Assembly (NCBI RefSeq): GCF_027913035.1
Contig: NZ_CP115777.1
Span: forward strand, 47,650-111,649
DNA length: 64,000 nt
From: Paracoccus albus
GTDB taxonomy: Bacteria > Pseudomonadota > Alphaproteobacteria > Rhodobacterales > Rhodobacteraceae
Reading direction: 5' to 3'
This document shows positions 1 to 64,000 of this stretch, piece by piece. Both the position numbers and the translations under genes were made by a program. The number at the start of each line of letters is the position of its first letter. The stretch's first letter is position 1. The notes under the pieces are model-generated. The model was given only the letters and a program-made list of their open reading frames with translations. It had not been told where the DNA came from and ran no database searches.

Positions 1-1
1 C

Positions 2-847
2 GATCCAGATGTCGTCGAGATCGCAGTGCTCCATTACCTGCGCGATCACGGATGGGACGGGTTTTTCACCGGTCGGGAAGATTATTATGGGCTGATCATC
101 GCCCTGGCCGGCTGGCCGGGAAAGGTATCGAACAAGATGAACCCGGCCTTCACCCCGAGCTTCGTCTATTTCCGCGGCACGGACGGCTTGTTTCGCCAGC
201 ATCGCTATTCATACGACAAGACGATGCGCTTCATGAGGTCGATCACGCTGGCTGAAATGGAGGAGCGGCTGCGCGTCGTCTGCGCCGGAAAGAAGTGGAA
301 GCGCGCCTATTATTCGACGAATAATCAACAGCCGGATCACCTCATCTCCTTTCTGCATGCGGTAGGCATGGATAAAATCCGCGAGATCGTCGAAAGCAAT
401 TATACAAAGGAGAAACTGGCGGCACAGAAGACGCTTGGTGAACTCGACTACAGCCTCGATCATTTGAGATGGCCGAAAATTGGCGATAATTATCCCGAAG
501 CGAGAAGCACGGGCGAATTTCCCCGATTGGAATGGGCTGTTCGTGACTACGAATTCGGTGAGCGCGACCTGATCGCCCAAGCCAGGGCTTTCGCCAGCCA
601 TCTGCCCTCCGAGGTGCGGCAAGTTGCATCGTCAGCCATTGATTTCGCGGAGGCTTACCGACAAGGGATCTGGGACAGCGATACCGGATCAGCACTCGAT
701 CTGAAGTTGTGGAACGCCAAAGGCCTTGCGATCGCCGAGGTCAAGGCACCGAACGATCGCCTCAGGCCACGTCAGAGGAAGACTATTGACCATGCCCGCA
801 GCCAAGGCTCCCAGGCATGCGTGATATCGGTCGTCGAGGACGTCTAG
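2..847 (+). CDS. VRR-NUC domain nuclease, 5' end outside the window
   Basis: The frame is open from the first bases of the window, so the true start lies upstream and only the C-terminal 281 codons are seen. The last 50 or so residues (ALDLKLWNAKGLAIAEVKAP, followed by a basic stretch containing RPRQR) match the VRR-NUC endonuclease core, with Asp and the Glu-Val-Lys triad as likely catalytic residues. VRR-NUC proteins are nucleases of the PD-(D/E)XK group found in phages, plasmids and FAN1-type repair enzymes. The residues before the domain resemble nothing I can name. A role in plasmid DNA processing or defence is inference. There is no downstream partner on the same strand. Confidence 0.7.
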   Translation, partial: DPDVVEIAVLHYLRDHGWDGFFTGREDYYGLIIALAGWPGKVSNKMNPAFTPSFVYFRGTDGLFRQHRYSYDKTMRFMRSITLAEMEERLRVVCAGKKWKRAYYSTNNQQPDHLISFLHAVGMDKIREIVESNYTKEKLAAQKTLGELDYSLDHLRWPKIGDNYPEARSTGEFPRLEWAVRDYEFGERDLIAQARAFASHLPSEVRQVASSAIDFAEAYRQGIWDSDTGSALDLKLWNAKGLAIAEVKAPNDRLRPRQRKTIDHARSQGSQACVISVVEDV

Positions 848-865
848 CGAAAATTATTCGCAAAG

Positions 866-1102
866 CTACTTGTTGCCACTCGCCGGCACGTTCTCGACCT
901 GGCCAGCCTGCGATCCAGCGTCCTTCGATCCATCCTCGCCATCCTTCCCGGCAGCCGCACCGCTTTCCTTCTCCGCCTTGCCACCGTGGATCACCGTCAG
1001 GTTGGTGCCGCGCCGGATGCGGCCATAGGCCTGCTCGACGCCGAGATCGTCGAGCGTCTCGGCGATCCGCTCTAATGTGACGACTTGTGATGGATCTGGC
1101 TT
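866..1102 (-). pseudogene. Unidentified gene remnant (C-terminal end)
   Basis: On the minus strand a frame stays open from a stop at 1103 to a stop at 866 without an obvious start codon and ribosome site. The peptide begins with a helix-like stretch (LERIAETLDDLGVEQAYGRI) and ends in a Gly/Ala/Ser/Asp-rich tail. It looks like the C-terminus of a real protein cut off from its N-terminus, not a random frame. I do not recognise the family. The surrounding kilobase is a patchwork of duplicated non-coding blocks, which fits a degraded region. Confidence 0.3.
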
Positions 1103-1228
1103 CTAACCTTTGTCTGTATATTGATGCGCGGCCATCAGGTTCTTGCGCAGGAATGCGATTGCAACCTCCAGCTTTTTGGGCCGCCAGTTGCTGGCCGGCC
1201 AGATCAGGTGAAAATCGGCACAAGTCGT
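1103..1228 (-). pseudogene. Possible C-terminal remnant of a LysR-type regulator
   Basis: The short minus-strand peptide DFHLIWPASNWRPKKLEVAI, followed by AFLRKNL, has the pattern seen at the C-terminus of LysR-family effector domains (a hydrophobic strand, Pro, basic residues, then an amphipathic helix around Phe-Leu). It ends at a stop at 1103. No DNA-binding domain is attached. It could equally be chance. Confidence 0.25.
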
Positions 1229-1384
1229 CACATTAGAACATCCGCCCGCCATGAAGGCGCAGGTCAAGCAAAGAATGCCGATGCTGTAAAATTCATACAA
1301 AAGTCCGGTGAAATTCCGATGCGCCTCCCCGTCCTCTGTCCGGGGACCGTGCCCTAGGCTTGTCCGGCAAGCCGGCCTGCGCCC

Positions 1385-1520
1385 CGAGCCGTTCAGGGCG
1401 ATGCGACCGGCTGCGGCTTCTGCGGTCTGTCTCGTCCCGAGCCAGATCCTCGCGCGCCGGTCCTGGTCGCCCTGCCCTGCCCGTCTCGGCCCATTCGGGT
1501 GACGGTCACTGGCGCGGGCG
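1385..1520. repeat. Direct repeat R1, copy A
   Basis: This 136-bp block is repeated at 11771-11906 in the same orientation. I see two mismatches by eye, both near the left end. Similarity continues weakly to the left (about 1324-1358 against 11713-11747). No open frame is shared with sensible codon changes, so it is treated as non-coding. Confidence 0.85.
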
Positions 1521-1797
1521 GGGGCACGAAGCGGCGCCAGAGTCTGCAGTCGCTGCCCTGCCTGCCCTCCAGATCGTCATCCCGCCGCCGGGCCATGCCG
1601 TCATTCGGGAAGATGCGACTGTTGCCTGCGCCTGGTGATTTCCCCGGCCTCGTTGGATCGAGCGATGCGCCTGCACAACCGCCAGTTCCTGCCGTCTTTT
1701 TCGTACGATTGACAGGGATGACGGTCCCGAAGCCATGCGTTCCGTTCATGTGGTTTTTCTATCTGATGAAACCTAGCAGGCAGTCGGGGCAGACCGG

Positions 1798-1865
1798 CAC
1801 ATGCTGCCATGCGGCATGTGCCTTCAACGACTAATTTCCCCTGGCCTGCGGCCATTCCTCGCGTG
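1798..1865. repeat. Hairpin element N1, copy A
   Basis: A hairpin with arms CACATGC/GCATGTG (1798-1820) is followed by a block containing CTAATTTCCCCTGGCC and CCATTCCTCGCG. The same order, a hairpin then this block, recurs at 11186-11268, where the flanking inverted repeat is complete. Here the right arm (AAATTAGCTGTT in copy B) is missing, so this copy looks truncated. Confidence 0.6.
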
Positions 1866-2031
1866 TAGATTCGCAAGATGATTTGCCGCGCCACGGTGCA
1901 TGAACTTCGAAAAGCACCGACAACGTGTCAGGCATTCTTGCTTCATCTGCCACGCAATCTTGCCGCTACAAGGTCGCGGCCGCTGTTCGGCTGCGGTTCA
2001 TACATCTCTTTCGAAGCCCCATGTCTGTCTT

Positions 2032-2946
2032 TCAGTTAGCTGCTTCGGCTGGTCGTGCAGCCTGCTGACATAGAACAGGCACCGTCTTGGCATTGAGGAG
2101 GATGCTAAGCGTCTCGGCTTCCGGGGAACCGTCCTCCATCTTTACAGGATGGACGGCCCAAATTGGCTTCTCCAAATCTACGCCCTTGATAGAAACTTCA
2201 CAAAGTTGACCCGAAGCCAGTTCATCGAGAACCGTGCTTTTCATCACCAACGATACGCCTAGTCTCGCTCTGACCGCACGCTTCACCCCTTCAGTGCTTC
2301 CGGTTGTGTGGCTGATCGATAGCTGATCTGCTTTTTGACCGAAGGCACGGCGGAGAATAGTGCCCGTCCCGGTTCCACGCTCGCCTCCGATCAGCGACTC
2401 CGTGAAAAGTTCAGACGAGTCTATCGAACCCTTGCTTGCCCACCGGTGATCCGGGGAAACAATCAAAATGAGCTTCTCGGTGCGCCACAGGCTGGCCTCG
2501 TATCCATTCCGGCCGTCCCACCACTCCATGAAAGCAAGATCAACTTCCTTTCTCTGGAGTTTTTCTAAGATCTCCAGGTTGGAGGCGATTACCAAGTTGG
2601 CAGAGCGCCCTTTGGCACCATGCAGGCGCTTCAGATGCTCCGGCATGAGGTAGATACCGATGTTGCTGCTCGCACCCAGTTGAATTTGTTCCATGTGCAA
2701 GCGGTCAAAGGCACGTGCAGAAACCGTCAGCAGGCTCTTGGCAAATGGCAAGAATATGGCTCCGTGCCGCGTCGGAACACAGCGATCGTTCCCTCTATCT
2801 ACCAGTTGCACCCCTAGGATATCCTCAAGGCGCCTGACGCTGTTCGAAACCGTAGGCTGCGAGATTTGCAGCCGTCGCGATGCCGCACGAAAATTTCCCG
2901 TCTCGATGACTTCAACGAAGGCAGCGACATGAGACAGATGATACAT
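2032..2946 (-). CDS. ptxE: LysR-type regulator of phosphite operon, PtxE-like
   Basis: This 304-residue protein starts with a typical LysR winged helix-turn-helix (residues about 1-60, with FRAASRRLQISQPTVSNSVR as the recognition region). A periplasmic-binding-fold effector domain follows. I place the start at MYHLSHV because upstream in-frame codons lie inside ptxD. It is the last gene of the ptx operon, 13 bases after ptxD and on the same strand, the position of ptxE in Pseudomonas stutzeri. By analogy it should sense phosphite or a related signal and regulate ptxABCD. LysR regulators are more often divergent from their targets, so co-transcription itself supports PtxE. Confidence in the family is very high; in the specific role it comes from context. 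Confidence 0.88.
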   Translation of the reverse strand: MYHLSHVAAFVEVIETGNFRAASRRLQISQPTVSNSVRRLEDILGVQLVDRGNDRCVPTRHGAIFLPFAKSLLTVSARAFDRLHMEQIQLGASSNIGIYLMPEHLKRLHGAKGRSANLVIASNLEILEKLQRKEVDLAFMEWWDGRNGYEASLWRTEKLILIVSPDHRWASKGSIDSSELFTESLIGGERGTGTGTILRRAFGQKADQLSISHTTGSTEGVKRAVRARLGVSLVMKSTVLDELASGQLCEVSIKGVDLEKPIWAVHPVKMEDGSPEAETLSILLNAKTVPVLCQQAARPAEAAN

Positions 2947-2959
2947 GCAGGATACCTTG

Positions 2960-3958
2960 TTAGAGAACAGACGCGGGCTCATTGATAGCGGCTCGCGGTC
3001 TGCGGCCTTCAAGAAGATCAATGATGTTGTCAGCCGCCTCATGCTCGATCGCAAGGCGAGTCTTGGTAACCGCCGAGCCGATATGGGGTGTCAGCAAGGT
3101 GTCCGTGCGACGCTGCACCAAGCCAGGATGGACAGCTTCAGGTCGATCCGGCCGCGCCCAGTCCTCCATCTCGTAGACATCTGCGGCGTAACCCGCCAGA
3201 TGTCCCGCCTCCAGCGCAGCCACCACGGCCCCTTCGTCCACAACGCTCCCACGTGATGGATTGATCAGAAGCGTCCCCTTCCGCATCTTCGCAACTTCCA
3301 GTGCGCCGAGCAGATGCTGCGTGTCGTTGGCGAGCGGAAGGGCACACACTACGAAATCCGAAGTGGAAAGAAGCCGTTCGAAATCCGTGAACGTAACCTT
3401 GAGCCTTTCTTCATCATCAGAACCGAGCTCGCGCCTGTCCCAATAGCTCACTTGCGTTCCAAAGCCCGTGAGCCGTTCAGCAATGGACTTGCCGATCGCT
3501 CCCATGCCTAAGATGCCAACCGCTGCGCCCTTCAGGCCCACGCCGTAGAAACGCGGTCTCCACCCCTTGTAGCCAATTCTGACAGCTTCATCCCCCGGCA
3601 GGATGTGCCGCCCCAAGCCAATCATCAAGCCGATGGTCAGTTCTGCGGTCGGATCAGTCAGAAGATCGGACACGATGGAGACATGGACCCCTCGTGCCGT
3701 GCAGGCAGCAACATCAAAGTTGTCGAAACCCTTCAACGCGCAAGCTACAAGCCGCAGGCTAGGAGCGTGGCTCAGAACCGTAGCGTCGATCCGATCCGGC
3801 ATGAAAGCCATCATCGCAGTCGCATCACTGAGTTCTGCCAAAAGCCTGTCATGCGCCCAAGTATCGTCCGACTCGTTGACGCTGACGCGGGCATAAGGCG
3901 CCAGCTTGGTCAGGATCTCGTCATGGACTTTGTGCGTGATAACGATCTTGGGCAACAT
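2960..3958 (-). CDS. ptxD: NAD(P)-dependent phosphite dehydrogenase
   Basis: PtxD oxidises phosphite to phosphate with reduction of NAD+, in the cytoplasm. The 332-residue protein belongs to the D-2-hydroxyacid dehydrogenase family. It carries the PtxD hallmarks rather than those of a generic member: MLPKIVITHKVHDEIL at the N-terminus, AFMPDRID, CALKGFDNFDV, and YAADVYEMEDWARPDRP. The nucleotide-binding GxGxxG is G151-G156. The catalytic residues known for PtxD align as R236, E265 and H292. At the cofactor-selecting end of the second Rossmann strand this protein has D174-R175, where the P. stutzeri enzyme has Glu-Ala (175-176). Arg at the second position is associated with NADP acceptance. 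The gene sits 21 bases after ptxC in the operon. Confidence 0.95.
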   Translation of the reverse strand: MLPKIVITHKVHDEILTKLAPYARVSVNESDDTWAHDRLLAELSDATAMMAFMPDRIDATVLSHAPSLRLVACALKGFDNFDVAACTARGVHVSIVSDLLTDPTAELTIGLMIGLGRHILPGDEAVRIGYKGWRPRFYGVGLKGAAVGILGMGAIGKSIAERLTGFGTQVSYWDRRELGSDDEERLKVTFTDFERLLSTSDFVVCALPLANDTQHLLGALEVAKMRKGTLLINPSRGSVVDEGAVVAALEAGHLAGYAADVYEMEDWARPDRPEAVHPGLVQRRTDTLLTPHIGSAVTKTRLAIEHEAADNIIDLLEGRRPRAAINEPASVL

Positions 3959-3979
3959 GTCGCGCTCCCTGTTGTTGTT

Positions 3980-4786
3980 TTATTGAAGTTGGCGGCGAAG
4001 AAGAGCGCCGACCTGATCGACCACGGTGACCATCAGAAGAACGACCAGCATGATGGCAAGAACCTCCTGATAATTCATAATCCGAAGAGAGGTCATCAGC
4101 TCAAAGCCGATGCCGCCGGCTCCGACCGTGCCAAGGATGGTGGAGGCGCGGAAGTTATACTCCCAACGGTAGATCGTGACATCGGCCAGTTGAGGCAGGA
4201 CTTGCGGCAGGATTGCGCGCGTGACGATCTGGAAGGGTGAAGCACCGGCGGCCCGCGCCGCCTCGATTGGCGCATTGTCACAATGCTCGATGGCTTCTGC
4301 AAAGAACTTTCCGACCATGCCAACGGAGTGAAGGCCTAGAGCAAGAACGCCGGGCAGAGCCCCGAAGCCTACCGCTGCAACGAAAACGATACCCATGATC
4401 AACTCAGGGATCGAGCGCAGGCCGTTCAGCAGGCCGCGGGCGATCATGTAGATAACGCGGTTTGGCGCTGTTTTTCGCGAAGCGCAAAAGCCAACGGGAA
4501 GCGAAATCAGAACCGCGATTGCCGTCCCGGCGATGCTCATGGCAAGAGTATCAACCAAGGGGCCGATCCACTCCATCCCACGGCTGAAATCGGGCGGAAC
4601 CATTTCACTTCCCAACTGCCAAAGCGAAGGAAGGCCGGAACCAAGCCGCTCCAGATCAAGCAAGCCGGAGTGGTAGCTGCTGACAATGATGACGCCAGCG
4701 ATGATCACCGCGATCACGGCAGCGCGCTTCCAAGCTCTACTTTGGCGCTGAAGGATGCTGTCGAAACTTTGGGAAAGCGCTGTCAT
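3980..4786 (-). CDS. ptxC: Phosphite ABC transporter permease
   Basis: This 268-residue inner-membrane protein has about five to six hydrophobic segments. Near residues 165-195 it has the ABC-permease cytoplasmic loop (EAIEHCDNAPIEAARAAGAS followed by PFQI), as in the PhnE/PtxC phosphonate-phosphite importer family. It should form the channel of the importer with ATPase PtxA and binding protein PtxB. It lies 67 bases downstream of ptxB and 21 bases upstream of ptxD. Substrate assignment rests on the neighbouring ptxD; PhnE would look much the same. Confidence 0.9.
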   Translation of the reverse strand: MTALSQSFDSILQRQSRAWKRAAVIAVIIAGVIIVSSYHSGLLDLERLGSGLPSLWQLGSEMVPPDFSRGMEWIGPLVDTLAMSIAGTAIAVLISLPVGFCASRKTAPNRVIYMIARGLLNGLRSIPELIMGIVFVAAVGFGALPGVLALGLHSVGMVGKFFAEAIEHCDNAPIEAARAAGASPFQIVTRAILPQVLPQLADVTIYRWEYNFRASTILGTVGAGGIGFELMTSLRIMNYQEVLAIMLVVLLMVTVVDQVGALLRRQLQ

Positions 4787-4853
4787 TGACGTGCTCCTGA
4801 AAAGTGAGGCGCAGACTTCGCCTGCGCCCGCAATGAATGGCGGTTGATATGTC

Positions 4854-5702
4854 TTATTTGCTGAGGTCGAGGTTCAGCATCTTACCGAGATCCCGCACGA
4901 CATCGTAAGCCTTGTCGTTGATCGGCGCGAAACCATCTGCCTTGAACGTCGCCAGCACTTCCTCATCGTTCAGGTTGATGAACGCGTCGGTGATGGCTTG
5001 CTTCAGGTTCGGATCGAGGTCAGAGCGCATCGTCCAAGGATACTGCGGAAACGGATCGGACTCTTCGAGCGCAACAACTTTCGCGGGGTCGATCGTGCCG
5101 CGAGCAACCATAGCGTTGAAGATGGGCAGCGAAAGACCACCAACCTGGGCATTGCCGTTTTGCACCGCCAGCGCCACGGCATCATGGGAGCCGACGTAGT
5201 TCTCACTGTAATCCGTCTCTGCTTCTAGACCCGCTTTAAGCAGCATGGATTTCGGGATCAGGTGGCTGGAAGTAGATGCCACGTCACCCCATGCCACATC
5301 GTGGCCGGCAGCATCCGCAATAGTCTCAATGCCGGCTTCAGCGTTGCCGATGACAACGGCGCGGTAAGTTGTCTCGCCGTCTTTCATCAGTGCCGCAAAG
5401 GGTTCGATCTCGGCCTTCGTCTTGGCCAACGTGTAGGAAAGCGGACCGAAATATGCGAGTTCAAGCCGACCGAACCGCATCGCCTCGATCATCGAGGAGT
5501 AGTCGGTGGTCACGATCAGCTCGATGTCGCGGTCAAGAGTTTCTTCAAGATACTCTTCCAGCGGACGATTGTTTTTGATCACTGTGGCGGCGTTCTCGTC
5601 GGGCAACAGCGCCACGCGCAGAGTTTCTGGATTTGCCTCCGCATGCACTGCGGAGCCGCAGCCGAGAGCAGCGAGAACGACAACGGGGAGCAACTTCTTC
5701 AT
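4854..5702 (-). CDS. ptxB: Phosphite ABC transporter substrate-binding protein
   Basis: The 282-residue product is a PhnD/PtxB-type periplasmic binding protein. A signal peptide is clear (MKKLLPVVVLAALGCGSAVH, then AEA, cleavage probably after HA). The mature part contains the family pattern of a small-anion pocket, YFGPLSYTLAK and GDVASTSSHLIPKSML. I chose the ATG at 5702 because it gives the signal peptide and overlaps the ptxA stop in the arrangement ATGA, a common sign of translational coupling. It should deliver phosphite to PtxAC. Confidence 0.92.
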   Translation of the reverse strand: MKKLLPVVVLAALGCGSAVHAEANPETLRVALLPDENAATVIKNNRPLEEYLEETLDRDIELIVTTDYSSMIEAMRFGRLELAYFGPLSYTLAKTKAEIEPFAALMKDGETTYRAVVIGNAEAGIETIADAAGHDVAWGDVASTSSHLIPKSMLLKAGLEAETDYSENYVGSHDAVALAVQNGNAQVGGLSLPIFNAMVARGTIDPAKVVALEESDPFPQYPWTMRSDLDPNLKQAITDAFINLNDEEVLATFKADGFAPINDKAYDVVRDLGKMLNLDLSK

Positions 5703-6514
5703 AGGGCGGCCTCCATGGCAGCAACAGGTTGTGGTTGGGAGTGGGATGAATGGTGATGCGCTTGCTGCGAACTCCGGCCTGAAGCTTCGCTGCGGTAGAT
5801 CGAGGCGCACATCTGATCTGTCAGTTCATCAACGGACGCATCTGCGACTACAGAGCCATCACGCATGGCGATGACCCGATCACCAAAGCGCCTCGCCAAG
5901 TCGATCTGGTGCAGGCTGATGACAGCCGTTATGCCATCCGTCGTGCAAATGTGGCGGAGTTGCGAAAGGACTTCGACGGCTGTTTCCGGATCGAGGCTGG
6001 CCACAGGTTCGTCAGCCAGTATCAATCGGGGCTGCTGAACCAGAGCACGGGCGATGCCGACACGTTGCTGTTGGCCGCCCGACAACTGGTCAGCCCTCAC
6101 CAAGGCTTTGTCGAGCAAGCCAACCCGAGCAAGACATTCCAGCCCAAGTTGCCGGTCAGAACGCGGAAGAGGAAAGAGGGTTCGAAAGGATGAGTGATAG
6201 CCCAAGCGACCGGTCATCACATTATCAAGCGCGCTCAAGCGCCCGATGAGCTGGTGCTGCTGGAAAATCATCCCGGTGCGCCTGCGGTGCACTCGGAGCG
6301 CCCGCTCTCCGTCCAGAGATCCAACGCCATCAGCGATAATCGAACCGGACGTAGGAGCAACTAAGCCGTTAAGGGTGCGGATGAGTGTGGATTTACCCGC
6401 GCCAGAGCGGCCCAAAAGGACGACAAACTGCCCCTGCGCGAGCTTCAGCGAGGTCGGTTTTAGAGCTTGTGTGCCATTCCCATAGGTCACGGCAACCCTG
6501 TTCAAAGCCAACAT
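5699..6514 (-). CDS. ptxA: Phosphite ABC transporter ATP-binding protein
   Basis: This 271-residue ABC ATPase is the first gene of the ptx operon. Walker A is GRSGAGKST (about residues 34-42), the ABC signature is LSGGQQQR, and Walker B is LILADEP. It is of the PhnC/PtxA type and should energise import through PtxC. The C-terminal tail is rich in His, Ser and Gln, which is unusual but probably disordered. Its stop overlaps the start of ptxB by four bases. Confidence 0.92.
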   Translation of the reverse strand: MLALNRVAVTYGNGTQALKPTSLKLAQGQFVVLLGRSGAGKSTLIRTLNGLVAPTSGSIIADGVGSLDGERALRVHRRRTGMIFQQHQLIGRLSALDNVMTGRLGYHSSFRTLFPLPRSDRQLGLECLARVGLLDKALVRADQLSGGQQQRVGIARALVQQPRLILADEPVASLDPETAVEVLSQLRHICTTDGITAVISLHQIDLARRFGDRVIAMRDGSVVADASVDELTDQMCASIYRSEASGRSSQQAHHHSSHSQPQPVAAMEAAL

Positions 6515-6600
6515 GATGATGCATCTTTCTAATCGTTCTGCGGTCGCGATAGGATGGGTCGATCACTAGGCGCGCAATATGACGACTACTTTTCAGGTGG

Positions 6601-6618
6601 ATGACATAATCATGATAA
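6601..6618 (-). promoter_or_regulatory. Pho-box-like direct repeat upstream of ptxA
   Basis: On the minus strand the sequence reads TTATCAT-GATT-ATGTCAT: two related heptamers separated by four bases, the geometry of a PhoB box (consensus CTGTCAT, 4 bases, CTGTCAT). It lies 87 bases before the ptxA start. Induction of phosphite oxidation by phosphate starvation is known in other bacteria. The match is imperfect, so this remains a candidate. Confidence 0.45.
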
Positions 6619-7173
6619 TGCACATCGATGCTTATGCTGCACTCTACCTAAAATCCTTGGAAGCGGACGCGGTGATCGCGGTTATGGCCGCGATCGCTGA
6701 TCGGAAGGACAGCCGCGCCTCCGCTCCGCTCTGGCACGTCCGACACCTTTCCGTTTGCTAGGTCCGCCTGCCATCCGGCCGGCGCTCTGAACACGGGCTC
6801 TGGTGCCGCTGCGCGTCAGCCTCCACGGAGAAATCCGGTTCCTCCCGCGCCAGGGCGCGGGCCCCTCCCAATTTCACCGCTCCGGCCCCGTGTGTCAGAT
6901 CACCGTCCGGCCGCAGGTCGGGCTGCGCCCACCCTGCTTTGCCCTTCGGATGACATGAGGTCATCCAAAGTGAAAAGCACGGATGGCTTCGCCACTCGGC
7001 GGATCAGAAGGGCACGAACGGGAAATGTCGGAAACACACGCACGAGGTAGTTTCGTGACGCAAAAGGCAGTTTTGCGCAGTGTTCACATCGCGAAAGAAA
7101 TTAGCCGCTGACAGCCCCTTTCCCTACCCACTCTGTCGTTTTCATCGAAAAACCCATGGAAAGGAACTTCAAG
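6619..7173. other. Intergenic region without a recognisable gene
   Basis: Apart from a hairpin with 8-bp arms GATCGCGG/CCGCGATC (6674-6695), I see nothing definite here. Around 7086-7115 the sequence CGCGAAAGAAATTAGCCGCT resembles the right arm of element N1 (CGCGAGGCAAATTAGCTGTT in copy B), so a third, decayed copy may be present just before the small gene at 7174. Confidence 0.5.
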
Positions 7174-7368
7174 ATGGCTTCTCAAAACTTCACCCTCAAA
7201 GTCAAAGCCGGCGAAAAAGACGGCACGACCTTCTGGGATCGCTGCGGCGTGGTCTTCGTGAACACCAACGAGGCCGGGGAAATCACCTCCATCAGCGTTC
7301 GTCACAACATGTTCCCGAATGTCGACATGGTGGCCTTCCCGCGTCGGGAAAAAGACGAGCAGGAATAA
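7174..7368 (+). CDS. Small conserved plasmid protein of unknown function
   Basis: The 64-residue product starts MASQNFTLKVKAGEKDG and is predicted to be a small beta-rich soluble protein (alternating hydrophobic pattern in GVVFVNTNEAGEITSISVRH). I chose the ATG at 7174 over 7156 because AAAGGAA lies at a suitable distance before it. I do not recognise a named family. It is the first gene of the accessory block and is followed directly by the duplicated leader R2. Confidence 0.6.
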   Translation: MASQNFTLKVKAGEKDGTTFWDRCGVVFVNTNEAGEITSISVRHNMFPNVDMVAFPRREKDEQE

Positions 7369-7426
7369 GGGCAGGCAAAGGGGCGGCGCAAGCCGCCCCT
7401 GGACCGTTTCACGAGCCCAGGTCGGA

Positions 7427-7799
7427 AGCCCGCGCTGATGCGCGGGCTGCTGTCGGCCGGGGGATTCGGCCAGAGGCCGAACGCCCCGGCTATGCGTGGG
7501 CCACGTCACGCTGACGCGCGCCGCGTCCTGGATAAAGGGCCTGTTCCGGCCCTCTTTCCAAGGGGTGGGTCCTCGCCATGCTCGCTTCCTCCACCTGCGC
7601 CTGGCGGCTTCGGTTCCGTGCAGCTGCGCGTGGCTCCGGTCCCGGCTTCGCCGCCCTTGGAAATTCACCGGCCCGGTTCGCCACCTGGCAAGGCTTCAGG
7701 AGAGGGCGCGCTGCGCGCTTCTCGCCTGAAACCTTCGCCCATTATGGGCACCCCGACCGAGGCAAAAGACCAAGGCGGGAACGTCGCGAAAAAAGGAGA
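7427..7799. repeat. Duplicated leader R2, copy A
   Basis: About 373 bp are repeated at 11955-12326, in the same orientation and nearly identical. Each copy begins with a 9-bp hairpin (AGCCCGCGC/GCGCGGGCT, the loop differing between copies) and ends exactly at the ribosome site GCGAAAAAAGGAG of a gene. Copy A precedes the operon starting at 7805; copy B precedes ardC. The differences do not preserve a common reading frame, so I treat it as an untranslated leader or promoter module. Confidence 0.85.
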
Positions 7800-7804
7800 T
7801 TAGA

Positions 7805-8071
7805 ATGGTTCTCTTTGAATTTTACGCCATGACCGACGATTTCGGCATCTGCCGCGATGCCTGCGATGATCTGGAAAGCTGGATCGCGGCCAATGACGCC
7901 GAAATCACCGGCTATGTCGATGATCCCCTCGCCAGCAAGGAATTGCAGGGACTGCCGAAGCTCAGCGGCTGGATCGGCCCGATTGTCGGCCCCAATGCCT
8001 TCGGCCTGACCCCGGTTATTCAATATGCCGATACCTGGGCCGTCCGCGAAATCGACCGCGTGGGGGCATGA
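7805..8071 (+). CDS. Hypothetical protein, first gene of the five-gene cluster
   Basis: The 88-residue acidic protein (MVLFEFYAMTDDFGICRDAC) has no motif I can name. The start follows AAAAAAGGAG, the end of leader R2. Its stop overlaps the next start (ATGA). It belongs to a tightly packed run of five genes ending with a DNA methyltransferase. Confidence 0.7.
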   Translation: MVLFEFYAMTDDFGICRDACDDLESWIAANDAEITGYVDDPLASKELQGLPKLSGWIGPIVGPNAFGLTPVIQYADTWAVREIDRVGA

Positions 8072-8277
8072 ACATGGCCGCTTTCGACAAGCCCATCACC
8101 GCCAGCTTTGACCTGGCCGAGATCTCGGCCATCCTCGCTGGCCTGCGGTTGCTTCAAGGTTCCAACCGGGTGCCGGCGCCGATCACCGAGATCATGACCA
8201 ATGGCGGCGACATTGACCCGCTATCGCTGGATGAGATCGACGCGCTTTGCGAGCGCATCAACGGCGGGGATATGTGA
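8068..8277 (+). CDS. Hypothetical protein, second gene of the cluster
   Basis: The product is 69 residues, acidic and predicted helical (SFDLAEISAILAGLRLLQGS). It begins with an ATG overlapping the previous stop by four bases and ends in TGATG, sharing one base with the next start. No family is recognised. Confidence 0.65.
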   Translation: MNMAAFDKPITASFDLAEISAILAGLRLLQGSNRVPAPITEIMTNGGDIDPLSLDEIDALCERINGGDM

Positions 8278-8750
8278 TGATCCCCTATTCCGTCCTTCAA
8301 TCCGATCATCAGCCCGGCGCTTTCGTAATCACTGTGGTCAGCGCACGCGCGGCCCAGATCTATGCCCGCCTGCTGGCCGAACGCTTTCCCGGCAACAAAT
8401 TCGCCATTCAGGAAGGCGGTGCATGGGGCGCGCCCGATTGCCACCCTTCCATCCGCGATAGCGCCCGTTCGTTCGAGGTGGAACGTCTCGCGGCGACCAT
8501 GCTCAAGCGGGACGCAGAAACCAACCCCGAAGGGCTGGCGAAGTGGCACGTCTATTTCCTTCGCCGCCCCGATACCGCAGCGACAACCCGCTGTCGCGCA
8601 TATGCCGACCATGACACGCCGATGCGGAGCCGCACGTTTTCAAGCCCCGATTATATCGGAACCGCAATTTTCTATGGCGATCTGCCAACCCCGCATGACC
8701 TCGGCGTCATGCTGGAGGATTTCCAAGCCAGCAAGGAGGCCATCGCATGA
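8277..8750 (+). CDS. Hypothetical protein, third gene of the cluster
   Basis: The 157-residue product begins MIPYSVLQSDHQPGAFVITV. I place the start at 8277, where TGATG couples it to the preceding gene. A more upstream in-frame start would overlap that gene by 30 bases. No recognised domain. Its stop overlaps the next gene by four bases. Confidence 0.65.
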   Translation: MIPYSVLQSDHQPGAFVITVVSARAAQIYARLLAERFPGNKFAIQEGGAWGAPDCHPSIRDSARSFEVERLAATMLKRDAETNPEGLAKWHVYFLRRPDTAATTRCRAYADHDTPMRSRTFSSPDYIGTAIFYGDLPTPHDLGVMLEDFQASKEAIA

Positions 8751-9199
8751 GCCCCATTTCCTTCAACGGACTTTCGGCGGGGGATAGCCCCGCCAGCTTC
8801 CGGCGCTTCTGTGTTTCGCCCGTGCGGATCGAGCGCGGCAACCACTATGATGAGGCCATCGAGGTTTGCCCCCCTGCGGAACGCGCCTTCTGGTCGATCT
8901 ATGGCGACACCGGCCAAGGCTGGCAGCTTGTCCATGATGCCCAGGACGGCGAGGCTGGCCGCGCCCTGCTGGCGCTTGAGGTCGCGACCGGCGCACCCGT
9001 CCACTATGTCGATTGCGACTGGCGCAGTACCGGCGGGACTGTCGCGGGGCTGGCCGACCGACTGGCCGAGCGCATCCATGACGAGATCCCCGGATATGAT
9101 GGCCCCGAGGATTTCCGCGATGACGATTTCGAAAATCATCCGCTGGCCGAGCTGCGCGAACTGCTGCTGGATGCCACCAACGGGGAGGATCAGAAATGA
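8747..9199 (+). CDS. Hypothetical protein, fourth gene of the cluster
   Basis: The product is 150 residues, acidic, with Trp- and Asp-rich segments (AFWSIYGDTGQGWQLVHDAQ) and an acidic C-terminus. No family recognised. Start and stop are coupled to both neighbours by ATGA overlaps, so the cluster is almost certainly one transcript that also makes the methyltransferase. Confidence 0.65.
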   Translation: MSPISFNGLSAGDSPASFRRFCVSPVRIERGNHYDEAIEVCPPAERAFWSIYGDTGQGWQLVHDAQDGEAGRALLALEVATGAPVHYVDCDWRSTGGTVAGLADRLAERIHDEIPGYDGPEDFRDDDFENHPLAELRELLLDATNGEDQK

Positions 9200-10632
9200 A
9201 CGCCCCGCTGTCCTTCAATGCAGGGGCGCTTGTCGCGCCCCTCAACATCGAGGCCATTTGCATGATGCGCGAACGCGCGCTGTCCGAGATGGAAGAGGCT
9301 ATTGCCGCTATTGCGAAGGGCTACGCCCTCGCGCGCGGCGCGGCCGAGACCGCCAAGGGCGCGACCGCCGGTCACGCCTCTTACCTGCACTACGACGACA
9401 ACCAGACCGTCGAAAAATCCCTCTATCCCGATTTCGACACCGAAAAGACCTTCGCCACCTACAAGCGCACCCTGGATGCCGCAATCTGGCGCCGCATCGT
9501 CGAGGAAACCCGCCTCAAGGAAATCATGGACCGCACCGAACGCGACCAGCTCGACAAGCAGATGGCCGCAAACGACATGCCGGAACCGACATTCGAGACG
9601 ATCCGGGCCACCCTCGCCCGCCTGACCGGCGAGGCCAACCTGATCTTTCAGCGCGGCGTGGCGCGCGCCTTCGCGTCACTGTCGCCCGCCTTCAAGAGCC
9701 ACGACGCCTTCAAGATCAACAAGCGCATGATCTTCGAATGGGTGTTCAGCGAAGGGGGGTACTGGTCCTATTCTGGACATGGCGAACAGATGCGCCGCAC
9801 CTTGGCCGACGTTGAGCGGGTGTTTTCGCAGCTTGCCGGCAACCGGACCTATGGCGCGCTTGAGCACGCCATCGAGGTTAGCCGACGCGGCCGCTACGGC
9901 GCACGGCAGGGCGAGGTCGAAAGCGAATATTTCCTCGCCCGCACCTTCAAGAATGGAAACCTGCATCTCTGGATCAAGGATGAAACCCTGTTGCGGAAGG
10001 TGAACCGCGTGCTGGCCGATTATTACGGCGAGGTGCTGCCCGACGCCGCCGGCGCCGAGGCGCAGCCCGCCGATTTCTGGCCGGGCACCGCGCTTGCAAA
10101 GGATCTGGCCTTCTATCCGACCCCGGCCGAAGTCGTCGACTACCTGCTTGACGGGCTGCGGATCGAACCGGGCGCGCGGATCCTGGAACCAAGCGCCGGC
10201 GTCGGCGCGCTCGTCCGCCCCCTGCTGGCGCAGGGCGCGAACGTCGACGCGATCGAGGTCCATCCCGACCGGACCGAGGCTCTGCGCGGCATCGCCCACC
10301 CCGCCCTGAGCGTGAAATGCGCGAACTTCCTGAAGCTGCCCGCCCGGCCGGTCTATGATTATGTCGTCATGAACCCGCCGTTCGCCGGGACACATTTCAT
10401 GAATCATCTGAGGCATGCCTTCGACTTCCTGAAGCCGGGCGGCGAGCTGCGCGCGATCCTGCCCGCCTCTGCCGAGGTCGGCAGCACCGCAAAGCACGAA
10501 CGCTTTCGGGCATGGGCCGAGAGCCATGCCCCGCGCGGCTGGCGGCGCGGTCTCTGGCGAGACCTGCCGGCCGAGAGCTTCGCCAGTGTCGGCGTGCGCA
10601 TCAATACGGTGGTCCTCACCCTGACAAAGTGA
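9196..10632 (+). CDS. DUF4942 / N6-adenine DNA methyltransferase
   Basis: This 478-residue protein has two parts. Residues about 130-275 match the DUF4942 module seen on plasmids and phages (FEWVFSEGGYWSYSGHGEQM). From about 305 onward is an S-adenosylmethionine methyltransferase: motif I is EPSAGVGAL (331-339), an acidic strand end IEVHPDR follows, and the catalytic NPPF is at 393-396, typical of N6-adenine methylation. It should methylate DNA in the cytoplasm without a restriction partner nearby. A role in protecting the plasmid from host restriction, alongside ArdC, is inference. It is the last gene of the coupled five-gene cluster and is followed by a terminator. Confidence 0.85.
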   Translation: MNAPLSFNAGALVAPLNIEAICMMRERALSEMEEAIAAIAKGYALARGAAETAKGATAGHASYLHYDDNQTVEKSLYPDFDTEKTFATYKRTLDAAIWRRIVEETRLKEIMDRTERDQLDKQMAANDMPEPTFETIRATLARLTGEANLIFQRGVARAFASLSPAFKSHDAFKINKRMIFEWVFSEGGYWSYSGHGEQMRRTLADVERVFSQLAGNRTYGALEHAIEVSRRGRYGARQGEVESEYFLARTFKNGNLHLWIKDETLLRKVNRVLADYYGEVLPDAAGAEAQPADFWPGTALAKDLAFYPTPAEVVDYLLDGLRIEPGARILEPSAGVGALVRPLLAQGANVDAIEVHPDRTEALRGIAHPALSVKCANFLKLPARPVYDYVVMNPPFAGTHFMNHLRHAFDFLKPGGELRAILPASAEVGSTAKHERFRAWAESHAPRGWRRGLWRDLPAESFASVGVRINTVVLTLTK

Positions 10633-10670
10633 TACCGTTCCCTAACCTTTTTTCGCGAAAAGGCACTTTA

Positions 10671-10694
10671 GCCCCGCTTCGGCGGGGCATTTTT
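10671..10694 (+). terminator. Intrinsic terminator after the methyltransferase gene
   Basis: A 7-bp GC stem GCCCCGC/GCGGGGC with the stable tetraloop TTCG is followed by ATTTTTC. It lies 39 bases after the stop codon. A weaker AT-rich hairpin (CCTTTT/AAAAGG) precedes it at 10647-10664. Confidence 0.85.
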
Positions 10695-10709
10695 CTTTGG
10701 AGGCGTTTC

Positions 10710-10967
10710 ATGATGATTTTCGTATTTCTCGTTGGCACAGCGGTTGCGCTGCTTGGTTTGTGGCTCACCTGGAAAAGCCCTGACAAAACAAAGGCTCCAA
10801 AGTACATTGCAGTTATCGGGCTGGTGATGATGTGTATTCCGTTGGCCGACTGGCTTTTGACAGATGATCAGGGCCATGGAGCCACCAGCACGGGTTATGA
10901 CGAGTGCATAGCTGACGGAGGCTCCTGGCTAGGAGGATCATGTATGCCAATGGTCGGGTCCGACTGA
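10710..10967 (+). CDS. Small inner-membrane protein
   Basis: This 85-residue protein has two likely transmembrane helices (about 2-18, MIFVFLVGTAVALLGLWL; and about 35-52, YIAVIGLVMMCIPLADWL), then a hydrophilic tail with two Cys residues. The ATG at 10710 follows GGAGG and sits just after the terminator of the previous operon. Function unknown. Confidence 0.65.
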   Translation: MMIFVFLVGTAVALLGLWLTWKSPDKTKAPKYIAVIGLVMMCIPLADWLLTDDQGHGATSTGYDECIADGGSWLGGSCMPMVGSD

Positions 10968-11326
10968 CCTTGCTCGCAGACAGTGCCCGGCACCTGAAAT
11001 CACCACCCGCCGACCGCCGCTTTCCGTGGCATGTCGTCGTCTTCGGTCAGGTCAACAGCGAACGGCCGCGCGCTTTGCCGGGCGGTGGCGGTGCATTGCC
11101 GTCGCAGCTGGATCCGGCGTCACATGGCTGTTCTCCTTTGCTTCCCAACTGTGACCCTGGCCGAAGCGGCTGGTGGGCGGTGCGCATCATGCCCTTGGCA
11201 TGATTCACCCCTTCAACAGCTAATTTCCCCTGGCCTATGGCCATTCCTCGCGAGGCAAATTAGCTGTTGACCACCACCCTGATGCTTCGACCCAAAACAG
11301 GTTCACAGAAGCAAAGGAGAACAGCC
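10968..11326. other. Intergenic region holding element N1 copy B
   Basis: No gene is apparent. The right part consists of the palindromic element at 11186-11268. Between it and the glutaredoxin start is a short spacer with a good ribosome site (AAAGGAGA). The left part has no structure I could identify. Confidence 0.5.
11186..11268. repeat. Nested-palindrome element N1, copy B
   Basis: First comes a hairpin, ATCATGCC-CTT-GGCATGAT (11186-11204). Then follows a perfect 12-bp inverted repeat AACAGCTAATTT/AAATTAGCTGTT (11215-11226 and 11257-11268). The 30 bases inside the arms contain two more palindromes, TGGCC-TAT-GGCCA and CCTCGCGAGG. A shorter copy is at 1798-1865. Such nesting suggests a protein-bound or recombination site. 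Confidence 0.75.
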
Positions 11327-11545
11327 ATGAGCATCACCGTCTATTCCAAGCCCGCCTGCGTGCAATGCACCGCCACCACCCGCAGCCTCGACGCAAAAGG
11401 CGTCGCCTATACGGTTGTTGACCTGACCGAAGACGACGACGCGCTGCGCTTCGTTGAAAGCCTGGGCTATCGGCAGGCCCCCGTGGTGATTTCAGGTGCC
11501 GACCACTGGTCCGGCTTCCGCCCCGATCGCATCGCCGCCCTCTAG
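11327..11545 (+). CDS. nrdH: NrdH-like glutaredoxin
   Basis: The 72-residue product is a thioredoxin-fold redoxin with the active site CVQC (residues 12-15) and the NrdH-type pattern SITVYSKPACVQC and APVVISG. NrdH reduces class Ib ribonucleotide reductase; no nrdEF lies in the window. The ATG at 11327 follows AAGGAGA by a normal distance. Plasmid NrdH-like redoxins are common in Rhodobacteraceae, but the partner here is unknown. Confidence 0.82.
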   Translation: MSITVYSKPACVQCTATTRSLDAKGVAYTVVDLTEDDDALRFVESLGYRQAPVVISGADHWSGFRPDRIAAL

Positions 11546-11577
11546 GGCGGCTTTGCCGTCCCTTCGCCCATCACCTA

Positions 11578-11630
11578 CTTCAAATATCCTCGGGGTGAGC
11601 CGCATATGCGGCGAGGGGCAGACAGCCCCT
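11578..11630. repeat. Rhodobacterales-type intergenic repeat
   Basis: The sequence around CTTCAAATATCCTCGGGG, ending in AGGGGCAGACAGCCCCT, is the kind of REP-like element I recall between genes in many Rhodobacterales genomes. It contains a perfect palindrome GCCGCATATGCGGC and a second hairpin AGGGGC/GCCCCT. The assignment is from memory. Confidence 0.5.
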
Positions 11631-11770
11631 TTTCTTTCTGCTTGTCGGTTACCGTATTGTGGATAGCGTTTTGCGGGTTCTGATGTGCCTGCCGGAAAAC
11701 TCCTTTCTGCGCCTCCCCCTCCTTCGTCCGGGAACCGTGCCCTAATCTCGGCCGCTGCGCGCCCTCGATC

Positions 11771-11906
11771 CGAGCCATTCAGGGAGATGCGACCGGCTGC
11801 GGCTTCTGCGGTCTGTCTCGTCCCGAGCCAGATCCTCGCGCGCCGGTCCTGGTCGCCCTGCCCTGCCCGTCTCGGCCCATTCGGGTGACGGTCACTGGCG
11901 CGGGCG
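11771..11906. repeat. Direct repeat R1, copy B
   Basis: Second copy of the block at 1385-1520, two mismatches by eye, same orientation. It is followed after 48 bases by copy B of leader R2, so the two duplicated blocks are almost adjacent here but separate at their other locations. Confidence 0.85.
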
Positions 11907-11954
11907 CCAATGGCGATCGCATCGCCCTGCAACTACTGCCGATCAGGATCTGGT

Positions 11955-12326
11955 AGCCCGCGCCTATGCGCGGGCTGCCGTCGGCCGGAGGATTCGTCCG
12001 GAGGCCGAACGCCCCGGCTTTGCCTGGGCCACGTCACGCTGGCGCGCGCCGCGTCCTGGATTGAGGGCCTGTTCCGGCCCTCTTTCCAAAGGGTGGGTCC
12101 TCGCCATGCTCGCTTCCTCCACCTTCGCCTGCGGCTTCGGTTCCGTGCAGCTGCGCGTGGCTCCGGTCCCGGCTGCGCCGCCTTTGGAAATTCACCGGCC
12201 CGGTTCGCCACCTGGCAAGGCTTCAGGAGAGGGCGCGCTGCGCGCTTCTCGCCTGAAACCTTCGCCCATTATGGGCACCCCGACCGAGGCAAAAGACCAA
12301 GGCGGGATCGTCGCGAAAAAAGGAGG
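11955..12326. repeat. Duplicated leader R2, copy B
   Basis: Second copy of 7427-7799. It ends in the ribosome site of ardC. An open frame runs through it into ardC, but the frame is not conserved with copy A, so ardC is annotated from the ATG after the leader. Confidence 0.85.
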
Positions 12327-12333
12327 CCACAAA

Positions 12334-13232
12334 TGGCAACTTTCGATCTTTACCAGACCATCACCGACCAGATCATCCGCAGCATTGAGGCAGGTACGCC
12401 CGCATGGCGCAAACCATGGACCGGAGAAGCGGGCGGCGCACCTTTTCCGCGCCGCGCCAATGGCGAATATTATCGCGGCATCAATGTGCTGATGCTCTGG
12501 CTGGCCGCCGAGGAAAACGGCTATCGCAGCGCCTATTGGTTCACCTATCGCCAAGCGCAGGAGGCAGGCGGGCAGGTCCGCAAGGGCGAGAAATCATCAA
12601 CCGTTGTGAAATATGGCACGGTTGATCGCAAGGACGAGGACACCGGCGCAGACAAGCGCGTTCCATATCTGAAAGCCTATCGTGTTTTCAACGCCGAGCA
12701 GATCGACGGATTGCCGGCGGATTTTCAGGCGAAGCCTGCCGATCCTGCCCGCGACCTTGGCACCGAAGCCGATGCCGAGCTTGACGCATTCTTTGCCGGG
12801 ACGGGTGCCGATATTCGCCACAGTGACGAGCCACGCGCCTATTACGTCCCCGGCGAGGATTACATCCACATGCCGCCCGTCGCGACGTTCCACAGCGCAA
12901 GCGGATATTATGCGACCCTTGCCCATGAGGCGACGCACTGGACCGGCCATAAGTCGCGGCTTGATCGCTTTGGCCGCTTCAATGACCGGAAAGCTTATGC
13001 GTTCGAAGAACTGATTGCCGAGATCGGAAATTGCATGGTTTGCGCGAGCCTTGGCCTCACGCCCGATTTCGACCAGTCAGCCGCTTATCTGAAAAGTTGG
13101 TTGCGCGCATTGGCCGACGACAAGCGCCTGATCTTCAAAGCTGCATCAGAAGCACAGAAGGCCGCAGATTGGCTGCTGAAAGCCAAGCCAACTGTTGAGA
13201 CCGACGCCACCGAAGACAGGGCCGCCGCGTGA
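12334..13232 (+). CDS. ardC: ArdC-family antirestriction protein
   Basis: The 299-residue product fits ArdC. The N-terminal single-stranded-DNA-binding domain (about 1-125) starts FDLYQTITDQII and has the conserved AWRKPW and YRGINVLML. The C-terminal zincin-like metallopeptidase domain has HEATH at 198-202 and the third-ligand region FEELIAE. ArdC is known from conjugative plasmids, where it protects incoming DNA against host restriction. The start at 12334 follows AGGAGG; the much longer open frame upstream is the duplicated leader. A small gene follows 22 bases later. Confidence 0.92.
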
Positions 13233-13254
13233 GCGGCCCATCGGAGGTAAAGCC

Positions 13255-13422
13255 ATGTTCTATGAATTACGCGACCATCCCGAAGATCTGCCGATCCAGT
13301 GCGCGACGCTGGCCGAGGCCAGACGCCGCGCGCGCATCCGTGTCGAGAAGTTCGGATTTTCGGTCCTGATCTATGAGGTGAACCCTTTCACTGGCGAGAA
13401 GCTTCTCGAAGAGATCGGCTGA
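13255..13422 (+). CDS. Small hypothetical protein downstream of ardC
   Basis: A 55-residue product (MFYELRDHPEDLPIQCATLA) with a good ribosome site (GGAGGT). Predicted mixed alpha-beta. It is probably co-transcribed with ardC and followed by a hairpin. No family recognised. Confidence 0.6.
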   Translation: MFYELRDHPEDLPIQCATLAEARRRARIRVEKFGFSVLIYEVNPFTGEKLLEEIG

Positions 13423-13428
13423 CAAGTA

Positions 13429-13448
13429 CCGCCGCCTTCGGGCGGCGG
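13429..13448 (+). terminator. GC-rich hairpin after the ardC operon
   Basis: A perfect 8-bp stem CCGCCGCC/GGCGGCGG with loop TTCG, 7 bases after the stop. No T-run follows, so termination is possible but unproven. Confidence 0.45.
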
Positions 13449-13520
13449 GCTCGCCTTCGGCCTCGCCAAGTGGCCAGGTCAGCGCCGGCGTCTGCCGCGT
13501 CCTCGTCCGCCCTGCCCCGT

Positions 13521-13874
13521 TCAGGCCGTGCCAGACGTTTGAATGTCCTGAAGTTCCAACAATGCCGCTACGCGATCCTCTGGCGACAGTTCGGCGAGCA
13601 TCCTTTTCGCCAGCCGCGACGCGCCTTTTCGGCCGAGCGGATATTCCGCCAGCTGCCGACCGGCGGCAATGAAATAGGCGCGCAGCTCATCGAATGTCGC
13701 CAGCGCGGCCCAGGACGCCGCCTCATCTTCATCATCGACAAAGGCCACCAGCGGAACGCCGGCACGCCATTCTTCCAGAATGACGCCCATCACCACCACC
13801 GCATCCGTTGGATCAGCATCATAGACTGCCTTCACCAATTGCTGCACTTTGATCAGTCGCTCCGACATGTGCAT
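13521..13874 (-). CDS. Hypothetical plasmid protein
   Basis: The 117-residue product begins MHMSERLIKVQQLVKAVYDA and is predicted to be largely helical and acidic in the middle. A ribosome site (GGAGGG on the minus strand) precedes the first ATG. No family recognised. It points towards the ardC operon and is convergent with it. Confidence 0.55.
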   Translation of the reverse strand: MHMSERLIKVQQLVKAVYDADPTDAVVVMGVILEEWRAGVPLVAFVDDEDEAASWAALATFDELRAYFIAAGRQLAEYPLGRKGASRLAKRMLAELSPEDRVAALLELQDIQTSGTA

Positions 13875-13908
13875 TTCGTCCCTCCGTCCGCTATGGGCGC
13901 GGCCTTTC

Positions 13909-13946
13909 GCTTTGCCCGGAAAACCTCAGGTTTTTCCGGGCAAAGC
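13909..13946. terminator. Long inverted repeat, possible bidirectional terminator or operator
   Basis: GCTTTGCCCGGAAAA at 13909-13923 pairs with TTTTCCGGGCAAAGC at the right end, 15-bp arms. The centre CCTCAGGT extends the stem with one bulge. It lies 35 bases upstream of the minus-strand gene at 13521-13874. The arms contain A and T runs, so it could terminate in either direction. Confidence 0.45.
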
Positions 13947-14298
13947 GGGAGGGCGAAGCCCTGCCCGCGGCCTTGGGGCTGTCGGTCAAGGGGTCTGGAA
14001 GGCGGGGTGGTGCGGCCCGCAGCCGCTTGCGGCGAGGACACGGCACGCCTGGAAGACGACGCCGAAGGCGGCGCTCGCCCCTTGACGGGCAGAACCGGGG
14101 GTGCTGGGCGGACAACTCATGTATATGAACGATCGTCGCGACGGGGGTGAGCACGGGCATCGCCCGTGTCGATCCCCCGGCGCGTCACCCGATCACCGCG
14201 GGCCGCGCTGACGCGCGGACCTCACAAGCATCTATTGTCGACACTAGCACCGCAATCGCCAGCCAAGACGGCATCTGGGGCCACTTCGCCTCGTTCGA
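13947..14298. other. Non-coding stretch between the hairpin and the VirC2-like gene
   Basis: GC-rich sequence with short hairpins but no gene I can support. Open frames here run on both strands without ribosome sites or motifs. Confidence 0.4.
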
Positions 14299-14979
14299 CT
14301 AGTGACCTTTGGATGATAACCATGCGTCGAAATGCGGCAGAAATTGTGCCCGCGCCCATCGTGACATGGGGGCTTCGATGCCGGTCATTGCCTCCGGATC
14401 GATCTCTTTCGCCAGCCGGTCATAGGCGGCCTGGCTGATCATCATGGATGTGTCAAACGGGTGGCTGGCATCCGTCATCCGCTCGCTTGGCACTTCTGTG
14501 TATTCGATGCCCGCCTCGATCCGCTCAATCAGCTGCGGACGCAACTCGCCCATGGCCTTGCGGAAGACCGCGCTGACCGGACAGCGGGCTTTTTCCGCAC
14601 AGGCTGTTGCCCGTTCGGCCAGGTCGGTCGGGCAACGGAATGTGACGCGCAGCTTGACATTCGGCCCCCTGTCCGCTTCGACCGTCGCCTTCATGTCCTC
14701 AGTGGTCTTGCGAGGCTCTTGAGTTGTTGAACTATCAGGGGCTGATTTTGGTTCAGATGCCGTGATCGGTGCGGAAACCACTGTACGCTGCGCCAGCTCC
14801 TTCGGTTTTTCGGCTGGCTTCGGTGTCGGAGCTGATGCTTCCGCCGATTTCTTCGCTGGCGGCTTGGGCGCGGGTTTTTCGGCCGGGCGCGGGGCTTCCA
14901 CTGGCTTTGCAACATCGAGACGAGCCGCAAAACTGTCATCGCGCTTGAGAACCATGCCACGATCCTTGAGTTTAGCCAT
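14299..14979 (-). CDS. VirC2-like tandem ribbon-helix-helix DNA-binding protein
   Basis: A 226-residue protein in two halves. The first 110 residues are rich in Pro, Lys and Ala and probably disordered. The second half reads as two RHH units: KLRVTFRCP then helices TDLAERATACAEKAR and PVSAVFRKAMGELR; and FDTSMMIS then QAAYDRLAKEI and SRWARAQFLPHFDAWL. VirC2 of Ti plasmids is a tandem RHH protein encoded beside VirC1, the same order as here. The stop of the ParA-like gene overlaps this start by one base (TGATG). It is my candidate for the protein that binds the heptamer array at 15698-15999. Confidence 0.65.
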   Translation of the reverse strand: MAKLKDRGMVLKRDDSFAARLDVAKPVEAPRPAEKPAPKPPAKKSAEASAPTPKPAEKPKELAQRTVVSAPITASEPKSAPDSSTTQEPRKTTEDMKATVEADRGPNVKLRVTFRCPTDLAERATACAEKARCPVSAVFRKAMGELRPQLIERIEAGIEYTEVPSERMTDASHPFDTSMMISQAAYDRLAKEIDPEAMTGIEAPMSRWARAQFLPHFDAWLSSKGH

Positions 14980-15695
14980 CAGCTGTTCTCCTTGATGATG
15001 GTATCAAACTGATCGAGCAATTCGCCCATTTCGGTCAGGCCTGGTGCGATTGATTGCACGAGGCTTCGGTTCGGGTGCTTGTCACGGATGACGCCCAGAA
15101 GCCCGGTGTCGTTCATGCGCTCGTAGCAGGCCCGGTCCAGCACGAAATCTTCAAGTGTCGGCAGCGTCTCGAACATGATCGCGATCTGCGTCTTCGCGGA
15201 TTCGCTGATCGATTTGCCGACATGGCTTCCGACCACACGAAATGGCGGCACATGATCGGGATCATCGACGCGGGTCTTCAGTTTTTCATGCCAGATGCCG
15301 GTTGAAGTGGTGTCGCGCACATCCTGCGATGACAGGCGGCAGGGCGAGACGATCAGATGCGCGGTCATCGCCATTTCGTCATGCGCTTCTGATCCACCGC
15401 CGAAAGTATCGATCAGGATCAGGTGATTCTCGTCCGGCCCTTCGTATAGTGACTGAATGTCCTCAAGCACCTTCTCGGCGCTCAATGTGCCGATCACATT
15501 GATCCGGTCATGCCAATAGCCCTGGCTGCGCGCTTCGTTCATCCATTCAGCGATGCCCTGGTTGCTGTCAGTGTCGAAGATCGTCACACGCTCGCCTCGG
15601 TCGATGGCCACAGAAGCAAGACCGCGCACGAGCGTCGATTTTCCGCAGCCACCTTTCTTGTTCATGACTGCGATGATTCGTCTGCCTGTGCCCAT
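14979..15695 (-). CDS. VirC1-like ParA-family ATPase
   Basis: A 238-residue deviant-Walker ATPase: KKGGCGKST at 13-21, FDTDSNQGIAEWMNEA, and the Walker B region LILIDTFGGGSEAHDEM. The GGGSE motif and the spacing resemble VirC1 of Ti plasmids more than chromosomal ParA. VirC1 recruits the relaxosome to the coupling protein; ParA relatives segregate plasmids. The divergent neighbour is the mobC-relaxase operon, which supports a transfer role. Its start codon lies three bases from the first heptamer of the array. Confidence 0.8.
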   Translation of the reverse strand: MGTGRRIIAVMNKKGGCGKSTLVRGLASVAIDRGERVTIFDTDSNQGIAEWMNEARSQGYWHDRINVIGTLSAEKVLEDIQSLYEGPDENHLILIDTFGGGSEAHDEMAMTAHLIVSPCRLSSQDVRDTTSTGIWHEKLKTRVDDPDHVPPFRVVGSHVGKSISESAKTQIAIMFETLPTLEDFVLDRACYERMNDTGLLGVIRDKHPNRSLVQSIAPGLTEMGELLDQFDTIIKENS

Positions 15696-15697
15696 GA

Positions 15698-15999
15698 TGC
15701 GCTATCCGTTCTGCGTGATGCGGTGTCCTTGATGCGTAACACGATAACCGAAAAGCGACAAGCGCTGTACCGCAAACGCGATACAGTCTCCTAGATACGC
15801 AATACGTTAAGAAATATGCCGCATGCGGGATACGTGCTCCAATTTGCGAACTGCTACAAACGACCTGCGCGGTGCAACAAACGTTATGCGCGATGCGTGA
15901 TGCGATATAAAATGGCAGGCGCTGAGCAAAAGTGGCTGCAACATACGACATACGAAATCCAACAAGCAACATCCGTAAACCGTACTGCGCGATCCGTTG
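15698..15999. repeat. Heptamer array, candidate centromere or overdrive-like site
   Basis: Reading in steps of seven from 15698 gives 30 consecutive heptamers up to 15907 without a phase break (TGCGCTA, TCCGTTC, TGCGTGA, TGCGGTG and so on). The consensus is T-R-C-G-N-N-A. C is at position 3 in 29 of 30, G at position 4 in about 22, and A at position 7 in about 21. After a weak stretch the array resumes one base out of phase from 15937 (TGCAACA, TACGACA, TACGAAA, TCCAACA) to 15999. It fills the space between the divergent VirC1-like and mobilisation operons. Confidence 0.8.
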
Positions 16000-16334
16000 T
16001 TGGTGCCGGAGCTAGGTCGCACGGAGAGGGCGCGTGGGGCCTGCTGGCGGGGTTTGGCTATCACCCCTGCGGCTTGGTCCTGAATGGCCCTCTGACGGCG
16101 CTCTGCGCGCGCCTGAAGCGGTGTCGCGATGGCGACACTCCCTTGGGGGTAAGCAAACGGACCATATGTGCCGCACCGAGCAACCGCTGCGATCGCCTCA
16201 ATCGACGCAGCCTACGGCCGCGATTTCCGATTGTTTGGTGGGCGATCTTGGGTTACTCTGGCACATATGGGGAAGTGGCAGGAAATGCGGAATGTTTACA
16301 AAAAAGTCTCGCGGCCATCGTCAGGAGAATGTTA
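16000..16334. other. Candidate origin of transfer region
   Basis: This region lies directly upstream of mobC and the relaxase and holds a perfect 11-bp inverted repeat, CCATATGTGCC at 16162-16172 and GGCACATATGG at 16260-16270. oriT sites usually lie beside the relaxase operon and contain inverted repeats. I cannot identify a nic site by sequence. A ribosome site AGGAG precedes mobC. Confidence 0.45.
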
Positions 16335-16880
16335 ATGGCGCGTAAATCGCTGACGAAAGACCAGAAAGCGGAGGCGATCCGGCAACTGAAGGCTGGCGGC
16401 ACAGTGTCGACGGTTGCCGATGCTGTCGGGGCCGAGCCGGAGGCGATCAAGAAGGAAAAGGCCCTCAAACTGCGTCAGTCAGAGGCCACCACGACCTATG
16501 GCAGCGCCGTTGCGGTGCGGCTGTCGCCTGAAGAATTGCAGCAACTGGACCGGCTGAAGGATGTTCTTGGCACGGATAGCAGGTCGGAAGTGCTGCGCAC
16601 CTTACTGCGTTCGAGCGTCGGGATGCTTGAATTTCCGCCCGAGCAGGCGGCGGAACTTGAGGCAATCAAGCACGAACTGCACAAGATCGGCGTCAACATC
16701 AACCAGATCGCCTTCGCCGCGAATACCCGCAAGATCAAGCTTGCCAAGGGACAGATGCATGCCCTGGACGATCTGCGGCTCACCATGCCGAAGGTGCGCA
16801 CCTTCCTTCAGGCTGTGGTGAGCGAGCAGCGCCGGCGAGGAGTGCGGCTCTTCAAGGCATTTATCGAAGGTGAAGCATGA
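16335..16880 (+). CDS. MobC/VirD1-like relaxosome accessory protein
   Basis: A 181-residue protein with an N-terminal helix-turn-helix-like stretch (KAGGTVSTVADAVGAEPEAI). An RHH-like segment follows (VAVRLSPEELQQLDRLKDVL and SEVLRTLLRSSV), then the MobC signature IGVNINQIAFAANTRKI (about 115-131). MobC-type proteins help the relaxase open oriT. The start at 16335 follows AGGAG; longer in-frame starts would run through the candidate oriT. The stop overlaps the relaxase start (ATGA). Confidence 0.82.
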   Translation: MARKSLTKDQKAEAIRQLKAGGTVSTVADAVGAEPEAIKKEKALKLRQSEATTTYGSAVAVRLSPEELQQLDRLKDVLGTDSRSEVLRTLLRSSVGMLEFPPEQAAELEAIKHELHKIGVNINQIAFAANTRKIKLAKGQMHALDDLRLTMPKVRTFLQAVVSEQRRRGVRLFKAFIEGEA

Positions 16881-18715
16881 GCCGGGGCGGTCTGGCATCA
16901 TCTCTGATAGGCGAGATCGAGCTTCCGGTCTGGAGGGGCGCGGTGCGGGGCGGCAGTTACCAGCCGCCGAAGCCAAAGGTTTCCGGAAGGGCTGCTGGCC
17001 TGTGGCGCGTTGCCCAGGGCTCGAACGCGGCGGTGCTGAAGAAGATCCACAACGGCGGCACCCATACCAGAAAGCAGCTTGGCAATCAGCTTGATTACCT
17101 GTTCTCCAAGGCGGCGGCTGTGTTCGGGAACATGGCCGATCTGGACCCTCGTTCTCGTACGCTGGACGGCGATCAGCGCAAAGCTATCGTCGAGCAGTGG
17201 TCGGACGAATGGACCGGCGATCCGAAGAACGGCCATACCACGCATCTGCTGGTGTCCTTTCCCTTTGACGTGAGCGCTGAACGCGCCCGGCCGGTTGTAG
17301 AGGAATGGTGCATGGAGATGTTCCAATCCGGGTTGCATTCCGATGGCGAGGAGTGGGCCTATGTTGCGGCCCTGCACACGGACCGGGTCAACAATCATGT
17401 CCATGTCGTCGTGAATAACCGTGGGGTGGAGAACGGTGACTGGTTCTTCATGGCGAAGGACCACGCTTTCAACCTCGATTTTATGAAGGAACGCCTAGTG
17501 GAAATCGCCGGCAGCCAGGGCATGTTTCTGGACAAGAGTAGCCGCCTGGATCGTGGCGTGCTGACCTATGGACCGTCACGGGCCGAGATCGAGCGAGCCG
17601 CGCGAGAAGGTCGTGAGCCTGTTGAGGCCCGCCGGCAGGGCAGGGCGCTCAGCGATGCGCTTGATCATATCCAGCGCAATATCGAAACGCTGCGCAGTCT
17701 AGCAGTCATTGCCACCCTTATCAGCGATGAGGGCTTGGCGCAGAAGATCGAAGCCGCGGCCGACCTTCTTGAGCAGGGCGGCATCATCAATCACCGAAAT
17801 CAGGAGATCGTCATGGACGCAGAAACTATCCGCAATCGCGGTGATCTGGCCAATGCCTTCGGCAATTGGCTGGATGAAAGCGAGACCGACATTTCGCGCC
17901 TGCCCTTGCAGGAGCAGCGCGAAATGCGTGATGAATTATACGGCATTGCCTCGGAGATCGTGCGCGATCTGGGCGATAATCGCGGCGCGCAGCTGATGCA
18001 CCACGCCCCGCGCACGCCGGTCTATCAGGCGCAGATGGACGGTGATCGCATCACCGTTCAGGACAAGCACAAGGTCATCGGGCCGGATGGGTCGAAGGAA
18101 ATGACAGCACAGATCGGCGCGGCCGCAGAGAAGGCAGGTCTCGATCCGAGCGTGATCCAGTCCCGAATGGAGATCGGCGCCGCGAATGCCTGGCAGGAGC
18201 GCGAGTGGATCAAGGCCGATATTCTGGCTGTGGCCGACGCGAAGAAGATCGATCTGTCTTCCGAGGACGGGCGTGGCAGGGCGGCCGATCTGGTCGATAC
18301 CTTCTATGCGGCTGCTGCACGCACGATTTCCCGCGCGGTGCCGATCGAGCAGGAGGCCATGAACGACAAGCTCACCCGCACCTTGTCTGCAATGGCCGAT
18401 GTTCACGCCCAGCATGGCAAGGTCGAGTTTCAGAACGACGAGCACGCCGCGCGCTTCGGGGCCGACTTCCGTGAACGCTATGGTGAGAATGCCATGGCGC
18501 GGATCGCGACGGGCGACACCAACGCCCTGGCCGTCGATTTCCCTGATGCCGGTCAGCGTCGGGCAATCGCGCGTGCTGTGGCAGCGGCGGGTGAAGCCCA
18601 TCAGTCGGTCGGCATGACACTCGCACAGACCCGGCAGGTCAAAGAGAAGATGGCCGCGCAGGAGGCTGACGAGCATCACGTTTCGCGCCGCAAGGATCTC
18701 GGTCACGAGTTGTAA
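16877..18715 (+). CDS. VirD2-type relaxase (MOB-P group)
   Basis: A 612-residue protein whose first 230 residues form the relaxase domain. The metal-binding histidines are in ALHTDRVNNHVHVVVNNRG (H167, H174, H176), matching the VirD2/MobA pattern. A tyrosine likely to attack the nic site is Y74 in QLDYLF. The rest is helical and may contain the secretion signal. It should nick oriT and pilot the strand through the VirB/VirD4 channel encoded downstream. Coupled to mobC by an ATGA overlap. Confidence 0.88.
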   Translation: MSRGGLASSLIGEIELPVWRGAVRGGSYQPPKPKVSGRAAGLWRVAQGSNAAVLKKIHNGGTHTRKQLGNQLDYLFSKAAAVFGNMADLDPRSRTLDGDQRKAIVEQWSDEWTGDPKNGHTTHLLVSFPFDVSAERARPVVEEWCMEMFQSGLHSDGEEWAYVAALHTDRVNNHVHVVVNNRGVENGDWFFMAKDHAFNLDFMKERLVEIAGSQGMFLDKSSRLDRGVLTYGPSRAEIERAAREGREPVEARRQGRALSDALDHIQRNIETLRSLAVIATLISDEGLAQKIEAAADLLEQGGIINHRNQEIVMDAETIRNRGDLANAFGNWLDESETDISRLPLQEQREMRDELYGIASEIVRDLGDNRGAQLMHHAPRTPVYQAQMDGDRITVQDKHKVIGPDGSKEMTAQIGAAAEKAGLDPSVIQSRMEIGAANAWQEREWIKADILAVADAKKIDLSSEDGRGRAADLVDTFYAAAARTISRAVPIEQEAMNDKLTRTLSAMADVHAQHGKVEFQNDEHAARFGADFRERYGENAMARIATGDTNALAVDFPDAGQRRAIARAVAAAGEAHQSVGMTLAQTRQVKEKMAAQEADEHHVSRRKDLGHEL

Positions 18716-18793
18716 TCGCATCACCGATTGCACCGCCGGTCGGCAAGATATACATTATCGACGATGTGTATCATTCAAGGCGGAGCCCAAATA

Positions 18794-19024
18794 ATGCAGA
18801 TCGCGAAATGGGGTAATTCTCTGGCCGTCCGCCTGCCTGCGCGGATGGTCCAGGAACTCGGGCTTAAGGCGGGCGACGAGATCGAAATCACGGCCACTGA
18901 TGCCGGGCATTTTCAGGTGCAACGCCGCCGCGACCCCGAAGAAATTCTGGCACGCTTGCGCGAGTTTCGCGGGTTGATGCCCAAGGGCTATCGGTTCGAC
19001 CGGGACGAGGCGAATGCCAGGTAG
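18794..19024 (+). CDS. vapB: Antitoxin with SpoVT/AbrB domain, VapB/MazE-like
   Basis: The 76-residue protein starts MQIAKWGNSLAVRLPARMVQ, the swapped-hairpin AbrB DNA-binding fold typical of MazE and VapB antitoxins. The C-terminus (FRGLMPKGYRFDRDEA) should wrap the toxin. The ATG at 18794 was chosen because it opens the AbrB fold. Eleven bases overlap the toxin gene. It should repress its own promoter, and the region TATACATTATCGACGATGTG just upstream is a plausible operator. Confidence 0.85.
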   Translation: MQIAKWGNSLAVRLPARMVQELGLKAGDEIEITATDAGHFQVQRRRDPEEILARLREFRGLMPKGYRFDRDEANAR

Positions 19025-19421
19025 GTTCTTTGACACGAACATCCTGCTTTATCTTTTCTCCGACGACCGAGCCAAGGCAGACATTGCCGAAGGGCTATTG
19101 CGTGACGGCGGAACGGTCAGCGTGCAGGTGCTGAACGAGATCGCGAATGTCACGCAGCGGAAGTTCAAGATGAGCTGGTCGCAGAGCGATGAATTTCTGC
19201 TCATGATCCGTGAATTTGTGACCGTTGAGCCATTGACCTATGAGACCCATGATCTGGGCATAGCCCTGGCGCGGAAACACACGCTGTCTGTCTATGACGC
19301 GATGATCGTCGCGGCCGGGTTGCTGGCAGGCTGCGACACCGTGCTTTCCGAGGACATGCAGGACGGGTTCAGGGTGGCTGACAGGATTACGATCAGCAAT
19401 CCATTCGCCGCATTAGAATGA
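19014..19421 (+). CDS. vapC: VapC-type PIN-domain toxin
   Basis: The 135-residue PIN-domain ribonuclease has the acidic residues of the active site in order: D7 (FFDTN), E42 (NEIANV), D95 (YDAMI) and D114 (SEDMQ). VapC toxins cleave tRNA or rRNA. The gene overlaps the antitoxin gene, the standard arrangement. In this position it stabilises the plasmid by post-segregational killing. Confidence 0.88.
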   Translation: MPGRFFDTNILLYLFSDDRAKADIAEGLLRDGGTVSVQVLNEIANVTQRKFKMSWSQSDEFLLMIREFVTVEPLTYETHDLGIALARKHTLSVYDAMIVAAGLLAGCDTVLSEDMQDGFRVADRITISNPFAALE

Positions 19422-20041
19422 CCTGCTCGGCAACTATGATCGGTTGCTTGAGGGACAACCATTCGATTGCTTCGGGTGTAGGGTCGGCGCATCTTACTCT
19501 CTGTACCCATGCAGGTTGGGCGGGAAGTGTGAGTTCGCTGCTCCGCAGCGGGAAGCTGTGGAGGTCGCGAAAGCCGACCTTCGCAACTGGGATCTCCGGC
19601 TCGTCCTGTTTCGGGAAGGTTGTTCAGGAAAGCGGAAGTCCGCTGCGGCCAAGCAGAACGGCTGCTATGCGCAGGGGACCCGACGCGAAAAACTGCAAAC
19701 TATAGCGCCCCTTCAAGAAAGGCAGGGCCTAGACCGGACCCGGGACTTCGGCCTCATGCCTCATTGCAGCCTCATCAGACTGGCCCTTCAATCCATAATG
19801 GTTGTCCAGCAGTGCGATCACACCATCGTCTACTGAACCTCACCCAGTGAACGGAACTATCTGAGCGCTTTGAGGCCAATGCCTTCGACGCGGGTTGAGA
19901 AATAAGGCCGATCCTCGGCACTTTAGATAGTGGAGGCCGTGCGAATACGCGCCAATATATAGCAACAGTCTTGTCGACAACATCATGATCTTATGAAATC
20001 ATGAAAATGGAGATTTGCGGGCGGAAACGGGTCATATCGAA
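19422..20041. other. Non-coding stretch before the RHH-ietAS genes
   Basis: No supported gene in 620 bases. Near the right end is an inverted repeat TCATGAT/ATCATGA (19983-19989 and 19998-20004), 38 bases before the ATG at 20042. It could be an operator for the RHH protein encoded there. The left part has open frames but no ribosome site or motif. Confidence 0.45.
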
Positions 20042-20305
20042 ATGCCAAAAAGGAACATGCCGTCGCGGCAGTCAACCGGTGGCGCTGAGCGCAATGCGGA
20101 CCACAAAGAGGTCCCCATTCAGGTAATGGTCCCGGAAGCGATCCGGCGGCAAGTAGCACTCATGGGAGCGGATCGGGGCGAAAATATCAGGACTGTAGTC
20201 TTGCGGGGCCTGCGCGCGATAGGTATCGACATCCCTGAATCGGAATTCGGTGACCGCCGCGGTCGCCACCGCAAGGACAGCGGAGGTGGCAATGGCGCGC
20301 AGTGA
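20042..20305 (+). CDS. Small RHH-like protein in front of ietAS
   Basis: An 87-residue basic protein with a central segment that reads as a ribbon-helix-helix: VPIQVMVPEAIRRQVALMGA then NIRTVVLRGLRAIGI. Its C-terminal tail is rich in Gly, Arg and Lys. The ribosome site is weak and a TTG at 20015 is an alternative start. The 3' end overlaps ietA by 14 bases, so the two are co-transcribed. A repressor role for the ietAS operon is inference. Confidence 0.6.
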   Translation: MPKRNMPSRQSTGGAERNADHKEVPIQVMVPEAIRRQVALMGADRGENIRTVVLRGLRAIGIDIPESEFGDRRGRHRKDSGGGNGAQ

Positions 20306-21323
20306 CCTTCTAATCAACTTGGTGAAGTCTGGGGCCAGCGGCGATAAACATACGCTCGGCAAGATCGTGGATGCCATTGTCGCGGAAGAACGGGCGAAGA
20401 ACCACAACATCGTCGCAGACCGGATCGAAAAAGCCTACCGTTTGAGCGACAGCAACTGGAACGGAAAGGCGGCGACACTGATGAATGCGCACAGCTCCGA
20501 GTCAAACGCGAGGGCGCGTGACTTCATTGCGGAAGTGAAGCCGCGACGGCGTTTCGAGGAACTCATACTCCCCGAAGTGACGATGACTGCGGCGCAACAA
20601 CTCGTGGAAGAGCAACAGCGCGCCAGCTTGCTGCGCTCACACTCGCTCGAACCCCGGCACAGCGCCTTGCTTGTCGGGCCACCCGGCAACGGTAAGACGT
20701 CGCTGGCGGAAGCGATCGCGGAGAGTCTCGCGGTGCCGTTCTTTGTCGTGCGCTACGAGACGATGATCGGCAGTTTCCTGGGCGAGACGGCCAGCCGGAT
20801 GAAGCGCGTCTTCGACTATGCCCGCACCACGCCCTGCGTTCTGTTCTTCGATGAATTCGATACGGTCGGCAAGGAGCGCGGCGACACGCACGAGACCGGT
20901 GAAATCAAACGCGTCGTCACTTCGTTGCTCCTGCAGATCGATGACCTGCCGAGCTATGTCGTGATCCTCGCAGCCACGAACCATGCCGAACTCCTCGACC
21001 GCGCGGTATGGCGTCGCTTTCAGCTGCGGCTTCCGCTGCCGTCGCCAACACAAAAGCAGATCGCCTCCTACCTCACCGCGCTTAGCGATCGCTCGGAACT
21101 CAAACTCGGCGCATCGCCGCAGCAAATTGCCAAGAGCCTTGGCAAGGTGAGTTTCAGCGAAGCGGAAGAGTTCTTCCTCGATCTGGCCCGCCGGCAGGTC
21201 CTGGCCGCCGGAGAAGAAACACCGGCACAGATCGCGAAGCAGCAATTGAAGATTTGGGCGTCCCGCGTCCTTGGACCCTTGACGCAAAAGCAGGACGATA
21301 ATGCCGGAACGCCCACTACTTAA
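20292..21323 (+). CDS. ietA: IetA-like AAA ATPase
   Basis: A 343-residue AAA+ ATPase: Walker A GPPGNGKTS (129-137), Walker B VLFFDE (183-188), sensor-1 region LAATNHAEL and an arginine motif RAVWRRFQLRL. It overlaps the following S8 protease gene by 23 bases. This AAA-S8 pair is known on the Ti plasmid as ietA-ietS, where IetA acts as antitoxin to the protease and the pair stabilises the plasmid. The same pair was later listed as an anti-phage system. Its placement in a plasmid backbone between toxin-antitoxin and conjugation genes fits either role. Confidence 0.85.
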   Translation: MARSDLLINLVKSGASGDKHTLGKIVDAIVAEERAKNHNIVADRIEKAYRLSDSNWNGKAATLMNAHSSESNARARDFIAEVKPRRRFEELILPEVTMTAAQQLVEEQQRASLLRSHSLEPRHSALLVGPPGNGKTSLAEAIAESLAVPFFVVRYETMIGSFLGETASRMKRVFDYARTTPCVLFFDEFDTVGKERGDTHETGEIKRVVTSLLLQIDDLPSYVVILAATNHAELLDRAVWRRFQLRLPLPSPTQKQIASYLTALSDRSELKLGASPQQIAKSLGKVSFSEAEEFFLDLARRQVLAAGEETPAQIAKQQLKIWASRVLGPLTQKQDDNAGTPTT

Positions 21324-23880
21324 ACTGCCCGAACCGACGCCTTTCGATCCCAGGCCCGGCCCGCGCGGCGGTGGCAATCTTGCCAAACCGCAACGCGACA
21401 GGCAGGGCGCGCGCATCGGGCCGCGTTTCGAGCGGCTCATGCGGGTAGCGGGCAATCCGCAGGACCTGATAGCCCTACAGGACGACCCTGCGTCAATCGC
21501 GCCAGAGCGCGCAATCGTGTTCGAACTCGCGGGCCAGCTCAAAGATTTCTATACACAGGCTCAGGAACTGGGGCTCGAATATCTCGGCGACTATGAAGAG
21601 GATATCGAGCCCGACGAAGACTTCCACGACCGAGACAAGCCCGAGAAGACGATCGCAGGCCGCATCTATCTCGCTATGCCGGACGTGCGCGCCTTGCAGG
21701 AACTGCTCGGACTCTGGCGGCGCTACCAGCACGGCGAGAAAATGCCTACCGGCAAGTCCCAGTGGCGCGAACTCTTCTCTCTGCTGGTCGATGTGAGACC
21801 GTGGGCACCGCAGGACCGAGTGCTGCCGGAAATGATCGAGTATTGGCGCGAGTCCCTGCACTACAATCCCGATGCGCCGGTCCGCTTCGAGATCGAACTG
21901 TGGTTTCACGAGAATGGCGAACAGCGCAATCGCGCCTTTGCGCGGGTTGAAGACGAGGTTCACCGGATGGGTGGCGAGATCGTCCATCATGCCACTTTGC
22001 CGGAAATCCGCTATGACGCGGCGCTCGTCGATATTCCGCCGGATCAGGCACAAAGGCTGATCGAGCACCCGGATATCGAACTCGCCCGCGTGGACGAGAT
22101 CATGTTCCTGCGCCCGCAATCCGTAGCGCGCTTCGAACAGGATGCAGAGCCTGAAGGCGAAGATGGTGCCGAAGACGCCGCTGCGGCGCTGCCTGCGGGC
22201 AACCCGATTGCCGCCCTGCTCGACGGGCTGCCTATCCAGAATCACATCAGGCTCGCGGGACGCATCATTGTCGATGACCCCGACGACCTCGACGCCAACT
22301 ACCCGGTCAACCGGCGGGTTCACGGCACCGAGATGGCGTCGCTGATCGTTCACGGCGATCTCACTGCCGGAGAAGCGCCGCTGGAAAATCCGCTGCTCGT
22401 GCTGCCGGTCATGCAGCCTGACGGCGGGAACTCGGAACAGACCCCGCCCGACCGGCTTCTGGTCGATGTGATTCACCGCGCCGTTAGACGGATCAAGGCA
22501 GGCGACGGCGACGAAGCGGCTACCGCGCCGGACGTGGTGCTGATCAATCTCTCGCTCGGCGACCGTTGGCGTCCCTTCGCCCGCGTCATGAGCCCGCTCG
22601 GGCGGCTGCTCGACTTTCTGGCGCATCGCTACCGCGTCCTGTTCCTAGTCAGCGCCGGCAATGTACTCGACCGCCTCGTAATCCCGGACTACCGGACATC
22701 ACGGGAATTCGAGGATGCGGACCCGGAAGAGCGCGAAAAGGCGATACTCGCGGCCCTGAACGCAAACAAAAGCCAGCGCACGCTCTATTCGCCGTCTGAA
22801 TCTGTGAACGCCGTAACAATCGGCGCCGCACACAAGAGCGCCATAGCCAACGGCGGCCTGCCTGCGAACCTGATCGACCCGTTCACCGACGAGCGGCTGC
22901 CGAACATTGTCTCGGCAATGGGCCTGGGATACCGCAAGGGCGTTAAGCCGGACCTGCTCTTCGCGGGCGGACGCATGCCGGTGCGCGTCGTGGCAACGGG
23001 CGACAGCGTGACCATCGCCCCTGCGGATCGGCCAGCGCGTCTGTTTGGAGCACGGGCTGCAGCGCCCGACCGCGTCGGCGGAACGCGCCATGAAGACTTC
23101 ACGTGCGGCACGAGTGTCGCGACCGCGCTGGCAACGCGCGCGGCTCACCGCATCTACAATGTGCTTATGAACGGCGCGGAAGGATCAAACCACGATGACC
23201 TGCCCCTGAACTACCGAGCCTTGGCTCTGAAAGCCCTGCTTGCCCACGGGGCAGAATGGGGACCGAAAGGCGCAATGCTCGACGACTTTTTCCAACCGCA
23301 TGGCCAAGGATCGCATTTCGCGCGGCGCGATGACATAGCGCGGCTACTCGGCTTCGGAGTTCCCGATATTGAAAGGGTACTCGACTGCACGGAAAACCGC
23401 GCAACACTGCTTGGCATCGGAAGCGTCGCCGCTGATAGTGCGCTGCTCTACCGTATTCCCATTCCGGGCGGGCTCGACGGCCAGCGGGCTTTCCGTGCGC
23501 TGACTGCAACGCTTGCATGGTTTACTCCGATCAACGCCCGCCACCAAGGCTATCGCCGGGCCGCCCTCGATATCAGCCCCGGCACAGACGAGAAATACTG
23601 GATCACCGATCAGCGCGAGTCCTATCAACCGACTGACAAGGCCATTGTCCGCGGCACATTGCTTCACGAGCGCCGGACAGGTGAACGAGCAGCGGTTTTT
23701 GTCGACAATGGCGAACTGCTGCTACGCATTTCGTGTCGGGCAGTCGCCGGTGAGCTCAACGAAGAAATCCCCTACGCTTTGGCAATTAGCTTCGAAGTCG
23801 GCATCGAAGCCGGGATTCCGGTCTATGAAGACATTCGAGCGCGTATCGCTCCTCAGGTCGGTATCGGTGTGGGTGGATAG
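21301..23880 (+). CDS. ietS: IetS-like subtilisin (S8) protease
   Basis: An 859-residue S8-family protease with no signal peptide, so cytoplasmic. The triad is readable: D308 (AALLDGLP), H341 (RRVHGTEMASLI), S605 (TCGTSVATALA), and the oxyanion Asn is N454 (LVSAGNV). The first 290 residues are a helical and acidic domain typical of IetS-like proteins and probably hold regulation or target sensing. The last 150 residues form a beta-rich domain. In the Ti plasmid system the protease is the toxic partner and is restrained by IetA. All catalytic residues are intact, so the system should be active. Confidence 0.85.
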   Translation: MPERPLLKLPEPTPFDPRPGPRGGGNLAKPQRDRQGARIGPRFERLMRVAGNPQDLIALQDDPASIAPERAIVFELAGQLKDFYTQAQELGLEYLGDYEEDIEPDEDFHDRDKPEKTIAGRIYLAMPDVRALQELLGLWRRYQHGEKMPTGKSQWRELFSLLVDVRPWAPQDRVLPEMIEYWRESLHYNPDAPVRFEIELWFHENGEQRNRAFARVEDEVHRMGGEIVHHATLPEIRYDAALVDIPPDQAQRLIEHPDIELARVDEIMFLRPQSVARFEQDAEPEGEDGAEDAAAALPAGNPIAALLDGLPIQNHIRLAGRIIVDDPDDLDANYPVNRRVHGTEMASLIVHGDLTAGEAPLENPLLVLPVMQPDGGNSEQTPPDRLLVDVIHRAVRRIKAGDGDEAATAPDVVLINLSLGDRWRPFARVMSPLGRLLDFLAHRYRVLFLVSAGNVLDRLVIPDYRTSREFEDADPEEREKAILAALNANKSQRTLYSPSESVNAVTIGAAHKSAIANGGLPANLIDPFTDERLPNIVSAMGLGYRKGVKPDLLFAGGRMPVRVVATGDSVTIAPADRPARLFGARAAAPDRVGGTRHEDFTCGTSVATALATRAAHRIYNVLMNGAEGSNHDDLPLNYRALALKALLAHGAEWGPKGAMLDDFFQPHGQGSHFARRDDIARLLGFGVPDIERVLDCTENRATLLGIGSVAADSALLYRIPIPGGLDGQRAFRALTATLAWFTPINARHQGYRRAALDISPGTDEKYWITDQRESYQPTDKAIVRGTLLHERRTGERAAVFVDNGELLLRISCRAVAGELNEEIPYALAISFEVGIEAGIPVYEDIRARIAPQVGIGVGG

Positions 23881-24110
23881 GCGTTGTTCAGTGCTTCACC
23901 GTTGGAACTCAATATCCAGGCGGACATGATTGGGGCTACCGAACTTTTGCTTCGATGATGTGCAGTGCATCCCGCTGCGATGCCGGAGGTCCGCTCTCTT
24001 CCGGACCAGCATGAGTTTCTTGGGTCGGTTGGTAGTAAGACATGGGTCCGCTTTGGCTGGGCTCGCGACATTCGCCAAGTTTGTTGCGAACGGCCGCTGA
24101 GGGCCGAACG

Positions 24111-26036
24111 TCACCCGCCAGGAACCTTCGCCTTCATCTTCTTTCGGAAATCCGACGCCTTCTTGATAACTTCCATGTCCGAGGGACGCAGGGCCTCCCG
24201 CGCCTCGTCATCTGTCATGGCGGGTTGCGCTGCCTCCACCTCGGCGATGAGCGCCTTGGCGGTGTTACCCGGCGGCGGTGGCGCATAGGGCAGCGGGCGG
24301 AACTGCGCCACCTCGCTTTGCAGCTTCTCGATCTCGACACGCATCGACCTGATCTGGTGCCGCTCATCGGGATACGGCAGTGGCCCGGACTGCGCTGCCA
24401 TGATTGGCGAAAAATGAGGATCTTTGAAATACTCGATGCGATCCGCCAGAATCGGGTTTTGGCGCTCGGGAATCAGGATGATTTTCGCGGCATTGAGCTT
24501 CCTAACCTCATCTACGCTCATCAGCGGGCGCTCTTCATTCCGCCGCGATACAGACCGCCGGAGGAGCCCTCGACCGTCAGAGGACAGGCTGTCGCTTACG
24601 GAGAGGCGAGTTGTCTTGCCCAGTGCCTCAGAAACTTCCCCGGCGGTCTTTTTCTCATTTGGGCTGATAAATGCCTTGATGCCAGCTGCGGATTCAATCG
24701 ACATGCGATCATTCTCGCCATAGTGCTTATCGAGTCCAGGAATAGATTGCGTGATAATCGACACGCGACCACCGTGGCCTGCCAGCTGCTTAAGCGACTG
24801 CACGACGATTGGCATCGTGCCTAATTGGTCAAACTCATCGAGGATTATCTGGACCGGCCAAGGCTCGGTCTTAGGGTTCGGCAGCGACGCTCGTAGGGTG
24901 GCGATCAACTCGCCGAACAGCAGGCGCATCAGCGGCGCAAGGGTGATAATGTCATCGCTGTTGACCACGATATAGACCGTCTGGGGCTTCATTCGGACGT
25001 TCTGCCAGCTGAAGTCATTGCCGCTGGTGACGCGATCAACTGTCGGGTTAACCCAGAGTCCAAGCCCCGCGCCCTTCAGGACCGAGACATAGGAAGACAG
25101 GGTGCGGTCGGCATAGCCGCTGAAATCCGTAAAGATATCTTTTGTTTGTGCATGACGAGCCTCGGCTGCACGCAGCTTGTATTCCTCGGACTTGTCAGCA
25201 CCGCCGAAGAGGACGCGGGTAATTTCTCCAATGGTTGGCTTCCCACGCTCAATGGCAAGCATCCCGCCGGCGACGAACAACTCACGTGCGCCGACGATGA
25301 AATCAGTAGCGCCGCCCTTCTCGCTGGTGGTCAGGAAATAGGTCGATAGCTTGCTCAATTCCGTGAACTGCTGATCTGTATTCTTCAGGGCGGCAATGCG
25401 TTCCAGCGGATTGTAGCGATGCGAGGGGTGCTCGAAGTCGAAGGGTGCGAAATAGAAGATCTCGTCACCCTCCGACTGGCGGTGGCGGGACGTGGCCTCG
25501 AAGATTTCACCCTTCACATCGAGAATGACGCAGCTGCCCGGAAACAGGAGCGTGTTCGGGATGACATACCCGACGCCCTTGCCCGCGCGCGTCGGGGCGA
25601 CAACCAGGCAATGCGGGAACTTGTCGTAAGTGGCCGAAACGAAACGCCGAAATTTGAAGATTTTCCCTATCATTCCGGCGCGCGGGATTTTGCCGAAGAC
25701 AAGCCCATTACCAACCTTTTTAAGCAGACCGTTGCGCTTGATCTCTGCGGGGCCTTGAAAATGCGCGGTTCCGTACCCCGTAAGCTGCGGGCCAATGGCA
25801 AGCAGCGCGACAAATACTGCCATGATGCCCGCACCATACAGGCCGAACAAATAGCCCGTCCGCCAGGGCTCTTGCGTCATCATCGACCAGCTGGGGATTG
25901 AATGAACCAGCAAAAGCAGGTCGGTGTCCTGAATCGGGCTACCGAGCCGCCTCGTGACCCAGAAAGCCCCAAGCATCAATCCGATGAACGCGCCGCCGAG
26001 CATGCCGAATGGCAAAAGGACCAGTGTGCGGGTCAT
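24111..26036 (-). CDS. virD4: Type IV coupling protein
   Basis: A 641-residue inner-membrane ATPase. Two transmembrane segments lie at the N-terminus (LVLLPFGMLGGAFIGLMLGA and about residues 62-80). Walker A is in VVAPTRAGKGVGYVIP and Walker B in IILDEFDQLG. It should bring the relaxase-DNA complex to the VirB channel. The start at 26036 (MTRTLVLL) follows the virB11 stop by one base; a longer start would overlap virB11. It ends the virB transcript. Confidence 0.93.
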   Translation of the reverse strand: MTRTLVLLPFGMLGGAFIGLMLGAFWVTRRLGSPIQDTDLLLLVHSIPSWSMMTQEPWRTGYLFGLYGAGIMAVFVALLAIGPQLTGYGTAHFQGPAEIKRNGLLKKVGNGLVFGKIPRAGMIGKIFKFRRFVSATYDKFPHCLVVAPTRAGKGVGYVIPNTLLFPGSCVILDVKGEIFEATSRHRQSEGDEIFYFAPFDFEHPSHRYNPLERIAALKNTDQQFTELSKLSTYFLTTSEKGGATDFIVGARELFVAGGMLAIERGKPTIGEITRVLFGGADKSEEYKLRAAEARHAQTKDIFTDFSGYADRTLSSYVSVLKGAGLGLWVNPTVDRVTSGNDFSWQNVRMKPQTVYIVVNSDDIITLAPLMRLLFGELIATLRASLPNPKTEPWPVQIILDEFDQLGTMPIVVQSLKQLAGHGGRVSIITQSIPGLDKHYGENDRMSIESAAGIKAFISPNEKKTAGEVSEALGKTTRLSVSDSLSSDGRGLLRRSVSRRNEERPLMSVDEVRKLNAAKIILIPERQNPILADRIEYFKDPHFSPIMAAQSGPLPYPDERHQIRSMRVEIEKLQSEVAQFRPLPYAPPPPGNTAKALIAEVEAAQPAMTDDEAREALRPSDMEVIKKASDFRKKMKAKVPGG

Positions 26037-26037
26037 T

Positions 26038-27057
26038 TCAGTGTCCCTTATGCTGATCGTTGGCCAGGTCGTCTTCAAGTGCGGGGAAATAGGTTTCAAG
26101 AATGCCGCGTTGCTTGCCGATCCGGCCGGTTTGAATAATCACATCAATCGAATCGCTGATGTACCGGGAGATTTCCGTCATGGTCAGCGGCATCCCCGCC
26201 CTCAGAACGAGGAAGGCGAGCCGATTGACGGCTTTGCGGGCCGTTGTGGCATGTACCGTCGTAAAGCTGCCCTCATGTCCTGTGTTGATGGCTTCGAGGA
26301 AGGTCAGGGCTTCGGCGCCACGCAGCTCGCCAAGAATAATCCGGTCAGGCCTGAGGCGAAGCGTCATTTCCAGCAGCTTGTCAGCCGATCGTTCGGAATC
26401 CCTGATCCGGTCGGCCAACAAGCCGACGACATTCGGCTTTGCGGGCAAGAGCTCTGACGAATCTTCAATCAGCACCAACCGTTCCCATTCGGTCACCATC
26501 CACAACAATCGACGCCCGAGCTCCGTCTTTCCCGCGGAGGTGCCACCGGAAATCAGAATATTCATCTTTTCTCTGACACATTCACGCAGGAAATCGTCGG
26601 GATCAGGTGACGTGAGGGCCAACTTCTGGATATGCGCTAGCTTGTCATGGCGCTCTTGCTCCAGTGACACGCTCTGATCACGCAAGAACGCGAACCGGCG
26701 AGGCTCAACACCGCCCGGTCGGCGTCGGAATATCCGGAACGACAGAGTTGGACCTATCGCTGCCGCAGGGCGCACAATGGCCTGGCATCGCAATGTTACA
26801 CCGCGATATTCGATCGTCGTAGAAATCGCCGGCTGCTGCTCGGTTAGTGTTAAATCTTGCGTGTTTGCGATGACCCCTGCCAGATCATGCGCCTGATCCA
26901 CTGTCAGCGTCAGGTCTGCCCTTGTCATCACCGCGTCACCGGCTCGCTCAATCCAGACGTGCCCATCAGGATTAACTGCAATTTCGACCGTGGCTTCATC
27001 GCGCAAGTACGGATCGAGAATACTGAGATCATAATCGAGATAGTTTTCCGGCTCCAT
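26038..27057 (-). CDS. virB11: T4SS secretion ATPase VirB11
   Basis: 339 residues. Walker A GGTSAGKT (171-178), the Asp box around VLIEDSSELL, Walker B IILGELRGAE and the His box GHEGSFTTVHA are all present. It is a hexameric cytoplasmic motor for pilus assembly and substrate transfer. The start ATG shares one base with the virB10 stop (TGATG). Confidence 0.95.
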   Translation of the reverse strand: MEPENYLDYDLSILDPYLRDEATVEIAVNPDGHVWIERAGDAVMTRADLTLTVDQAHDLAGVIANTQDLTLTEQQPAISTTIEYRGVTLRCQAIVRPAAAIGPTLSFRIFRRRPGGVEPRRFAFLRDQSVSLEQERHDKLAHIQKLALTSPDPDDFLRECVREKMNILISGGTSAGKTELGRRLLWMVTEWERLVLIEDSSELLPAKPNVVGLLADRIRDSERSADKLLEMTLRLRPDRIILGELRGAEALTFLEAINTGHEGSFTTVHATTARKAVNRLAFLVLRAGMPLTMTEISRYISDSIDVIIQTGRIGKQRGILETYFPALEDDLANDQHKGH

Positions 27058-28433
27058 CACAGCATTTCCAAGTCTGTGTTGACCATGACCATCACCACAG
27101 CACCCTGATCAATGCTGATTGTCGTCGGGATGTCGATGTAGTCCTGCATCATGCCAGCGACGCTGTCGCTCATGTTCTGGCCGAGGTTTTCGGCGGTGTC
27201 CGACGAAATTTCCCCGTCTTCCTCGGATTCAACAGCCGCCGCCAAAAGTGACGGCGCCGCTGAAATCAGCGACACGGCCGCCGCCGCCGCGAAGCGACCA
27301 AATGTATGGTTGTTCACGCGGCCTGTCAGGCCGGAGCGCCCTATGCGGTCAGTTCCATATGCTGCCATCACGACCGATTGCCCGTCCGGGGTGACAAGGC
27401 GATCCCAGGTCACCAGAATTCGACGCTGGCCTTTGTCTACGGACGAGCTGTACCGACCAAAGATCTTTGAGCCCCGAGGAATGACGACGTTGCTCATGTC
27501 CATGGACCAAACATCATAGGAAACAGTCGCGGATACGTTGCCTTCGAGCTGTGACGAAATGGCGTTGGACAGGGTTGCCTCGATCAGTGTGCCCTGAATC
27601 ACTGTACGGCTGGGGTCCGCGACAATTTCGGCCTGCGTGACGTCAGCACGCCCTGCCGACGCTCGACGAAACGCCTCGGCATCGGATTGGCTGCCCTCCT
27701 CGGGGAGGTCTTCTGTTGTGCCGCCGCCGGCAGAGCCTCCACCTGCGCGATAGGCCACCATAGGCGACTGCGTTCGCGCCTCTAGTTCGGCTTCTGCCGC
27801 AGCCCGACGCGCCGCGTCTTCTGCCCTGCGTTGTTCGAGCGCAATCAACCGCTGCGCTTCTGCGTCAGCGGCCAGTCGGTCCTGCTCGGCCATCATCGAA
27901 GCCGTGTCGAGTTCCGTTTGAAGACGCAAATTATCGCGCATCATTTCATCATAGGCCTGATCGCGCAGATCCGCCTCCGAACGCATTGCTTCCAGCTCCA
28001 GCCGCAGCTCATCTAGTGCCGAAGTGTCTCCCTCGGCTGCGCGCGCTTGCGCCAGGTCGTTCCGAAGCCTTTCAAGTTCTTCACGGGCACTGTTCAATTC
28101 CGCCAGTGTTGCTGGATCGGCCTCGGTTCGAACTTCGATCTGAGGTGCCGGTGCTTCCTCCCGAACCGGAGTTTCGTCCTCGTCGCGGGTCACGGTAAAT
28201 CCATCCAACCCCAGACCATCCTGAAACTCGCTGACCTCCGCCGTCGGCATGGTTTGCCCATCTGGACGATTAGCCTGCATCTTGACTGCCACATATCCGC
28301 CGGCGCCAAGGCCTATTGCAAGCATCACAGCAGGAAGTACGGCCTTGCGCAGGCGCGACTGTTGTCGTGCCTGTGGTTTCAGGCGCTTTAGGCGCTCCGC
28401 CACAACAGGGTTTTCACCATTGTTATCAGTCAT
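27057..28433 (-). CDS. virB10: T4SS core protein VirB10
   Basis: 458 residues: a cytoplasmic N-terminus, one transmembrane segment (about 32-50), a long coiled-coil and Pro/Glu-rich periplasmic region (about 60-215), and a C-terminal beta-barrel domain with VIPRGSKIFGRYSS and GRVNNHTFGRFAAAA. It spans both membranes and senses ATP use by VirB11/VirD4. The start at 28433 is coupled to the virB9 stop (TGATG). Confidence 0.95.
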   Translation of the reverse strand: MTDNNGENPVVAERLKRLKPQARQQSRLRKAVLPAVMLAIGLGAGGYVAVKMQANRPDGQTMPTAEVSEFQDGLGLDGFTVTRDEDETPVREEAPAPQIEVRTEADPATLAELNSAREELERLRNDLAQARAAEGDTSALDELRLELEAMRSEADLRDQAYDEMMRDNLRLQTELDTASMMAEQDRLAADAEAQRLIALEQRRAEDAARRAAAEAELEARTQSPMVAYRAGGGSAGGGTTEDLPEEGSQSDAEAFRRASAGRADVTQAEIVADPSRTVIQGTLIEATLSNAISSQLEGNVSATVSYDVWSMDMSNVVIPRGSKIFGRYSSSVDKGQRRILVTWDRLVTPDGQSVVMAAYGTDRIGRSGLTGRVNNHTFGRFAAAAAVSLISAAPSLLAAAVESEEDGEISSDTAENLGQNMSDSVAGMMQDYIDIPTTISIDQGAVVMVMVNTDLEML

Positions 28434-29140
28434 CACGAACGCCCCCCCGGTTGGCCCTCAACACATACGGACTGATCGCCGTAGCGCAGGACCCAGCGCT
28501 CGGATCGGGCGCCGACCGTAATGATCGTTCCGTTGACCGACGTATTGACGCTGTATTCCTGTCCCTGTCCGTCGGCCCTGAAGATTGACGGAATGGGTGC
28601 CCCCGGCGGCACCTGGAACATGGTGCGTCGACCGTCGTCCGAAATGCCGACGGGCGTAAAGTCTGCGCCAGATGTGCGGCTGATCACGCGATAGCTCATA
28701 GGAGCCTCGGGCGGGACGCTTGCCGCTGTGCGGGTGCCGCTTCTGCCTCCGCCCGGAACGGTGAACTTTACCGACCAGTTCGGCGTGGCGGCGCCGGATT
28801 CGACAACGTTGAGGAAATAGAAGCGTCGATTGGTCTCCACGGTGAGATTTGCGCTGACGCCCGCCAAGACCGGCTTGATTGTGAAGACATTTGAGCCTTC
28901 CAGTTTCTCGACCTGAAATGCCTCGCTGTCTCCGATCGCGATGGAGCGAATGGTTTCCCCATTTCCCAGCTCTATCAGCGAGACGTTTCGAACGCGGGTG
29001 TGAATGGTATAGACCTGACCCTCCTGATAGGTGGCATAGGTCACACGACTGTCGCGGTTCCCGGCCTGCGGGCGGGTCTCGGCAATGGCCATGCCTGACG
29101 CGACAAGGACAAATATGCCTGCGGCAAGAACAGTTTTCAT
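28433..29140 (-). CDS. virB9: T4SS outer-membrane core protein VirB9
   Basis: 235 residues with a clear signal peptide (MKTVLAAGIFVLVASGMAIA). The C-terminal domain contains YRVISRTSGADFTPVGISDD and WVLRYGDQSVCVEG, as in VirB9/CagX proteins. It forms the outer-membrane complex with VirB7 and VirB10. Overlaps virB8 by four bases. Confidence 0.93.
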   Translation of the reverse strand: MKTVLAAGIFVLVASGMAIAETRPQAGNRDSRVTYATYQEGQVYTIHTRVRNVSLIELGNGETIRSIAIGDSEAFQVEKLEGSNVFTIKPVLAGVSANLTVETNRRFYFLNVVESGAATPNWSVKFTVPGGGRSGTRTAASVPPEAPMSYRVISRTSGADFTPVGISDDGRRTMFQVPPGAPIPSIFRADGQGQEYSVNTSVNGTIITVGARSERWVLRYGDQSVCVEGQPGGRS

Positions 29141-29823
29141 TGCTCATCCTCCATGTTTTGTGCGTTCAGCGTTTCAGCCGTCACCCTGTAATCCATGACC
29201 TGAAAGCCGAATGGATTTTCCCAGACCAACTGAACTGCCTTCGCCTGTGTTGGCTGAAAGGCGTATTGAACTGTGACGTAAAATTTGCCTTCCCGATCCG
29301 GCTCGCCCGGTCGGACAAGTCTTTTGGTGAACCGGATCTGAGCCGAATTCTCCGAGAGCGGATTGATGGAATGAATCTCCACCTCGACCCGGCCCGAACT
29401 GCCGTAGAGCGTGGGTGGGTAGTTCGGATTTGACTGATCCCATTGAGCTCTGATCGCTGCTTGTTGTGCGGGACCAGACATGCGGAAAACCTGCAAGATG
29501 CGAGCTTCGTTATCGGCATCGTCATAGGTCTCGCGATTCATGACATAGTTAAAGAGCAACGATTGCTGCACGGCCGCTGATTGCTCGACCCCCGCCGCCT
29601 CGACTTCGACAACGCGTTGCGCGATGCCCGTGTCCTTGTCGACAATGGTCAGGAAAGCCTGCGTTTCCTTGAGCGGCAGGGTGAGGCCAGCAACCGTGAC
29701 GCCGGCAAGACCTAACAATGTTCCGCAGATTCCCAACGTCCAGGCCAGCCGTTCACGCCGGCGAACGCCGAAGATCAGCTCGTTTTCCAGAATCGTCCTG
29801 TTGTCAGACTCGACGTCTGCCAT
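29137..29823 (-). CDS. virB8: T4SS inner-membrane protein VirB8
   Basis: 228 residues. A single transmembrane helix near residues 28-50 (TLGICGTLLGLAGVTVAGLT) is followed by the NTF2-like periplasmic domain with the usual NPxG-type loop (WENPFGFQVMDYRV) near the C-terminus. It nucleates the channel. Confidence 0.92.
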   Translation of the reverse strand: MADVESDNRTILENELIFGVRRRERLAWTLGICGTLLGLAGVTVAGLTLPLKETQAFLTIVDKDTGIAQRVVEVEAAGVEQSAAVQQSLLFNYVMNRETYDDADNEARILQVFRMSGPAQQAAIRAQWDQSNPNYPPTLYGSSGRVEVEIHSINPLSENSAQIRFTKRLVRPGEPDREGKFYVTVQYAFQPTQAKAVQLVWENPFGFQVMDYRVTAETLNAQNMEDEQ

Positions 29824-29857
29824 GATTGCCTCCTAAATTCAGATACTTATGGACCGT

Positions 29858-30850
29858 TTATTTCGGTCGCATGATTTCGATGCCGTTCAGTTTCTGCCGA
29901 AACGCAGCCCCGCGCTCTGCCCAGGTGCGCTCGCGGGTCCGCGCCGCCGCGCTCGGTGTCTGACCCGTCGCAAAGCCGGATGCGGCTGCGCCCGCCCTCG
30001 CACCGACGGCGCCTGCCGCCGCTGCGAAGGGTCGACCGACTGTACAAAGGGCCTGAGGTGCAATACCGGCAAGATTGAACGTGCCGGTGATGTTTGCCGC
30101 CGCTTGCGGGATCTGCATCAGAGCGAATATGCCGACGAAGGCGACACAGAGAAATCCGAGGATCATCGACAGGTCTTCGACATCTCCTTGCGGCTTGAAC
30201 TGCTCATTAGCCACGGAAACAATCGCCCCGATCACGGCGGCCGCTGCGATCGGATAGAGCAGATAGCCGATAAAGGAAGAGAGCCAGGCTTCGAAGAGGT
30301 TCTTTGTCTTGTTGAAAATGGTCATTATCATCGCCATCGGGGCTACACCGAGAAGGAAAGCGATCATGATCTTCGAGAAGACGACGATCAGCACATAGGC
30401 TGCCATCAGGACGCCGAGGATGATATAAAGCAGCCCGGCCACCAGCCCGCGCATGATCGAACTGACAGATTTCGCAGCCCCATCCACCACATCGGACATC
30501 TGACCGGCGAAATCGTCCATCGCCTCGGCCCCTGAGGGCGCGGACCCGGTAAAGAAGCTCAAGGCCATCTTGGCACTGCCGTCGGACAAGGCATCATAGA
30601 ACACCCCGAAATTCCGCCACGATGTGGCAAAAAGCATGACCAACAAGATGCGCGTGACGATCTGCCAGGCATCGGCCGCTGACATGCGCCAGATACCCAA
30701 TGCCATATTGATCCCGACCAGCATGACCAGAAGCGTCGCACAGATCACCAGAACCGGGCCGAAAGCGTCCGCTGTAGCCTCAAAATAGCGCGCGCCCACA
30801 TTCCGCACCGAGTCATCGACCGAAGCAATTATATTGACCACCAGTCCCAT
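29858..30850 (-). CDS. virB6: T4SS polytopic membrane protein VirB6
   Basis: 330 residues with about six to seven hydrophobic segments and the VirB6/TrbL arrangement (VLVICATLLVMLVGINMALG, a conserved Trp-rich loop, then FLLGVAPMAMIMTIF). The C-terminal tail is Ala-rich. The start ATG shares one base with the upstream stop (TGATG). Confidence 0.9.
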   Translation of the reverse strand: MGLVVNIIASVDDSVRNVGARYFEATADAFGPVLVICATLLVMLVGINMALGIWRMSAADAWQIVTRILLVMLFATSWRNFGVFYDALSDGSAKMALSFFTGSAPSGAEAMDDFAGQMSDVVDGAAKSVSSIMRGLVAGLLYIILGVLMAAYVLIVVFSKIMIAFLLGVAPMAMIMTIFNKTKNLFEAWLSSFIGYLLYPIAAAAVIGAIVSVANEQFKPQGDVEDLSMILGFLCVAFVGIFALMQIPQAAANITGTFNLAGIAPQALCTVGRPFAAAAGAVGARAGAAASGFATGQTPSAAARTRERTWAERGAAFRQKLNGIEIMRPK

Positions 30851-31383
30851 CAGTATTCTCCGCACATGACGGCAACGATCTCGACACCTTCTTGGTAGAG
30901 CTCGTAAACATCTTCGGTGTGCTGTGGCGTCAAAACGTCAACGCCATACTTATCGCGGAGCTCGGCCTCAAAGAGCGAAATCGGAAGATCGGCGATGACC
31001 TTGGCGGCGCAGGTACAGTCCTCCGTGGTAATGACGTTCGTCACTGACAGATAGCCAGAGATATCGCGATAAGCACGATCACCCGGCGCGCCGTCCTGAT
31101 GGGCACGGAGTTCTGGCGTTTTCTCGCAGAGCCGATAGGGCACGTTTTGCCTAGCCGACGGCACCCGTTCCACGCCCGACACATCCACCTCAGGGGCTAG
31201 CGATGTGGACAGATAGTCCTGTTCGGCCGCCAGATCAGCGTCGGGTGGGATCAGCTCGCCAATATTCACCCCGAATTGATCGACCGGCTCCGCTGCCGGA
31301 TCATTATCGCCCATCTGAGCATAAGCCAGCCCGACCGCGACAAGGGCGGCCGTCCCGATGCTAAACGCTACCGTCCGTTTCAT
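30850..31383 (-). CDS. Secreted T4SS-associated protein of unknown function
   Basis: 177 residues starting MKRTVAFSIGTAALVAVGLA, a Sec signal peptide with cleavage near YAQ-MG. The mature protein contains several Cys residues (LCEKTPEL, DCTCAAKVI, MCGEY), so disulfides are likely. It sits between virB5 and virB6, where entry-exclusion or lipoprotein genes are found in other systems, but there is no lipobox. I do not recognise the family. Confidence 0.65.
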   Translation of the reverse strand: MKRTVAFSIGTAALVAVGLAYAQMGDNDPAAEPVDQFGVNIGELIPPDADLAAEQDYLSTSLAPEVDVSGVERVPSARQNVPYRLCEKTPELRAHQDGAPGDRAYRDISGYLSVTNVITTEDCTCAAKVIADLPISLFEAELRDKYGVDVLTPQHTEDVYELYQEGVEIVAVMCGEY

Positions 31384-31385
31384 CC

Positions 31386-32186
31386 TCAATCCTCCAGCGA
31401 CACGTTCAGGTATTTTTCCTCGTCCGCAGCCGTTGCGGCATCCATCACGCCCATTTCGCCTGCGCCGACGGTCTGAATAGCTTCCATCGACCAAACATTC
31501 GCAAGCGCAATGCCCAGTTCCGCTGTGACCTGCGTGTTCAGGTCGATCGCCTCCTTAAGGCCAGCCGTCTCTGGGATCTGCTGAACGTATCCGTCAATGC
31601 GCGCAAGGCTTTCCTTCGCCTGTTGCGACGAGCTTTCGGCGGCCACACTCAGAAAGGCCCCGATATTTGCTGCCTGTCCGATCCGCGCTGCCGCCGGATC
31701 ATCGCTGCTGGTCAGCTCCTCGACCTGATTACGGGACATACCGGCGGATTCGAGCGTGCTGTCGACATGGGAGGCCACTGATCGCGACCCTCCGCCAGAT
31801 CCACCGAGCGAAGCACCCGATGCCAGGACGCTGTCCCAATCCCCGTTGCGAGCGGCGGTCACAGCAGAGGTAAGGTCCGCGAAATCCGGCAAAATGTCCT
31901 CCAGAAAGCTATCCGGATCAATGCCTAGATCGGCCAACGAAAGCCCGTCGGTCAGCGCGGTGATCTGCTGCTGAAGGACCCGAAGTTGTTCCAGCATCTG
32001 CGCTGTCTGTTCATCCAGCTTCAGGTTTTGCGTGATCTGCTCCTGCAGTTGCAGCTTAGCCTCGACCAGCTGTTCAGACAGCTTTCCGATACTTCCCAGA
32101 TCGAGGGTGGGCACCTGCGCGGACGCAGAAAGCGTCCCAGCCCAGGTCAGAGAGATGGCGGTGGCGGCAGTTCTGATCATGTTCAT
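31386..32186 (-). CDS. virB5: VirB5-like minor pilin
   Basis: 266 residues with a signal peptide ending SASA-QVPTLD. The helical N-terminal part (LQEQITQNLKLDEQTAQMLE) and the C-terminal helix bundle follow VirB5/TrbJ. VirB5 sits at the tip of the conjugative pilus. Its ends resemble the ends of the adjacent fusion protein (QVPTLDL against QVPTIDL; LKEAIDLNT against VKEAMDLNT; EKYLNVSLED against EAYLNVRLDQ), so the two genes are paralogous outside the inserted domain. Overlaps that gene by four bases. Confidence 0.85.
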   Translation of the reverse strand: MNMIRTAATAISLTWAGTLSASAQVPTLDLGSIGKLSEQLVEAKLQLQEQITQNLKLDEQTAQMLEQLRVLQQQITALTDGLSLADLGIDPDSFLEDILPDFADLTSAVTAARNGDWDSVLASGASLGGSGGGSRSVASHVDSTLESAGMSRNQVEELTSSDDPAAARIGQAANIGAFLSVAAESSSQQAKESLARIDGYVQQIPETAGLKEAIDLNTQVTAELGIALANVWSMEAIQTVGAGEMGVMDAATAADEEKYLNVSLED

Positions 32187-33331
32187 TGGTCCAACCTCAC
32201 ATTAAGATAGGCTTCGTCGCGGGCATAAGCCTCAAACAGCAGTGCGTAGCGCGCCGCCTCGACCTTCCGCTGAACGGCTTGCAGTCTGGTAAGGATAGCG
32301 GCCATTCGGGCCACTTCTGCGCGGGCATAGGTGTTCAGATCCATGGCCTCCTTAACGGATCCTGTCGTTTCGATCTGTCGAATGATCTGGGTCAGGCGCT
32401 CCATCGAGCCATGCATTGTGTTCATTGAGTGGCTTGCGTAACCAATGGCTGCATCGGAGACGTTTGAAGCGTTCGCTATCGCCATGTCCCGTGGATCGAG
32501 GGTGCCAACGGCCTCGGCATTGCCGCCCATCCGGGCCGCATAGCGATTATAGTAGCCGGTGATCCGCCGAACGTAATTCTGTGTCTCGTCGAAGGGCGGA
32601 ATGCCATTGTATTTCCGCACGTTGCCGGGGCCCGCATTGTAGGCCGCGAGCGCCAGGGGCATGGAGCCAAACGTGTTCATCTGTTCCAGAAGATACCGGG
32701 CTCCGCCATCCAGCTGCACCCTTGGGTCATTGCGCCCCGGGCCTCGTGGAATACCAAGGTAGTCGAATGTGCCAGGCATGATCTGTGTCAGACCAAAGGC
32801 TCCAACATGGCTTTGTGCAGTAATCTTGAAGTTGGATTCCTGCTTCACGAGCGCCTGGAACCAACAGCGAAACTCAACAGCGTTGATACCTACTCGGCGC
32901 AGGCCAGGATGGCCTGCATATTTCATCACCGTTTCGGCAATCATGTCCTCGATACCGACGGGCGCATCCCCCATAAGCCGTTCGGCATAGGGGTTGTTGT
33001 CCTCGATCGCGTATATCTCGATGGCCCCAGCATAGCTGCCATCCCCAGACACGCCCGCACCTTCGAGGCCGGGCACGAATTGCGAGGTCTCCGTCAAGAG
33101 GCGCAACGTTTCCTCTGCCGCCGCAAGCTGGTCCGCCCGCACCTCATTCTGCACCGTGCGTTCTGCGGTTTCATCCGCCTCTTCCTGCGTTGCCTGCACC
33201 TCGGTTTCGATATGAAGAACGTCGAGTGCAATTTTACGCAGGTCGATTGTCGGCACCTGACCAAATGTCGGCACCGCTGTCGACAGAAGCAGCGCAGCGG
33301 CAAGGACCGGCTTTCTGCGAACTGAGATCAT
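32183..33331 (-). CDS. VirB5-like protein with an internal lytic transglycosylase domain
   Basis: 382 residues. Order of parts: signal peptide (1-25); a VirB5-like helical N-terminus (QVPTIDLRKI to about 85); an SLT lytic transglycosylase domain (about 140-265) with the catalytic Glu E165 in LVKQESNF, then GAFGLTQIMP and [17 protein letters not shown]; and a VirB5-like C-terminus (about 285-382) ending EAYLNVRLDQ. The enzyme domain should cut peptidoglycan to let the pilus pass, as VirB1 does, while the flanks suggest attachment to the pilus. The ATG at 33331 gives the signal peptide. A second, simple lytic transglycosylase is encoded at 36387-37151. Confidence 0.85.
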   Translation of the reverse strand: MISVRRKPVLAAALLLSTAVPTFGQVPTIDLRKIALDVLHIETEVQATQEEADETAERTVQNEVRADQLAAAEETLRLLTETSQFVPGLEGAGVSGDGSYAGAIEIYAIEDNNPYAERLMGDAPVGIEDMIAETVMKYAGHPGLRRVGINAVEFRCWFQALVKQESNFKITAQSHVGAFGLTQIMPGTFDYLGIPRGPGRNDPRVQLDGGARYLLEQMNTFGSMPLALAAYNAGPGNVRKYNGIPPFDETQNYVRRITGYYNRYAARMGGNAEAVGTLDPRDMAIANASNVSDAAIGYASHSMNTMHGSMERLTQIIRQIETTGSVKEAMDLNTYARAEVARMAAILTRLQAVQRKVEAARYALLFEAYARDEAYLNVRLDQ

Positions 33332-33335
33332 CCTG

Positions 33336-33461
33336 TCACCTGGCGCAGTCGCGAACTTCAACAAAGTTCATCTGCGACCAACAATTCGTTCTTTGGATAG
33401 GTTGTTCCGCGCAGCCAGCGAGCATCGCAGACAACACGATCATCATAGCAATCCTAGTCAT
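33336..33461 (-). CDS. virB7: VirB7-like lipoprotein
   Basis: A 41-residue protein with a short lipoprotein signal and lipobox LAGC (MTRIAMMIVLSAMLAGC). The mature part is only about 25 residues and has two further Cys. VirB7 is a small outer-membrane lipoprotein that stabilises VirB9. The start overlaps the end of virB4 by eight bases and the stop is four bases before the next gene. Confidence 0.75.
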   Translation of the reverse strand: MTRIAMMIVLSAMLAGCAEQPIQRTNCWSQMNFVEVRDCAR

Positions 33462-35805
33462 GGTTCGTTCTCCAGAAATAGGGACGTTCAAGATAGTCTG
33501 CGCCAAATGCGCGAGCGCCGGCATCTCCGCCGCCAAGTGCTGTCAGCAAGTTTTTGAGCGGGGACAGGTCCACATCGAGAATGGTTGAGGCGTTTGAGCT
33601 GCGCAGCAGCGCCAAGCGCTGTCCCGCGCGGCCCGTCAGGACGAAATCAAGTTCGTTATCTGTCAATGAAAACCCGTCGTAATCAGGCACGTCGGCTTTC
33701 CGGTTCGGGAAGATCAGCTGGTTCGGCAAGGCCTGAATGATCGAGCCGGACCGGCTGTCGCGGATCTGGGACGGAAATTGCGTGAGAAGCACCACGATGA
33801 CATTGAGTTTGCGGACCGTCACCAGCCATTTGGGCAGCCAGCGAGCAAAAAAATCGTCGTCAAAGACTGTCGATGCTTCGTCGATGATGAGAAGGGTTGG
33901 CCGCTTTTCTTCGAACAACATCTCAAGGCGGCGGAAAACATAGGACAGAACAGCTGTGCGCTCCGCCGACAATGACAGGATTTCGGTCAGGTCAATGCCA
34001 GTCACATCCGCCGATTTGAAGTCTATGACCGGCTCATCCGCCTCGCCAAAAACCCAGTTATACCGCCCCTTCGGACCCCATTCCGCTATCTTGAGAGACA
34101 GGCTTCGCCCATCGCCCACATCACCCAGAAGGTCCGTGAAATGATGGAAGGTGCGGAGGCGATCCGGCGCGGCGCAGTTTTGCCGTACCGCGCTTTTTAA
34201 GGCTGCCGCCTGCTGCGGCGTCAGGTGACTGCCGCCGCGTTCCGCGAGCGCCGAAAGCCACTCCAGCAACCACGCTTCGCCCCGTGCGCCACCTTCCGTC
34301 AGGAGCGGGTTAAGTCCCGTCGGCTGACCTGCCCGGATTTTGGCATAACGGCCACCCATAGCGGCAACGGCCATGCGCAGCCCTTCATCCTTGTCAAACA
34401 TGAACACCCGCGCGCCGGCACGACGGGCCTGCGCAGCGAGAAACGCCGTCGTCGCGGTTTTCCCACCGCCTGACGGACCTAAAACTAATGTGTGGCCTAT
34501 GGTCGGCTCAGCATCTGGACTGCCTGGTTCATGAAAGCTGACCCGATGGGCGGCGCCGGTCACCGTCTGGAAGACCGTGATCGGCGTTCGCCACGGAAGG
34601 TTTTCCGGAAGTGTCCCGGAATTTGCCATGTGGAACGACGCCATATCGGCGAAGTTGATAGTCTTCGTGATCGGCTTGAACGCCTCGTAATCCTGGTTTC
34701 CGGGGTGTGCCGCGAAATATGTCGCTGGGAGCATATCATGCACGCGCACCAGCTTAACCTTCGCTTGTTCCGCAGCGCCCCGGACCTGGGAGAGCTTCAC
34801 ATCAAGGTCCTTCGGGCTTTCAGCAAACACGGAAATTGTCACCTGATGCTCGCCAAAGCCCATCTTTCCAGCCTCAACGGCGTCGTAGGTGTCGGCGAGG
34901 TCATCGGCGATTGACCCTGCAATGTCTTCGGCATTTTGCATCTGCCGTATCCGCCGCTTGGCCATATCGCTGACCTTATCCGTCGAGAGTGGCGTGAAAC
35001 TGTGGCTGATCACGGTGTCAGTGCCGCTATCCAGAGCATCGAGCATTCCAGCCCAAGTCTGGTTGGCATTCTTCCAGATGGTGAAAACCCCGCAATAGCG
35101 CGGCCGGTCAAATCCGTCGCGAATCTGGGCAACCTTTTCTTGAAACCGGATTGACAGAAGCGACACGTCTTCCGCAATTAATGTGTGCTCGCCGCGATAA
35201 GTGGGCTCATAGATGCCGGTGCTGATTGCGCTGAAGAAGCCAAGCAAGGATCCGTCGCTGATCTTCAGGCGCCGCGTTTTAACAGGCAGGCTGCCTTCAA
35301 TAATTGACAACACCTCCCGAAGCTCGGCCAGACGCTCCTTCGTGTTTCGGTCCAGAAGCCTCTTTGCCGCTTTCTGCAAAAACGGGACCTTCAGCGGCGA
35401 GCGCAAATTGCGAACTACCGTCAGAACCAACATGAATTCGCGCAGATTGTTGGCCGATAAGTGTTTTGACCAGGCGTCGTCAACATCCGCCTCGAAGCGA
35501 TCCCCATAGATTGGGCGCAAACCGAACTTCGCAGGCCGGTTAAGCCGATGAATATAGAAGGTGAACCTTTCGTCGAGGCCGTCGAGAATGGAGGAAAATG
35601 ACTTGCCGAGGTCGGCTATGTCCCTATCTGATGCCGTCAGCCCGTCGATACCGGAGATTTCGACACTAATCATCAGCGCGTTCTCGCGCGTGCGCACCGT
35701 CTCGTCATCGACCTCTAGCAGATAGGGCATTTCAGCATAGAAGCGGGGCGATTTGCTGAAATACTTACCTGCCCTGTCGGTCTTTTGTTCACCAGCATCA
35801 TACAT
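33454..35805 (-). CDS. virB4: T4SS ATPase VirB4
   Basis: 783 residues, the usual length for VirB4. Walker A is LGPSGGGKT (443-451) and Walker B is TLLIIDEAS, followed by the VirB4 signature RKLNVIVVLLTQ. It is the largest motor of the channel at the inner membrane. It overlaps virB3 by eight bases. Confidence 0.95.
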   Translation of the reverse strand: MYDAGEQKTDRAGKYFSKSPRFYAEMPYLLEVDDETVRTRENALMISVEISGIDGLTASDRDIADLGKSFSSILDGLDERFTFYIHRLNRPAKFGLRPIYGDRFEADVDDAWSKHLSANNLREFMLVLTVVRNLRSPLKVPFLQKAAKRLLDRNTKERLAELREVLSIIEGSLPVKTRRLKISDGSLLGFFSAISTGIYEPTYRGEHTLIAEDVSLLSIRFQEKVAQIRDGFDRPRYCGVFTIWKNANQTWAGMLDALDSGTDTVISHSFTPLSTDKVSDMAKRRIRQMQNAEDIAGSIADDLADTYDAVEAGKMGFGEHQVTISVFAESPKDLDVKLSQVRGAAEQAKVKLVRVHDMLPATYFAAHPGNQDYEAFKPITKTINFADMASFHMANSGTLPENLPWRTPITVFQTVTGAAHRVSFHEPGSPDAEPTIGHTLVLGPSGGGKTATTAFLAAQARRAGARVFMFDKDEGLRMAVAAMGGRYAKIRAGQPTGLNPLLTEGGARGEAWLLEWLSALAERGGSHLTPQQAAALKSAVRQNCAAPDRLRTFHHFTDLLGDVGDGRSLSLKIAEWGPKGRYNWVFGEADEPVIDFKSADVTGIDLTEILSLSAERTAVLSYVFRRLEMLFEEKRPTLLIIDEASTVFDDDFFARWLPKWLVTVRKLNVIVVLLTQFPSQIRDSRSGSIIQALPNQLIFPNRKADVPDYDGFSLTDNELDFVLTGRAGQRLALLRSSNASTILDVDLSPLKNLLTALGGGDAGARAFGADYLERPYFWRTNHD

Positions 35806-36073
35806 AGTCGCGAGGACCCTTCCTTGGAGCCAGAGACAACCGCGGGGGCGTTTTCCGGAGATAGATCATCAGCGCTTTGTGACCGTTGGGGTTAAGCGCC
35901 ACCGACAACTTGGCCGCGCCGTACCAAAGCGGAGCAGTTACCAGCCAGCTGAGCATTTCCGTCCAGATAAACGGGAACAGGAGTAGTGACCCAACACCAA
36001 CGGCATAGGGTAACGGCAAGCCAATAAGCTTGGCTTGCCTGGAAAGGCCAAGTATGACCGAATGCTGTTCCAT
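35798..36073 (-). CDS. virB3: T4SS protein VirB3
   Basis: 91 residues starting MEQHSVILGLSRQAKLIGLP, with one or two membrane segments (YAVGVGSLLLFPFIWTEMLS), in the VirB3 pattern. The start shares one base with the virB2 stop (TGATG). Confidence 0.88.
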   Translation of the reverse strand: MEQHSVILGLSRQAKLIGLPLPYAVGVGSLLLFPFIWTEMLSWLVTAPLWYGAAKLSVALNPNGHKALMIYLRKTPPRLSLAPRKGPRDYV

Positions 36074-36372
36074 CAGCTGAACCACGTCGCCAATTCGTCG
36101 ATCAGCTTCGATCCGCCAAAGGCAAAAAATGCACCAATAGCGATCATGAGCGGCCACATCCACGACAGGCGGTTTCCGGCCGCCATCAGGCCGGCAATGA
36201 TCAGGCCGACCGACAGGACGATCTTTGCAAAGGTTTTGAGCCAGGACAGGAAAGTGTCCCCAGCCGAAGTGACCGGCGACAAGTCGAAGCTTGATTGTGC
36301 TGCCGCAAAATGTGGTGTGGCAACGACAATGATGGCCGTCAAAGTCAAAATGGCCGTCATGTTTCTCTTCAT
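36073..36372 (-). CDS. virB2: Major pilin VirB2
   Basis: 99 residues. A signal peptide ends at FAAA-QSS. Two hydrophobic helices follow (IVLSVGLIIAGLMAAGN and PLMIAIGAFFAFGGSKLI), the standard prepilin layout for the T-pilus subunit. Confidence 0.92.
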   Translation of the reverse strand: MKRNMTAILTLTAIIVVATPHFAAAQSSFDLSPVTSAGDTFLSWLKTFAKIVLSVGLIIAGLMAAGNRLSWMWPLMIAIGAFFAFGGSKLIDELATWFS

Positions 36373-36386
36373 GGCAAGGTTCCTTT

Positions 36387-37151
36387 CTATTGCCGAAGGA
36401 TGCGATCCCGCTCCGAAAGGACGCGGATCACATATTCACGGGTTTCCCTGTAAGGCGGGACGCCCCGATACCTCTGCACGGCACCTGGGCCAGCGTTATA
36501 CGCGGCGAGGGCCAGCATGATTGACCGAAAGTCTTGAATTTGCGTGAGCAGATACCGAGCGCCCCCATCAAGATTTTGCATGGGGTCGTGTGGATTCACG
36601 CCCAACGCCGCGGCAGTAGCGGGCATCAGTTGGGCGTATCCGATTGCGCCCTTGTTGCTCAAAGCGCCTGGATTGAACCCGCTTTCCTGCTTCACAAGCG
36701 CCTGAAAGAGCGCCACCCACTCCGCCGCCGGGATATTGTTCGCACGCAACGCGGGGTGGTTCTGGTATCTGAGGGCGGTCGCGCGGGCTGCGGCGATTCC
36801 TGAAGAGCCTGTTGTGGCCGACGCCCGGCTTTCGAGCAGCGTCATTACCTCGGCATCGTCAGCTATTGCGACCGGATCGGGGTTGGGGGACGGCGGAACA
36901 ATCAGTCGGCCTGCCGTGTCATAACGCTGAACAGAGCCTGACGCGGAGAGCCGGCTAACTTCGTTCTCGACAGCGCGGCCCGAACTATCGAAGCGAATTA
37001 CATCTGAATACGCGGGAACTGTACATCCGACAGAGAGCGCGGCAGCAGCTGCCGCAGCCCAGGTTTTGCCGGCACTGTTCCTACTTCTCGTCCACCGTCT
37101 GCCAGGCGACTTGTGACTGCTTGGTTGGAATGACGTGCATAGTGACGCCAT
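36387..37151 (-). CDS. virB1: Lytic transglycosylase VirB1
   Basis: The last 150 residues form an SLT domain: catalytic Glu in [11 protein letters not shown], then [10 protein letters not shown] and [20 protein letters not shown]. Before it lies an Ala-rich hydrophobic segment ending LSVGC, a possible signal or poor lipobox. The start is uncertain. The nearest in-frame ATG (37151) overlaps the upstream gene by 71 bases and gives a long basic n-region, and no start codon lies at the natural place just after that gene's stop. A frameshift or a non-standard start codon is possible. First VirB component of the operon. Confidence 0.8.
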
Positions 37152-37407
37152 ATTGATCGAGGAAAGAAACCAGCCCATTGATGGACTTAAAGACCCGCGC
37201 CTCCATGCCCTTCCGGTGAGTGACCAAGGTTTGTTCGTATCGACCGTCGCTGGACACCGCTTTGATGCCCCACTGTCCATACCAATAGGATTGGCGCTTC
37301 TCGGCATCTTCAAGGGTGACGACGACGATGCGCCAGCCTTCGGAAAGCCGTTTTGGAATATCGTATTCGCTGAGCACATTCGGAACTTCGTTTCGGATGG
37401 TTGCCAT
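37081..37407 (-). CDS. Hypothetical protein leading the virB operon
   Basis: 108 residues starting [20 protein letters not shown]. Small soluble alpha-beta protein; GYEQTL-like and [20 protein letters not shown] segments suggest a compact fold. It is the first gene of the virB transcript. No family recognised. It may be regulatory. Confidence 0.6.
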
Positions 37408-37565
37408 AGCGAGTGATCCCATTAGCCGGCATCATCTCGCAGTCACAAGACTGCAAGAGTGATACTATATTGTATGATGCGTGCGCAAGTTGTAATATTG
37501 TACGGGCGCACATTTCGTTCAGGGCGCCAGTTATCATCAAGTTAGTCAGGAAGTGCTAGAAAAAA

Positions 37566-37907
37566 ATGCGCGATGGGGATCGACGAGCGCACGGATTGAA
37601 GCTGTTCATTCTTGCAACCCTGTTTACACCGGCGGCAGATGCGCAGACCTATGCCTTTCAGTGCGTCGAACCCGTTGCACCCATCGTTCCTGACAGCGCA
37701 GTGTTGGCAGTCGAATATCGCCGTGAGATTGAGGCCGATTTTCAGCGCTACTTCTCGGAGGTCACAGACTATTCCACCTGTCTTTCGGCAGCACAGAGCA
37801 CAGCTTTCACCGAGGCTAAGATAGGATGGGAAGCATACCGGGCGTTCCGCGCCCAAGCAGGCGATCCAGCCCCCGACATTTCGTCAGAGCCGTTGCCGGA
37901 TCCATAA
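37566..37907 (+). CDS. Small periplasmic protein divergent from the virB operon
   Basis: 113 residues with a signal peptide (GLKLFILATLFTPAADA-QTY) and two Cys (FQCVEP and STCLSA) that may pair. The 3' end overlaps luxI by 92 bases in convergent orientation, which is long. The signal peptide makes this gene credible, but one of the two ends could be mis-read. Function unknown. Confidence 0.55.
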   Translation: MRDGDRRAHGLKLFILATLFTPAADAQTYAFQCVEPVAPIVPDSAVLAVEYRREIEADFQRYFSEVTDYSTCLSAAQSTAFTEAKIGWEAYRAFRAQAGDPAPDISSEPLPDP

Positions 37908-38484
37908 CCGGGCATCTAAACGCTACAAACTTGCCGTCGTCATTGCCGACGACTTCCCCCATGAGCCGTACCTCCCAACCAAGCATGCGTGCCAGGCGTG
38001 GAAAGGCTCGGGAACCTAGAAACAGGCATTCGTCTGCAGATTCCGTGAACAGAAAGTCGTTGGCAGCCAGAAGCAGGGCTTCGACGACCTCGGGTTCGCG
38101 GGCCGCAACAAAACGTGTCATCTCCCAAACGCTCGTGCTTACTGGTGGCTCGACCGCGCAAAGGTTTTGGGGCAGCCCTGGCAGCAATCCGAGCCACGCA
38201 TCCCGGATCATGTATGAATACGTCACCGTGCCCGAGCCAAAGCGCCCGTCGGTCCGTTTTAGCCGCAGCCCACCGACAACATCACGGCCACGATGGGCGA
38301 CAATATAGACCGGATCAAAGCCACCATCATAGTTGTCGAACTCATGTTCGTCGGTGTGAAAGATCGGCCAGCCTTTGTGGTCAACAAAAATTTCTTTCCG
38401 GAAAGCAAGGAACTTCGCCACCAGGTCCCAATCACGAACTGTTTGTGGCAGCCGCAGGACGGCTGTCTGAAGATCGTTATTCAT
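37816..38484 (-). CDS. Acyl-homoserine-lactone synthase, LuxI/TraI family
   Basis: 222 residues. Conserved LuxI positions are seen as R29, F33, W39 (FRKEIFVDHKGW), D50 and D53 (HEFDNYD), R74 (GGLRLK) and E121-R124 (WEMTRF). It should make an N-acyl homoserine lactone from SAM and acyl-ACP or acyl-CoA. It lies next to a luxR gene and the virB operon, as traI-traR genes do on Ti and roseobacter plasmids. It is preceded on the same strand by a small gene. Confidence 0.88.
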   Translation of the reverse strand: MNNDLQTAVLRLPQTVRDWDLVAKFLAFRKEIFVDHKGWPIFHTDEHEFDNYDGGFDPVYIVAHRGRDVVGGLRLKRTDGRFGSGTVTYSYMIRDAWLGLLPGLPQNLCAVEPPVSTSVWEMTRFVAAREPEVVEALLLAANDFLFTESADECLFLGSRAFPRLARMLGWEVRLMGEVVGNDDGKFVAFRCPVMDPATALTKCRGLDRLLGRGTPGMLPILS

Positions 38485-38495
38485 GCTGGTCTCGC

Positions 38496-38705
38496 TCAAA
38501 AAATCTTTGTCTCAGCAGGTAACTTTGCCATGCCCAAGAACTGCCGGCCGCCGCGCCGCTTGTTGGGAAGCCACAGCGTTCCATCATCTCCAAGCTCAAT
38601 GCTCACGATACCTTCAACGGCATATGTGTCGAAATAGTCGGTAAGTGTCTGCGCCATATCCCGCGTAAACTCTGCTACACCAACAACTTTCGTGTTCCGT
38701 ATCAT
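38496..38705 (-). CDS. Small hypothetical protein upstream of the LuxI-like gene
   Basis: 69 residues (MIRNTKVVGVAEFTRDMAQT), predicted alpha-beta. It lies between the divergent promoter and luxI and is read with luxI. A small quorum-sensing modulator would fit this position, but I see no similarity to TraM. Confidence 0.55.
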   Translation of the reverse strand: MIRNTKVVGVAEFTRDMAQTLTDYFDTYAVEGIVSIELGDDGTLWLPNKRRGGRQFLGMAKLPAETKIF

Positions 38706-38774
38706 GCCGCACCATCCAAAGCTTACCTCGTGATAGACGGCGCGTACCTCATTGTCATTGACACTTCGACCAGC

Positions 38775-38816
38775 TTACCCATTTGGTATAGCCATTCGGG
38801 TAAGCCAAATGGGTAA
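38775..38816. promoter_or_regulatory. Palindromic operator between luxI and luxR operons
   Basis: A perfect 12-bp inverted repeat TTACCCATTTGG/CCAAATGGGTAA with an 18-base spacer that itself contains a related half-site CATTCGGGTAA. It lies just before the luxR start and in front of the luxI transcript, so it is the likely binding site of the LuxR protein (tra/lux-box-like). Confidence 0.7.
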
Positions 38817-38825
38817 TGTCGTATT

Positions 38826-39446
38826 ATGCTTGAACAATTGATACCCAATTTCCGGGAAGAACAGGACTACCTCTACAGTGTCGGCTCAACGGGTTGGATC
38901 CTCGGACTCAACGTCGACTTCATCAATGCAGAGCATTTGCTGAACCGATTTCCAGAAAGTTGGAACAAGATCTACGTCGAGCATAATTATATCTTCCGTG
39001 ACCCAATTGTAGCCTGGGCTTCGTCGCGTGAAGGCGCACTTCGCTGGTCAGAGGTTCCGATCGACGACATCGGCGGGCTGTTTGAGGCCGCAAAAGCTTA
39101 TGGCCTTACCTACGGAGCGGTCCTCGCCAAGAAGGTCAACGGCAGGCGCTCATTCCTTACTGTTGCCCGCAACGACCGCGAGTTGACAGACGCGGAGCTC
39201 GCCACGCTAAACGCCAAGTTTTCGTCCTGGCTCGATATACTCTATAACTTTGCCAAACTGACGCCCGGTGAGTTGGATGTTCTTAAGGCACAGCGGGACG
39301 GAATGAGTTACAAGGAGGCTGCCCGAGCGCTCGACATTTCGCCAGCAACCGTGAAGGTTCGTCTCGAAAGGTCAAAAACGAAGCTCGGCGCTGCAAGCGC
39401 GACCAATGCCGTCGCTATAGCCATGGCGCGACACTATTTCGATTAG
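38826..39446 (+). CDS. LuxR-family quorum-sensing activator, TraR-like
   Basis: 206 residues. The autoinducer-binding domain keeps the residues that hold the lactone in TraR with one constant offset: W46, Y50, D59 and W74 correspond to TraR W57, Y61, D70 and W85. The C-terminus is the LuxR helix-turn-helix (AKLTPGELDVL, YKEAARALDISPATVKVRLE). It should bind the lactone made by the adjacent LuxI and act at the palindromes on both sides of the gene, probably controlling conjugation. Confidence 0.9.
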   Translation: MLEQLIPNFREEQDYLYSVGSTGWILGLNVDFINAEHLLNRFPESWNKIYVEHNYIFRDPIVAWASSREGALRWSEVPIDDIGGLFEAAKAYGLTYGAVLAKKVNGRRSFLTVARNDRELTDAELATLNAKFSSWLDILYNFAKLTPGELDVLKAQRDGMSYKEAARALDISPATVKVRLERSKTKLGAASATNAVAIAMARHYFD

Positions 39447-39478
39447 CATACCCGAATGGGTAAGCTAATCGGGTATGC
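39446..39478. promoter_or_regulatory. Second palindromic operator after luxR
   Basis: GCATACCCGA at 39446-39455 and TCGGGTATGC at 39469-39478 form an inverted repeat that begins inside the luxR stop codon. The centre contains TACCC-GAAT-GGGTA. The shared TACCC/GGGTA core links it to the operator at 38775-38816. It could control the genes to the right. Confidence 0.65.
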
Positions 39479-39559
39479 TGCTTGACTGGTTACTGGTCCG
39501 CCGATCAATAGGCAGTGCTGATTGGCGATAACCTATATCAATTGGTCAGAGAGAAACCG

Positions 39560-39766
39560 ATGACACGACGTACAATAGAGGCTCCTCGACTGTCGGCCGT
39601 GCCGATACAGCGGGTCAACGAGGGCCAGCGCTCCGGCTGGCTCTACGTCTGGAACAATGGCGATGCTTCCATTTTTTGGGATGACGCGATCCGCAGAGCA
39701 ACTCCGCTGCTTTGCCAACCCTTGCCCGCTGCTGAACGTCGCTGCCACTGTTCAGCACGAGGCTGA
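39560..39766 (+). CDS. Possible small protein
   Basis: 68 residues (MTRRTIEAPRLSAVPIQRVN), with GWLYVWNNGDASIFWDD looking protein-like. GAGAGAAACC is a weak ribosome site. It lies downstream of the second operator. Support is limited. Confidence 0.35.
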   Translation: MTRRTIEAPRLSAVPIQRVNEGQRSGWLYVWNNGDASIFWDDAIRRATPLLCQPLPAAERRCHCSARG

Positions 39767-39771
39767 TGTGA

Positions 39772-39810
39772 TACAAAACTGCAATAACGCGATATAATTG
39801 CAGTTTTGTA
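39772..39810. promoter_or_regulatory. Perfect 14-bp inverted repeat
   Basis: TACAAAACTGCAAT (39772-39785) and ATTGCAGTTTTGTA (39797-39810) with an 11-base loop. It lies 12 bases before the start of the secreted-protein gene at 39823. The stem is AT-rich, which favours an operator over a terminator, although a T-run in the right arm leaves termination possible. Confidence 0.6.
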
Positions 39811-39822
39811 GGGGCACCACAC

Positions 39823-40521
39823 ATGAAAATTCACGGCGCAATTTCAGCACTCTGCCTATCTGTTGCTACTACAACCCTTCTTACGACAGCGGATCCCGCC
39901 GAAGCCTACCCGATTGACTGCGCCATTCTGCTATGCCTTGCAGGTGGCTTTCCTGAATCAGCCGAGTGTGCTGCCGCCAAGGTCGAGATGATCCGCAGGA
40001 TCACGCCGTTTCCGATTGAGCCACCCCTACAGCTGTGGAATTGCCCCATGGGCGGTGGCACAGGCGGCGCGGCCGTCGCCGGCTTGGCTTCCTTCGGTCC
40101 GGACGGCCTGACCCCGGAGGTGCGCCAATATCGGGATGGCATCGAACTTTATCACATCAAATATTACAGCCGCACGCGCAACCAGGACGGCTCGTACAAC
40201 GTCCAGGACATCGCCGAATCTGGCAACTATGGCACAGGCGGTGATTTCTATTGGTCACGCGCCAGCTTCGAGCATGGTCCTGACTGGCTCGCGGGCGCGG
40301 TCGGCGGCCGGCGCGAGCCAGTCCAGGAATGCGTCAGCACCAGCAGCGACGGCACCTGTCGTCGTTACGAAACCGTCGGCTATACCAACGTCTATGGCTC
40401 AACAGGCATTGGCGGCGTTACTGGTGGCCCCACGTCCTGGACGCCGAACCGCCTCCGCGGAGTTGCGATCCGATATCTGGACTATCGGGGCAACGAACGT
40501 GCCGAGTTCGTCAGCTACTAG
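39823..40521 (+). CDS. Secreted protein with TrbM-like N-terminus
   Basis: 232 residues. The signal peptide ends ADPAEA-YPID. The next stretch, DCAILLCLAGGFPESAEC, resembles the start of mature TrbM-like conjugation proteins, with paired Cys. The remaining 150 residues are Gly/Tyr-rich and unlike TrbM. It lies beside the quorum and virB genes. A role in conjugation is inference. Confidence 0.6.
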   Translation: MKIHGAISALCLSVATTTLLTTADPAEAYPIDCAILLCLAGGFPESAECAAAKVEMIRRITPFPIEPPLQLWNCPMGGGTGGAAVAGLASFGPDGLTPEVRQYRDGIELYHIKYYSRTRNQDGSYNVQDIAESGNYGTGGDFYWSRASFEHGPDWLAGAVGGRREPVQECVSTSSDGTCRRYETVGYTNVYGSTGIGGVTGGPTSWTPNRLRGVAIRYLDYRGNERAEFVSY

Positions 40522-40599
40522 GCCCAGAGGGCCCGAAGCTGCGTATATGAGTGCCAGAAAGAACAAAACCTGATCTGCTCAGCCGCCCGCCAACGCTCA

Positions 40600-40750
40600 A
40601 TGCCAACAATATAACGTGACAGCGCTCCAGTGTGCCATTTTGAGTATACCCTTGATGACGTGCGGCATGAACACTGCACACGGTCACTTTGGTGTTTATT
40701 TTGGGTCTTAACCACGTTATTGAACACCCCATGTCACAGGCACACCCAAA
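40600..40750. other. Probable res site of the serine resolvase
   Basis: The 150 bases before the resolvase contain several imperfect inverted motifs of the res type (TGAACACTGCACAC, TTTGGTGTTTATTTTG, GTTATTGAACACC). Resolvases of this family bind three subsites directly upstream of their gene. I could not delimit the subsites. Confidence 0.4.
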
Positions 40751-41308
40751 ATGAACAGCTCCGGCGCCAAAATCGGTTATGCCCGAACCTCGACGGTGGA
40801 TCAGAACCTCGACGCCCAGATCGCCGCGCTGACAGCCGCGGGCTGCGGCATGGTGCGCCGGGAACAGAAGAGTGGTGCCAGTCTGGAAGACCGCTCCGAA
40901 TTGAAGACCATCCTCGACTTCATCCACCCCGGAGAGACACTGGTGGTCACCCGCATCGACCGCCTGGCGCGCTCCATGCGCGATCTGCAGGTCATCGTCG
41001 CACGGCTGAAGGAAAAGGGCGCACATCTCGCTGCCACCGAGCAACCGGTGGACACGTCCACCGCCGCGGGCAAGGCCTTCTTCGACATGCTCGGTGTCTT
41101 TGCCGAGTTCGAGACCAACCTGCGCCAGGAGCGGCAGGCTGAAGGCATTACCGCCGCCAAACGCCGGGGCGTCTATCGTGGCCGGCCGGCCAAAATCGAT
41201 ATGGCCGCTGTTCAGGCCAGACTGGCCGCCGGCCAGTCCCCCACGGAGATCGCCCGCGACATGGGCATCTCGCGCGGCACCGTCTACAAGGCAAAGGCTT
41301 CGATGTGA
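40751..41308 (+). CDS. tnpR: Serine recombinase, Tn3-type resolvase
   Basis: 185 residues. The catalytic serine is in YARTSTVDQN, the domain contains VTRIDRLARSMRDL and EFETNLRQERQAEG, and the C-terminal helix-turn-helix is SPTEIARDMGISRGTVYKAK. It resolves cointegrates or plasmid dimers at res. No Tn3 transposase is in the window, so it may be a remnant or a plasmid resolution function. Confidence 0.9.
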   Translation: MNSSGAKIGYARTSTVDQNLDAQIAALTAAGCGMVRREQKSGASLEDRSELKTILDFIHPGETLVVTRIDRLARSMRDLQVIVARLKEKGAHLAATEQPVDTSTAAGKAFFDMLGVFAEFETNLRQERQAEGITAAKRRGVYRGRPAKIDMAAVQARLAAGQSPTEIARDMGISRGTVYKAKASM

Positions 41309-41787
41309 GAAAGAGCAGCAGGAAAAAACCACCCGCAGCGGCCAGGCCACCAGCGCAGGCAGACACCACCAAGGTGCCGCCGCCGCGCAACCTGACCCCG
41401 ACACTCTGCGATCGCTTGCGCCGCGATCTGCTCGCCGCCTGCCAGGGCGTGGCCGAAACCCACGGGCTGACCGTCGAGGGCGGTGAGCTCAGCGACATCG
41501 ACCTGCGCCATGGATTCGGCATCGCGTTCCGCGTCGGCATCCCAATGGCCGATGGTGCGATCTTCTCTCCCGACAAGGCCCTGTTCGAAGCCCTCGCCAG
41601 CAGCCTCGGGTTGCAGCCCGCCGACTATGGCCGGACCTTCAGAACCCAGGGCGAGGCCTTCCGTATCACCGCCATCAACCCGAACCGGCCCAAATACCCC
41701 GTCAGCGCAGAGCGTCTCGCCGATGGAAGAAGCTACAAGTTCTCTGCCGAAAACGTCGCCATGTACCTGCGCGCACCAGACGCCTGA
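41305..41787 (+). CDS. Hypothetical protein coupled to the resolvase
   Basis: 160 residues. A basic, Pro-rich N-terminus (RKSSRKKPPAAARPPAQ) leads into an alpha-beta domain (GIAFRVGIPMADGAIFSPDK). It starts within the resolvase stop region (4-base overlap, GTGA), so it is co-transcribed. No family recognised. Confidence 0.6.
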   Translation: MRKSSRKKPPAAARPPAQADTTKVPPPRNLTPTLCDRLRRDLLAACQGVAETHGLTVEGGELSDIDLRHGFGIAFRVGIPMADGAIFSPDKALFEALASSLGLQPADYGRTFRTQGEAFRITAINPNRPKYPVSAERLADGRSYKFSAENVAMYLRAPDA

Positions 41788-41848
41788 TCCGTTCTATAAA
41801 CGTTCTTCAAGATGTCCAAATATGCACGCTCGGGCCTGTGGGGCCGAG

Positions 41849-42200
41849 ATGAGCTGGGAGGCCGCACCAACTGGCAGGCGTGGCCGCCAGCAGAGCTACA
41901 GCGACGCCGCCATACAGACGTGCCTCTCGATGAAGGTGCTGTTCGGCATGGCGCTCCGGCAGACGACCGGGTTCGTCGAGAGCTTGTTGCAGCTGGTTGG
42001 TCTCGACTGGACGGTGCCCGACTTCAGCACGCTATCTCGCCGCCAGAAGACCTTGGCCGTAAACATCCCCTACCACGGCTCCAAGGGGCCACTGCACCTG
42101 CTGATCGATAGCACCGGCATCAAGGTCGAGGGGGAAGGCGAGTGGCATGCCCGCAAGCATGGCGGTCCCAAACGGCGCGTCTGGCGCAAGATCCATCTCG
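41849..42200 (+). pseudogene. IS5-family transposase fragment
   Basis: The frame gives the N-terminal half of an IS5-group transposase: MSWEAAPTGRRGRQ, ALRQTTGFVESLLQLVGLDW, LLIDSTGIKVEGEGEW and KRRVWRKIHL. The first residues of the family and the whole C-terminal half are missing. It is cut at 42201 by the IS21-type element. Confidence 0.88.
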
Positions 42201-42439
42201 TGTCGCGTAGCCCTTAATTTCGAGACATGGCGCGTTGAGCGCCGAATTTTACCCTTAAATGCGAGATTCCAGCGCCTTCGAGTGGAGTTTCCTCGTCTTT
42301 CCGCAGGGTCTTTGGTCGAACCCTGTCTCAGATTTATGGGCAAAATTCCGGAATTAAAAGCAAAATCTCATATTTAAGGGCAAAGCACAGCCATTGATTT
42401 CGTTGAATTTCCCATCTCACAATTAAGGGCTAAGCGACA
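42201..42439. mobile_element. Short IS21-type element without transposase
   Basis: 239 bp bounded by TGTCGCGTAGCCCTTAATT on the left and the inverse of TGTCGCTTAGCCCTTAATT on the right. Inside each end are further copies of the motif (TTTTACCCTTAAATGCGAG near 42247; CTTTGCCCTTAAATATGAG read from 42384). Multiple repeats at each end are typical of IS21 elements. No transposase gene fits inside, so it is a deletion derivative or MITE. No target duplication is visible: it joins an IS5 fragment to a truncated PIG-L gene. Confidence 0.7.
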
Positions 42440-42440
42440 G

Positions 42441-42770
42441 CTGGAGGCCCGTATGGTGGCCCAGGCCCACGGTCATGACGACGGCAACCAAGTGATCGGT
42501 GCGCCGCAGGTCTACAGCTTCGAGCCGCATCAGTCGGAACTATGCGGGTTCGTGCCCGATACGCTGATCGACATCTCGGATGTCTGGGACACTAAGTTGG
42601 CCGCGATGCGCTGCCTGGAAGGGCAGCAGAAACTGTGGAGCTACTACGAAAACGTTGCGCTGCAGCGCGGTGCCGTGTCTCGGCGCCGTCAGAAGGGGGC
42701 GGCGAGCGGACCGGTCTATGCAGAGGCTTACCAGAAGATCTTCCCCTCGGTGGTTCCGCTACTGGGGTGA
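42441..42770 (+). pseudogene. Truncated PIG-L family deacetylase or hydratase
   Basis: Only the C-terminal third is present. APQVYSFEPHQSELCGFVPD, DVWDTKLAAMRC and LWSYYENVALQRG match the PIG-L/LmbE group, most like the GalB type that hydrates 4-oxalomesaconate in protocatechuate 4,5-cleavage. The N-terminus is lost at the IS21-type end. Terephthalate breakdown yields protocatechuate, so this may be what is left of a lower-pathway gene. Confidence 0.65.
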
Positions 42771-42831
42771 CGTGTCGGCGGGCGCGAGAACCCGCCAGAA
42801 CTGCCCGTTGGGGGAGAAAAGGGAGAGAACA

Positions 42832-43782
42832 ATGTCGAAAATGAGAAAAACCTTGATCGCAGGCGCCTTTGCGGCGCTTTCGGCGGTACCGCTGGCGGCC
42901 CAAGAATGGCCGACGCAGCCGATTCACCTGATCGTGCCGTTTTCGGCGGGCGGTCCTGCCGACCTGGTCGCGCGGGAACTGGGTCAGCGCATGGGGGAAA
43001 CCCTGGGACAGCCCGTCGTGGTCGAGAACATGACGGGCGCGGGCGGGATCATCGCCGCACGCCATGTCGCCAGCGCCGATCCCGACGGCTATACGGTATT
43101 TTTCCCGGCCTCCGGCAACGTCTCCGTTCGTCCGCAGATCGACGGCTTGGACGAACTGGTTGATCAGCTTGAACCGGTGGCGGCGGTGTCGACATCCGCG
43201 CATGTGATGGTGGTCAATGCTGAGAGCGATTTCCATAGCGTGGAGGACCTGATCGAATATGGTCGGGAACATCCAGGCGAATTGAACTACGGCTCCGCCG
43301 GTGCGGGCGCCGTTGCCCATCTGGGGATGGCGCGTTTCGCGAACGCCGCCGGTATCGAGATGGAACACATCCCCTATGGCGGCACCTCTGCTGCTGTGGT
43401 CGACTTGGCGGCTGGTGCTATCGACGCGCTGCTCAGCTCGAAACCGTCGTTGGGGGCTATGATCGACGCCGGCAAGATCCGCGTGATCGGGCTAACCGAC
43501 GAGGCGCCGGGCGAAGATGCGCCCCTGATCTCGGAAACGGTCGAAGGCTACTCCTACTCGACCTGGTATGGGATGATGGTTCCCGCCGGCACGGATGCCA
43601 GTGTCATCTCCGAGCTGAATCAGGCCGCCGCAGAGGCCGTTGCTGACGAAGATCTGCAGAAAGAAATGGCCGCGCGTTCGCTGACGTTGATCCACACGAC
43701 CCCGGAAGAGATGGGCGAGATGATCCGCCAGGACACGGAAGAGTGGGGCGAAGTCATCGACGCCGTCGGACTGAGGAACTGA
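42832..43782 (+). CDS. Tripartite tricarboxylate transporter binding protein, TphC-like
   Basis: 316 residues. A signal peptide ends LAAQ-EWPTQP. The mature part has the Bug/TctC pattern: IHLIVPFSAGGPADLVAREL, VVVENMTGAGG, LNYGSAGAGAVAHLGMA and IPYGGTSAAVVDL. In Comamonas tph clusters the TctC-type protein TphC delivers terephthalate to a TctAB permease. Here no tctA or tctB gene follows, so the permease would have to be elsewhere. The start at 42832 follows GGGAGAG. A strong terminator closes the unit. Confidence 0.85.
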   Translation: MSKMRKTLIAGAFAALSAVPLAAQEWPTQPIHLIVPFSAGGPADLVARELGQRMGETLGQPVVVENMTGAGGIIAARHVASADPDGYTVFFPASGNVSVRPQIDGLDELVDQLEPVAAVSTSAHVMVVNAESDFHSVEDLIEYGREHPGELNYGSAGAGAVAHLGMARFANAAGIEMEHIPYGGTSAAVVDLAAGAIDALLSSKPSLGAMIDAGKIRVIGLTDEAPGEDAPLISETVEGYSYSTWYGMMVPAGTDASVISELNQAAAEAVADEDLQKEMAARSLTLIHTTPEEMGEMIRQDTEEWGEVIDAVGLRN

Positions 43783-43802
43783 ACCGCTACCTCTGCGGAA
43801 TG

Positions 43803-43833
43803 AAAAGCCCCAGGCGTCGCCCGGGGCTTTTTT
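43803..43833 (+). terminator. Intrinsic terminator after the TphC-like gene
   Basis: AAAAGCCCC and GGGGCTTTTTT form the stem around AGGCGTCGCCC, 20 bases after the stop. The left A-run would also allow termination from the other side. Confidence 0.9.
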
Positions 43834-44014
43834 GTAGGGAATCTTTTGTTGCTGCTGGTCGAACCCGAAGCGCCCATAGTCATGACCCGCAACCGTACAG
43901 CCAGAAACGCTCGTTTGTGAAAGTCTCGAAAACAATAAAGGCTTTATATTGTTGACCTTCTTCGCGATCACAGGGCGTAAGCGTAGGATTTAGCACTCCC
44001 CGGCATCAGACCCC

Positions 44015-44368
44015 ATGATCCGCAGCGGTGCCGGGCTTGCCTATCTCGCCATGATCGAGGAAGAGCGGCTCGAACTGATGACCCCGCAACTGCGCAGCCT
44101 GGCTGGGGATGAATGGCCAACGCGGGAAAAGAGCATCAAGCAGGCCCGGCTCGACTACCAGAATTTGGGGTTCGTCCTGGCCGACCAGGTTTTCCATCTC
44201 GCCATCCGCGCGGTCGCGACCCCCGTGATCGCCAAGTCGAGCGGCCGGATCTTCACCCTGAGCTGCGCAGGCCCCGTCGCCACGAGCGAACGGCTCCGCA
44301 ACGAGATCGGGCCGAAGCTGACGCTTCTGGCGAAGAACCTTCAGACCACCACGATGATGCTGACCTGA
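44015..44368 (+). pseudogene. C-terminal fragment of an IclR-type regulator
   Basis: LELMTPQLRSLAGDEWPTRE, IRAVATPVIAKSSGRIFTLS and RLRNEIGPKLTLLAKN match the end of an IclR effector domain. The DNA-binding half and most of the effector domain are missing. It is unrelated to the complete IclR gene next to it, which lies on the other strand. Confidence 0.7.
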
Positions 44369-44396
44369 CGCGGGCAGCCTTGCCCGCCGACATCGT

Positions 44397-45191
44397 TCAA
44401 AGGGACCGCGACAGCGCCTCGGCATAGATGCGCAAAATGGGCAGCATGTGCTTGCGCATGTCCTTGACGGTGACGCGCGGCCGCGCCGCGCTCACGCTCA
44501 TCGAGGCGAGCAGCTTGCCGTCCGGGTCGAAGACCGGAATGGCCATGCTGACCATGCCCAGCTCCAGCTCCTCGTCGGTGAACGCCACCTTGTCACGGCT
44601 GGCGGCGCGGATGATCTCCTTCAGCTTCGCCTTGTCCGTAACCGTATGCTTGGTCATGGCCACCGGCTCCGCCGCGTCGAGATAGGCATCCAGCGCCTTG
44701 TCGTCATAGGCCGACAGCAGGATACGCCCCGTGGCCGCGGCATAGGCGGGCAGCCGGGTGCCCAGACGGATCGCGGTGGAGACCAGCCGCGCAGCCTCGG
44801 CCCGCGCGACAAAGGTTGACCGGCCATCCTCCAGGATCGAAAGCGAGACGGATTCCCCCAACTCCTCGCGCGCCGCGTCAAGCTGATGCTGGGCAAGCTG
44901 GGGCAGCGGAATCGCGCCGGTATAGGATCGGCCCAGCCGCAACATGCGCGGGGTCGGCATGAAACGCGGGCCGTTCTTGGTCAGATAACCCAGATCGGTC
45001 AGGGTCAGCAGGCAGCGCCGCGCACTGGCCCGCGAAATGCCGGTCTCATCAGCGGCGGACGAAACAGTGACAGCCGGGTGCTCTTCCCCGAACAATTCGA
45101 TGATGGCCAGGCCCTTGGCCAGCCCCGCCATCCCCTCGGGCGCGCGCGATTTCGTCGCCGTGCCCCCTTCTTTTTCCGTCGTCCCCGTCAT
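44397..45191 (-). CDS. IclR-family regulator, TphR-like
   Basis: 264 residues. A winged helix occupies about 25-85 (GLAIIELF, VTVSSAADETGISRASARRC, LGYLTKNG), followed by the IclR effector domain of the PcaR/PobR subgroup (LVSTAIRLGTRLPAYAAATG). The ATG at 45191 follows GGTGGAG; earlier in-frame starts have no ribosome site. It lies downstream of tphA1 on the same strand. TphR of Comamonas is an IclR-type activator that responds to terephthalate, so this is the likely regulator, acting at the palindrome near 49101. Confidence 0.85.
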   Translation of the reverse strand: MTGTTEKEGGTATKSRAPEGMAGLAKGLAIIELFGEEHPAVTVSSAADETGISRASARRCLLTLTDLGYLTKNGPRFMPTPRMLRLGRSYTGAIPLPQLAQHQLDAAREELGESVSLSILEDGRSTFVARAEAARLVSTAIRLGTRLPAYAAATGRILLSAYDDKALDAYLDAAEPVAMTKHTVTDKAKLKEIIRAASRDKVAFTDEELELGMVSMAIPVFDPDGKLLASMSVSAARPRVTVKDMRKHMLPILRIYAEALSRSL

Positions 45192-45345
45192 CCGAGCTCC
45201 ACCCTTTTCTGGCATGTCCGGTCCCCGGCGCCTGTCGTGTCGGCGACGTGCCGGGCACCAAGCGGCCCGGCGGGAAACGCCGCGCCGCAACCTGCCATAG
45301 CATCCGGGATAAGTCCAGAAACCGGGTGGGGCCGCGCAGGCGGCG

Positions 45346-46350
45346 TTATTCCTCGTCGCCCGACGCCACGAAAGCATCGCTGAAAAAGCGATCTTTGGCC
45401 AGCCCGGCCTCGGCCTCGAATTCCGAGCGCGCCGCGTCGATCATCACCGGCGCACCGCAGGCATAGACCTCGACATTGCTCATGTCGGGAATGTCCTCAA
45501 GCACCGCGCGGTGAACGAACCCGGTGCGCCTGTCCCAGCCGTCCGAAGGCGACGAGATGACCGGCGTGAAGCTGATCCAGGGATGCGCCGCAGCCCAGCG
45601 GGCGGCGACATCGGCCATGTAAAGATCGGCCTCGGTATTGACACCCCAATAAAGCTTCAGCGGCCGCTCGGCCCCCAGCGCGATCTGGTTCTCGATCAAC
45701 GATTTCATCGGGGCAAACCCGGTGCCGGTGGCCAGCAAAACCGCGTCCATATCGTCGTTGTCAGACAGGCAGAACTCGCCATAAGGCAGCTCGACGGTCA
45801 GGAACTGCCCCTTGTCCAGCTTGCTCAGCACCTGCTCCGAGAACTTGCCGCCGGGTACATGCCGGATATGCAGCTCGATCCCGTCGTTTTTCTGCGGGGG
45901 GTTCGCCATGGAGTAATTGCGGCTGTCGCCGTCCTCCATCACCACCCGCAGGTATTGACCGGCGCGGAACGGTGCGCGTTGCCCGATCGGCAGGCGGAAC
46001 TGGATCACGGCCACGTCCGGCGCCGGGCGGGTGATCTTGCGCACCTTCGCCTCCAGCGTCTTGCGCTCCACAGGCTCGACCTTCTGGATCCGGGTCGGCG
46101 CGATCTGAAGATCGGTCAGCGGACGGGCCTGGCACAGCTTCACGCCCTCGGCGGGACCGGCCTGAACCCCCTGCCCGCGCACCATCGCCTCGCCCGAAGC
46201 GATGCCGCCTTCGCAGGACGAACACACACCCTTGCGGCATGAATAGGGAATGGCATAGCCCGCGCGGTCAGCCGCGTCGAGAACGGTTTCGTCCTCTTCG
46301 CAGTCGAAGCCGATATCGTCATGGTCGGTGACGGTTATACGAAAACTCAC
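45346..46350 (-). CDS. tphA1: Terephthalate dioxygenase reductase component
   Basis: 334 residues. An N-terminal plant-type [2Fe-2S] ferredoxin domain has cysteines in SCRKGVCSSC and a fourth in KLCQARP. FAD-binding follows (RNYSMANPP), then NAD-binding (LLATGTGFAPMKS and VYACGAPVMI). It passes electrons from NAD(P)H to the oxygenase. The substrate is assigned from tphA2 and tphB. Start overlaps the tphB stop (ATGA). Confidence 0.9.
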   Translation of the reverse strand: MSFRITVTDHDDIGFDCEEDETVLDAADRAGYAIPYSCRKGVCSSCEGGIASGEAMVRGQGVQAGPAEGVKLCQARPLTDLQIAPTRIQKVEPVERKTLEAKVRKITRPAPDVAVIQFRLPIGQRAPFRAGQYLRVVMEDGDSRNYSMANPPQKNDGIELHIRHVPGGKFSEQVLSKLDKGQFLTVELPYGEFCLSDNDDMDAVLLATGTGFAPMKSLIENQIALGAERPLKLYWGVNTEADLYMADVAARWAAAHPWISFTPVISSPSDGWDRRTGFVHRAVLEDIPDMSNVEVYACGAPVMIDAARSEFEAEAGLAKDRFFSDAFVASGDEE

Positions 46351-47318
46351 TGAATACCTCCGACAAGCCTGATCGCGGCGACCGCCGCATCGCTGGACGC
46401 CTGACCCTTGCCCGCAATATCGAACGCCGCGCCGTGCCCGACGCTGGAAAAGACCAGCCCGGAACCGATCGACATCGCCGCCGAACTGCGCCCGGCCAGC
46501 AGCTTGACCGGGATATGGCCCTGATCGTGATACATGGCGACAAAGGCGTCATAGCCTTCGCGCACCAGCATCACGTCGGCGCCTTCCGGCCCGTGCGCGT
46601 CGATCCCTTGGGCGCGCAGCCGTTCGATGGCGGGGGTGACGATGCGGTCGTCCTCATCCCCGAAAAGCCCGCCCTCGCCCGCATGGGGGTTGATCCCGAA
46701 CAGCCCGATGCGCGGGGCGTCGATCCCCAGACCGCTGAGCGCCTGATGCGCGGCCAGCGTGGCGCGTTCGATCAGCTCCGGCGTCAGCCGGTCAAGCGCG
46801 GTGTGAATGCCTTCATGCAGCGTCACATGCACGATTCGAAGCCCGCCGCCGATCAGCATCAGGAAAACCGAATCCTCGCCGGTGCCTAGAAGCTCGGACA
46901 GAAGGTTGGGATAGCCCGAAAAGGTCCGCCCACTGGCATTGACCGCCGTTTCCGAATGCGGACAGGCCACGATGGCGCGGCCGGTGCCGTCCTTGACCAG
47001 CGCAACCGCGCGCTCGACATAGGCAACCGTCGCCCGCCCGCTGGCCGCTGTGGGTGTGCCGGGCGTCACATCGGCCGCGTCAATCGCGCCAACCTCATGA
47101 AGATCGACGTGGCCGGGCGCGCCCCATTTGTCCATGGACGGCTCAAGCGCGAAGCCCGCCGCCGTCACGACCGGCTCCACCAGATGCCGGTCGCCCACGA
47201 TCACCGGGCGCAGCGCCGGATCGTCGGCCAGCGCGATAGCGGCCTTGGCCGCGACTTCCGGGCCGATCCCGTTGGCATCGCCAACGGTGATCAGCACTTT
47301 TTCCTTTTGCGCCGTCAT
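46347..47318 (-). CDS. tphB: Terephthalate dihydrodiol dehydrogenase (PdxA-like)
   Basis: 323 residues of the PdxA family: GDANGIGPEVAAKA, CPHSETAVN, LRIVHVTLHEGI, FGINPHAGEGGLFG and YHDQGHIPVKLL, with metal-binding histidines. It should convert the cis-dihydrodiol dicarboxylate made by the dioxygenase to protocatechuate with loss of CO2. A PdxA-like gene inside a ring-hydroxylating dioxygenase operon is diagnostic for tph clusters. The start shares one base with the tphA3 stop (TAATG). Confidence 0.92.
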   Translation of the reverse strand: MTAQKEKVLITVGDANGIGPEVAAKAAIALADDPALRPVIVGDRHLVEPVVTAAGFALEPSMDKWGAPGHVDLHEVGAIDAADVTPGTPTAASGRATVAYVERAVALVKDGTGRAIVACPHSETAVNASGRTFSGYPNLLSELLGTGEDSVFLMLIGGGLRIVHVTLHEGIHTALDRLTPELIERATLAAHQALSGLGIDAPRIGLFGINPHAGEGGLFGDEDDRIVTPAIERLRAQGIDAHGPEGADVMLVREGYDAFVAMYHDQGHIPVKLLAGRSSAAMSIGSGLVFSSVGHGAAFDIAGKGQASSDAAVAAIRLVGGIQ

Positions 47319-47803
47319 TATAGCGGGAAACCGAGCAGCGTGTCGATCTGGTTGCTGTCCAGCACCACAGTGCGCGACACGATCTTTGCCTCGTCGCCGA
47401 CGATCCGGTAGCGGTCGATATAGCGCCCGGTGGCAAAAAGATCGGTCGGCCCCTCGCGGGTGATCCGGGCCACCATGAACGAGGTTTCCGAATCCACTTC
47501 GTCGCCTTCCAGCTCGCCCACGAAGGGCAGCCCGATCATGTGGCGGTAGGAGTGGCGCTCATAGACGTTGGCCTCCAGCAGCGACAGGATACGGTCGCGC
47601 AGCATGTCCTTGCTGTCGAGCCAGACAAGACCCGCCTCAAGGTTCTGCGCGTAATTGTCGGCGCTGGTGATCGTGTAGAAGCAATCATCCACGAAGAAGT
47701 TGGGCCATGCCGTGCAATCGCCATCGTCGATCTCGCGGACATAGCGGGCCTGCGCGGCGCTGATCAGGGCCGAAACCTCGGCCTGCCGGACGTGAATGTT
47801 CAT
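47318..47803 (-). CDS. tphA3: Terephthalate dioxygenase small subunit
   Basis: 161 residues of the ring-hydroxylating dioxygenase beta family (SnoaL/NTF2-like fold): REIDDGDCTAWPNFFVDDCF, and NVYERHSYRHMIGLP. It stabilises the alpha subunit. The ATG at 47803 overlaps the tphA2 stop by four bases. Confidence 0.92.
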   Translation of the reverse strand: MNIHVRQAEVSALISAAQARYVREIDDGDCTAWPNFFVDDCFYTITSADNYAQNLEAGLVWLDSKDMLRDRILSLLEANVYERHSYRHMIGLPFVGELEGDEVDSETSFMVARITREGPTDLFATGRYIDRYRIVGDEAKIVSRTVVLDSNQIDTLLGFPL

Positions 47804-49065
47804 AGGCCCATCCTCATTCTGTATTCTGCCCAGAACCCCCGGATCGAGGCTTCCGTGATGCGGTCGTCGCCGCCTTCGATGCTGCGCCCGCCCATTTCGA
47901 GCACGGCATTGTTGTCCGACGCGCCCTTGGTGCCCCGGCGCACGAAGCCGCCGATACAGCCGTCTTCCATCGACACATAGCCGCCCGGCCCGATCAGGTT
48001 CGACAGTTTCAGACGCGCGCGGCGCTGTTCGGTCGTGTCGTCTTCGAACCCGATATAGGTCCATTTGAGATGCATCTCGTCGGTGCCTTTCGGCAGGACC
48101 TGACGCACCGCGATCGAGTTCTGGATCTGCTGCAGGACGAAACCCGGAAAGACCGTGAGGATCTGCAGGGTGATGTCGTCATCGAATTCCTTGAAGCTCG
48201 CCAGAAGCGACTTGTCGGCCAGTTGCAGGTCCGATTGCGACCGGATATTCTGGTCCGAATAGATCGTGTTCTTCGCCTTCTCGGCTTCCGCGACCTGGTC
48301 GATCTCGGAATAGCTCACATGGCAGCCGCCATTCGGGCTGACGATGATCCCGCCCTTCTGCGACAGCCGGTTCAACTCGAAGGTGGTGAAGAAGGTGTGC
48401 AGGATACTGGCGTGATAGCTGTCCTTGGTGTTCTCGACATAGAGCTTCCAGTTGTTGGGAAGCACCTGTGTGAACCGGCCCAGAACCACCATCTTGCGGC
48501 CTTCCAGCACGCGATGGATGCGGTCGAGAACCTCCTCGCCCATGTAATCCTCGATATCGTCCACATCCTCGTCGAAGCTGCCGAAGATCAGCCCGTCGAC
48601 ATTGGCTACGCGCAGCTTGCGCGGGCCGACGGAATTCATGCAGAAGTCCTTCTCCATCCCGCCTTTGCCGCCGATCCCGTCCTTGAACGCGATCCCCACG
48701 AGGTCGCCTTGCAGGCTGTGGGTCCAGGCATGATAGACGCAGGTGAAATCCTTGACATTGCCGCGATCTTCCAGCGCCAGAAGCGAGCCGCGATGCGAGC
48801 AGCGGTTCTCGAACGCATAAATCTCGCCGTCATGGTCGCGGGTCACGATGACCGGGGTTTCCCCGACATGGACCGCGACGAAGTCGCCGGGCGATTGAAG
48901 TTCGGCTTCAAGACACATGTAGTTCCAGGTTTCCCCCTGGAACAGGCGCTCATTTTCCATCTCCAGAACGTCTTCGCGCTGGAACACCCAGTAAGGGACA
49001 TGGAAACCCTCATCTTCCTTCGCCCAAACAGGCATTTCCGCCCCAAGGGGCGCCAAATTGTTCAT
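47800..49065 (-). CDS. tphA2: Terephthalate 1,2-dioxygenase large subunit
   Basis: 421 residues. The Rieske cluster ligands are C89, H91 (ENRCSHRG), C109 and H112 (CVYHAW). The mononuclear iron ligands are in ENTKDSYHASILH (H218, H223, with D215 as bridging Asp). Long stretches match Comamonas TphA2 as I remember it: RFTQVLPNNWKLYVENTKDS, FFTTFELNRLSQKGG and VFPGFVLQQIQNSIAVRQ. It dihydroxylates terephthalate. It is first in the operon A2-A3-B-A1, the Comamonas order. The start at 49065 follows GGGAGGGAG. Confidence 0.94.
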   Translation of the reverse strand: MNNLAPLGAEMPVWAKEDEGFHVPYWVFQREDVLEMENERLFQGETWNYMCLEAELQSPGDFVAVHVGETPVIVTRDHDGEIYAFENRCSHRGSLLALEDRGNVKDFTCVYHAWTHSLQGDLVGIAFKDGIGGKGGMEKDFCMNSVGPRKLRVANVDGLIFGSFDEDVDDIEDYMGEEVLDRIHRVLEGRKMVVLGRFTQVLPNNWKLYVENTKDSYHASILHTFFTTFELNRLSQKGGIIVSPNGGCHVSYSEIDQVAEAEKAKNTIYSDQNIRSQSDLQLADKSLLASFKEFDDDITLQILTVFPGFVLQQIQNSIAVRQVLPKGTDEMHLKWTYIGFEDDTTEQRRARLKLSNLIGPGGYVSMEDGCIGGFVRRGTKGASDNNAVLEMGGRSIEGGDDRITEASIRGFWAEYRMRMGL

Positions 49066-49100
49066 GGGTTTACTCCCTCCCGATAAACGAGTTGTCGGAT

Positions 49101-49115
49101 GTTCGCACTTCGAAC
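49101..49115. promoter_or_regulatory. IclR-type operator upstream of tphA2
   Basis: GTTCGCACTTCGAAC is a 15-bp palindrome with 5-bp perfect arms, the size and type bound by IclR-family regulators. It lies 36 bases before tphA2, in the divergent space between tphA2 and the rightward genes, so the IclR-type protein encoded at 44397 could control both. Confidence 0.6.
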
Positions 49116-49210
49116 TCAAACCGCTATTCGTTTTTTTGATTTACAATCCTGAGAATTTTGTGTCAAGCAGGGACTGGCCATGCAGATGCAGAAAACGGGG
49201 GGAGGAGCAG

Positions 49211-49309
49211 ATGAAAAATCAAGGCACCAAGCCCCTCGCGAAGGTGACATATCCGCCGGTGCCGGCGGGCGGCGTTCAGGGGCCGGTCACTGGCCGTCAA
49301 TCATCTTAA
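49211..49309 (+). CDS. Short peptide gene in front of the FMN reductase
   Basis: A 32-residue frame (MKNQGTKPLAKVTYPPVPAG) begins after a strong ribosome site GGGGGAGGAG and ends 10 bases before the next gene. It is Pro- and Gly-rich with no hydrophobic core. It may be a real small protein or a translated leader. Confidence 0.45.
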   Translation: MKNQGTKPLAKVTYPPVPAGGVQGPVTGRQSS

Positions 49310-49319
49310 GGAGCGGAAA

Positions 49320-49883
49320 ATGCCCAAAAAGACAGTCCTCTTCATGTCGGGAAGCAGCCAGGTCGGCTCGTCCAACTGGCGGATGGTCGGCGCCGCTGCG
49401 GCCCTTGCGGACCGCGACATGGCGGATGCCTTCGCGGCGGTCACGCTGAACCTTGCCGAATATGAGCTGCCGGTTTTCATCGAGGGTCAGCCCAGTCCCA
49501 TACCGGACGATGCAGCGAAGCTTCGCAAAGCCGTGGCCGCGGCAGACGCCATCTTCATGAGCTCCGATGAATATACCGGCGCGTTCTCCTCGGTGTTCCG
49601 CAACGCCGCTGGCTGGATCGGGCATGACGTGGACGGCGCGGGCAACCTGTTCCACGGCAAGCTGATCACGCTCTGCGGGGCGCCCGTGGGCGGCGTCGGC
49701 GCGCTGCGCGGCCACCCTGCCCTACACCAGTTCCTTCTGGAGCTCGGCGCGAACGTCTATTCGCAGAAATTCGAGCTCGGCTCGACCTCAAGGATCTTCC
49801 GCCAGGATGGAAGCCTGTCGCCGTCGGTCCAGAAGCAGCTGGTCGAAGGGGCCTTCGCCCGGCTGGCGGGCGAAACCGTGTGA
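49320..49883 (+). CDS. NAD(P)H-dependent FMN reductase
   Basis: 187 residues with the flavodoxin-like fold of the FMN_red family: FMSGSSQVGSSNWRMV at the phosphate loop, AADAIFMSSDEYTGAFSSVF, and ITLCGAPVGGVGALRGHPAL. It reduces FMN or quinones in the cytoplasm. Ribosome site GGAGCGG. A flavin supplier for a monooxygenase or a quinone reductase in aromatic metabolism would fit, but no partner is evident. Confidence 0.82.
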   Translation: MPKKTVLFMSGSSQVGSSNWRMVGAAAALADRDMADAFAAVTLNLAEYELPVFIEGQPSPIPDDAAKLRKAVAAADAIFMSSDEYTGAFSSVFRNAAGWIGHDVDGAGNLFHGKLITLCGAPVGGVGALRGHPALHQFLLELGANVYSQKFELGSTSRIFRQDGSLSPSVQKQLVEGAFARLAGETV

Positions 49884-49898
49884 CGCAGCCCTGACCCG

Positions 49899-50262
49899 TC
49901 AGGGGATCAGGACCGTCTCCCGCAGCTCGAAGCGTAGCACCTCCTCGGCGAAGGTGCCGAGATCGCCCGCCGCCGCCGCCGCTTCGGGCGATCCGACCGC
50001 CTGGGTGGCATCCGCCTGATCGCGCCGCGCCCGTGCGCTGCCGCCCAGCCGGACAAGATCGTTGTGGATACGGCGGAAATGGCGCGCCGTCTCGTGATCG
50101 TTCCAAAACGAGATGCCGCCAAACCCGCGATGGGTCTGCATCGAGGCGGTGCGCAGCCCGCCGCAGGCCAGGATCAGCGCCTCGCGCCCGGCGGCACTGT
50201 CCGCGAACCCCTCTGCCGGTTGCCGCGCCGCCAGCCCGATGGCCAGCCCGGCCAGATCGACA
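49899..50262 (-). pseudogene. Possible C-terminal fragment of a flavoprotein
   Basis: The minus-strand frame ending at 49899 encodes ACGGLRTASMQTHRGFGGIS and HFRRIHNDLVRLGG, which resemble the C-terminus of acyl-CoA-dehydrogenase-like flavoproteins (DszC/HsaA type). There is no N-terminal part; to the right the frame runs antisense to the SDR gene. Weak evidence. If rejected, this 387-base gap holds nothing I can name. Confidence 0.3.
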
Positions 50263-50270
50263 TCCTGGGC

Positions 50271-50984
50271 GTGTCCTTCGGCGGCCGCCTCATGGTTGTC
50301 ACCGGCGGCGCGCGCGGACAGGGCGCGCTTCAGGCCCGGCATCTCGCGGCGCGGGGCGCGCAGGTGATTGTCGCCGACATCCTTGAAGACGAGGGCCGCG
50401 CCCTCGCCGATGAGATCGGCGCGCAATTCGCCCGCCTCGACGTGACCTCGGAAGCGGACTGGGCGGCGTTGCAGGCGCAATGCGGCGACTGGCCCCTGCA
50501 CGGTCTGGTGAACAATGCCGGGCTCTATCGGCCAGAAACCATCCCCGACACCACGCCCGAGGATTTCGACCTGCAATACATGGTCAACCAGTTCGGCACC
50601 TATCTGGGCGTGAAGTTCGCCGAAGCGGCGATGGGTCCCGACGGCGGGTCGATCGTGAACATCTCGTCGCTTGCCGGGCTGCGCGCCAGCAAGGGCATTG
50701 CCTATGTCGGCACCAAATGGGCCGTGCGCGGCATGACCAAGACCGCCGCGCGCGAGCTGGGCCCGCGCGGGAGCCGCGTCAACTCGGTCCATCCGGGCAT
50801 TATCCTCACCCCGATGCTGGACGCCTGGAGCGACGAGGACCTGAAGACCCGCACCGCGCAGGTGCCGCTGGGTCGCGCCGGCATGCCGGAAGATGTCGTT
50901 CATATGGTCTTGTTTTTGCTGTCGGATTTCAGCCTCTACATCTCAGGAGCCGAAATCGCGATTGATGGCGGGTTGTCTGTCTAG
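50271..50984 (+). CDS. Short-chain dehydrogenase/reductase
   Basis: 237 residues, classical SDR: cofactor motif VTGGARGQGALQ, NNAG (LVNNAGLY), catalytic Ser-Tyr-Lys in NISSLAG and YVGTKWAV, and the closing IAIDGGLSV. I favour the GTG at 50271 (SFGGRLMVVTGG), which gives the full first strand; an ATG at 50292 would cut into it. Substrate unknown. Confidence 0.85.
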   Translation: MSFGGRLMVVTGGARGQGALQARHLAARGAQVIVADILEDEGRALADEIGAQFARLDVTSEADWAALQAQCGDWPLHGLVNNAGLYRPETIPDTTPEDFDLQYMVNQFGTYLGVKFAEAAMGPDGGSIVNISSLAGLRASKGIAYVGTKWAVRGMTKTAARELGPRGSRVNSVHPGIILTPMLDAWSDEDLKTRTAQVPLGRAGMPEDVVHMVLFLLSDFSLYISGAEIAIDGGLSV

Positions 50985-51074
50985 ACAATACCGGAAAGGA
51001 TAGGGCCGCCGCCCGGTCGACCATGCCGGGCGGTGCGTAGCGGTCGGTTCACCGGTATGAGGTAAGAGCATATA

Positions 51075-52466
51075 ATGCCAGATGCGGCCCGCCCGGACCG
51101 GCTTTCCACGATCGCCTCCGCCGCTTTGCTGGGCGGCACCGTCTTCACCCTCGCGGACCTGTTCAGCGACAATCACCTGTTCGCCGGAATCGCGATCACG
51201 CTGATCGTCTGCCACATCCTGATGCGCTGGCGCCATGTGCGCACCAACGCCAAGGTTCTGCTCCTGCTGGCGGCCCTGTCCGCGGTGCTTCTGGTCATGG
51301 CCGGCGGCGATCCGGGCAGCCTTGCCCTTGCCGCGAGCCGCGCGCTTTACCTGCCCGCGCTGCTGACGGTCATGGCGATCCTGCGGGTCGCCGCGATGCG
51401 CTCGAACATCGTTAATACGGCGGCGCATTTCGTGGTGGACCAGCCGCCGTCACGTCGTTTCGTGCTCCTGGCCAGCGGCAGCCATATCTTCGGCATCCTG
51501 CTCAATCTCGGCGGTCTCCAGCTTCTGCTCGGGATCGCGCTGGCCCAACGCGACCGCACCGCGCCCACGCCCCAGATCGGCGAGGTGCAGGGACGGCGAA
51601 TCGCGAATGCCGTCATGCGTGGCTTCGCCGCAACGATCCTGTGGTCGCCGGTCGGTCTGGCGATGAACATGCTCCTGCCGCTGATGCCGACATTGGGATA
51701 TGTGTCTTACCTGCCCTACGGGCTCGGCCTGATGGTGGTCTTCTTCGCCCTGGGCTGGGTGTTCGACCGGCTCGAGCCGCGCCCGCGCCGCACCTTCACC
51801 CCGTCACCCCACAAGGGTGCGGGCCTCGCCATGGCCGCACTGCTCGGGTTGCTCATCGCGATCACCGGGCTGTCGGCACTGGCCGAGGCGGTGATCGGCA
51901 TTCCGATGCGCGCCGCGATCCTGATCGTGATCCCCTCCATGGCGGTGGTCTGGGTGCTCCTGACCGAGGGGCGCCCGTTCTCCGGCAACCTGACATCCCT
52001 CGCCCGCGACGGGTTCCGTGCGCTGCCGGATTCGACCAGCGAGATCTGCTTGATCGGGGCGAGCGCCTTCCTCGGCCTGACCGTCGTCGAGATGCTGCCC
52101 GCCGATCAACTGCGTTTGCTGATCGAGAACGTCTCGCTCGGCCCGGAGGTGATCGCCTGTATCATCATCCTGCTGATGACTCTGGTCAGCCAGCTTGGCC
52201 TGTCGCCGATGATCGGCGCGCTGGTCTGCTCGGGGGCCATCATCTCGTCCGGGATCGACATGCCGGAGGTGATGCTGATGCTCGCCTTGATGTGCGGCTG
52301 GTCCGGCTCGATGCTGCTGTCGCCCTTCGCCTCGACACTGGCCATCGCCATGGGCATGACCGGCAAATCCGCCCGGGAAGTCGGCCTGCGGTGGAACGGC
52401 CCCTTCATCCTGACCTATTACGCGATCAGCATGACCGCCCTGCTGATCGCGGGCGCACTGCTCTGA
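51075..52466 (+). CDS. Polytopic inner-membrane protein, probable transporter
   Basis: 463 residues with about 12 hydrophobic segments, including LFAGIAITLIVCHILM, LLLLAALSAVLLVMAGG and MTLVSQLGLSPMIGALVCSG. Gly- and Ser-rich loops in the second half (WSGSMLLSPFAST) resemble ion-transporter superfamily carriers, but I cannot name the family. Ribosome site GAGGTAAGAG. Its place between an SDR gene and a TAXI-TRAP system suggests uptake of an organic acid. Confidence 0.65.
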   Translation: MPDAARPDRLSTIASAALLGGTVFTLADLFSDNHLFAGIAITLIVCHILMRWRHVRTNAKVLLLLAALSAVLLVMAGGDPGSLALAASRALYLPALLTVMAILRVAAMRSNIVNTAAHFVVDQPPSRRFVLLASGSHIFGILLNLGGLQLLLGIALAQRDRTAPTPQIGEVQGRRIANAVMRGFAATILWSPVGLAMNMLLPLMPTLGYVSYLPYGLGLMVVFFALGWVFDRLEPRPRRTFTPSPHKGAGLAMAALLGLLIAITGLSALAEAVIGIPMRAAILIVIPSMAVVWVLLTEGRPFSGNLTSLARDGFRALPDSTSEICLIGASAFLGLTVVEMLPADQLRLLIENVSLGPEVIACIIILLMTLVSQLGLSPMIGALVCSGAIISSGIDMPEVMLMLALMCGWSGSMLLSPFASTLAIAMGMTGKSAREVGLRWNGPFILTYYAISMTALLIAGALL

Positions 52467-52562
52467 TCGTCCCCCCAATCGGGGCGGTTCATATACGTTT
52501 GAAGAATGCGGCGGGGACGATCGGCGTGGATTGACTCCGTGTCTGCCTGCCTCTAAGTTGAT

Positions 52563-52591
52563 GCGGTATTCGATCTTTGTTCGAATACCGC
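52563..52591. promoter_or_regulatory. Palindrome upstream of the TAXI binding protein
   Basis: GCGGTATTCGA and TCGAATACCGC, perfect 11-bp arms with a 7-base loop, 68 bases before the gene at 52659. The TTCGA/TCGAA core resembles the palindrome upstream of tphA2. Confidence 0.5.
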
Positions 52592-52658
52592 GCTATAAAA
52601 GCAAGCCCGCTCCAGATAGCGGAGCCAGCACCACGTGGGTAGGGAGGATGTTGCCCCA

Positions 52659-53663
52659 ATGATTTTCCAGAAACTGACCGCCGCAGCGCTCGGCGTTGCC
52701 ATGTTTGTGGGCGCCGCGCCCAAATCCGCCGAGGCCGATATCCTCGTGATGGGCGGCAACCCGGAAGGAAGCCTGTTCTACGCGCAGTCGCAGGCCATCG
52801 CGTCGGTCATTGGCCAGCACACGGGCGACCGCGTCGACGTGCTGCCGCAATCCCCGACCGTCTTCTTCCCGATGTTCGTCTCCAGCGAAGCCGATCTCGG
52901 CCTGTCGAGCCCGCTCGAAGCCAACTTCGCCTACCGGGCCGTGGGCCCCTATGAGGGCATGAATGGCGGCGAGGGTTACCCGATCTCCACCATCATGCTC
53001 GGCTCGCCGATCCGCCTGTCGCTGGTGGTCCGGGGCAGCTCGGACATCCACAGCATGGAAGACCTGAAAGGCAAGCGCGTCGTGTCGAACTACGGTGCCT
53101 TTGCCGGGTCCTCGATCACCGCCGAAGCCGCGCTCGCCAATGCCGGTCTGACCGCCGACGACTTCGAGGTCGTCAGCGTCTCCAGCTATCCCGAAGGCGT
53201 GACCGCCGTGATCGAAGGCCGCGCCGACGCCGCCGTCGGCTCCATCGGCAGCGGTATCCTTCAGCAGCTCAACGCCGCCGAAGGCGCGCGCATCCTGTCG
53301 ATCGACCCCTCGCCCGAAGCGATGGCCCGTTCGCAGGAAATCGGCAGCGCCTTCGTTCCGATCGAAGTGCCCGCGGGCATCGTCGGTGTCGACAGCGACA
53401 TCTACGCGCTGAGCTATGCAACCACGCTCTATGGCCGCAGCGACCTCGCCGATGACAAGGTCATCGCGATCCTCGAGACGCTGTGGGAGCATTCGGAAGA
53501 GCTGAAGGCCATTCACCCGTCGCTCGCGACCTGGACGCCGGATCGCTTTGCCGACACCGCCGTCGTGGTTCCGTTCCACCCGGCCGCCATTGAATTCTTC
53601 AAATCCAAGGGCGTGTGGACCGACGAGCTCGAAGCCCGTCAGGCTGAGATTTCGGCGAAATAA
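52659..53663 (+). CDS. TAXI-family TRAP transporter solute receptor
   Basis: 334 residues. A signal peptide ends near AEA-DILVMGG. The TAXI pattern is clear: GGNPEGSLFYAQSQAIASVI, LKGKRVVSNYGAFAGSS, and VEVPAGIVGVD-like segments. It binds an organic acid in the periplasm for the fused permease encoded next. The ATG at 52659 follows AGGGAGGATG. Confidence 0.88.
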   Translation: MIFQKLTAAALGVAMFVGAAPKSAEADILVMGGNPEGSLFYAQSQAIASVIGQHTGDRVDVLPQSPTVFFPMFVSSEADLGLSSPLEANFAYRAVGPYEGMNGGEGYPISTIMLGSPIRLSLVVRGSSDIHSMEDLKGKRVVSNYGAFAGSSITAEAALANAGLTADDFEVVSVSSYPEGVTAVIEGRADAAVGSIGSGILQQLNAAEGARILSIDPSPEAMARSQEIGSAFVPIEVPAGIVGVDSDIYALSYATTLYGRSDLADDKVIAILETLWEHSEELKAIHPSLATWTPDRFADTAVVVPFHPAAIEFFKSKGVWTDELEARQAEISAK

Positions 53664-53782
53664 CCCATGATGCCCCGGGCCCGTCCCGGCGCGACACAGC
53701 AACGGATCGCTCCGGCCAGATCTTGACGGCCGGGGCGATTCTCCCTGTAAGAGTCCACACGCCAATCGGAGGCCAGACACCC

Positions 53783-55696
53783 GTGCAAGAAAACAACAGG
53801 GTTCTGAAACGCCCGTATCGCTACGTCTACGAGGTCCTTGCGATCATCCTGCCCATCGCGGCACTGATCTATTCGCTTCAGCTGCTGCCGCGCTTCGGCA
53901 TCATCATATACAAGGAACAATACCTGACGCTGTTCATCGCGATCTGCGTCGCGATCTCGTTCCTGGTCAAACCCTTCTCCAAGTCCCAGGTCCGCGAGAC
54001 GCCGCCCTGGTATGACATAATCGGGGCCGTGCTGGCGCTGATCGTCGGGGGTTACATCTTTCTGAATTACGACGAAATCGTCCGCAGCCTTGGCCTCATC
54101 ACCACCGACAAGGTGATCGTCAGCGTGATCGGTATCGTCCTGCTTCTCGAGGTGGCACGCCGCCATGTCGGCTGGACCATGGTTAGCGTCGGCCTTCTGG
54201 CGCTCGGATACGCCTATTTCGGTCACTACCTGTCGGGCATGTTCGAAACCCGCGTGATCCGCTGGGACCGGCTCGTCACCTATAACTATCTCGGAACCGG
54301 GGCGATCTTCGGCACGCCGGTCTATGTCGCGGCCACCATCGTCACCAGTTTCGTGGTCTTCGGACAGGTGCTGTTCCTGGTCGGCGGCGGCGATGCGATC
54401 TCTGATTTCGCCTTCGCCCTGATGGGCCGCCGCAAGGGTGGACCCGCCAAGGTCGCGATCATGTCCAGCGCGCTCTTCGGCTCGCTCTCGGGCAGCGCCT
54501 CGGCCAACGTGGCCACCACCGGGATGCTCACCATCCCGATGATGCGCAAGGTCGGATATTCGCCCGAACGGGCCGGCGCGGTCGAGGCGGTCGCCTCCAC
54601 CGGCGGCCTCGTCCTGCCGCCGGTCATGGCCGCCACTGGCTTTCTCATGGCCGAGTTCCTGGCCGTTCCCTATGCCACCGTGGCCATCGCGGCGGCGGTT
54701 CCGGCGCTCCTGTTCTACTTCTGCGTCTACCTTCAGGTTCACCTCGAAGCGGTGAAAGCCAGCATGGAAGGCGCCGACGCGACCGAGCTTCCGGACCTGC
54801 GCGATGCGGGCCGCCGGATGATCCCCGTGGCGGTGCCCTTCGCGATCCTGCTCTGGACGCTCTTTGGTTGGAACTGGAACCCGGCGGCCTCGGCCTTCGC
54901 GGCCAGCTTCGCCACGATCCTGATGTCGCTGGTCCTGCCCAGCATGCGCCGCCCGGCGCGTGCCTATGTCCGCACCTTCGTGGAGGTGGGCGAAGCCACG
55001 GTGTTCATCGCGATCATGTGCGCCATTGCCGGGATCGTCGTGGGCTGCCTCGGCCTGACCGGCCTTGGGTCGAGCCTGTCGCAGAACCTCATCGCGGCCT
55101 CGGGCGGCAGCATCTGGCTGCTCCTGATCTTCTCGGCCATCGGCTGCATCATCCTGGGGATGGGGGTGCCGGTGACGGCGACCTATATCATCCTCGTGAT
55201 CCTGATCGGCCCGGCCTTCGAGCAGCTCGGCATCAACAAGATGGGCGCGCATATGTTCATTTTCTACTTCGGCACGCTGTCCTTCCTGACGCCGCCGGTC
55301 TGCCTGTCGGTCTTCGTGGCCGCGTCCATCGCGCGCTCCGCCCCGATGAAGACGGCACTCGAAGCGCTGAAACTGGCCGTGGTCGCCTATGTCATCCCCT
55401 TCGCCTTCGTCCTGAACCCGGCCTTCCTGCTGGAAGGAACGCTGGTCGAGATCGGCGCGGCCATCATCGGCGGCGTGGCTTCGATCTTCCTGATCTCCGC
55501 CGGGCTGGTGGGATACCTGGCAAGGCGCGTGGCCGTACCCCTGCGTCTGGCGGTGATCGTGATCGGGGTGGCGAGCTTCTTCCTGACCGGCCTGCACCCG
55601 GCCTTCGCCCTGCTGCCGCTGGGCATCGTGCTCCTGCTCTATGGCCAGCAAAAGCTCATGGGCGGCAGCGCGGCAGGCGCAGTGCTCGGCAACTAG
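53783..55696 (+). CDS. TRAP transporter fused permease (4TM-12TM)
   Basis: 637 residues with about 16 hydrophobic segments. The small and large TRAP subunits are fused, as is usual with TAXI receptors. Signature segments are SGSASANVATTGMLTIPMMR, VASTGGLVLPPVMAATGFLM, and LGMGVPVTATYIILVILIGP. The GTG at 53783 has a good GGAGG ahead of it. Together with the TAXI receptor it forms a sodium-driven importer. Substrate unknown; terephthalate or a related acid is possible from context. Confidence 0.9.
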   Translation: MQENNRVLKRPYRYVYEVLAIILPIAALIYSLQLLPRFGIIIYKEQYLTLFIAICVAISFLVKPFSKSQVRETPPWYDIIGAVLALIVGGYIFLNYDEIVRSLGLITTDKVIVSVIGIVLLLEVARRHVGWTMVSVGLLALGYAYFGHYLSGMFETRVIRWDRLVTYNYLGTGAIFGTPVYVAATIVTSFVVFGQVLFLVGGGDAISDFAFALMGRRKGGPAKVAIMSSALFGSLSGSASANVATTGMLTIPMMRKVGYSPERAGAVEAVASTGGLVLPPVMAATGFLMAEFLAVPYATVAIAAAVPALLFYFCVYLQVHLEAVKASMEGADATELPDLRDAGRRMIPVAVPFAILLWTLFGWNWNPAASAFAASFATILMSLVLPSMRRPARAYVRTFVEVGEATVFIAIMCAIAGIVVGCLGLTGLGSSLSQNLIAASGGSIWLLLIFSAIGCIILGMGVPVTATYIILVILIGPAFEQLGINKMGAHMFIFYFGTLSFLTPPVCLSVFVAASIARSAPMKTALEALKLAVVAYVIPFAFVLNPAFLLEGTLVEIGAAIIGGVASIFLISAGLVGYLARRVAVPLRLAVIVIGVASFFLTGLHPAFALLPLGIVLLLYGQQKLMGGSAAGAVLGN

Positions 55697-55730
55697 GCCC
55701 GAACGATATCCCGCTCCGGCGGGTCCGGAA

Positions 55731-55763
55731 AGCGGCGCCCCTCGCAAGACGGGCGCCGCTTTT
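55731..55763 (+). terminator. Intrinsic terminator after the TRAP permease
   Basis: AGCGGCGCCC and GGGCGCCGCT around a 10-base loop, followed by TTT, 34 bases after the stop. Confidence 0.8.
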
Positions 55764-55788
55764 GCATGAGGAGAAGAACCGCCCGGCG

Positions 55789-56222
55789 TCAGGGCGTCGC
55801 GAGGATCGCCTCCAGCGTCTCCTCGGGTTCGGTCAGCATCGACAGGTGACTGCCCGCGATGGTCACGATCCGCGCCCCCCGCGCCTCCATCACCGGCACG
55901 AAGCGCGTCATCGGTGACGGAATGCCCCATTCGGTGCACAGGATATAGGTCTGAGGCACCGACGCGATATCCGGCGAGACCGGGACCGGCTCGAAGAAGG
56001 TGCGCCAGGGCTGGCCGCCGATCCGCGGTGTCACGAAGTCCAGCACCGCCGGATCGGTGACCCCGAAAGCCGCCATCGGAATCGGCTCCAGCAGCCGGTC
56101 GGCATCCCTGCCCGCCTCGTAATGCGCGCGGTTTGCGGCCTCCATGCAATCGACCATGGCCTTGCCATCCTCGGGCACGAAGGCATCGTAATAGATCAGC
56201 GACCGGATCTTGCCCGGGATGC
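55789..56222 (-). pseudogene. Alpha/beta hydrolase truncated by an insertion sequence
   Basis: About 144 C-terminal residues of an esterase-like alpha/beta hydrolase remain: IRSLIYYDAFVPEDGKAMVD, QTYILCTEWG, and the catalytic His in ITIAGSHLSML-type context followed by TEPEETLEAIL. The nucleophile Ser and the N-terminus are missing. The coding frame breaks at the left end of an ISKra4 element. A lost ester hydrolase beside terephthalate genes is suggestive. Confidence 0.75.
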
Positions 56223-56224
56223 GA

Positions 56225-56604
56225 GGGGAGTGGGCAAAACTTGGTGGTCGTCGTGGTAGGGTAAGATTTCTGAACAAGGCGGGACCCACCATGGATGTAA
56301 GCATTTTTGTCGAGACGACGTTTGTCGATGGAGAAACCAAGAGGCGCAATATCGGTCGACTTCGCCGTGCGCCGGACGAGTTTGGTTCCGAGAATTTGGG
56401 CCTTCTCCTCGACGAAGCAAAGACCTTGTTGAGGCGCTTGCAGGAAGCGATTGTGCAAGATCAGGTCGGTGCAGCAATAGAGGCTCGCCGGAAATGCGAT
56501 GGCTGTGCCAAACAACGCGCGATCCATGATGATCGAGGCCGTATTCTCGATACTCTTTTCGGGCGAGTTCGGGTGATGTGGCCAAGGCTTCGAGGCTGCT
56601 TGTG
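56225..56604 (+). mobile_element. ISKra4-type element A, left-end remnant
   Basis: It begins with GGGAGTGGGCAAAACTTGG, the same end as element B. The transposase starts at 56291 (MDVSIFVETTFVDGETKRRN) and is cut after about 100 residues by the left end of element B. The rest of element A is not found to the right of element B, so part was deleted. Confidence 0.75.
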
Positions 56605-56667
56605 CGGGAGTGGGCAAAACTTGGGGGTGATCGTCTATAGTGGAGGTTCAATGAGAGAGGGACCACC

Positions 56668-56976
56668 ATGGATGTGCGGATAATCGTCGAGACGACATTT
56701 GAAAACGGAACCACGAAGACGCATCGTCTTGGCCGCATTTCCCGCCCATTCCGACAAACCAAGCCCGAGGGGTTTGGACTCTTGCTCGAAGATGCCAAGA
56801 CCATGTTATGGCAATTGCAGAACGCTATTATGCTCGATCAGATCGAGGAGGTCTCGGAGGAGAGCAGGATCTGCCTGGGCTGCGAAAGGGTCAGAGCCAT
56901 CCATGATTATCGCCCCCGGGTTCTCGACACGTTGTTTGGTCGTGTCCATGTCAAGGCGCCGCGTATTCGCCGCTGT
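56668..56976 (+). pseudogene. ISKra4 transposase, N-terminal part
   Basis: MDVRIIVETTFENGTTKTHR is the usual ISKra4 start. The segment CLGCERVRAIHDYRPRVLDT and FGRVHVKAPRIRRC ends at the IS256 insertion. It continues in frame at 58314 after the duplicated target. Confidence 0.85.
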
Positions 56977-58305
56977 GAGAGTGTCCGGTCTTCTGTGTAA
57001 CGTAGATCCGGTCCATGCTTCATTGAAAGGAAGCATGCATGACGATCTCCAAGGAACTTCTGGATGAACTGCTGAAGGGCGTTGAGCGCCCCGAGGACCT
57101 GCTCGGCGACACCGGGCTGATGAAAGAGCTGAAGATCAAGCTCATGGAACGTATGCTGGGCGCGGAACTGACCGCGCACCTCGGCTACGAGGAGGGCAAG
57201 GAGGCCCCGCCGGGTCAGAGCAACCGCCGGAATGGCTCCTCGACCAAGGTGCTGAAGGGCCAGGACGGTGAGATGCCGGTGGCGGTGCCCCGCGACCGTG
57301 ACAGCAGCTTTGAGCCGGAATTGGTGAAGAAGGGTCAGACCCGGATCGACGGGATCGACGACAAGATCATCGGGCTCTACGCCGCCGGGCTGACGGTGCG
57401 GGACATCCAGACCCATCTGCTCGATCTCTATGGCCTGAAGGTCTCGCCTGATCTGATCAGCCGCGTCACCGATGCGGTGCTGGACGAGGTTCGGGACTGG
57501 CAGAGCCGGGCGCTCGACCGGATGTATCCCATCGTGCTCTTCGACGCGCTGCGGGTGAAAATCCGCGATGCCGACAGCCGGACGGTGAAAAACAAGGCTG
57601 TCTACGTCGCCCTCGGCGTCACCCGCGACGGGCAACGCGAGGTTCTGGGGCTGTGGATCGCCGAGAACGAAGGGGCCAAGTTCTGGCTCTCGGTGATGAA
57701 CGAGCTGAAAAACCGGGGCGTTCAGGACATCCTGATCGCGGTCGTCGACGGGCTGAAGGGCTTTCCCGAAGCCATCACCGCGGCCTTTCCCGAGGCCATG
57801 GTCCAGACCTGCATCGTGCATCTGGTGCGCCATTCCCTGAACTTCTGCTCGTGGAAGGACCGCAAGGCCGTGGCTGCCGATCTGCGCCGGATTTACAGCG
57901 CGCCGAGCACCGATATGGCCGAGGCCGAACTCGATGCCTTCGAGGAAAAGTGGGCCGGGAAATACGCATCAATCGCCCCGGCCTGGCGCCGGGCGTGGCA
58001 GGAGGTGATCCCGTTCTTTGCCTTCGATCCCGCGATCCGAAAAATCATCTACACGACAAATGCCATAGAAAGCCTGAACCGCGTGATCCGGAAGTCGATC
58101 AAGACGCGCGGCTCATTCCCGACGGACGAGGCCGCGACCAAGCTGATCTACCTCGCCATCCGCAAGTTCGAGAAGGATGGGCGCAACGTCAGGGAATGGT
58201 TTGCAGCCCGCAATCAGTTCGCCATAATGTTCGGCGAGCGCTTCGACGCTTGAGTATCCAAAACCGCATGGACCGGGACGGATACACAAAGTTCAGGACA
58301 CTCTC
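56977..58305 (+). mobile_element. IS256-family insertion sequence
   Basis: 1329 bp with terminal inverted repeats GAGAGTGTCC/GGACACTCTC and an 8-bp target duplication GCCGCTGT (56969-56976 and 58306-58313). Intact, with one transposase gene. Confidence 0.92.
57039..58253 (+). CDS. IS256-family transposase
   Basis: 404 residues, full length for the family. DDE residues are in the usual contexts: VLFDALRVKI (first D), IAVVDGLKGF (second D) and TTNAIESLNRVIRK (E). The motif MVQTCIVHLVRHSL is the Mutator-type signature. The gene is intact and the element carries a clean target duplication, so it is probably active and a recent arrival. Confidence 0.95.
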   Translation: MTISKELLDELLKGVERPEDLLGDTGLMKELKIKLMERMLGAELTAHLGYEEGKEAPPGQSNRRNGSSTKVLKGQDGEMPVAVPRDRDSSFEPELVKKGQTRIDGIDDKIIGLYAAGLTVRDIQTHLLDLYGLKVSPDLISRVTDAVLDEVRDWQSRALDRMYPIVLFDALRVKIRDADSRTVKNKAVYVALGVTRDGQREVLGLWIAENEGAKFWLSVMNELKNRGVQDILIAVVDGLKGFPEAITAAFPEAMVQTCIVHLVRHSLNFCSWKDRKAVAADLRRIYSAPSTDMAEAELDAFEEKWAGKYASIAPAWRRAWQEVIPFFAFDPAIRKIIYTTNAIESLNRVIRKSIKTRGSFPTDEAATKLIYLAIRKFEKDGRNVREWFAARNQFAIMFGERFDA

Positions 58306-58313
58306 GCCGCTGT

Positions 58314-59354
58314 GCCTGCAAGGCTATATCCGATGTCGACCAGAGCGGTCCGTTTTCGCCGCTTGCCCATTACTTCCCGGATCGATCGACCCCGGAACTG
58401 CAGCGCCTTCAGGCTGAGCTTGGAGCACGACATTCGTTCCGGGAAGCCGCGCGCATCATTGAGACCTTCGTGCCCTGCGCGAAACAGATGAATACCACGG
58501 TGCGTAATCGCTTGGGCAAAGTCGCCCAAGTCATCGGCGCCAATGATCGGGCGGAGCTCGCCGTCGATGAAGATGCAACATCGCAAACGCTGACCGTCTT
58601 TCTCGACGGCGCCCACATCCGGTGTCGGCCAGAATACCAACGGCGTCATCTTGATGTCGTGGTGGGAAAGATCGAAAGTCCCAATATGAGCCGTCGCTTC
58701 GGTCTGGTTCAGCAAGCGGCGCGTTCTCCGGCCAAGCAACTCCGTCAAGCTCTGGTTTCGCAGGGTTGGGACGGTCAGCGTCCAATTACGGTAATTTCCG
58801 ATGGCGAGCCAGCACTGCCAAACCTGGTCCGCCGCGCGGTCCAGGGGCCGGTGCGCCACATTCTCGACTGGTGGCATATCTCGATGCGCGTTCTGCATAT
58901 TGAGAATGCCGTCAAAGGTCTTCTTCAAACACAGAACTTCCCGGGTATGCCGGAGCTGTTCAAGAAGCCGGCGGAGACGTTGCGGTGGTGTATCTGGCAT
59001 GGCAAGGTCATGACAGCTGGAACACGCCTCAAGGTACTGTTGATTGATTGCAGCAGGATCTCCAAAATCGATGCTGAAGTCCGCGAAGCGGCGGCGAGGG
59101 TCAAGGCGCGATGTCGAGAACTGTATTCGTACCTGGCCAACAACTTCGATGCGCTCACCGATTATGGTTGGCGGTATCGGAATGGTTTAGCGATTTCATC
59201 CTCTCGCGCAGAAGGGTGCGTCGATGAAATTGGAAATACTCGGATGGGCAAACGGCAACGCATGAGATGGTCGCCCAAAGGCGCGCATCAAGTCGCCGTC
59301 ACAAGAGCTGCTGTCCTCGATGGGCGATTGGCTGTCTCACAAATGGCAGCCTGA
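58314..59354 (+). pseudogene. ISKra4 transposase, C-terminal part
   Basis: Starting with ACKAISDVDQSGPFSPLAHY this continues the N-terminal part and includes TVFLDGAHIRC, ITVISDGEPALPNL, HILDWWHISMRVLHIENAVK and SSSRAEGCVDEIGNTRMGKR, the DDE-like core of ISKra4 transposases. An internal ATG at 58470 opens a 294-residue frame, but the protein would lack its N-terminus. Confidence 0.85.
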
Positions 59355-59384
59355 CCCCCAAGTTTTGCCCACTCCCACACAGAT

Positions 59385-59416
59385 TGAGGCAGAGCCCAAT
59401 TAAGGGCAACGCGACA
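59385..59416. mobile_element. IS21-type end remnant
   Basis: Read on the minus strand it starts TGTCGCGTTGCCCTTAATTG, matching the right end of the element at 42201-42439. It lies between ISKra4 and the RHE_PE00001-type gene and is probably what remains of a second IS21-type copy. Confidence 0.55.
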
Positions 59417-59477
59417 GTTGCGCGCTGTTTGTAAGTGCCGTCTGAGAGCGCCGGTCGCTTGTGAGCGATTACCCCGT

Positions 59478-60545
59478 TCAATTCGTGATACGCCACATCC
59501 GATACCGCCCCTGCCCGGTCATCTCGCGGACCAGACCCTTTTCCTCCATCCAGGCAAGGTTGCGCTGCACGGCGGCGCGACTGGCGCCGGTTAAGGCCTC
59601 GGCCATCGGGGCGGATACAAGGGGCCATTCGGTCAACACAGCGCGCAAGGCGCGCGGGGTCTTGCCCGAGAGTGGGATCATCTCGGTTTCCGCCCTCGCC
59701 GACCATGCCTCGATATCGTCAAGGTGCCGCATTGCGGTCAGGCAGGCGGTATCCATCCCGTCAAGCCAGCGCGCCAGACGGTCAGCGTGTGGGCCGCCGG
59801 CGCGCAGCCCCCCTGCCCCGCCCATGGCCAGAGGCGCAAAGACTGCGCCCTTGCCCTCGCTGGCCGCGATCCGCGCGGCCGTGACTGCCGCTTCCATTCG
59901 ATCGCCCTGCTGCCCGAGGCCCGCGAGGCTCCAGAGGTGAAAACCCGCGCAGGCGCGAGTTATAGTGTGAAGATCGGCGGCTTGTTCCATCAGGTCGAGC
60001 CAACCGCCCGCACGGTGCGCGAAAGGCTCGGCTTCATCTACCATGTTCTCAGGATCGCGGCGGTCGAGGAAGCCAGACAGGTCCATCTCTGGGCCTGGCC
60101 CGCCTGTCAGACGACGTACCGCCCAACCAACCCGCGCGAGTGCAGCGGTGTCGTCTTGCAGGCCGGAAATGCGCATGGAAATCCAGAGCGCCAGCCGATC
60201 CGGGCCGATGCGGTCACCCGCGAACCAGCTGAGGTCGGCAGCCTCGATCAGGGCAAGCCTGTGCCGCCATCCTTCCGGGCCGCGCTTCAGCCGGTCGTCC
60301 AGCGCGCCGACGCGACCGGCCACACGAGCAAGACGCGCGGCATGACCCGCCTCTGCTTTCCGCCAATCGTCGAGGACCTCGGCTTCACGCGGTTCGGCCC
60401 GTGGTCCCGGCGGCAGATAATCCGGCTCCTCTTCCATCGGACCGGGCAGGAACCAAAGATCGTCCTCGGACGACTGTCCCACCTCCTCAGCGTCGAGTAA
60501 GAGAGCATCAGATTCATCATGAAAGGCAGGCGCTTGAGGTGTCAT
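59478..60545 (-). CDS. RHE_PE00001/DUF1612-like HTH protein
   Basis: 355 residues. An acidic N-terminus is followed by a helical domain (WRHRLALIEAADLSWFAGDR) and a C-terminal winged helix (VSAPMAEALTGASRAAVQRN, MEEKGLVREMTGQGRYRMWR). The layout fits the RHE_PE00001 group found next to repABC modules in Rhizobiales and Rhodobacterales; the name is from memory. Function unknown; DNA binding is likely. A palindrome just upstream may be its operator. Confidence 0.65.
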   Translation of the reverse strand: MTPQAPAFHDESDALLLDAEEVGQSSEDDLWFLPGPMEEEPDYLPPGPRAEPREAEVLDDWRKAEAGHAARLARVAGRVGALDDRLKRGPEGWRHRLALIEAADLSWFAGDRIGPDRLALWISMRISGLQDDTAALARVGWAVRRLTGGPGPEMDLSGFLDRRDPENMVDEAEPFAHRAGGWLDLMEQAADLHTITRACAGFHLWSLAGLGQQGDRMEAAVTAARIAASEGKGAVFAPLAMGGAGGLRAGGPHADRLARWLDGMDTACLTAMRHLDDIEAWSARAETEMIPLSGKTPRALRAVLTEWPLVSAPMAEALTGASRAAVQRNLAWMEEKGLVREMTGQGRYRMWRITN

Positions 60546-60548
60546 ATG

Positions 60549-60570
60549 TGCAAAATACTAGAGTTTTGCA
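60549..60570. promoter_or_regulatory. Palindrome at the promoter of the HTH gene
   Basis: TGCAAAA and TTTTGCA separated by 8 bases, located 4-25 bases before the start codon of the minus-strand gene. It is a candidate autoregulatory site. Confidence 0.5.
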
Positions 60571-60771
60571 TTCTACCCAAGGGTTTTGTCAGAGTGCGCC
60601 CATGCTGCTTATATAGCACGCGCGGGCGATAGTCGGCGAGGGCTCTCTGATTGCGCTGAGTGTATAGAAACCAAGGGCATTCCGGTAAGCAGCGCCAGAG
60701 CGCGCGCCCTTGCATTCGTTTACAAACGGTCGTTTATTAGTGATACATAAAATTGCAAACGGCCAGATTTC
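60571..60771. other. Spacer with probable res subsites
   Basis: Repeated short motifs TTTACAAACGGTCGTTTA and TTGCAAACGG near 60718-60765 lie directly before the resolvase and may be its binding sites. The rest shows nothing definite. Confidence 0.4.
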
Positions 60772-61653
60772 ATGCCCCTGATAGGCTATGCCCGCGTTTC
60801 CACAGAGGATCAGACCCCCCTGCCCCAGTCCGAGGCGATGCAATCGGCGGGCTGTGCCGAGATCTTTGAAGAGCACGCCTCAGGCGGCAATCGCGCGCGT
60901 CCTGTGCTCACGCGGGTGCTCGAACGCGTCCAGAGCGGCGATACGCTGGTCGTCGTGCGGATCGACCGGCTTGCGCGGTCTCTGTCGCACTTACTGGAGG
61001 TGATCGAGCGTCTGGAGGCCAAGGGAGCTTTCTTCCGCTCGCTGCAGGACCCCATCGACACCGCCTCCCCTCAAGGAAAATTCACATTGCAGGTTCTGGG
61101 CGCCGCGGCGGAGTTCGAACGCGCGCTGATACGTGAGCGCACGAAGGCCGGGCTTGTCTCTGCGCGCGCCAAGGGCCGCGTTGGTGGCAATCCTGGGCTT
61201 CGCACCAAAGACCCCGCCGCGCTGCGCAAGGTGTGGCTGGCACGACAGGACGGCTACATGGAGCGCCTGAACGAAACCGCGCAGGATTGGGTGCCCCACG
61301 TGCGACGCCTGCGGCCGGATATGGCCTGGGAAGATGTTTTGCGAATCATTAACGGCCCCCTGCCTCACGACCGGCACTGGACCCAAAGCCGCCTACTCCG
61401 TGCTGTGAAAGCCTATGTCCGCGACGGGTTTCTACCAGATGCTGTGCTTGGCCGCGCCGGACGCCGCGAAACCGATGACCGCCTGCCGGCTATCGTGGCT
61501 GCCATCAAAGGCTCGGACCCCGAAATAACACTGCAGGCGATCTGCGACCGGCTGGAATCGATGCGTGAGCGCACCCCTCGAGGGCGCACCAGCTGGCAGC
61601 CGTCTTCGGTCAAAATGCTGCTTGAGCGTGCGGAAAAGTTGGGGCTCCTCTGA
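60772..61653 (+). CDS. Serine recombinase (resolvase/invertase) with long C-terminus
   Basis: 293 residues. The catalytic domain (1-135) has YARVSTEDQ with the nucleophile Ser, VVRIDRLARSLSHLLEVIER, and FERALIRERTKAGL. The C-terminal 150 residues are longer than in Tn3 resolvases and end in an HTH-like region (ITLQAICDRLESMRERTPRG). Position next to repA suggests resolution of plasmid multimers. Confidence 0.88.
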   Translation: MPLIGYARVSTEDQTPLPQSEAMQSAGCAEIFEEHASGGNRARPVLTRVLERVQSGDTLVVVRIDRLARSLSHLLEVIERLEAKGAFFRSLQDPIDTASPQGKFTLQVLGAAAEFERALIRERTKAGLVSARAKGRVGGNPGLRTKDPAALRKVWLARQDGYMERLNETAQDWVPHVRRLRPDMAWEDVLRIINGPLPHDRHWTQSRLLRAVKAYVRDGFLPDAVLGRAGRRETDDRLPAIVAAIKGSDPEITLQAICDRLESMRERTPRGRTSWQPSSVKMLLERAEKLGLL

Positions 61654-61787
61654 ACACGACACTTGTGTTGGCCTAACAGATTGCCACTAAATCTAGAAAG
61701 TGCTTGCACGAATCTGGCTGCTCGGGCAATAGTCTCGAAAAATAACGCGCGGTCACATAAAAAACGCGCCCACGAATCGGGGCAGAC

Positions 61788-62981
61788 ATGAGCGAAGCAG
61801 AACAGGATCTAGATATCGCCATCGGGCACTACGCGGAACTTCTCGCGTCGAACCTGCATGCTCAGCGCGCTGCACACTTCCCACCAGATGCAAAGAAGGA
61901 GATGCGCACTTTGACCAGCGGCGAAGCTGCTGAGCTCCTTGGCGTCGACCATACCTATCTTCGGAAGCTTCATCGAGAAGGAAAGATCGTTGACGTCGAG
62001 ACGACGGCTGGAAGTCATCGCCGCTATACGCTCGACGATATCTGGGAAATCCGACAGACGCTTGAAGGAAACGCAAAAAAGTCTGGAACTTACGTGCCTG
62101 GACGTCGCGACGGTGACGAGCTTCAAGTCATTTCAGTGGTGAACTTCAAGGGCGGGTCCGGCAAAACGACGACGTCTGCTCACCTAGCTCAGCGCTTGGC
62201 GCTCAAGGGGTACAGGGTTCTTGCGATCGATCTCGACCCCCAAGCATCTCTTTCGGCGCTTCACGGAATCCAGCCAGAACTCGACCTCATGGAGGGCGGA
62301 ACCCTCTATGATGCCGTTCGCTATGACGATCCGGTTCCGATCGCCGAAGTGATCCGTAAGACCTACATCCGCGGCCTTGATCTTATCCCGGGCAACCTTG
62401 AACTCATGGAGTTCGAGCACGAGACGCCTGCTGCGATCCAGCGAGGTGGAGCGAAGGCGTTCTTCGCGAGAGTTCATGACGCACTCGATAGTGTTGAAGC
62501 GAACTACGACGTTGTTGTGATCGACTGTCCGCCGCAACTTGGTTTCTTGACAATGTCAGCACTTTCCGCGTCCTCGGGTGTGCTCGTGACGGTTCACCCG
62601 CAGATGCTTGACCTTATGTCGATGTCCCAATTCCTGCGAATGACTGCGGATCTCCTTGGAGTAATCAGGGATGCAGGCGCAAATCTGCGCTTCGATTGGC
62701 TTCGCTTCTTGCCAACGCGATACAAAGTCGGCGACGCGCCACAGACCGAAGTCATCGCCTTCATTCGCGGGCTCTTTGGGAGGTCGATCCTGACCAATCA
62801 CATGGTTGAGTCGACTGCAATTTCTGATGCCGGCTTGACCAAGCAAACGCTCTACGAAGCTGACAAGAAGGACTTCACGCGTCAGACGTTTGATCGTGCG
62901 ATCGAATCTATGAACGCAGTGAACGATGAGATCGCTGAAATCATCCAGAACACATGGGGGCGGAATGGCAAGAAAGCCTAA
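61788..62981 (+). CDS. repA: RepA, ParA-type partition ATPase of repABC
   Basis: 397 residues. The N-terminal HTH that represses the operon is LTSGEAAELLGVDHTYLRKL. The deviant Walker A is FKGGSGKTTTS, then DLDPQASLSALHG and VVIDCPPQLGFLTMSAL. It moves plasmid copies apart with RepB and represses repABC. The stop overlaps repB by 17 bases. Confidence 0.93.
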   Translation: MSEAEQDLDIAIGHYAELLASNLHAQRAAHFPPDAKKEMRTLTSGEAAELLGVDHTYLRKLHREGKIVDVETTAGSHRRYTLDDIWEIRQTLEGNAKKSGTYVPGRRDGDELQVISVVNFKGGSGKTTTSAHLAQRLALKGYRVLAIDLDPQASLSALHGIQPELDLMEGGTLYDAVRYDDPVPIAEVIRKTYIRGLDLIPGNLELMEFEHETPAAIQRGGAKAFFARVHDALDSVEANYDVVVIDCPPQLGFLTMSALSASSGVLVTVHPQMLDLMSMSQFLRMTADLLGVIRDAGANLRFDWLRFLPTRYKVGDAPQTEVIAFIRGLFGRSILTNHMVESTAISDAGLTKQTLYEADKKDFTRQTFDRAIESMNAVNDEIAEIIQNTWGRNGKKA

Positions 62982-63894
62982 ACTTGGCCTGCCGCTGCAG
63001 ACCCTTCGCAACGCTCCTGACGCTCTTGAAGGGCGCCGACTGCGTGGCGGTGTTTTTGAGATCGATCCGGCGCAGATTGTTACCGAAGGACGGTTGGATG
63101 ACAGGCTTCAGATTGAAGTTGAGGGCCTGAAGAACTCTATTTCCAAGAACGGTCAGCGTGTGCCTGTCTTGGTCCGCCCACTGGAAGGCGATCGCTACAA
63201 CCTGATCTATGGCCGCAGACGCTTGGAAGCATGTCGCGAACTCGGTATCAAAGTTCGAGCCATCGTCACAGAGGTTGAAGGTGATCAAGCGCTTCGAGAT
63301 CAGCTTCTCGAGAACCAAGAGCGTCGTGATCTGAGCTTTATTGAACGTGCGCTTGTAGCGACGGCGCTTCTAGACGGCGACCATTTGGAAGGGGCTGAGC
63401 GCACCAATCGTGGTGTCGCCGAAGTCCTTAACCTCCACGAAGCTGGGGTTTCACAGCTCTTGAGTGTCGTTCGGACGGTCGGCGAGGATCTCATCCAGGC
63501 AATTGGTGCAGCTCCTGGGATTGGTCGCCCGAGATGGGAAGAGCTCAAAAAGGCTTTGGGTGCCTACGACGGTGATCGGGACCAGCTGCTAGCCATAGCT
63601 CACGCAGCCAAGTCCGAAAGTTCCGGCTCGGTCGATGAGGTTTCTGAGCGTGCGTTTCTCGCAGTTCTGGCAGCTGCGAAGAGCGCAGAGAAGAAAGCAA
63701 GCCCGTCTAGAAAGGGTGTGCCTGCTTTGGCCATCCCCGGTGTTGGAGCTGCGACGGTCAAGACCGGCCGCCAAGGCAAGCAGCTCAAACTTGATCTGAC
63801 TACGGATGAACCTGATTTTATCAGCTGGTTGGAGGGCAACGCCCCAAAGCTGATTACCGAGCTTCATGAGCGCTGGAAGCGTTCAGGAGACTGA
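62965..63894 (+). CDS. repB: RepB, ParB-type centromere-binding protein of repABC
   Basis: 309 residues. The ParB N-terminal nuclease-like fold is seen as VPVLVRPLEGDRYNLIYGRR and the partition box ENQERRDLSFIERA. The HTH is around RGVAEVLNLHEAGVSQLLSV. The ATG at 62965 starts MARKPKLGL. repC should follow beyond the window. The parS site was not identified. Confidence 0.93.
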   Translation: MARKPKLGLPLQTLRNAPDALEGRRLRGGVFEIDPAQIVTEGRLDDRLQIEVEGLKNSISKNGQRVPVLVRPLEGDRYNLIYGRRRLEACRELGIKVRAIVTEVEGDQALRDQLLENQERRDLSFIERALVATALLDGDHLEGAERTNRGVAEVLNLHEAGVSQLLSVVRTVGEDLIQAIGAAPGIGRPRWEELKKALGAYDGDRDQLLAIAHAAKSESSGSVDEVSERAFLAVLAAAKSAEKKASPSRKGVPALAIPGVGAATVKTGRQGKQLKLDLTTDEPDFISWLEGNAPKLITELHERWKRSGD

Positions 63895-63930
63895 GGAAGA
63901 GCAACCAACAAGAAGGAGGCACGATACAGG

Positions 63931-63973
63931 CAAAAAGAAAAAGGCCCCGAGAAGCTAGCTTCACGAGACCTTT
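63931..63973 (-). ncRNA. 3' terminator of the repB-repC antisense RNA (partial)
   Basis: On the minus strand a 16-bp stem (AAAGGTCTCGTGAAGC against GCTTCTCGGGGCCTTT, two GU pairs and one mismatch) is followed by TTTCTTTTTG. In repABC plasmids a countertranscribed RNA runs antisense between repC and repB and ends near repB in such a terminator. Only the 3' end lies in the window; the promoter is outside. Confidence 0.65.
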
Positions 63974-64000
63974 GTAAGGTTTCGCACCGGGATCAGCCCG

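What the first reader, a model, noticed from the sequence alone, without database searches (positions are those of the whole stretch)
15698..15999. A strict 7-bp periodic array between divergent VirC1/VirC2-like and relaxase operons
Seen: 30 consecutive heptamers in one phase (15698-15907), consensus TRCGNNA, with C at the third position in 29 of 30. A second block follows one base out of phase (15937-15999). Known: contiguous heptamers bound by an RHH protein form the centromere of plasmid pSM19035 (omega with ParA-like delta), and VirC1/VirC2 of Ti plasmids are a ParA-like and tandem-RHH pair acting in DNA transfer. Inferred: the RHH protein at 14299-14979 coats this array and loads the ParA-like ATPase, making one site serve partition, relaxosome recruitment, or both. 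I know of no described heptad centromere joined to a VirB/VirD4 relaxosome.
Basis: partly seen in the sequence, partly recalled or inferred. Interest (0 to 1): 0.92.

Follow-up and report, generated by a model that had tools for sequence, protein, structure and literature searches.

The report
Phased repeat array beside plasmid oriT
On this Paracoccus-type plasmid, dozens of 7-base units in one phase lie between the genes that start DNA transfer and a pair resembling the Agrobacterium VirC1/VirC2 helpers; related plasmids keep the spacing although the sequence changes, so it is probably a docking strip that organises DNA transfer.

The parts
15698..15907 (.). heptad array block 1, 30 contiguous units, consensus TRCGNNA read on the + strand
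15937..15999 (.). heptad array block 2, 9 units, phase +1 relative to block 1
14979..15695 (-). VirC1-type ParA ATPase gene; its start codon lies 2 bp from the array
   Evidence: PF07015 3.2e-20; tree
14299..14979 (-). VirC2-like protein: first 100 residues of low confidence, then two strand-helix-helix units (residues 107-156 and 171-223) in one chain
16276..16299 (+). T-DNA-border-like sequence TGGCAGGAAATGCGGAATGTTTAC, candidate nic site of oriT (nick predicted on the - strand between 16278 and 16279 by analogy)
   Evidence: the border consensus is recalled
16162..16172 (.). left arm of an 11-bp perfect inverted repeat in the candidate oriT
16260..16270 (.). right arm of the same inverted repeat
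16335..16880 (+). MobC/VirD1-type relaxosome accessory protein
   Evidence: PF05713 5.5e-6, RHH_1 8.8e-5
16877..18715 (+). MobA/VirD2-like relaxase
   Evidence: PF03432 2.4e-8
24111..26099 (-). VirD4-type coupling protein
   Evidence: PF02534 4.7e-88
26038..35805 (-). type IV secretion genes: VirB11-, VirB10-, VirB9-, VirB8-, VirB6- and VirB4-type
   Evidence: Pfam T2SSE, TrbI, CagX, VirB8, TrbL, CagE_TrbE_VirB (six of the frames in this stretch were tested)
61809..62972 (+). RepA (partition ATPase of the replicon's own repABC)
   Evidence: 64% to pBM151 RepA; AAA_31
63043..63885 (+). RepB (ParB-type); a RepC match follows at G000:C3:108-1310

Best explanation
The array is the cis-acting platform of a VirC1/VirC2-type relaxosome helper. 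Molecules of the tandem-RHH protein (14299-14979) sit side by side, one per 7-bp unit, and coat the array; the coated strip is recognised by the VirC1-type ATPase (14979-15695), which gathers MobC, the relaxase and the border-like oriT about 280 bp away and hands the complex to VirD4/VirB. The same binding represses the virC1-virC2-like operon, whose start codon lies 2 bp from the array. Shown by sequence: the array, gene identities, conservation of a period with change of sequence, linkage to mobC/relaxase. Predicted: the tandem-RHH fold and the border-like nic. Inferred: binding, one protein per unit, ATPase recruitment, stimulation of nicking, autoregulation.
For: Array far above chance. 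7- or 8-bp arrays at 44 of 48 mobC/relaxase-linked loci against 9 of 38 unlinked (Fisher 5e-11, loci related; counts repeated). The four linked loci that missed were L020, L078, L084, L088; with periods 5-14 allowed, all 48 pass some threshold (11 of them as the period-14 harmonic of 7), L078 with a clear 9-bp array, L088 and L020 only just; 15 of 38 unlinked loci then pass as well. Merged array windows span 295-620 bp at the 44 linked loci; the four short unlinked p7 arrays (L089, L092, L096, L114) span 195-255 bp and go with 97-101-aa proteins. Unit consensus differs among lineages. Of 49 ParA rows on one side of a 99/94 branch 47 are linked, and L088 is the one linked row outside. Tandem RHH model with VirC2 as best fold match; profiles join window-type to the other p7 type (97%) and that type to the VirC2/p8 type (94%), window-type directly 81% with A1 but 29% with A3. 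L090 carries a VirC1 (2e-78), a VirC2 passing Pfam (6e-18) and matching 2rh3 (2e-15), mobC, relaxase, virD4 and an octamer array. GGCAGGA within 250 bp of mobC at 18 of 29 loci inspected, against 133 of 4282 (3%) single-strand 250-base control stretches of the loci. RepABC on the plasmid. VirC1 with VirC2 promotes relaxosome assembly and VirC1 binds overdrive (PMC4949242, PMC4285021, passages read).
Confidence: 0.66

Rival explanations
1. A partition centromere like the heptads of pSM19035: the RHH protein and ParA segregate the plasmid, and the neighbouring relaxase genes are incidental or profit secondarily; or one site serves both, as in R388 stb.
For: Architecture (ParA, RHH gene, array upstream) matches omega/delta; four or more contiguous heptads activate ParA there (PMC9499535, passages read). 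Stand-alone ParA loci with a ~100-aa partner in the same survey, including G000:C5, carry short 7-bp arrays. R388 StbA on direct repeats affects both stability and transfer.
Against: The plasmid has RepA/RepB/RepC, as does pBM151. Relaxosome-linked ParAs form their own clade but for one row. The RHH protein is predicted as a VirC2-fold tandem.
Confidence: 0.2
2. MobC, itself carrying an RHH domain, coats the array as part of oriT; the VirC1/VirC2-like pair is not involved.
For: MobC matches RHH_1. L085 has a heptad array next to mobC with no ParA adjacent.
Against: In L085 the other neighbour encodes what looks by eye like a single RHH protein (no Pfam hit at 0.001). L013 and stand-alone ParA loci keep arrays without adjacent mobC. 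In the window the array is 2 bp from the virC1 start and 335 bp from mobC.
Confidence: 0.07
3. Only an operator: the array autoregulates the virC1-virC2-like operon and has no role in transfer.
For: It covers the stretch directly upstream of the start codon.
Against: 39 units are far more than simple RHH operators need (recalled); linkage to mobC/relaxase.
Confidence: 0.06
4. Artefact or coding repeat: the period reflects a translated heptad-repeat peptide or chance.
For: One or more frames are open through the trimmed array at 10 of 53 arrayed loci.
Against: No frame is open through it in the window nor at the other 42 loci; period 8 and 9 relatives exist; shuffles exclude chance.
Confidence: 0.01

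Closest known systems
VirC1/VirC2 and overdrive of Ti plasmids
   Same: ParA-type VirC1, tandem-RHH VirC2 fold, divergent VirD1/VirD2-type genes, a cis element near a border-like nick site; a plasmid with VirC2 passing Pfam has an octamer array
   Different: Overdrive is a short element right beside the border (24-bp minimal and 83-bp native regions were used in PMC13277942, passages read); here 39 heptads over 302 bp lie 2 bp from virC1 and 279 bp from the candidate nic; the window's protein is not a Pfam VirC2
pSM19035 delta/omega parS heptads
   Same: Contiguous 7-bp units upstream of a ParA-type gene with an RHH protein
   Different: Omega is a dimeric RHH partition protein on heptads of mixed orientation (PMC9499535, passages); here a predicted tandem RHH of 226 aa, 37 of 39 units in one direction, other consensus (the omega one is recalled), relaxosome neighbourhood
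R388 stbABC with stbDRs
   Same: ParA-like protein, DNA-binding partner, direct repeats, next to oriT, acts on conjugation and stability (PMC3098194, passages read)
   Different: 9-bp repeats spaced by 2 bp in two sets of five; the paper found no homology of StbA to ParB-type proteins; StbA was not compared with VirC2 here
F plasmid relaxosome accessory protein
   Different: No ParA partner and no long array known to me (recalled)

Membership tests
VirC1 (PF07015) | profile match over cut-off | tested here: met
   72.9 bits against cut-off 24
VirC1 (PF07015) | groups with relaxosome-linked VirC1 rather than partition ParAs | tested here: met
   side of 49 rows incl. L090, 99/94 (midpoint root, some long branches)
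VirC2 | Pfam PF07181 match | tested here: not met
   no family for 14299-14979 up to E 0.1; the L090 protein does match, 6e-18
VirC2 | single-chain tandem RHH domain after a flexible N-terminus | tested here: met
Overdrive | enhancer next to a border-type nick site | tested here: inconclusive
   border-like sequence at 16276-16299, 279 bp away; enhancer action not testable
Overdrive | bound by VirC1 with VirC2 | not testable with these tools
   needs binding assay
pSM19035-type RHH centromere | four or more contiguous heptads | tested here: met
   30 and 9 units
pSM19035-type RHH centromere | dimeric single-RHH partner | tested here: not met
   predicted tandem RHH in one 226-aa chain
pSM19035-type RHH centromere | supports partition | not testable with these tools
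   needs stability assay; RepABC present
R388 stb type | StbA homologue | not tested
   -

The most novel reading that the evidence does not exclude
VirC2-type tandem-RHH proteins read the spacing of a long phased array rather than a fixed word: each plasmid lineage keeps its own unit sequence and one of a few periods (8, and one 9, on the deepest branches sampled; 7 in a large nested group). The array beside a border-like oriT would be the ancestral form from which the overdrive of Ti plasmids was reduced and moved.
Probability: 0.35. Interest if true: 0.86.

Novelty: new variant of a known kind. Interest (0 to 1): 0.74.

Why it matters
As far as I know, how VirC1 and VirC2 find DNA and why overdrive works have been studied on Ti plasmids alone (recalled). 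A long array of kept period, found at nearly all sampled loci where this helper pair faces a relaxase operon, gives a concrete DNA target to test, links partition-type ATPases to the choice between staying and transferring, and offers a sequence-independent marker for oriT regions in alphaproteobacterial plasmids: six of the 21 annotated plasmid records fetched have a relaxase or mobC gene at the locus yet are typed non-mobilizable in PLSDB.

Tried and rejected
Coding repeat: rejected, frames not kept open. Extended mobC frame 15816-16880: it runs through part of the array and the candidate oriT; relatives have single-base indels there, and P. sediminicola annotates mobC from the downstream start. 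Indel test for multiples of 7: uninformative. Phase-dependent substitution: weak, see evidence against. PDB sequence searches with the RHH alignments gave no credible relative (best E 0.04, an ATP synthase subunit), so identity rests on fold and profiles. First period survey used the wrong strand for minus matches and was redone. The first period set missed 9-bp arrays (period set 7, 8, 11); redone with 5-14. The short partner proteins of stand-alone ParA loci were taken as single RHH by eye; the one tested (L089) has no Pfam hit. Literature: ten searches listed no paper that I recognised as describing a 7- or 8-bp array beside virC1; most listed papers were not opened, lists were cut, and subscription papers are mostly not held.

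Full report
Observation. Reading 15698-15907 in sevens gives 30 units with C at position 3 in 29, and 15937-15999 gives 9 more with C in 9 of 9, shifted by one base. Identity at lags 7, 14, 21 and 28 exceeds other lags by 0.216; 5000 dinucleotide shuffles never passed 0.053, and no stretch of the window away from the array passed 0.060. 37 of 39 units fit the consensus better in this direction than reversed. The array begins 2 bp from the start codon of the gene at 14979-15695.

Neighbours. The ParA-type protein matches VirC1 (PF07015, 3.2e-20) better than any other Pfam family; MobC and a MobA/VirD2-type relaxase lie on the other side, VirD4- and VirB-type genes further on. The window is the end of a 111,649-base contig (and locus list); RepA and RepB lie at its right end and a RepC match at the contig start, so contig C3 is most simply a circular RepABC plasmid cut between repB and repC (inference).

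Relatives. Of 21 annotated plasmid records fetched, 17 have mobC or relaxase divergent from the ParA gene by the profile test; L013, L022, L085 and L086 do not. In the first 18 relatives scanned, 15 have a 7-bp array, Paracoccus sp. MC1862 an 8-bp one, L020 a weak 8-bp signal and L022 none at 7 or 8. Two genome surveys (385 alphaproteobacterial genomes with PF07015; 295 family genomes with the window protein) supplied 30 and 29 further best-match loci, so the sample leans to close relatives. With three duplicates removed, 86 loci were scored: of 48 with mobC or relaxase divergent nearby, 35 have 7-bp and 9 have 8-bp arrays; of 38 others 6 and 3. Two of those six (L053, whose contig ends early, and L013) lie in the relaxosome clade. 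Fisher's 5e-11 ignores relatedness. The four linked loci without a 7/8-bp call were re-examined with periods 5-14: L078 has a strong 9-bp array (0.381), L084 an 11-bp signal (0.121), L088 a 9-bp one at threshold (0.14 against 0.137) and L020 a 12-bp one just over it (0.135 against 0.126); eleven heptad loci score highest at the harmonic 14; 15 of 38 unlinked loci also pass. Thresholds were the 99.5th percentile, or 0.10 if that is higher, of 523 stretches elsewhere in the same records, one of which holds the L085 array.

What is conserved. Between the window and five close relatives the flank from the array to mobC is visibly more conserved than the array once L009, L007 and L010 are included, and the unit consensus changes between lineages, yet the period stays. 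Direct tests of selection on phase were weak: indels show no excess of multiples of 7, and 3 of 12 heptad pairs, from one clade, show phase-dependent substitution, the one octamer pair none.

oriT. In the six aligned sequences (window and five relatives) the 23 bases AAGTGGCAGGAAATGCGGAATGT are unchanged. GGCAGGA occurs within 250 bp of mobC at 18 of 29 loci (for genome loci the mobC start is approximate), against 133 of 4282 control stretches; at L087, L090, L106 and L078 it reads GGCAGGATATAT, which resembles the T-DNA border as I recall it. By that analogy the nick lies between 16278 and 16279 on the minus strand and the virC1 side enters first. An ArdC-type gene (11910-13232) on that side fits a leading region; this is inference.

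Tree. Of 86 ParAs, 49 form one side of a 99/94 branch: 35 linked p7, 9 linked p8, one linked p11, two linked without a 7/8/11 call (L020, L078), and two counted as unlinked (L013, L053). On the other side one row is linked (L088). The earliest branches on the relaxosome side are 8-bp with one 9-bp, and the heptad group is nested, with one 8-bp row (L017) inside it; the root is a midpoint and several long branches meet, so the direction of change is tentative.

Distinguishing rivals. Unlinked ParA loci with short 7-bp arrays, one of them on the same strain's contig C5, have partner proteins of 97-101 residues that look like single RHH proteins by eye (L089: no Pfam hit). The linked ones translated have about 185-272 residues, apart from L019, 136 as annotated. 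L085 has an array between mobC and an apparent single-RHH gene without adjacent ParA: the array seems to travel with an RHH gene rather than with ParA. Partition, or both functions as in R388 (PMC3098194), remains possible.

Literature seen, all as passages: PMC9499535 (four or more contiguous heptads needed for ParA activation in pSM19035); PMC4285021, PMC4949242, PMC8716806 (VirC1/VirC2, overdrive, relaxosome assembly, polar recruitment); PMC13277942 (overdrive in plant vectors); PMC11351099 (annotation of overdrive); PMC12421886 (partition proteins acting on transfer and oriT in NAH7); PMC3832669 (Paracoccus plasmids; virC occurs 0 times); PMC4886583 (Dinoroseobacter plasmids with virB, virD2 and virD4); PMC3098194 (R388 stb).

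Noticed in passing
G000:C5:1291-1500 (L089): The same strain's 37-kb contig C5 has a second ParA with a short 7-bp array and a 97-residue partner, apparently an ordinary partition pair.
   Followed up: partly
L085:821-1023: Ochrobactrum pLM19O2 has 29 heptads between mobC and an apparent single-RHH gene, with no ParA adjacent.
   Followed up: partly
L124:7793-8089: A 9-bp array of 33 units between a border-like sequence and a VirC1-type gene.
   Followed up: partly
L009 upstream of the ParA gene: P. sediminicola p1 array holds 14-bp double units (period 14 score 0.526), which looks like a recent expansion.
   Followed up: no
window 20250-23880: AAA ATPase gene overlapping a subtilase-type peptidase gene between relaxase and virD4; possible accessory or defence pair.
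   Followed up: no
window 9196-10632 and 11910-13232: DUF4942/methyltransferase and ArdC-type genes on the virC1 side; similar genes recur beside the locus in relatives.
   Followed up: no
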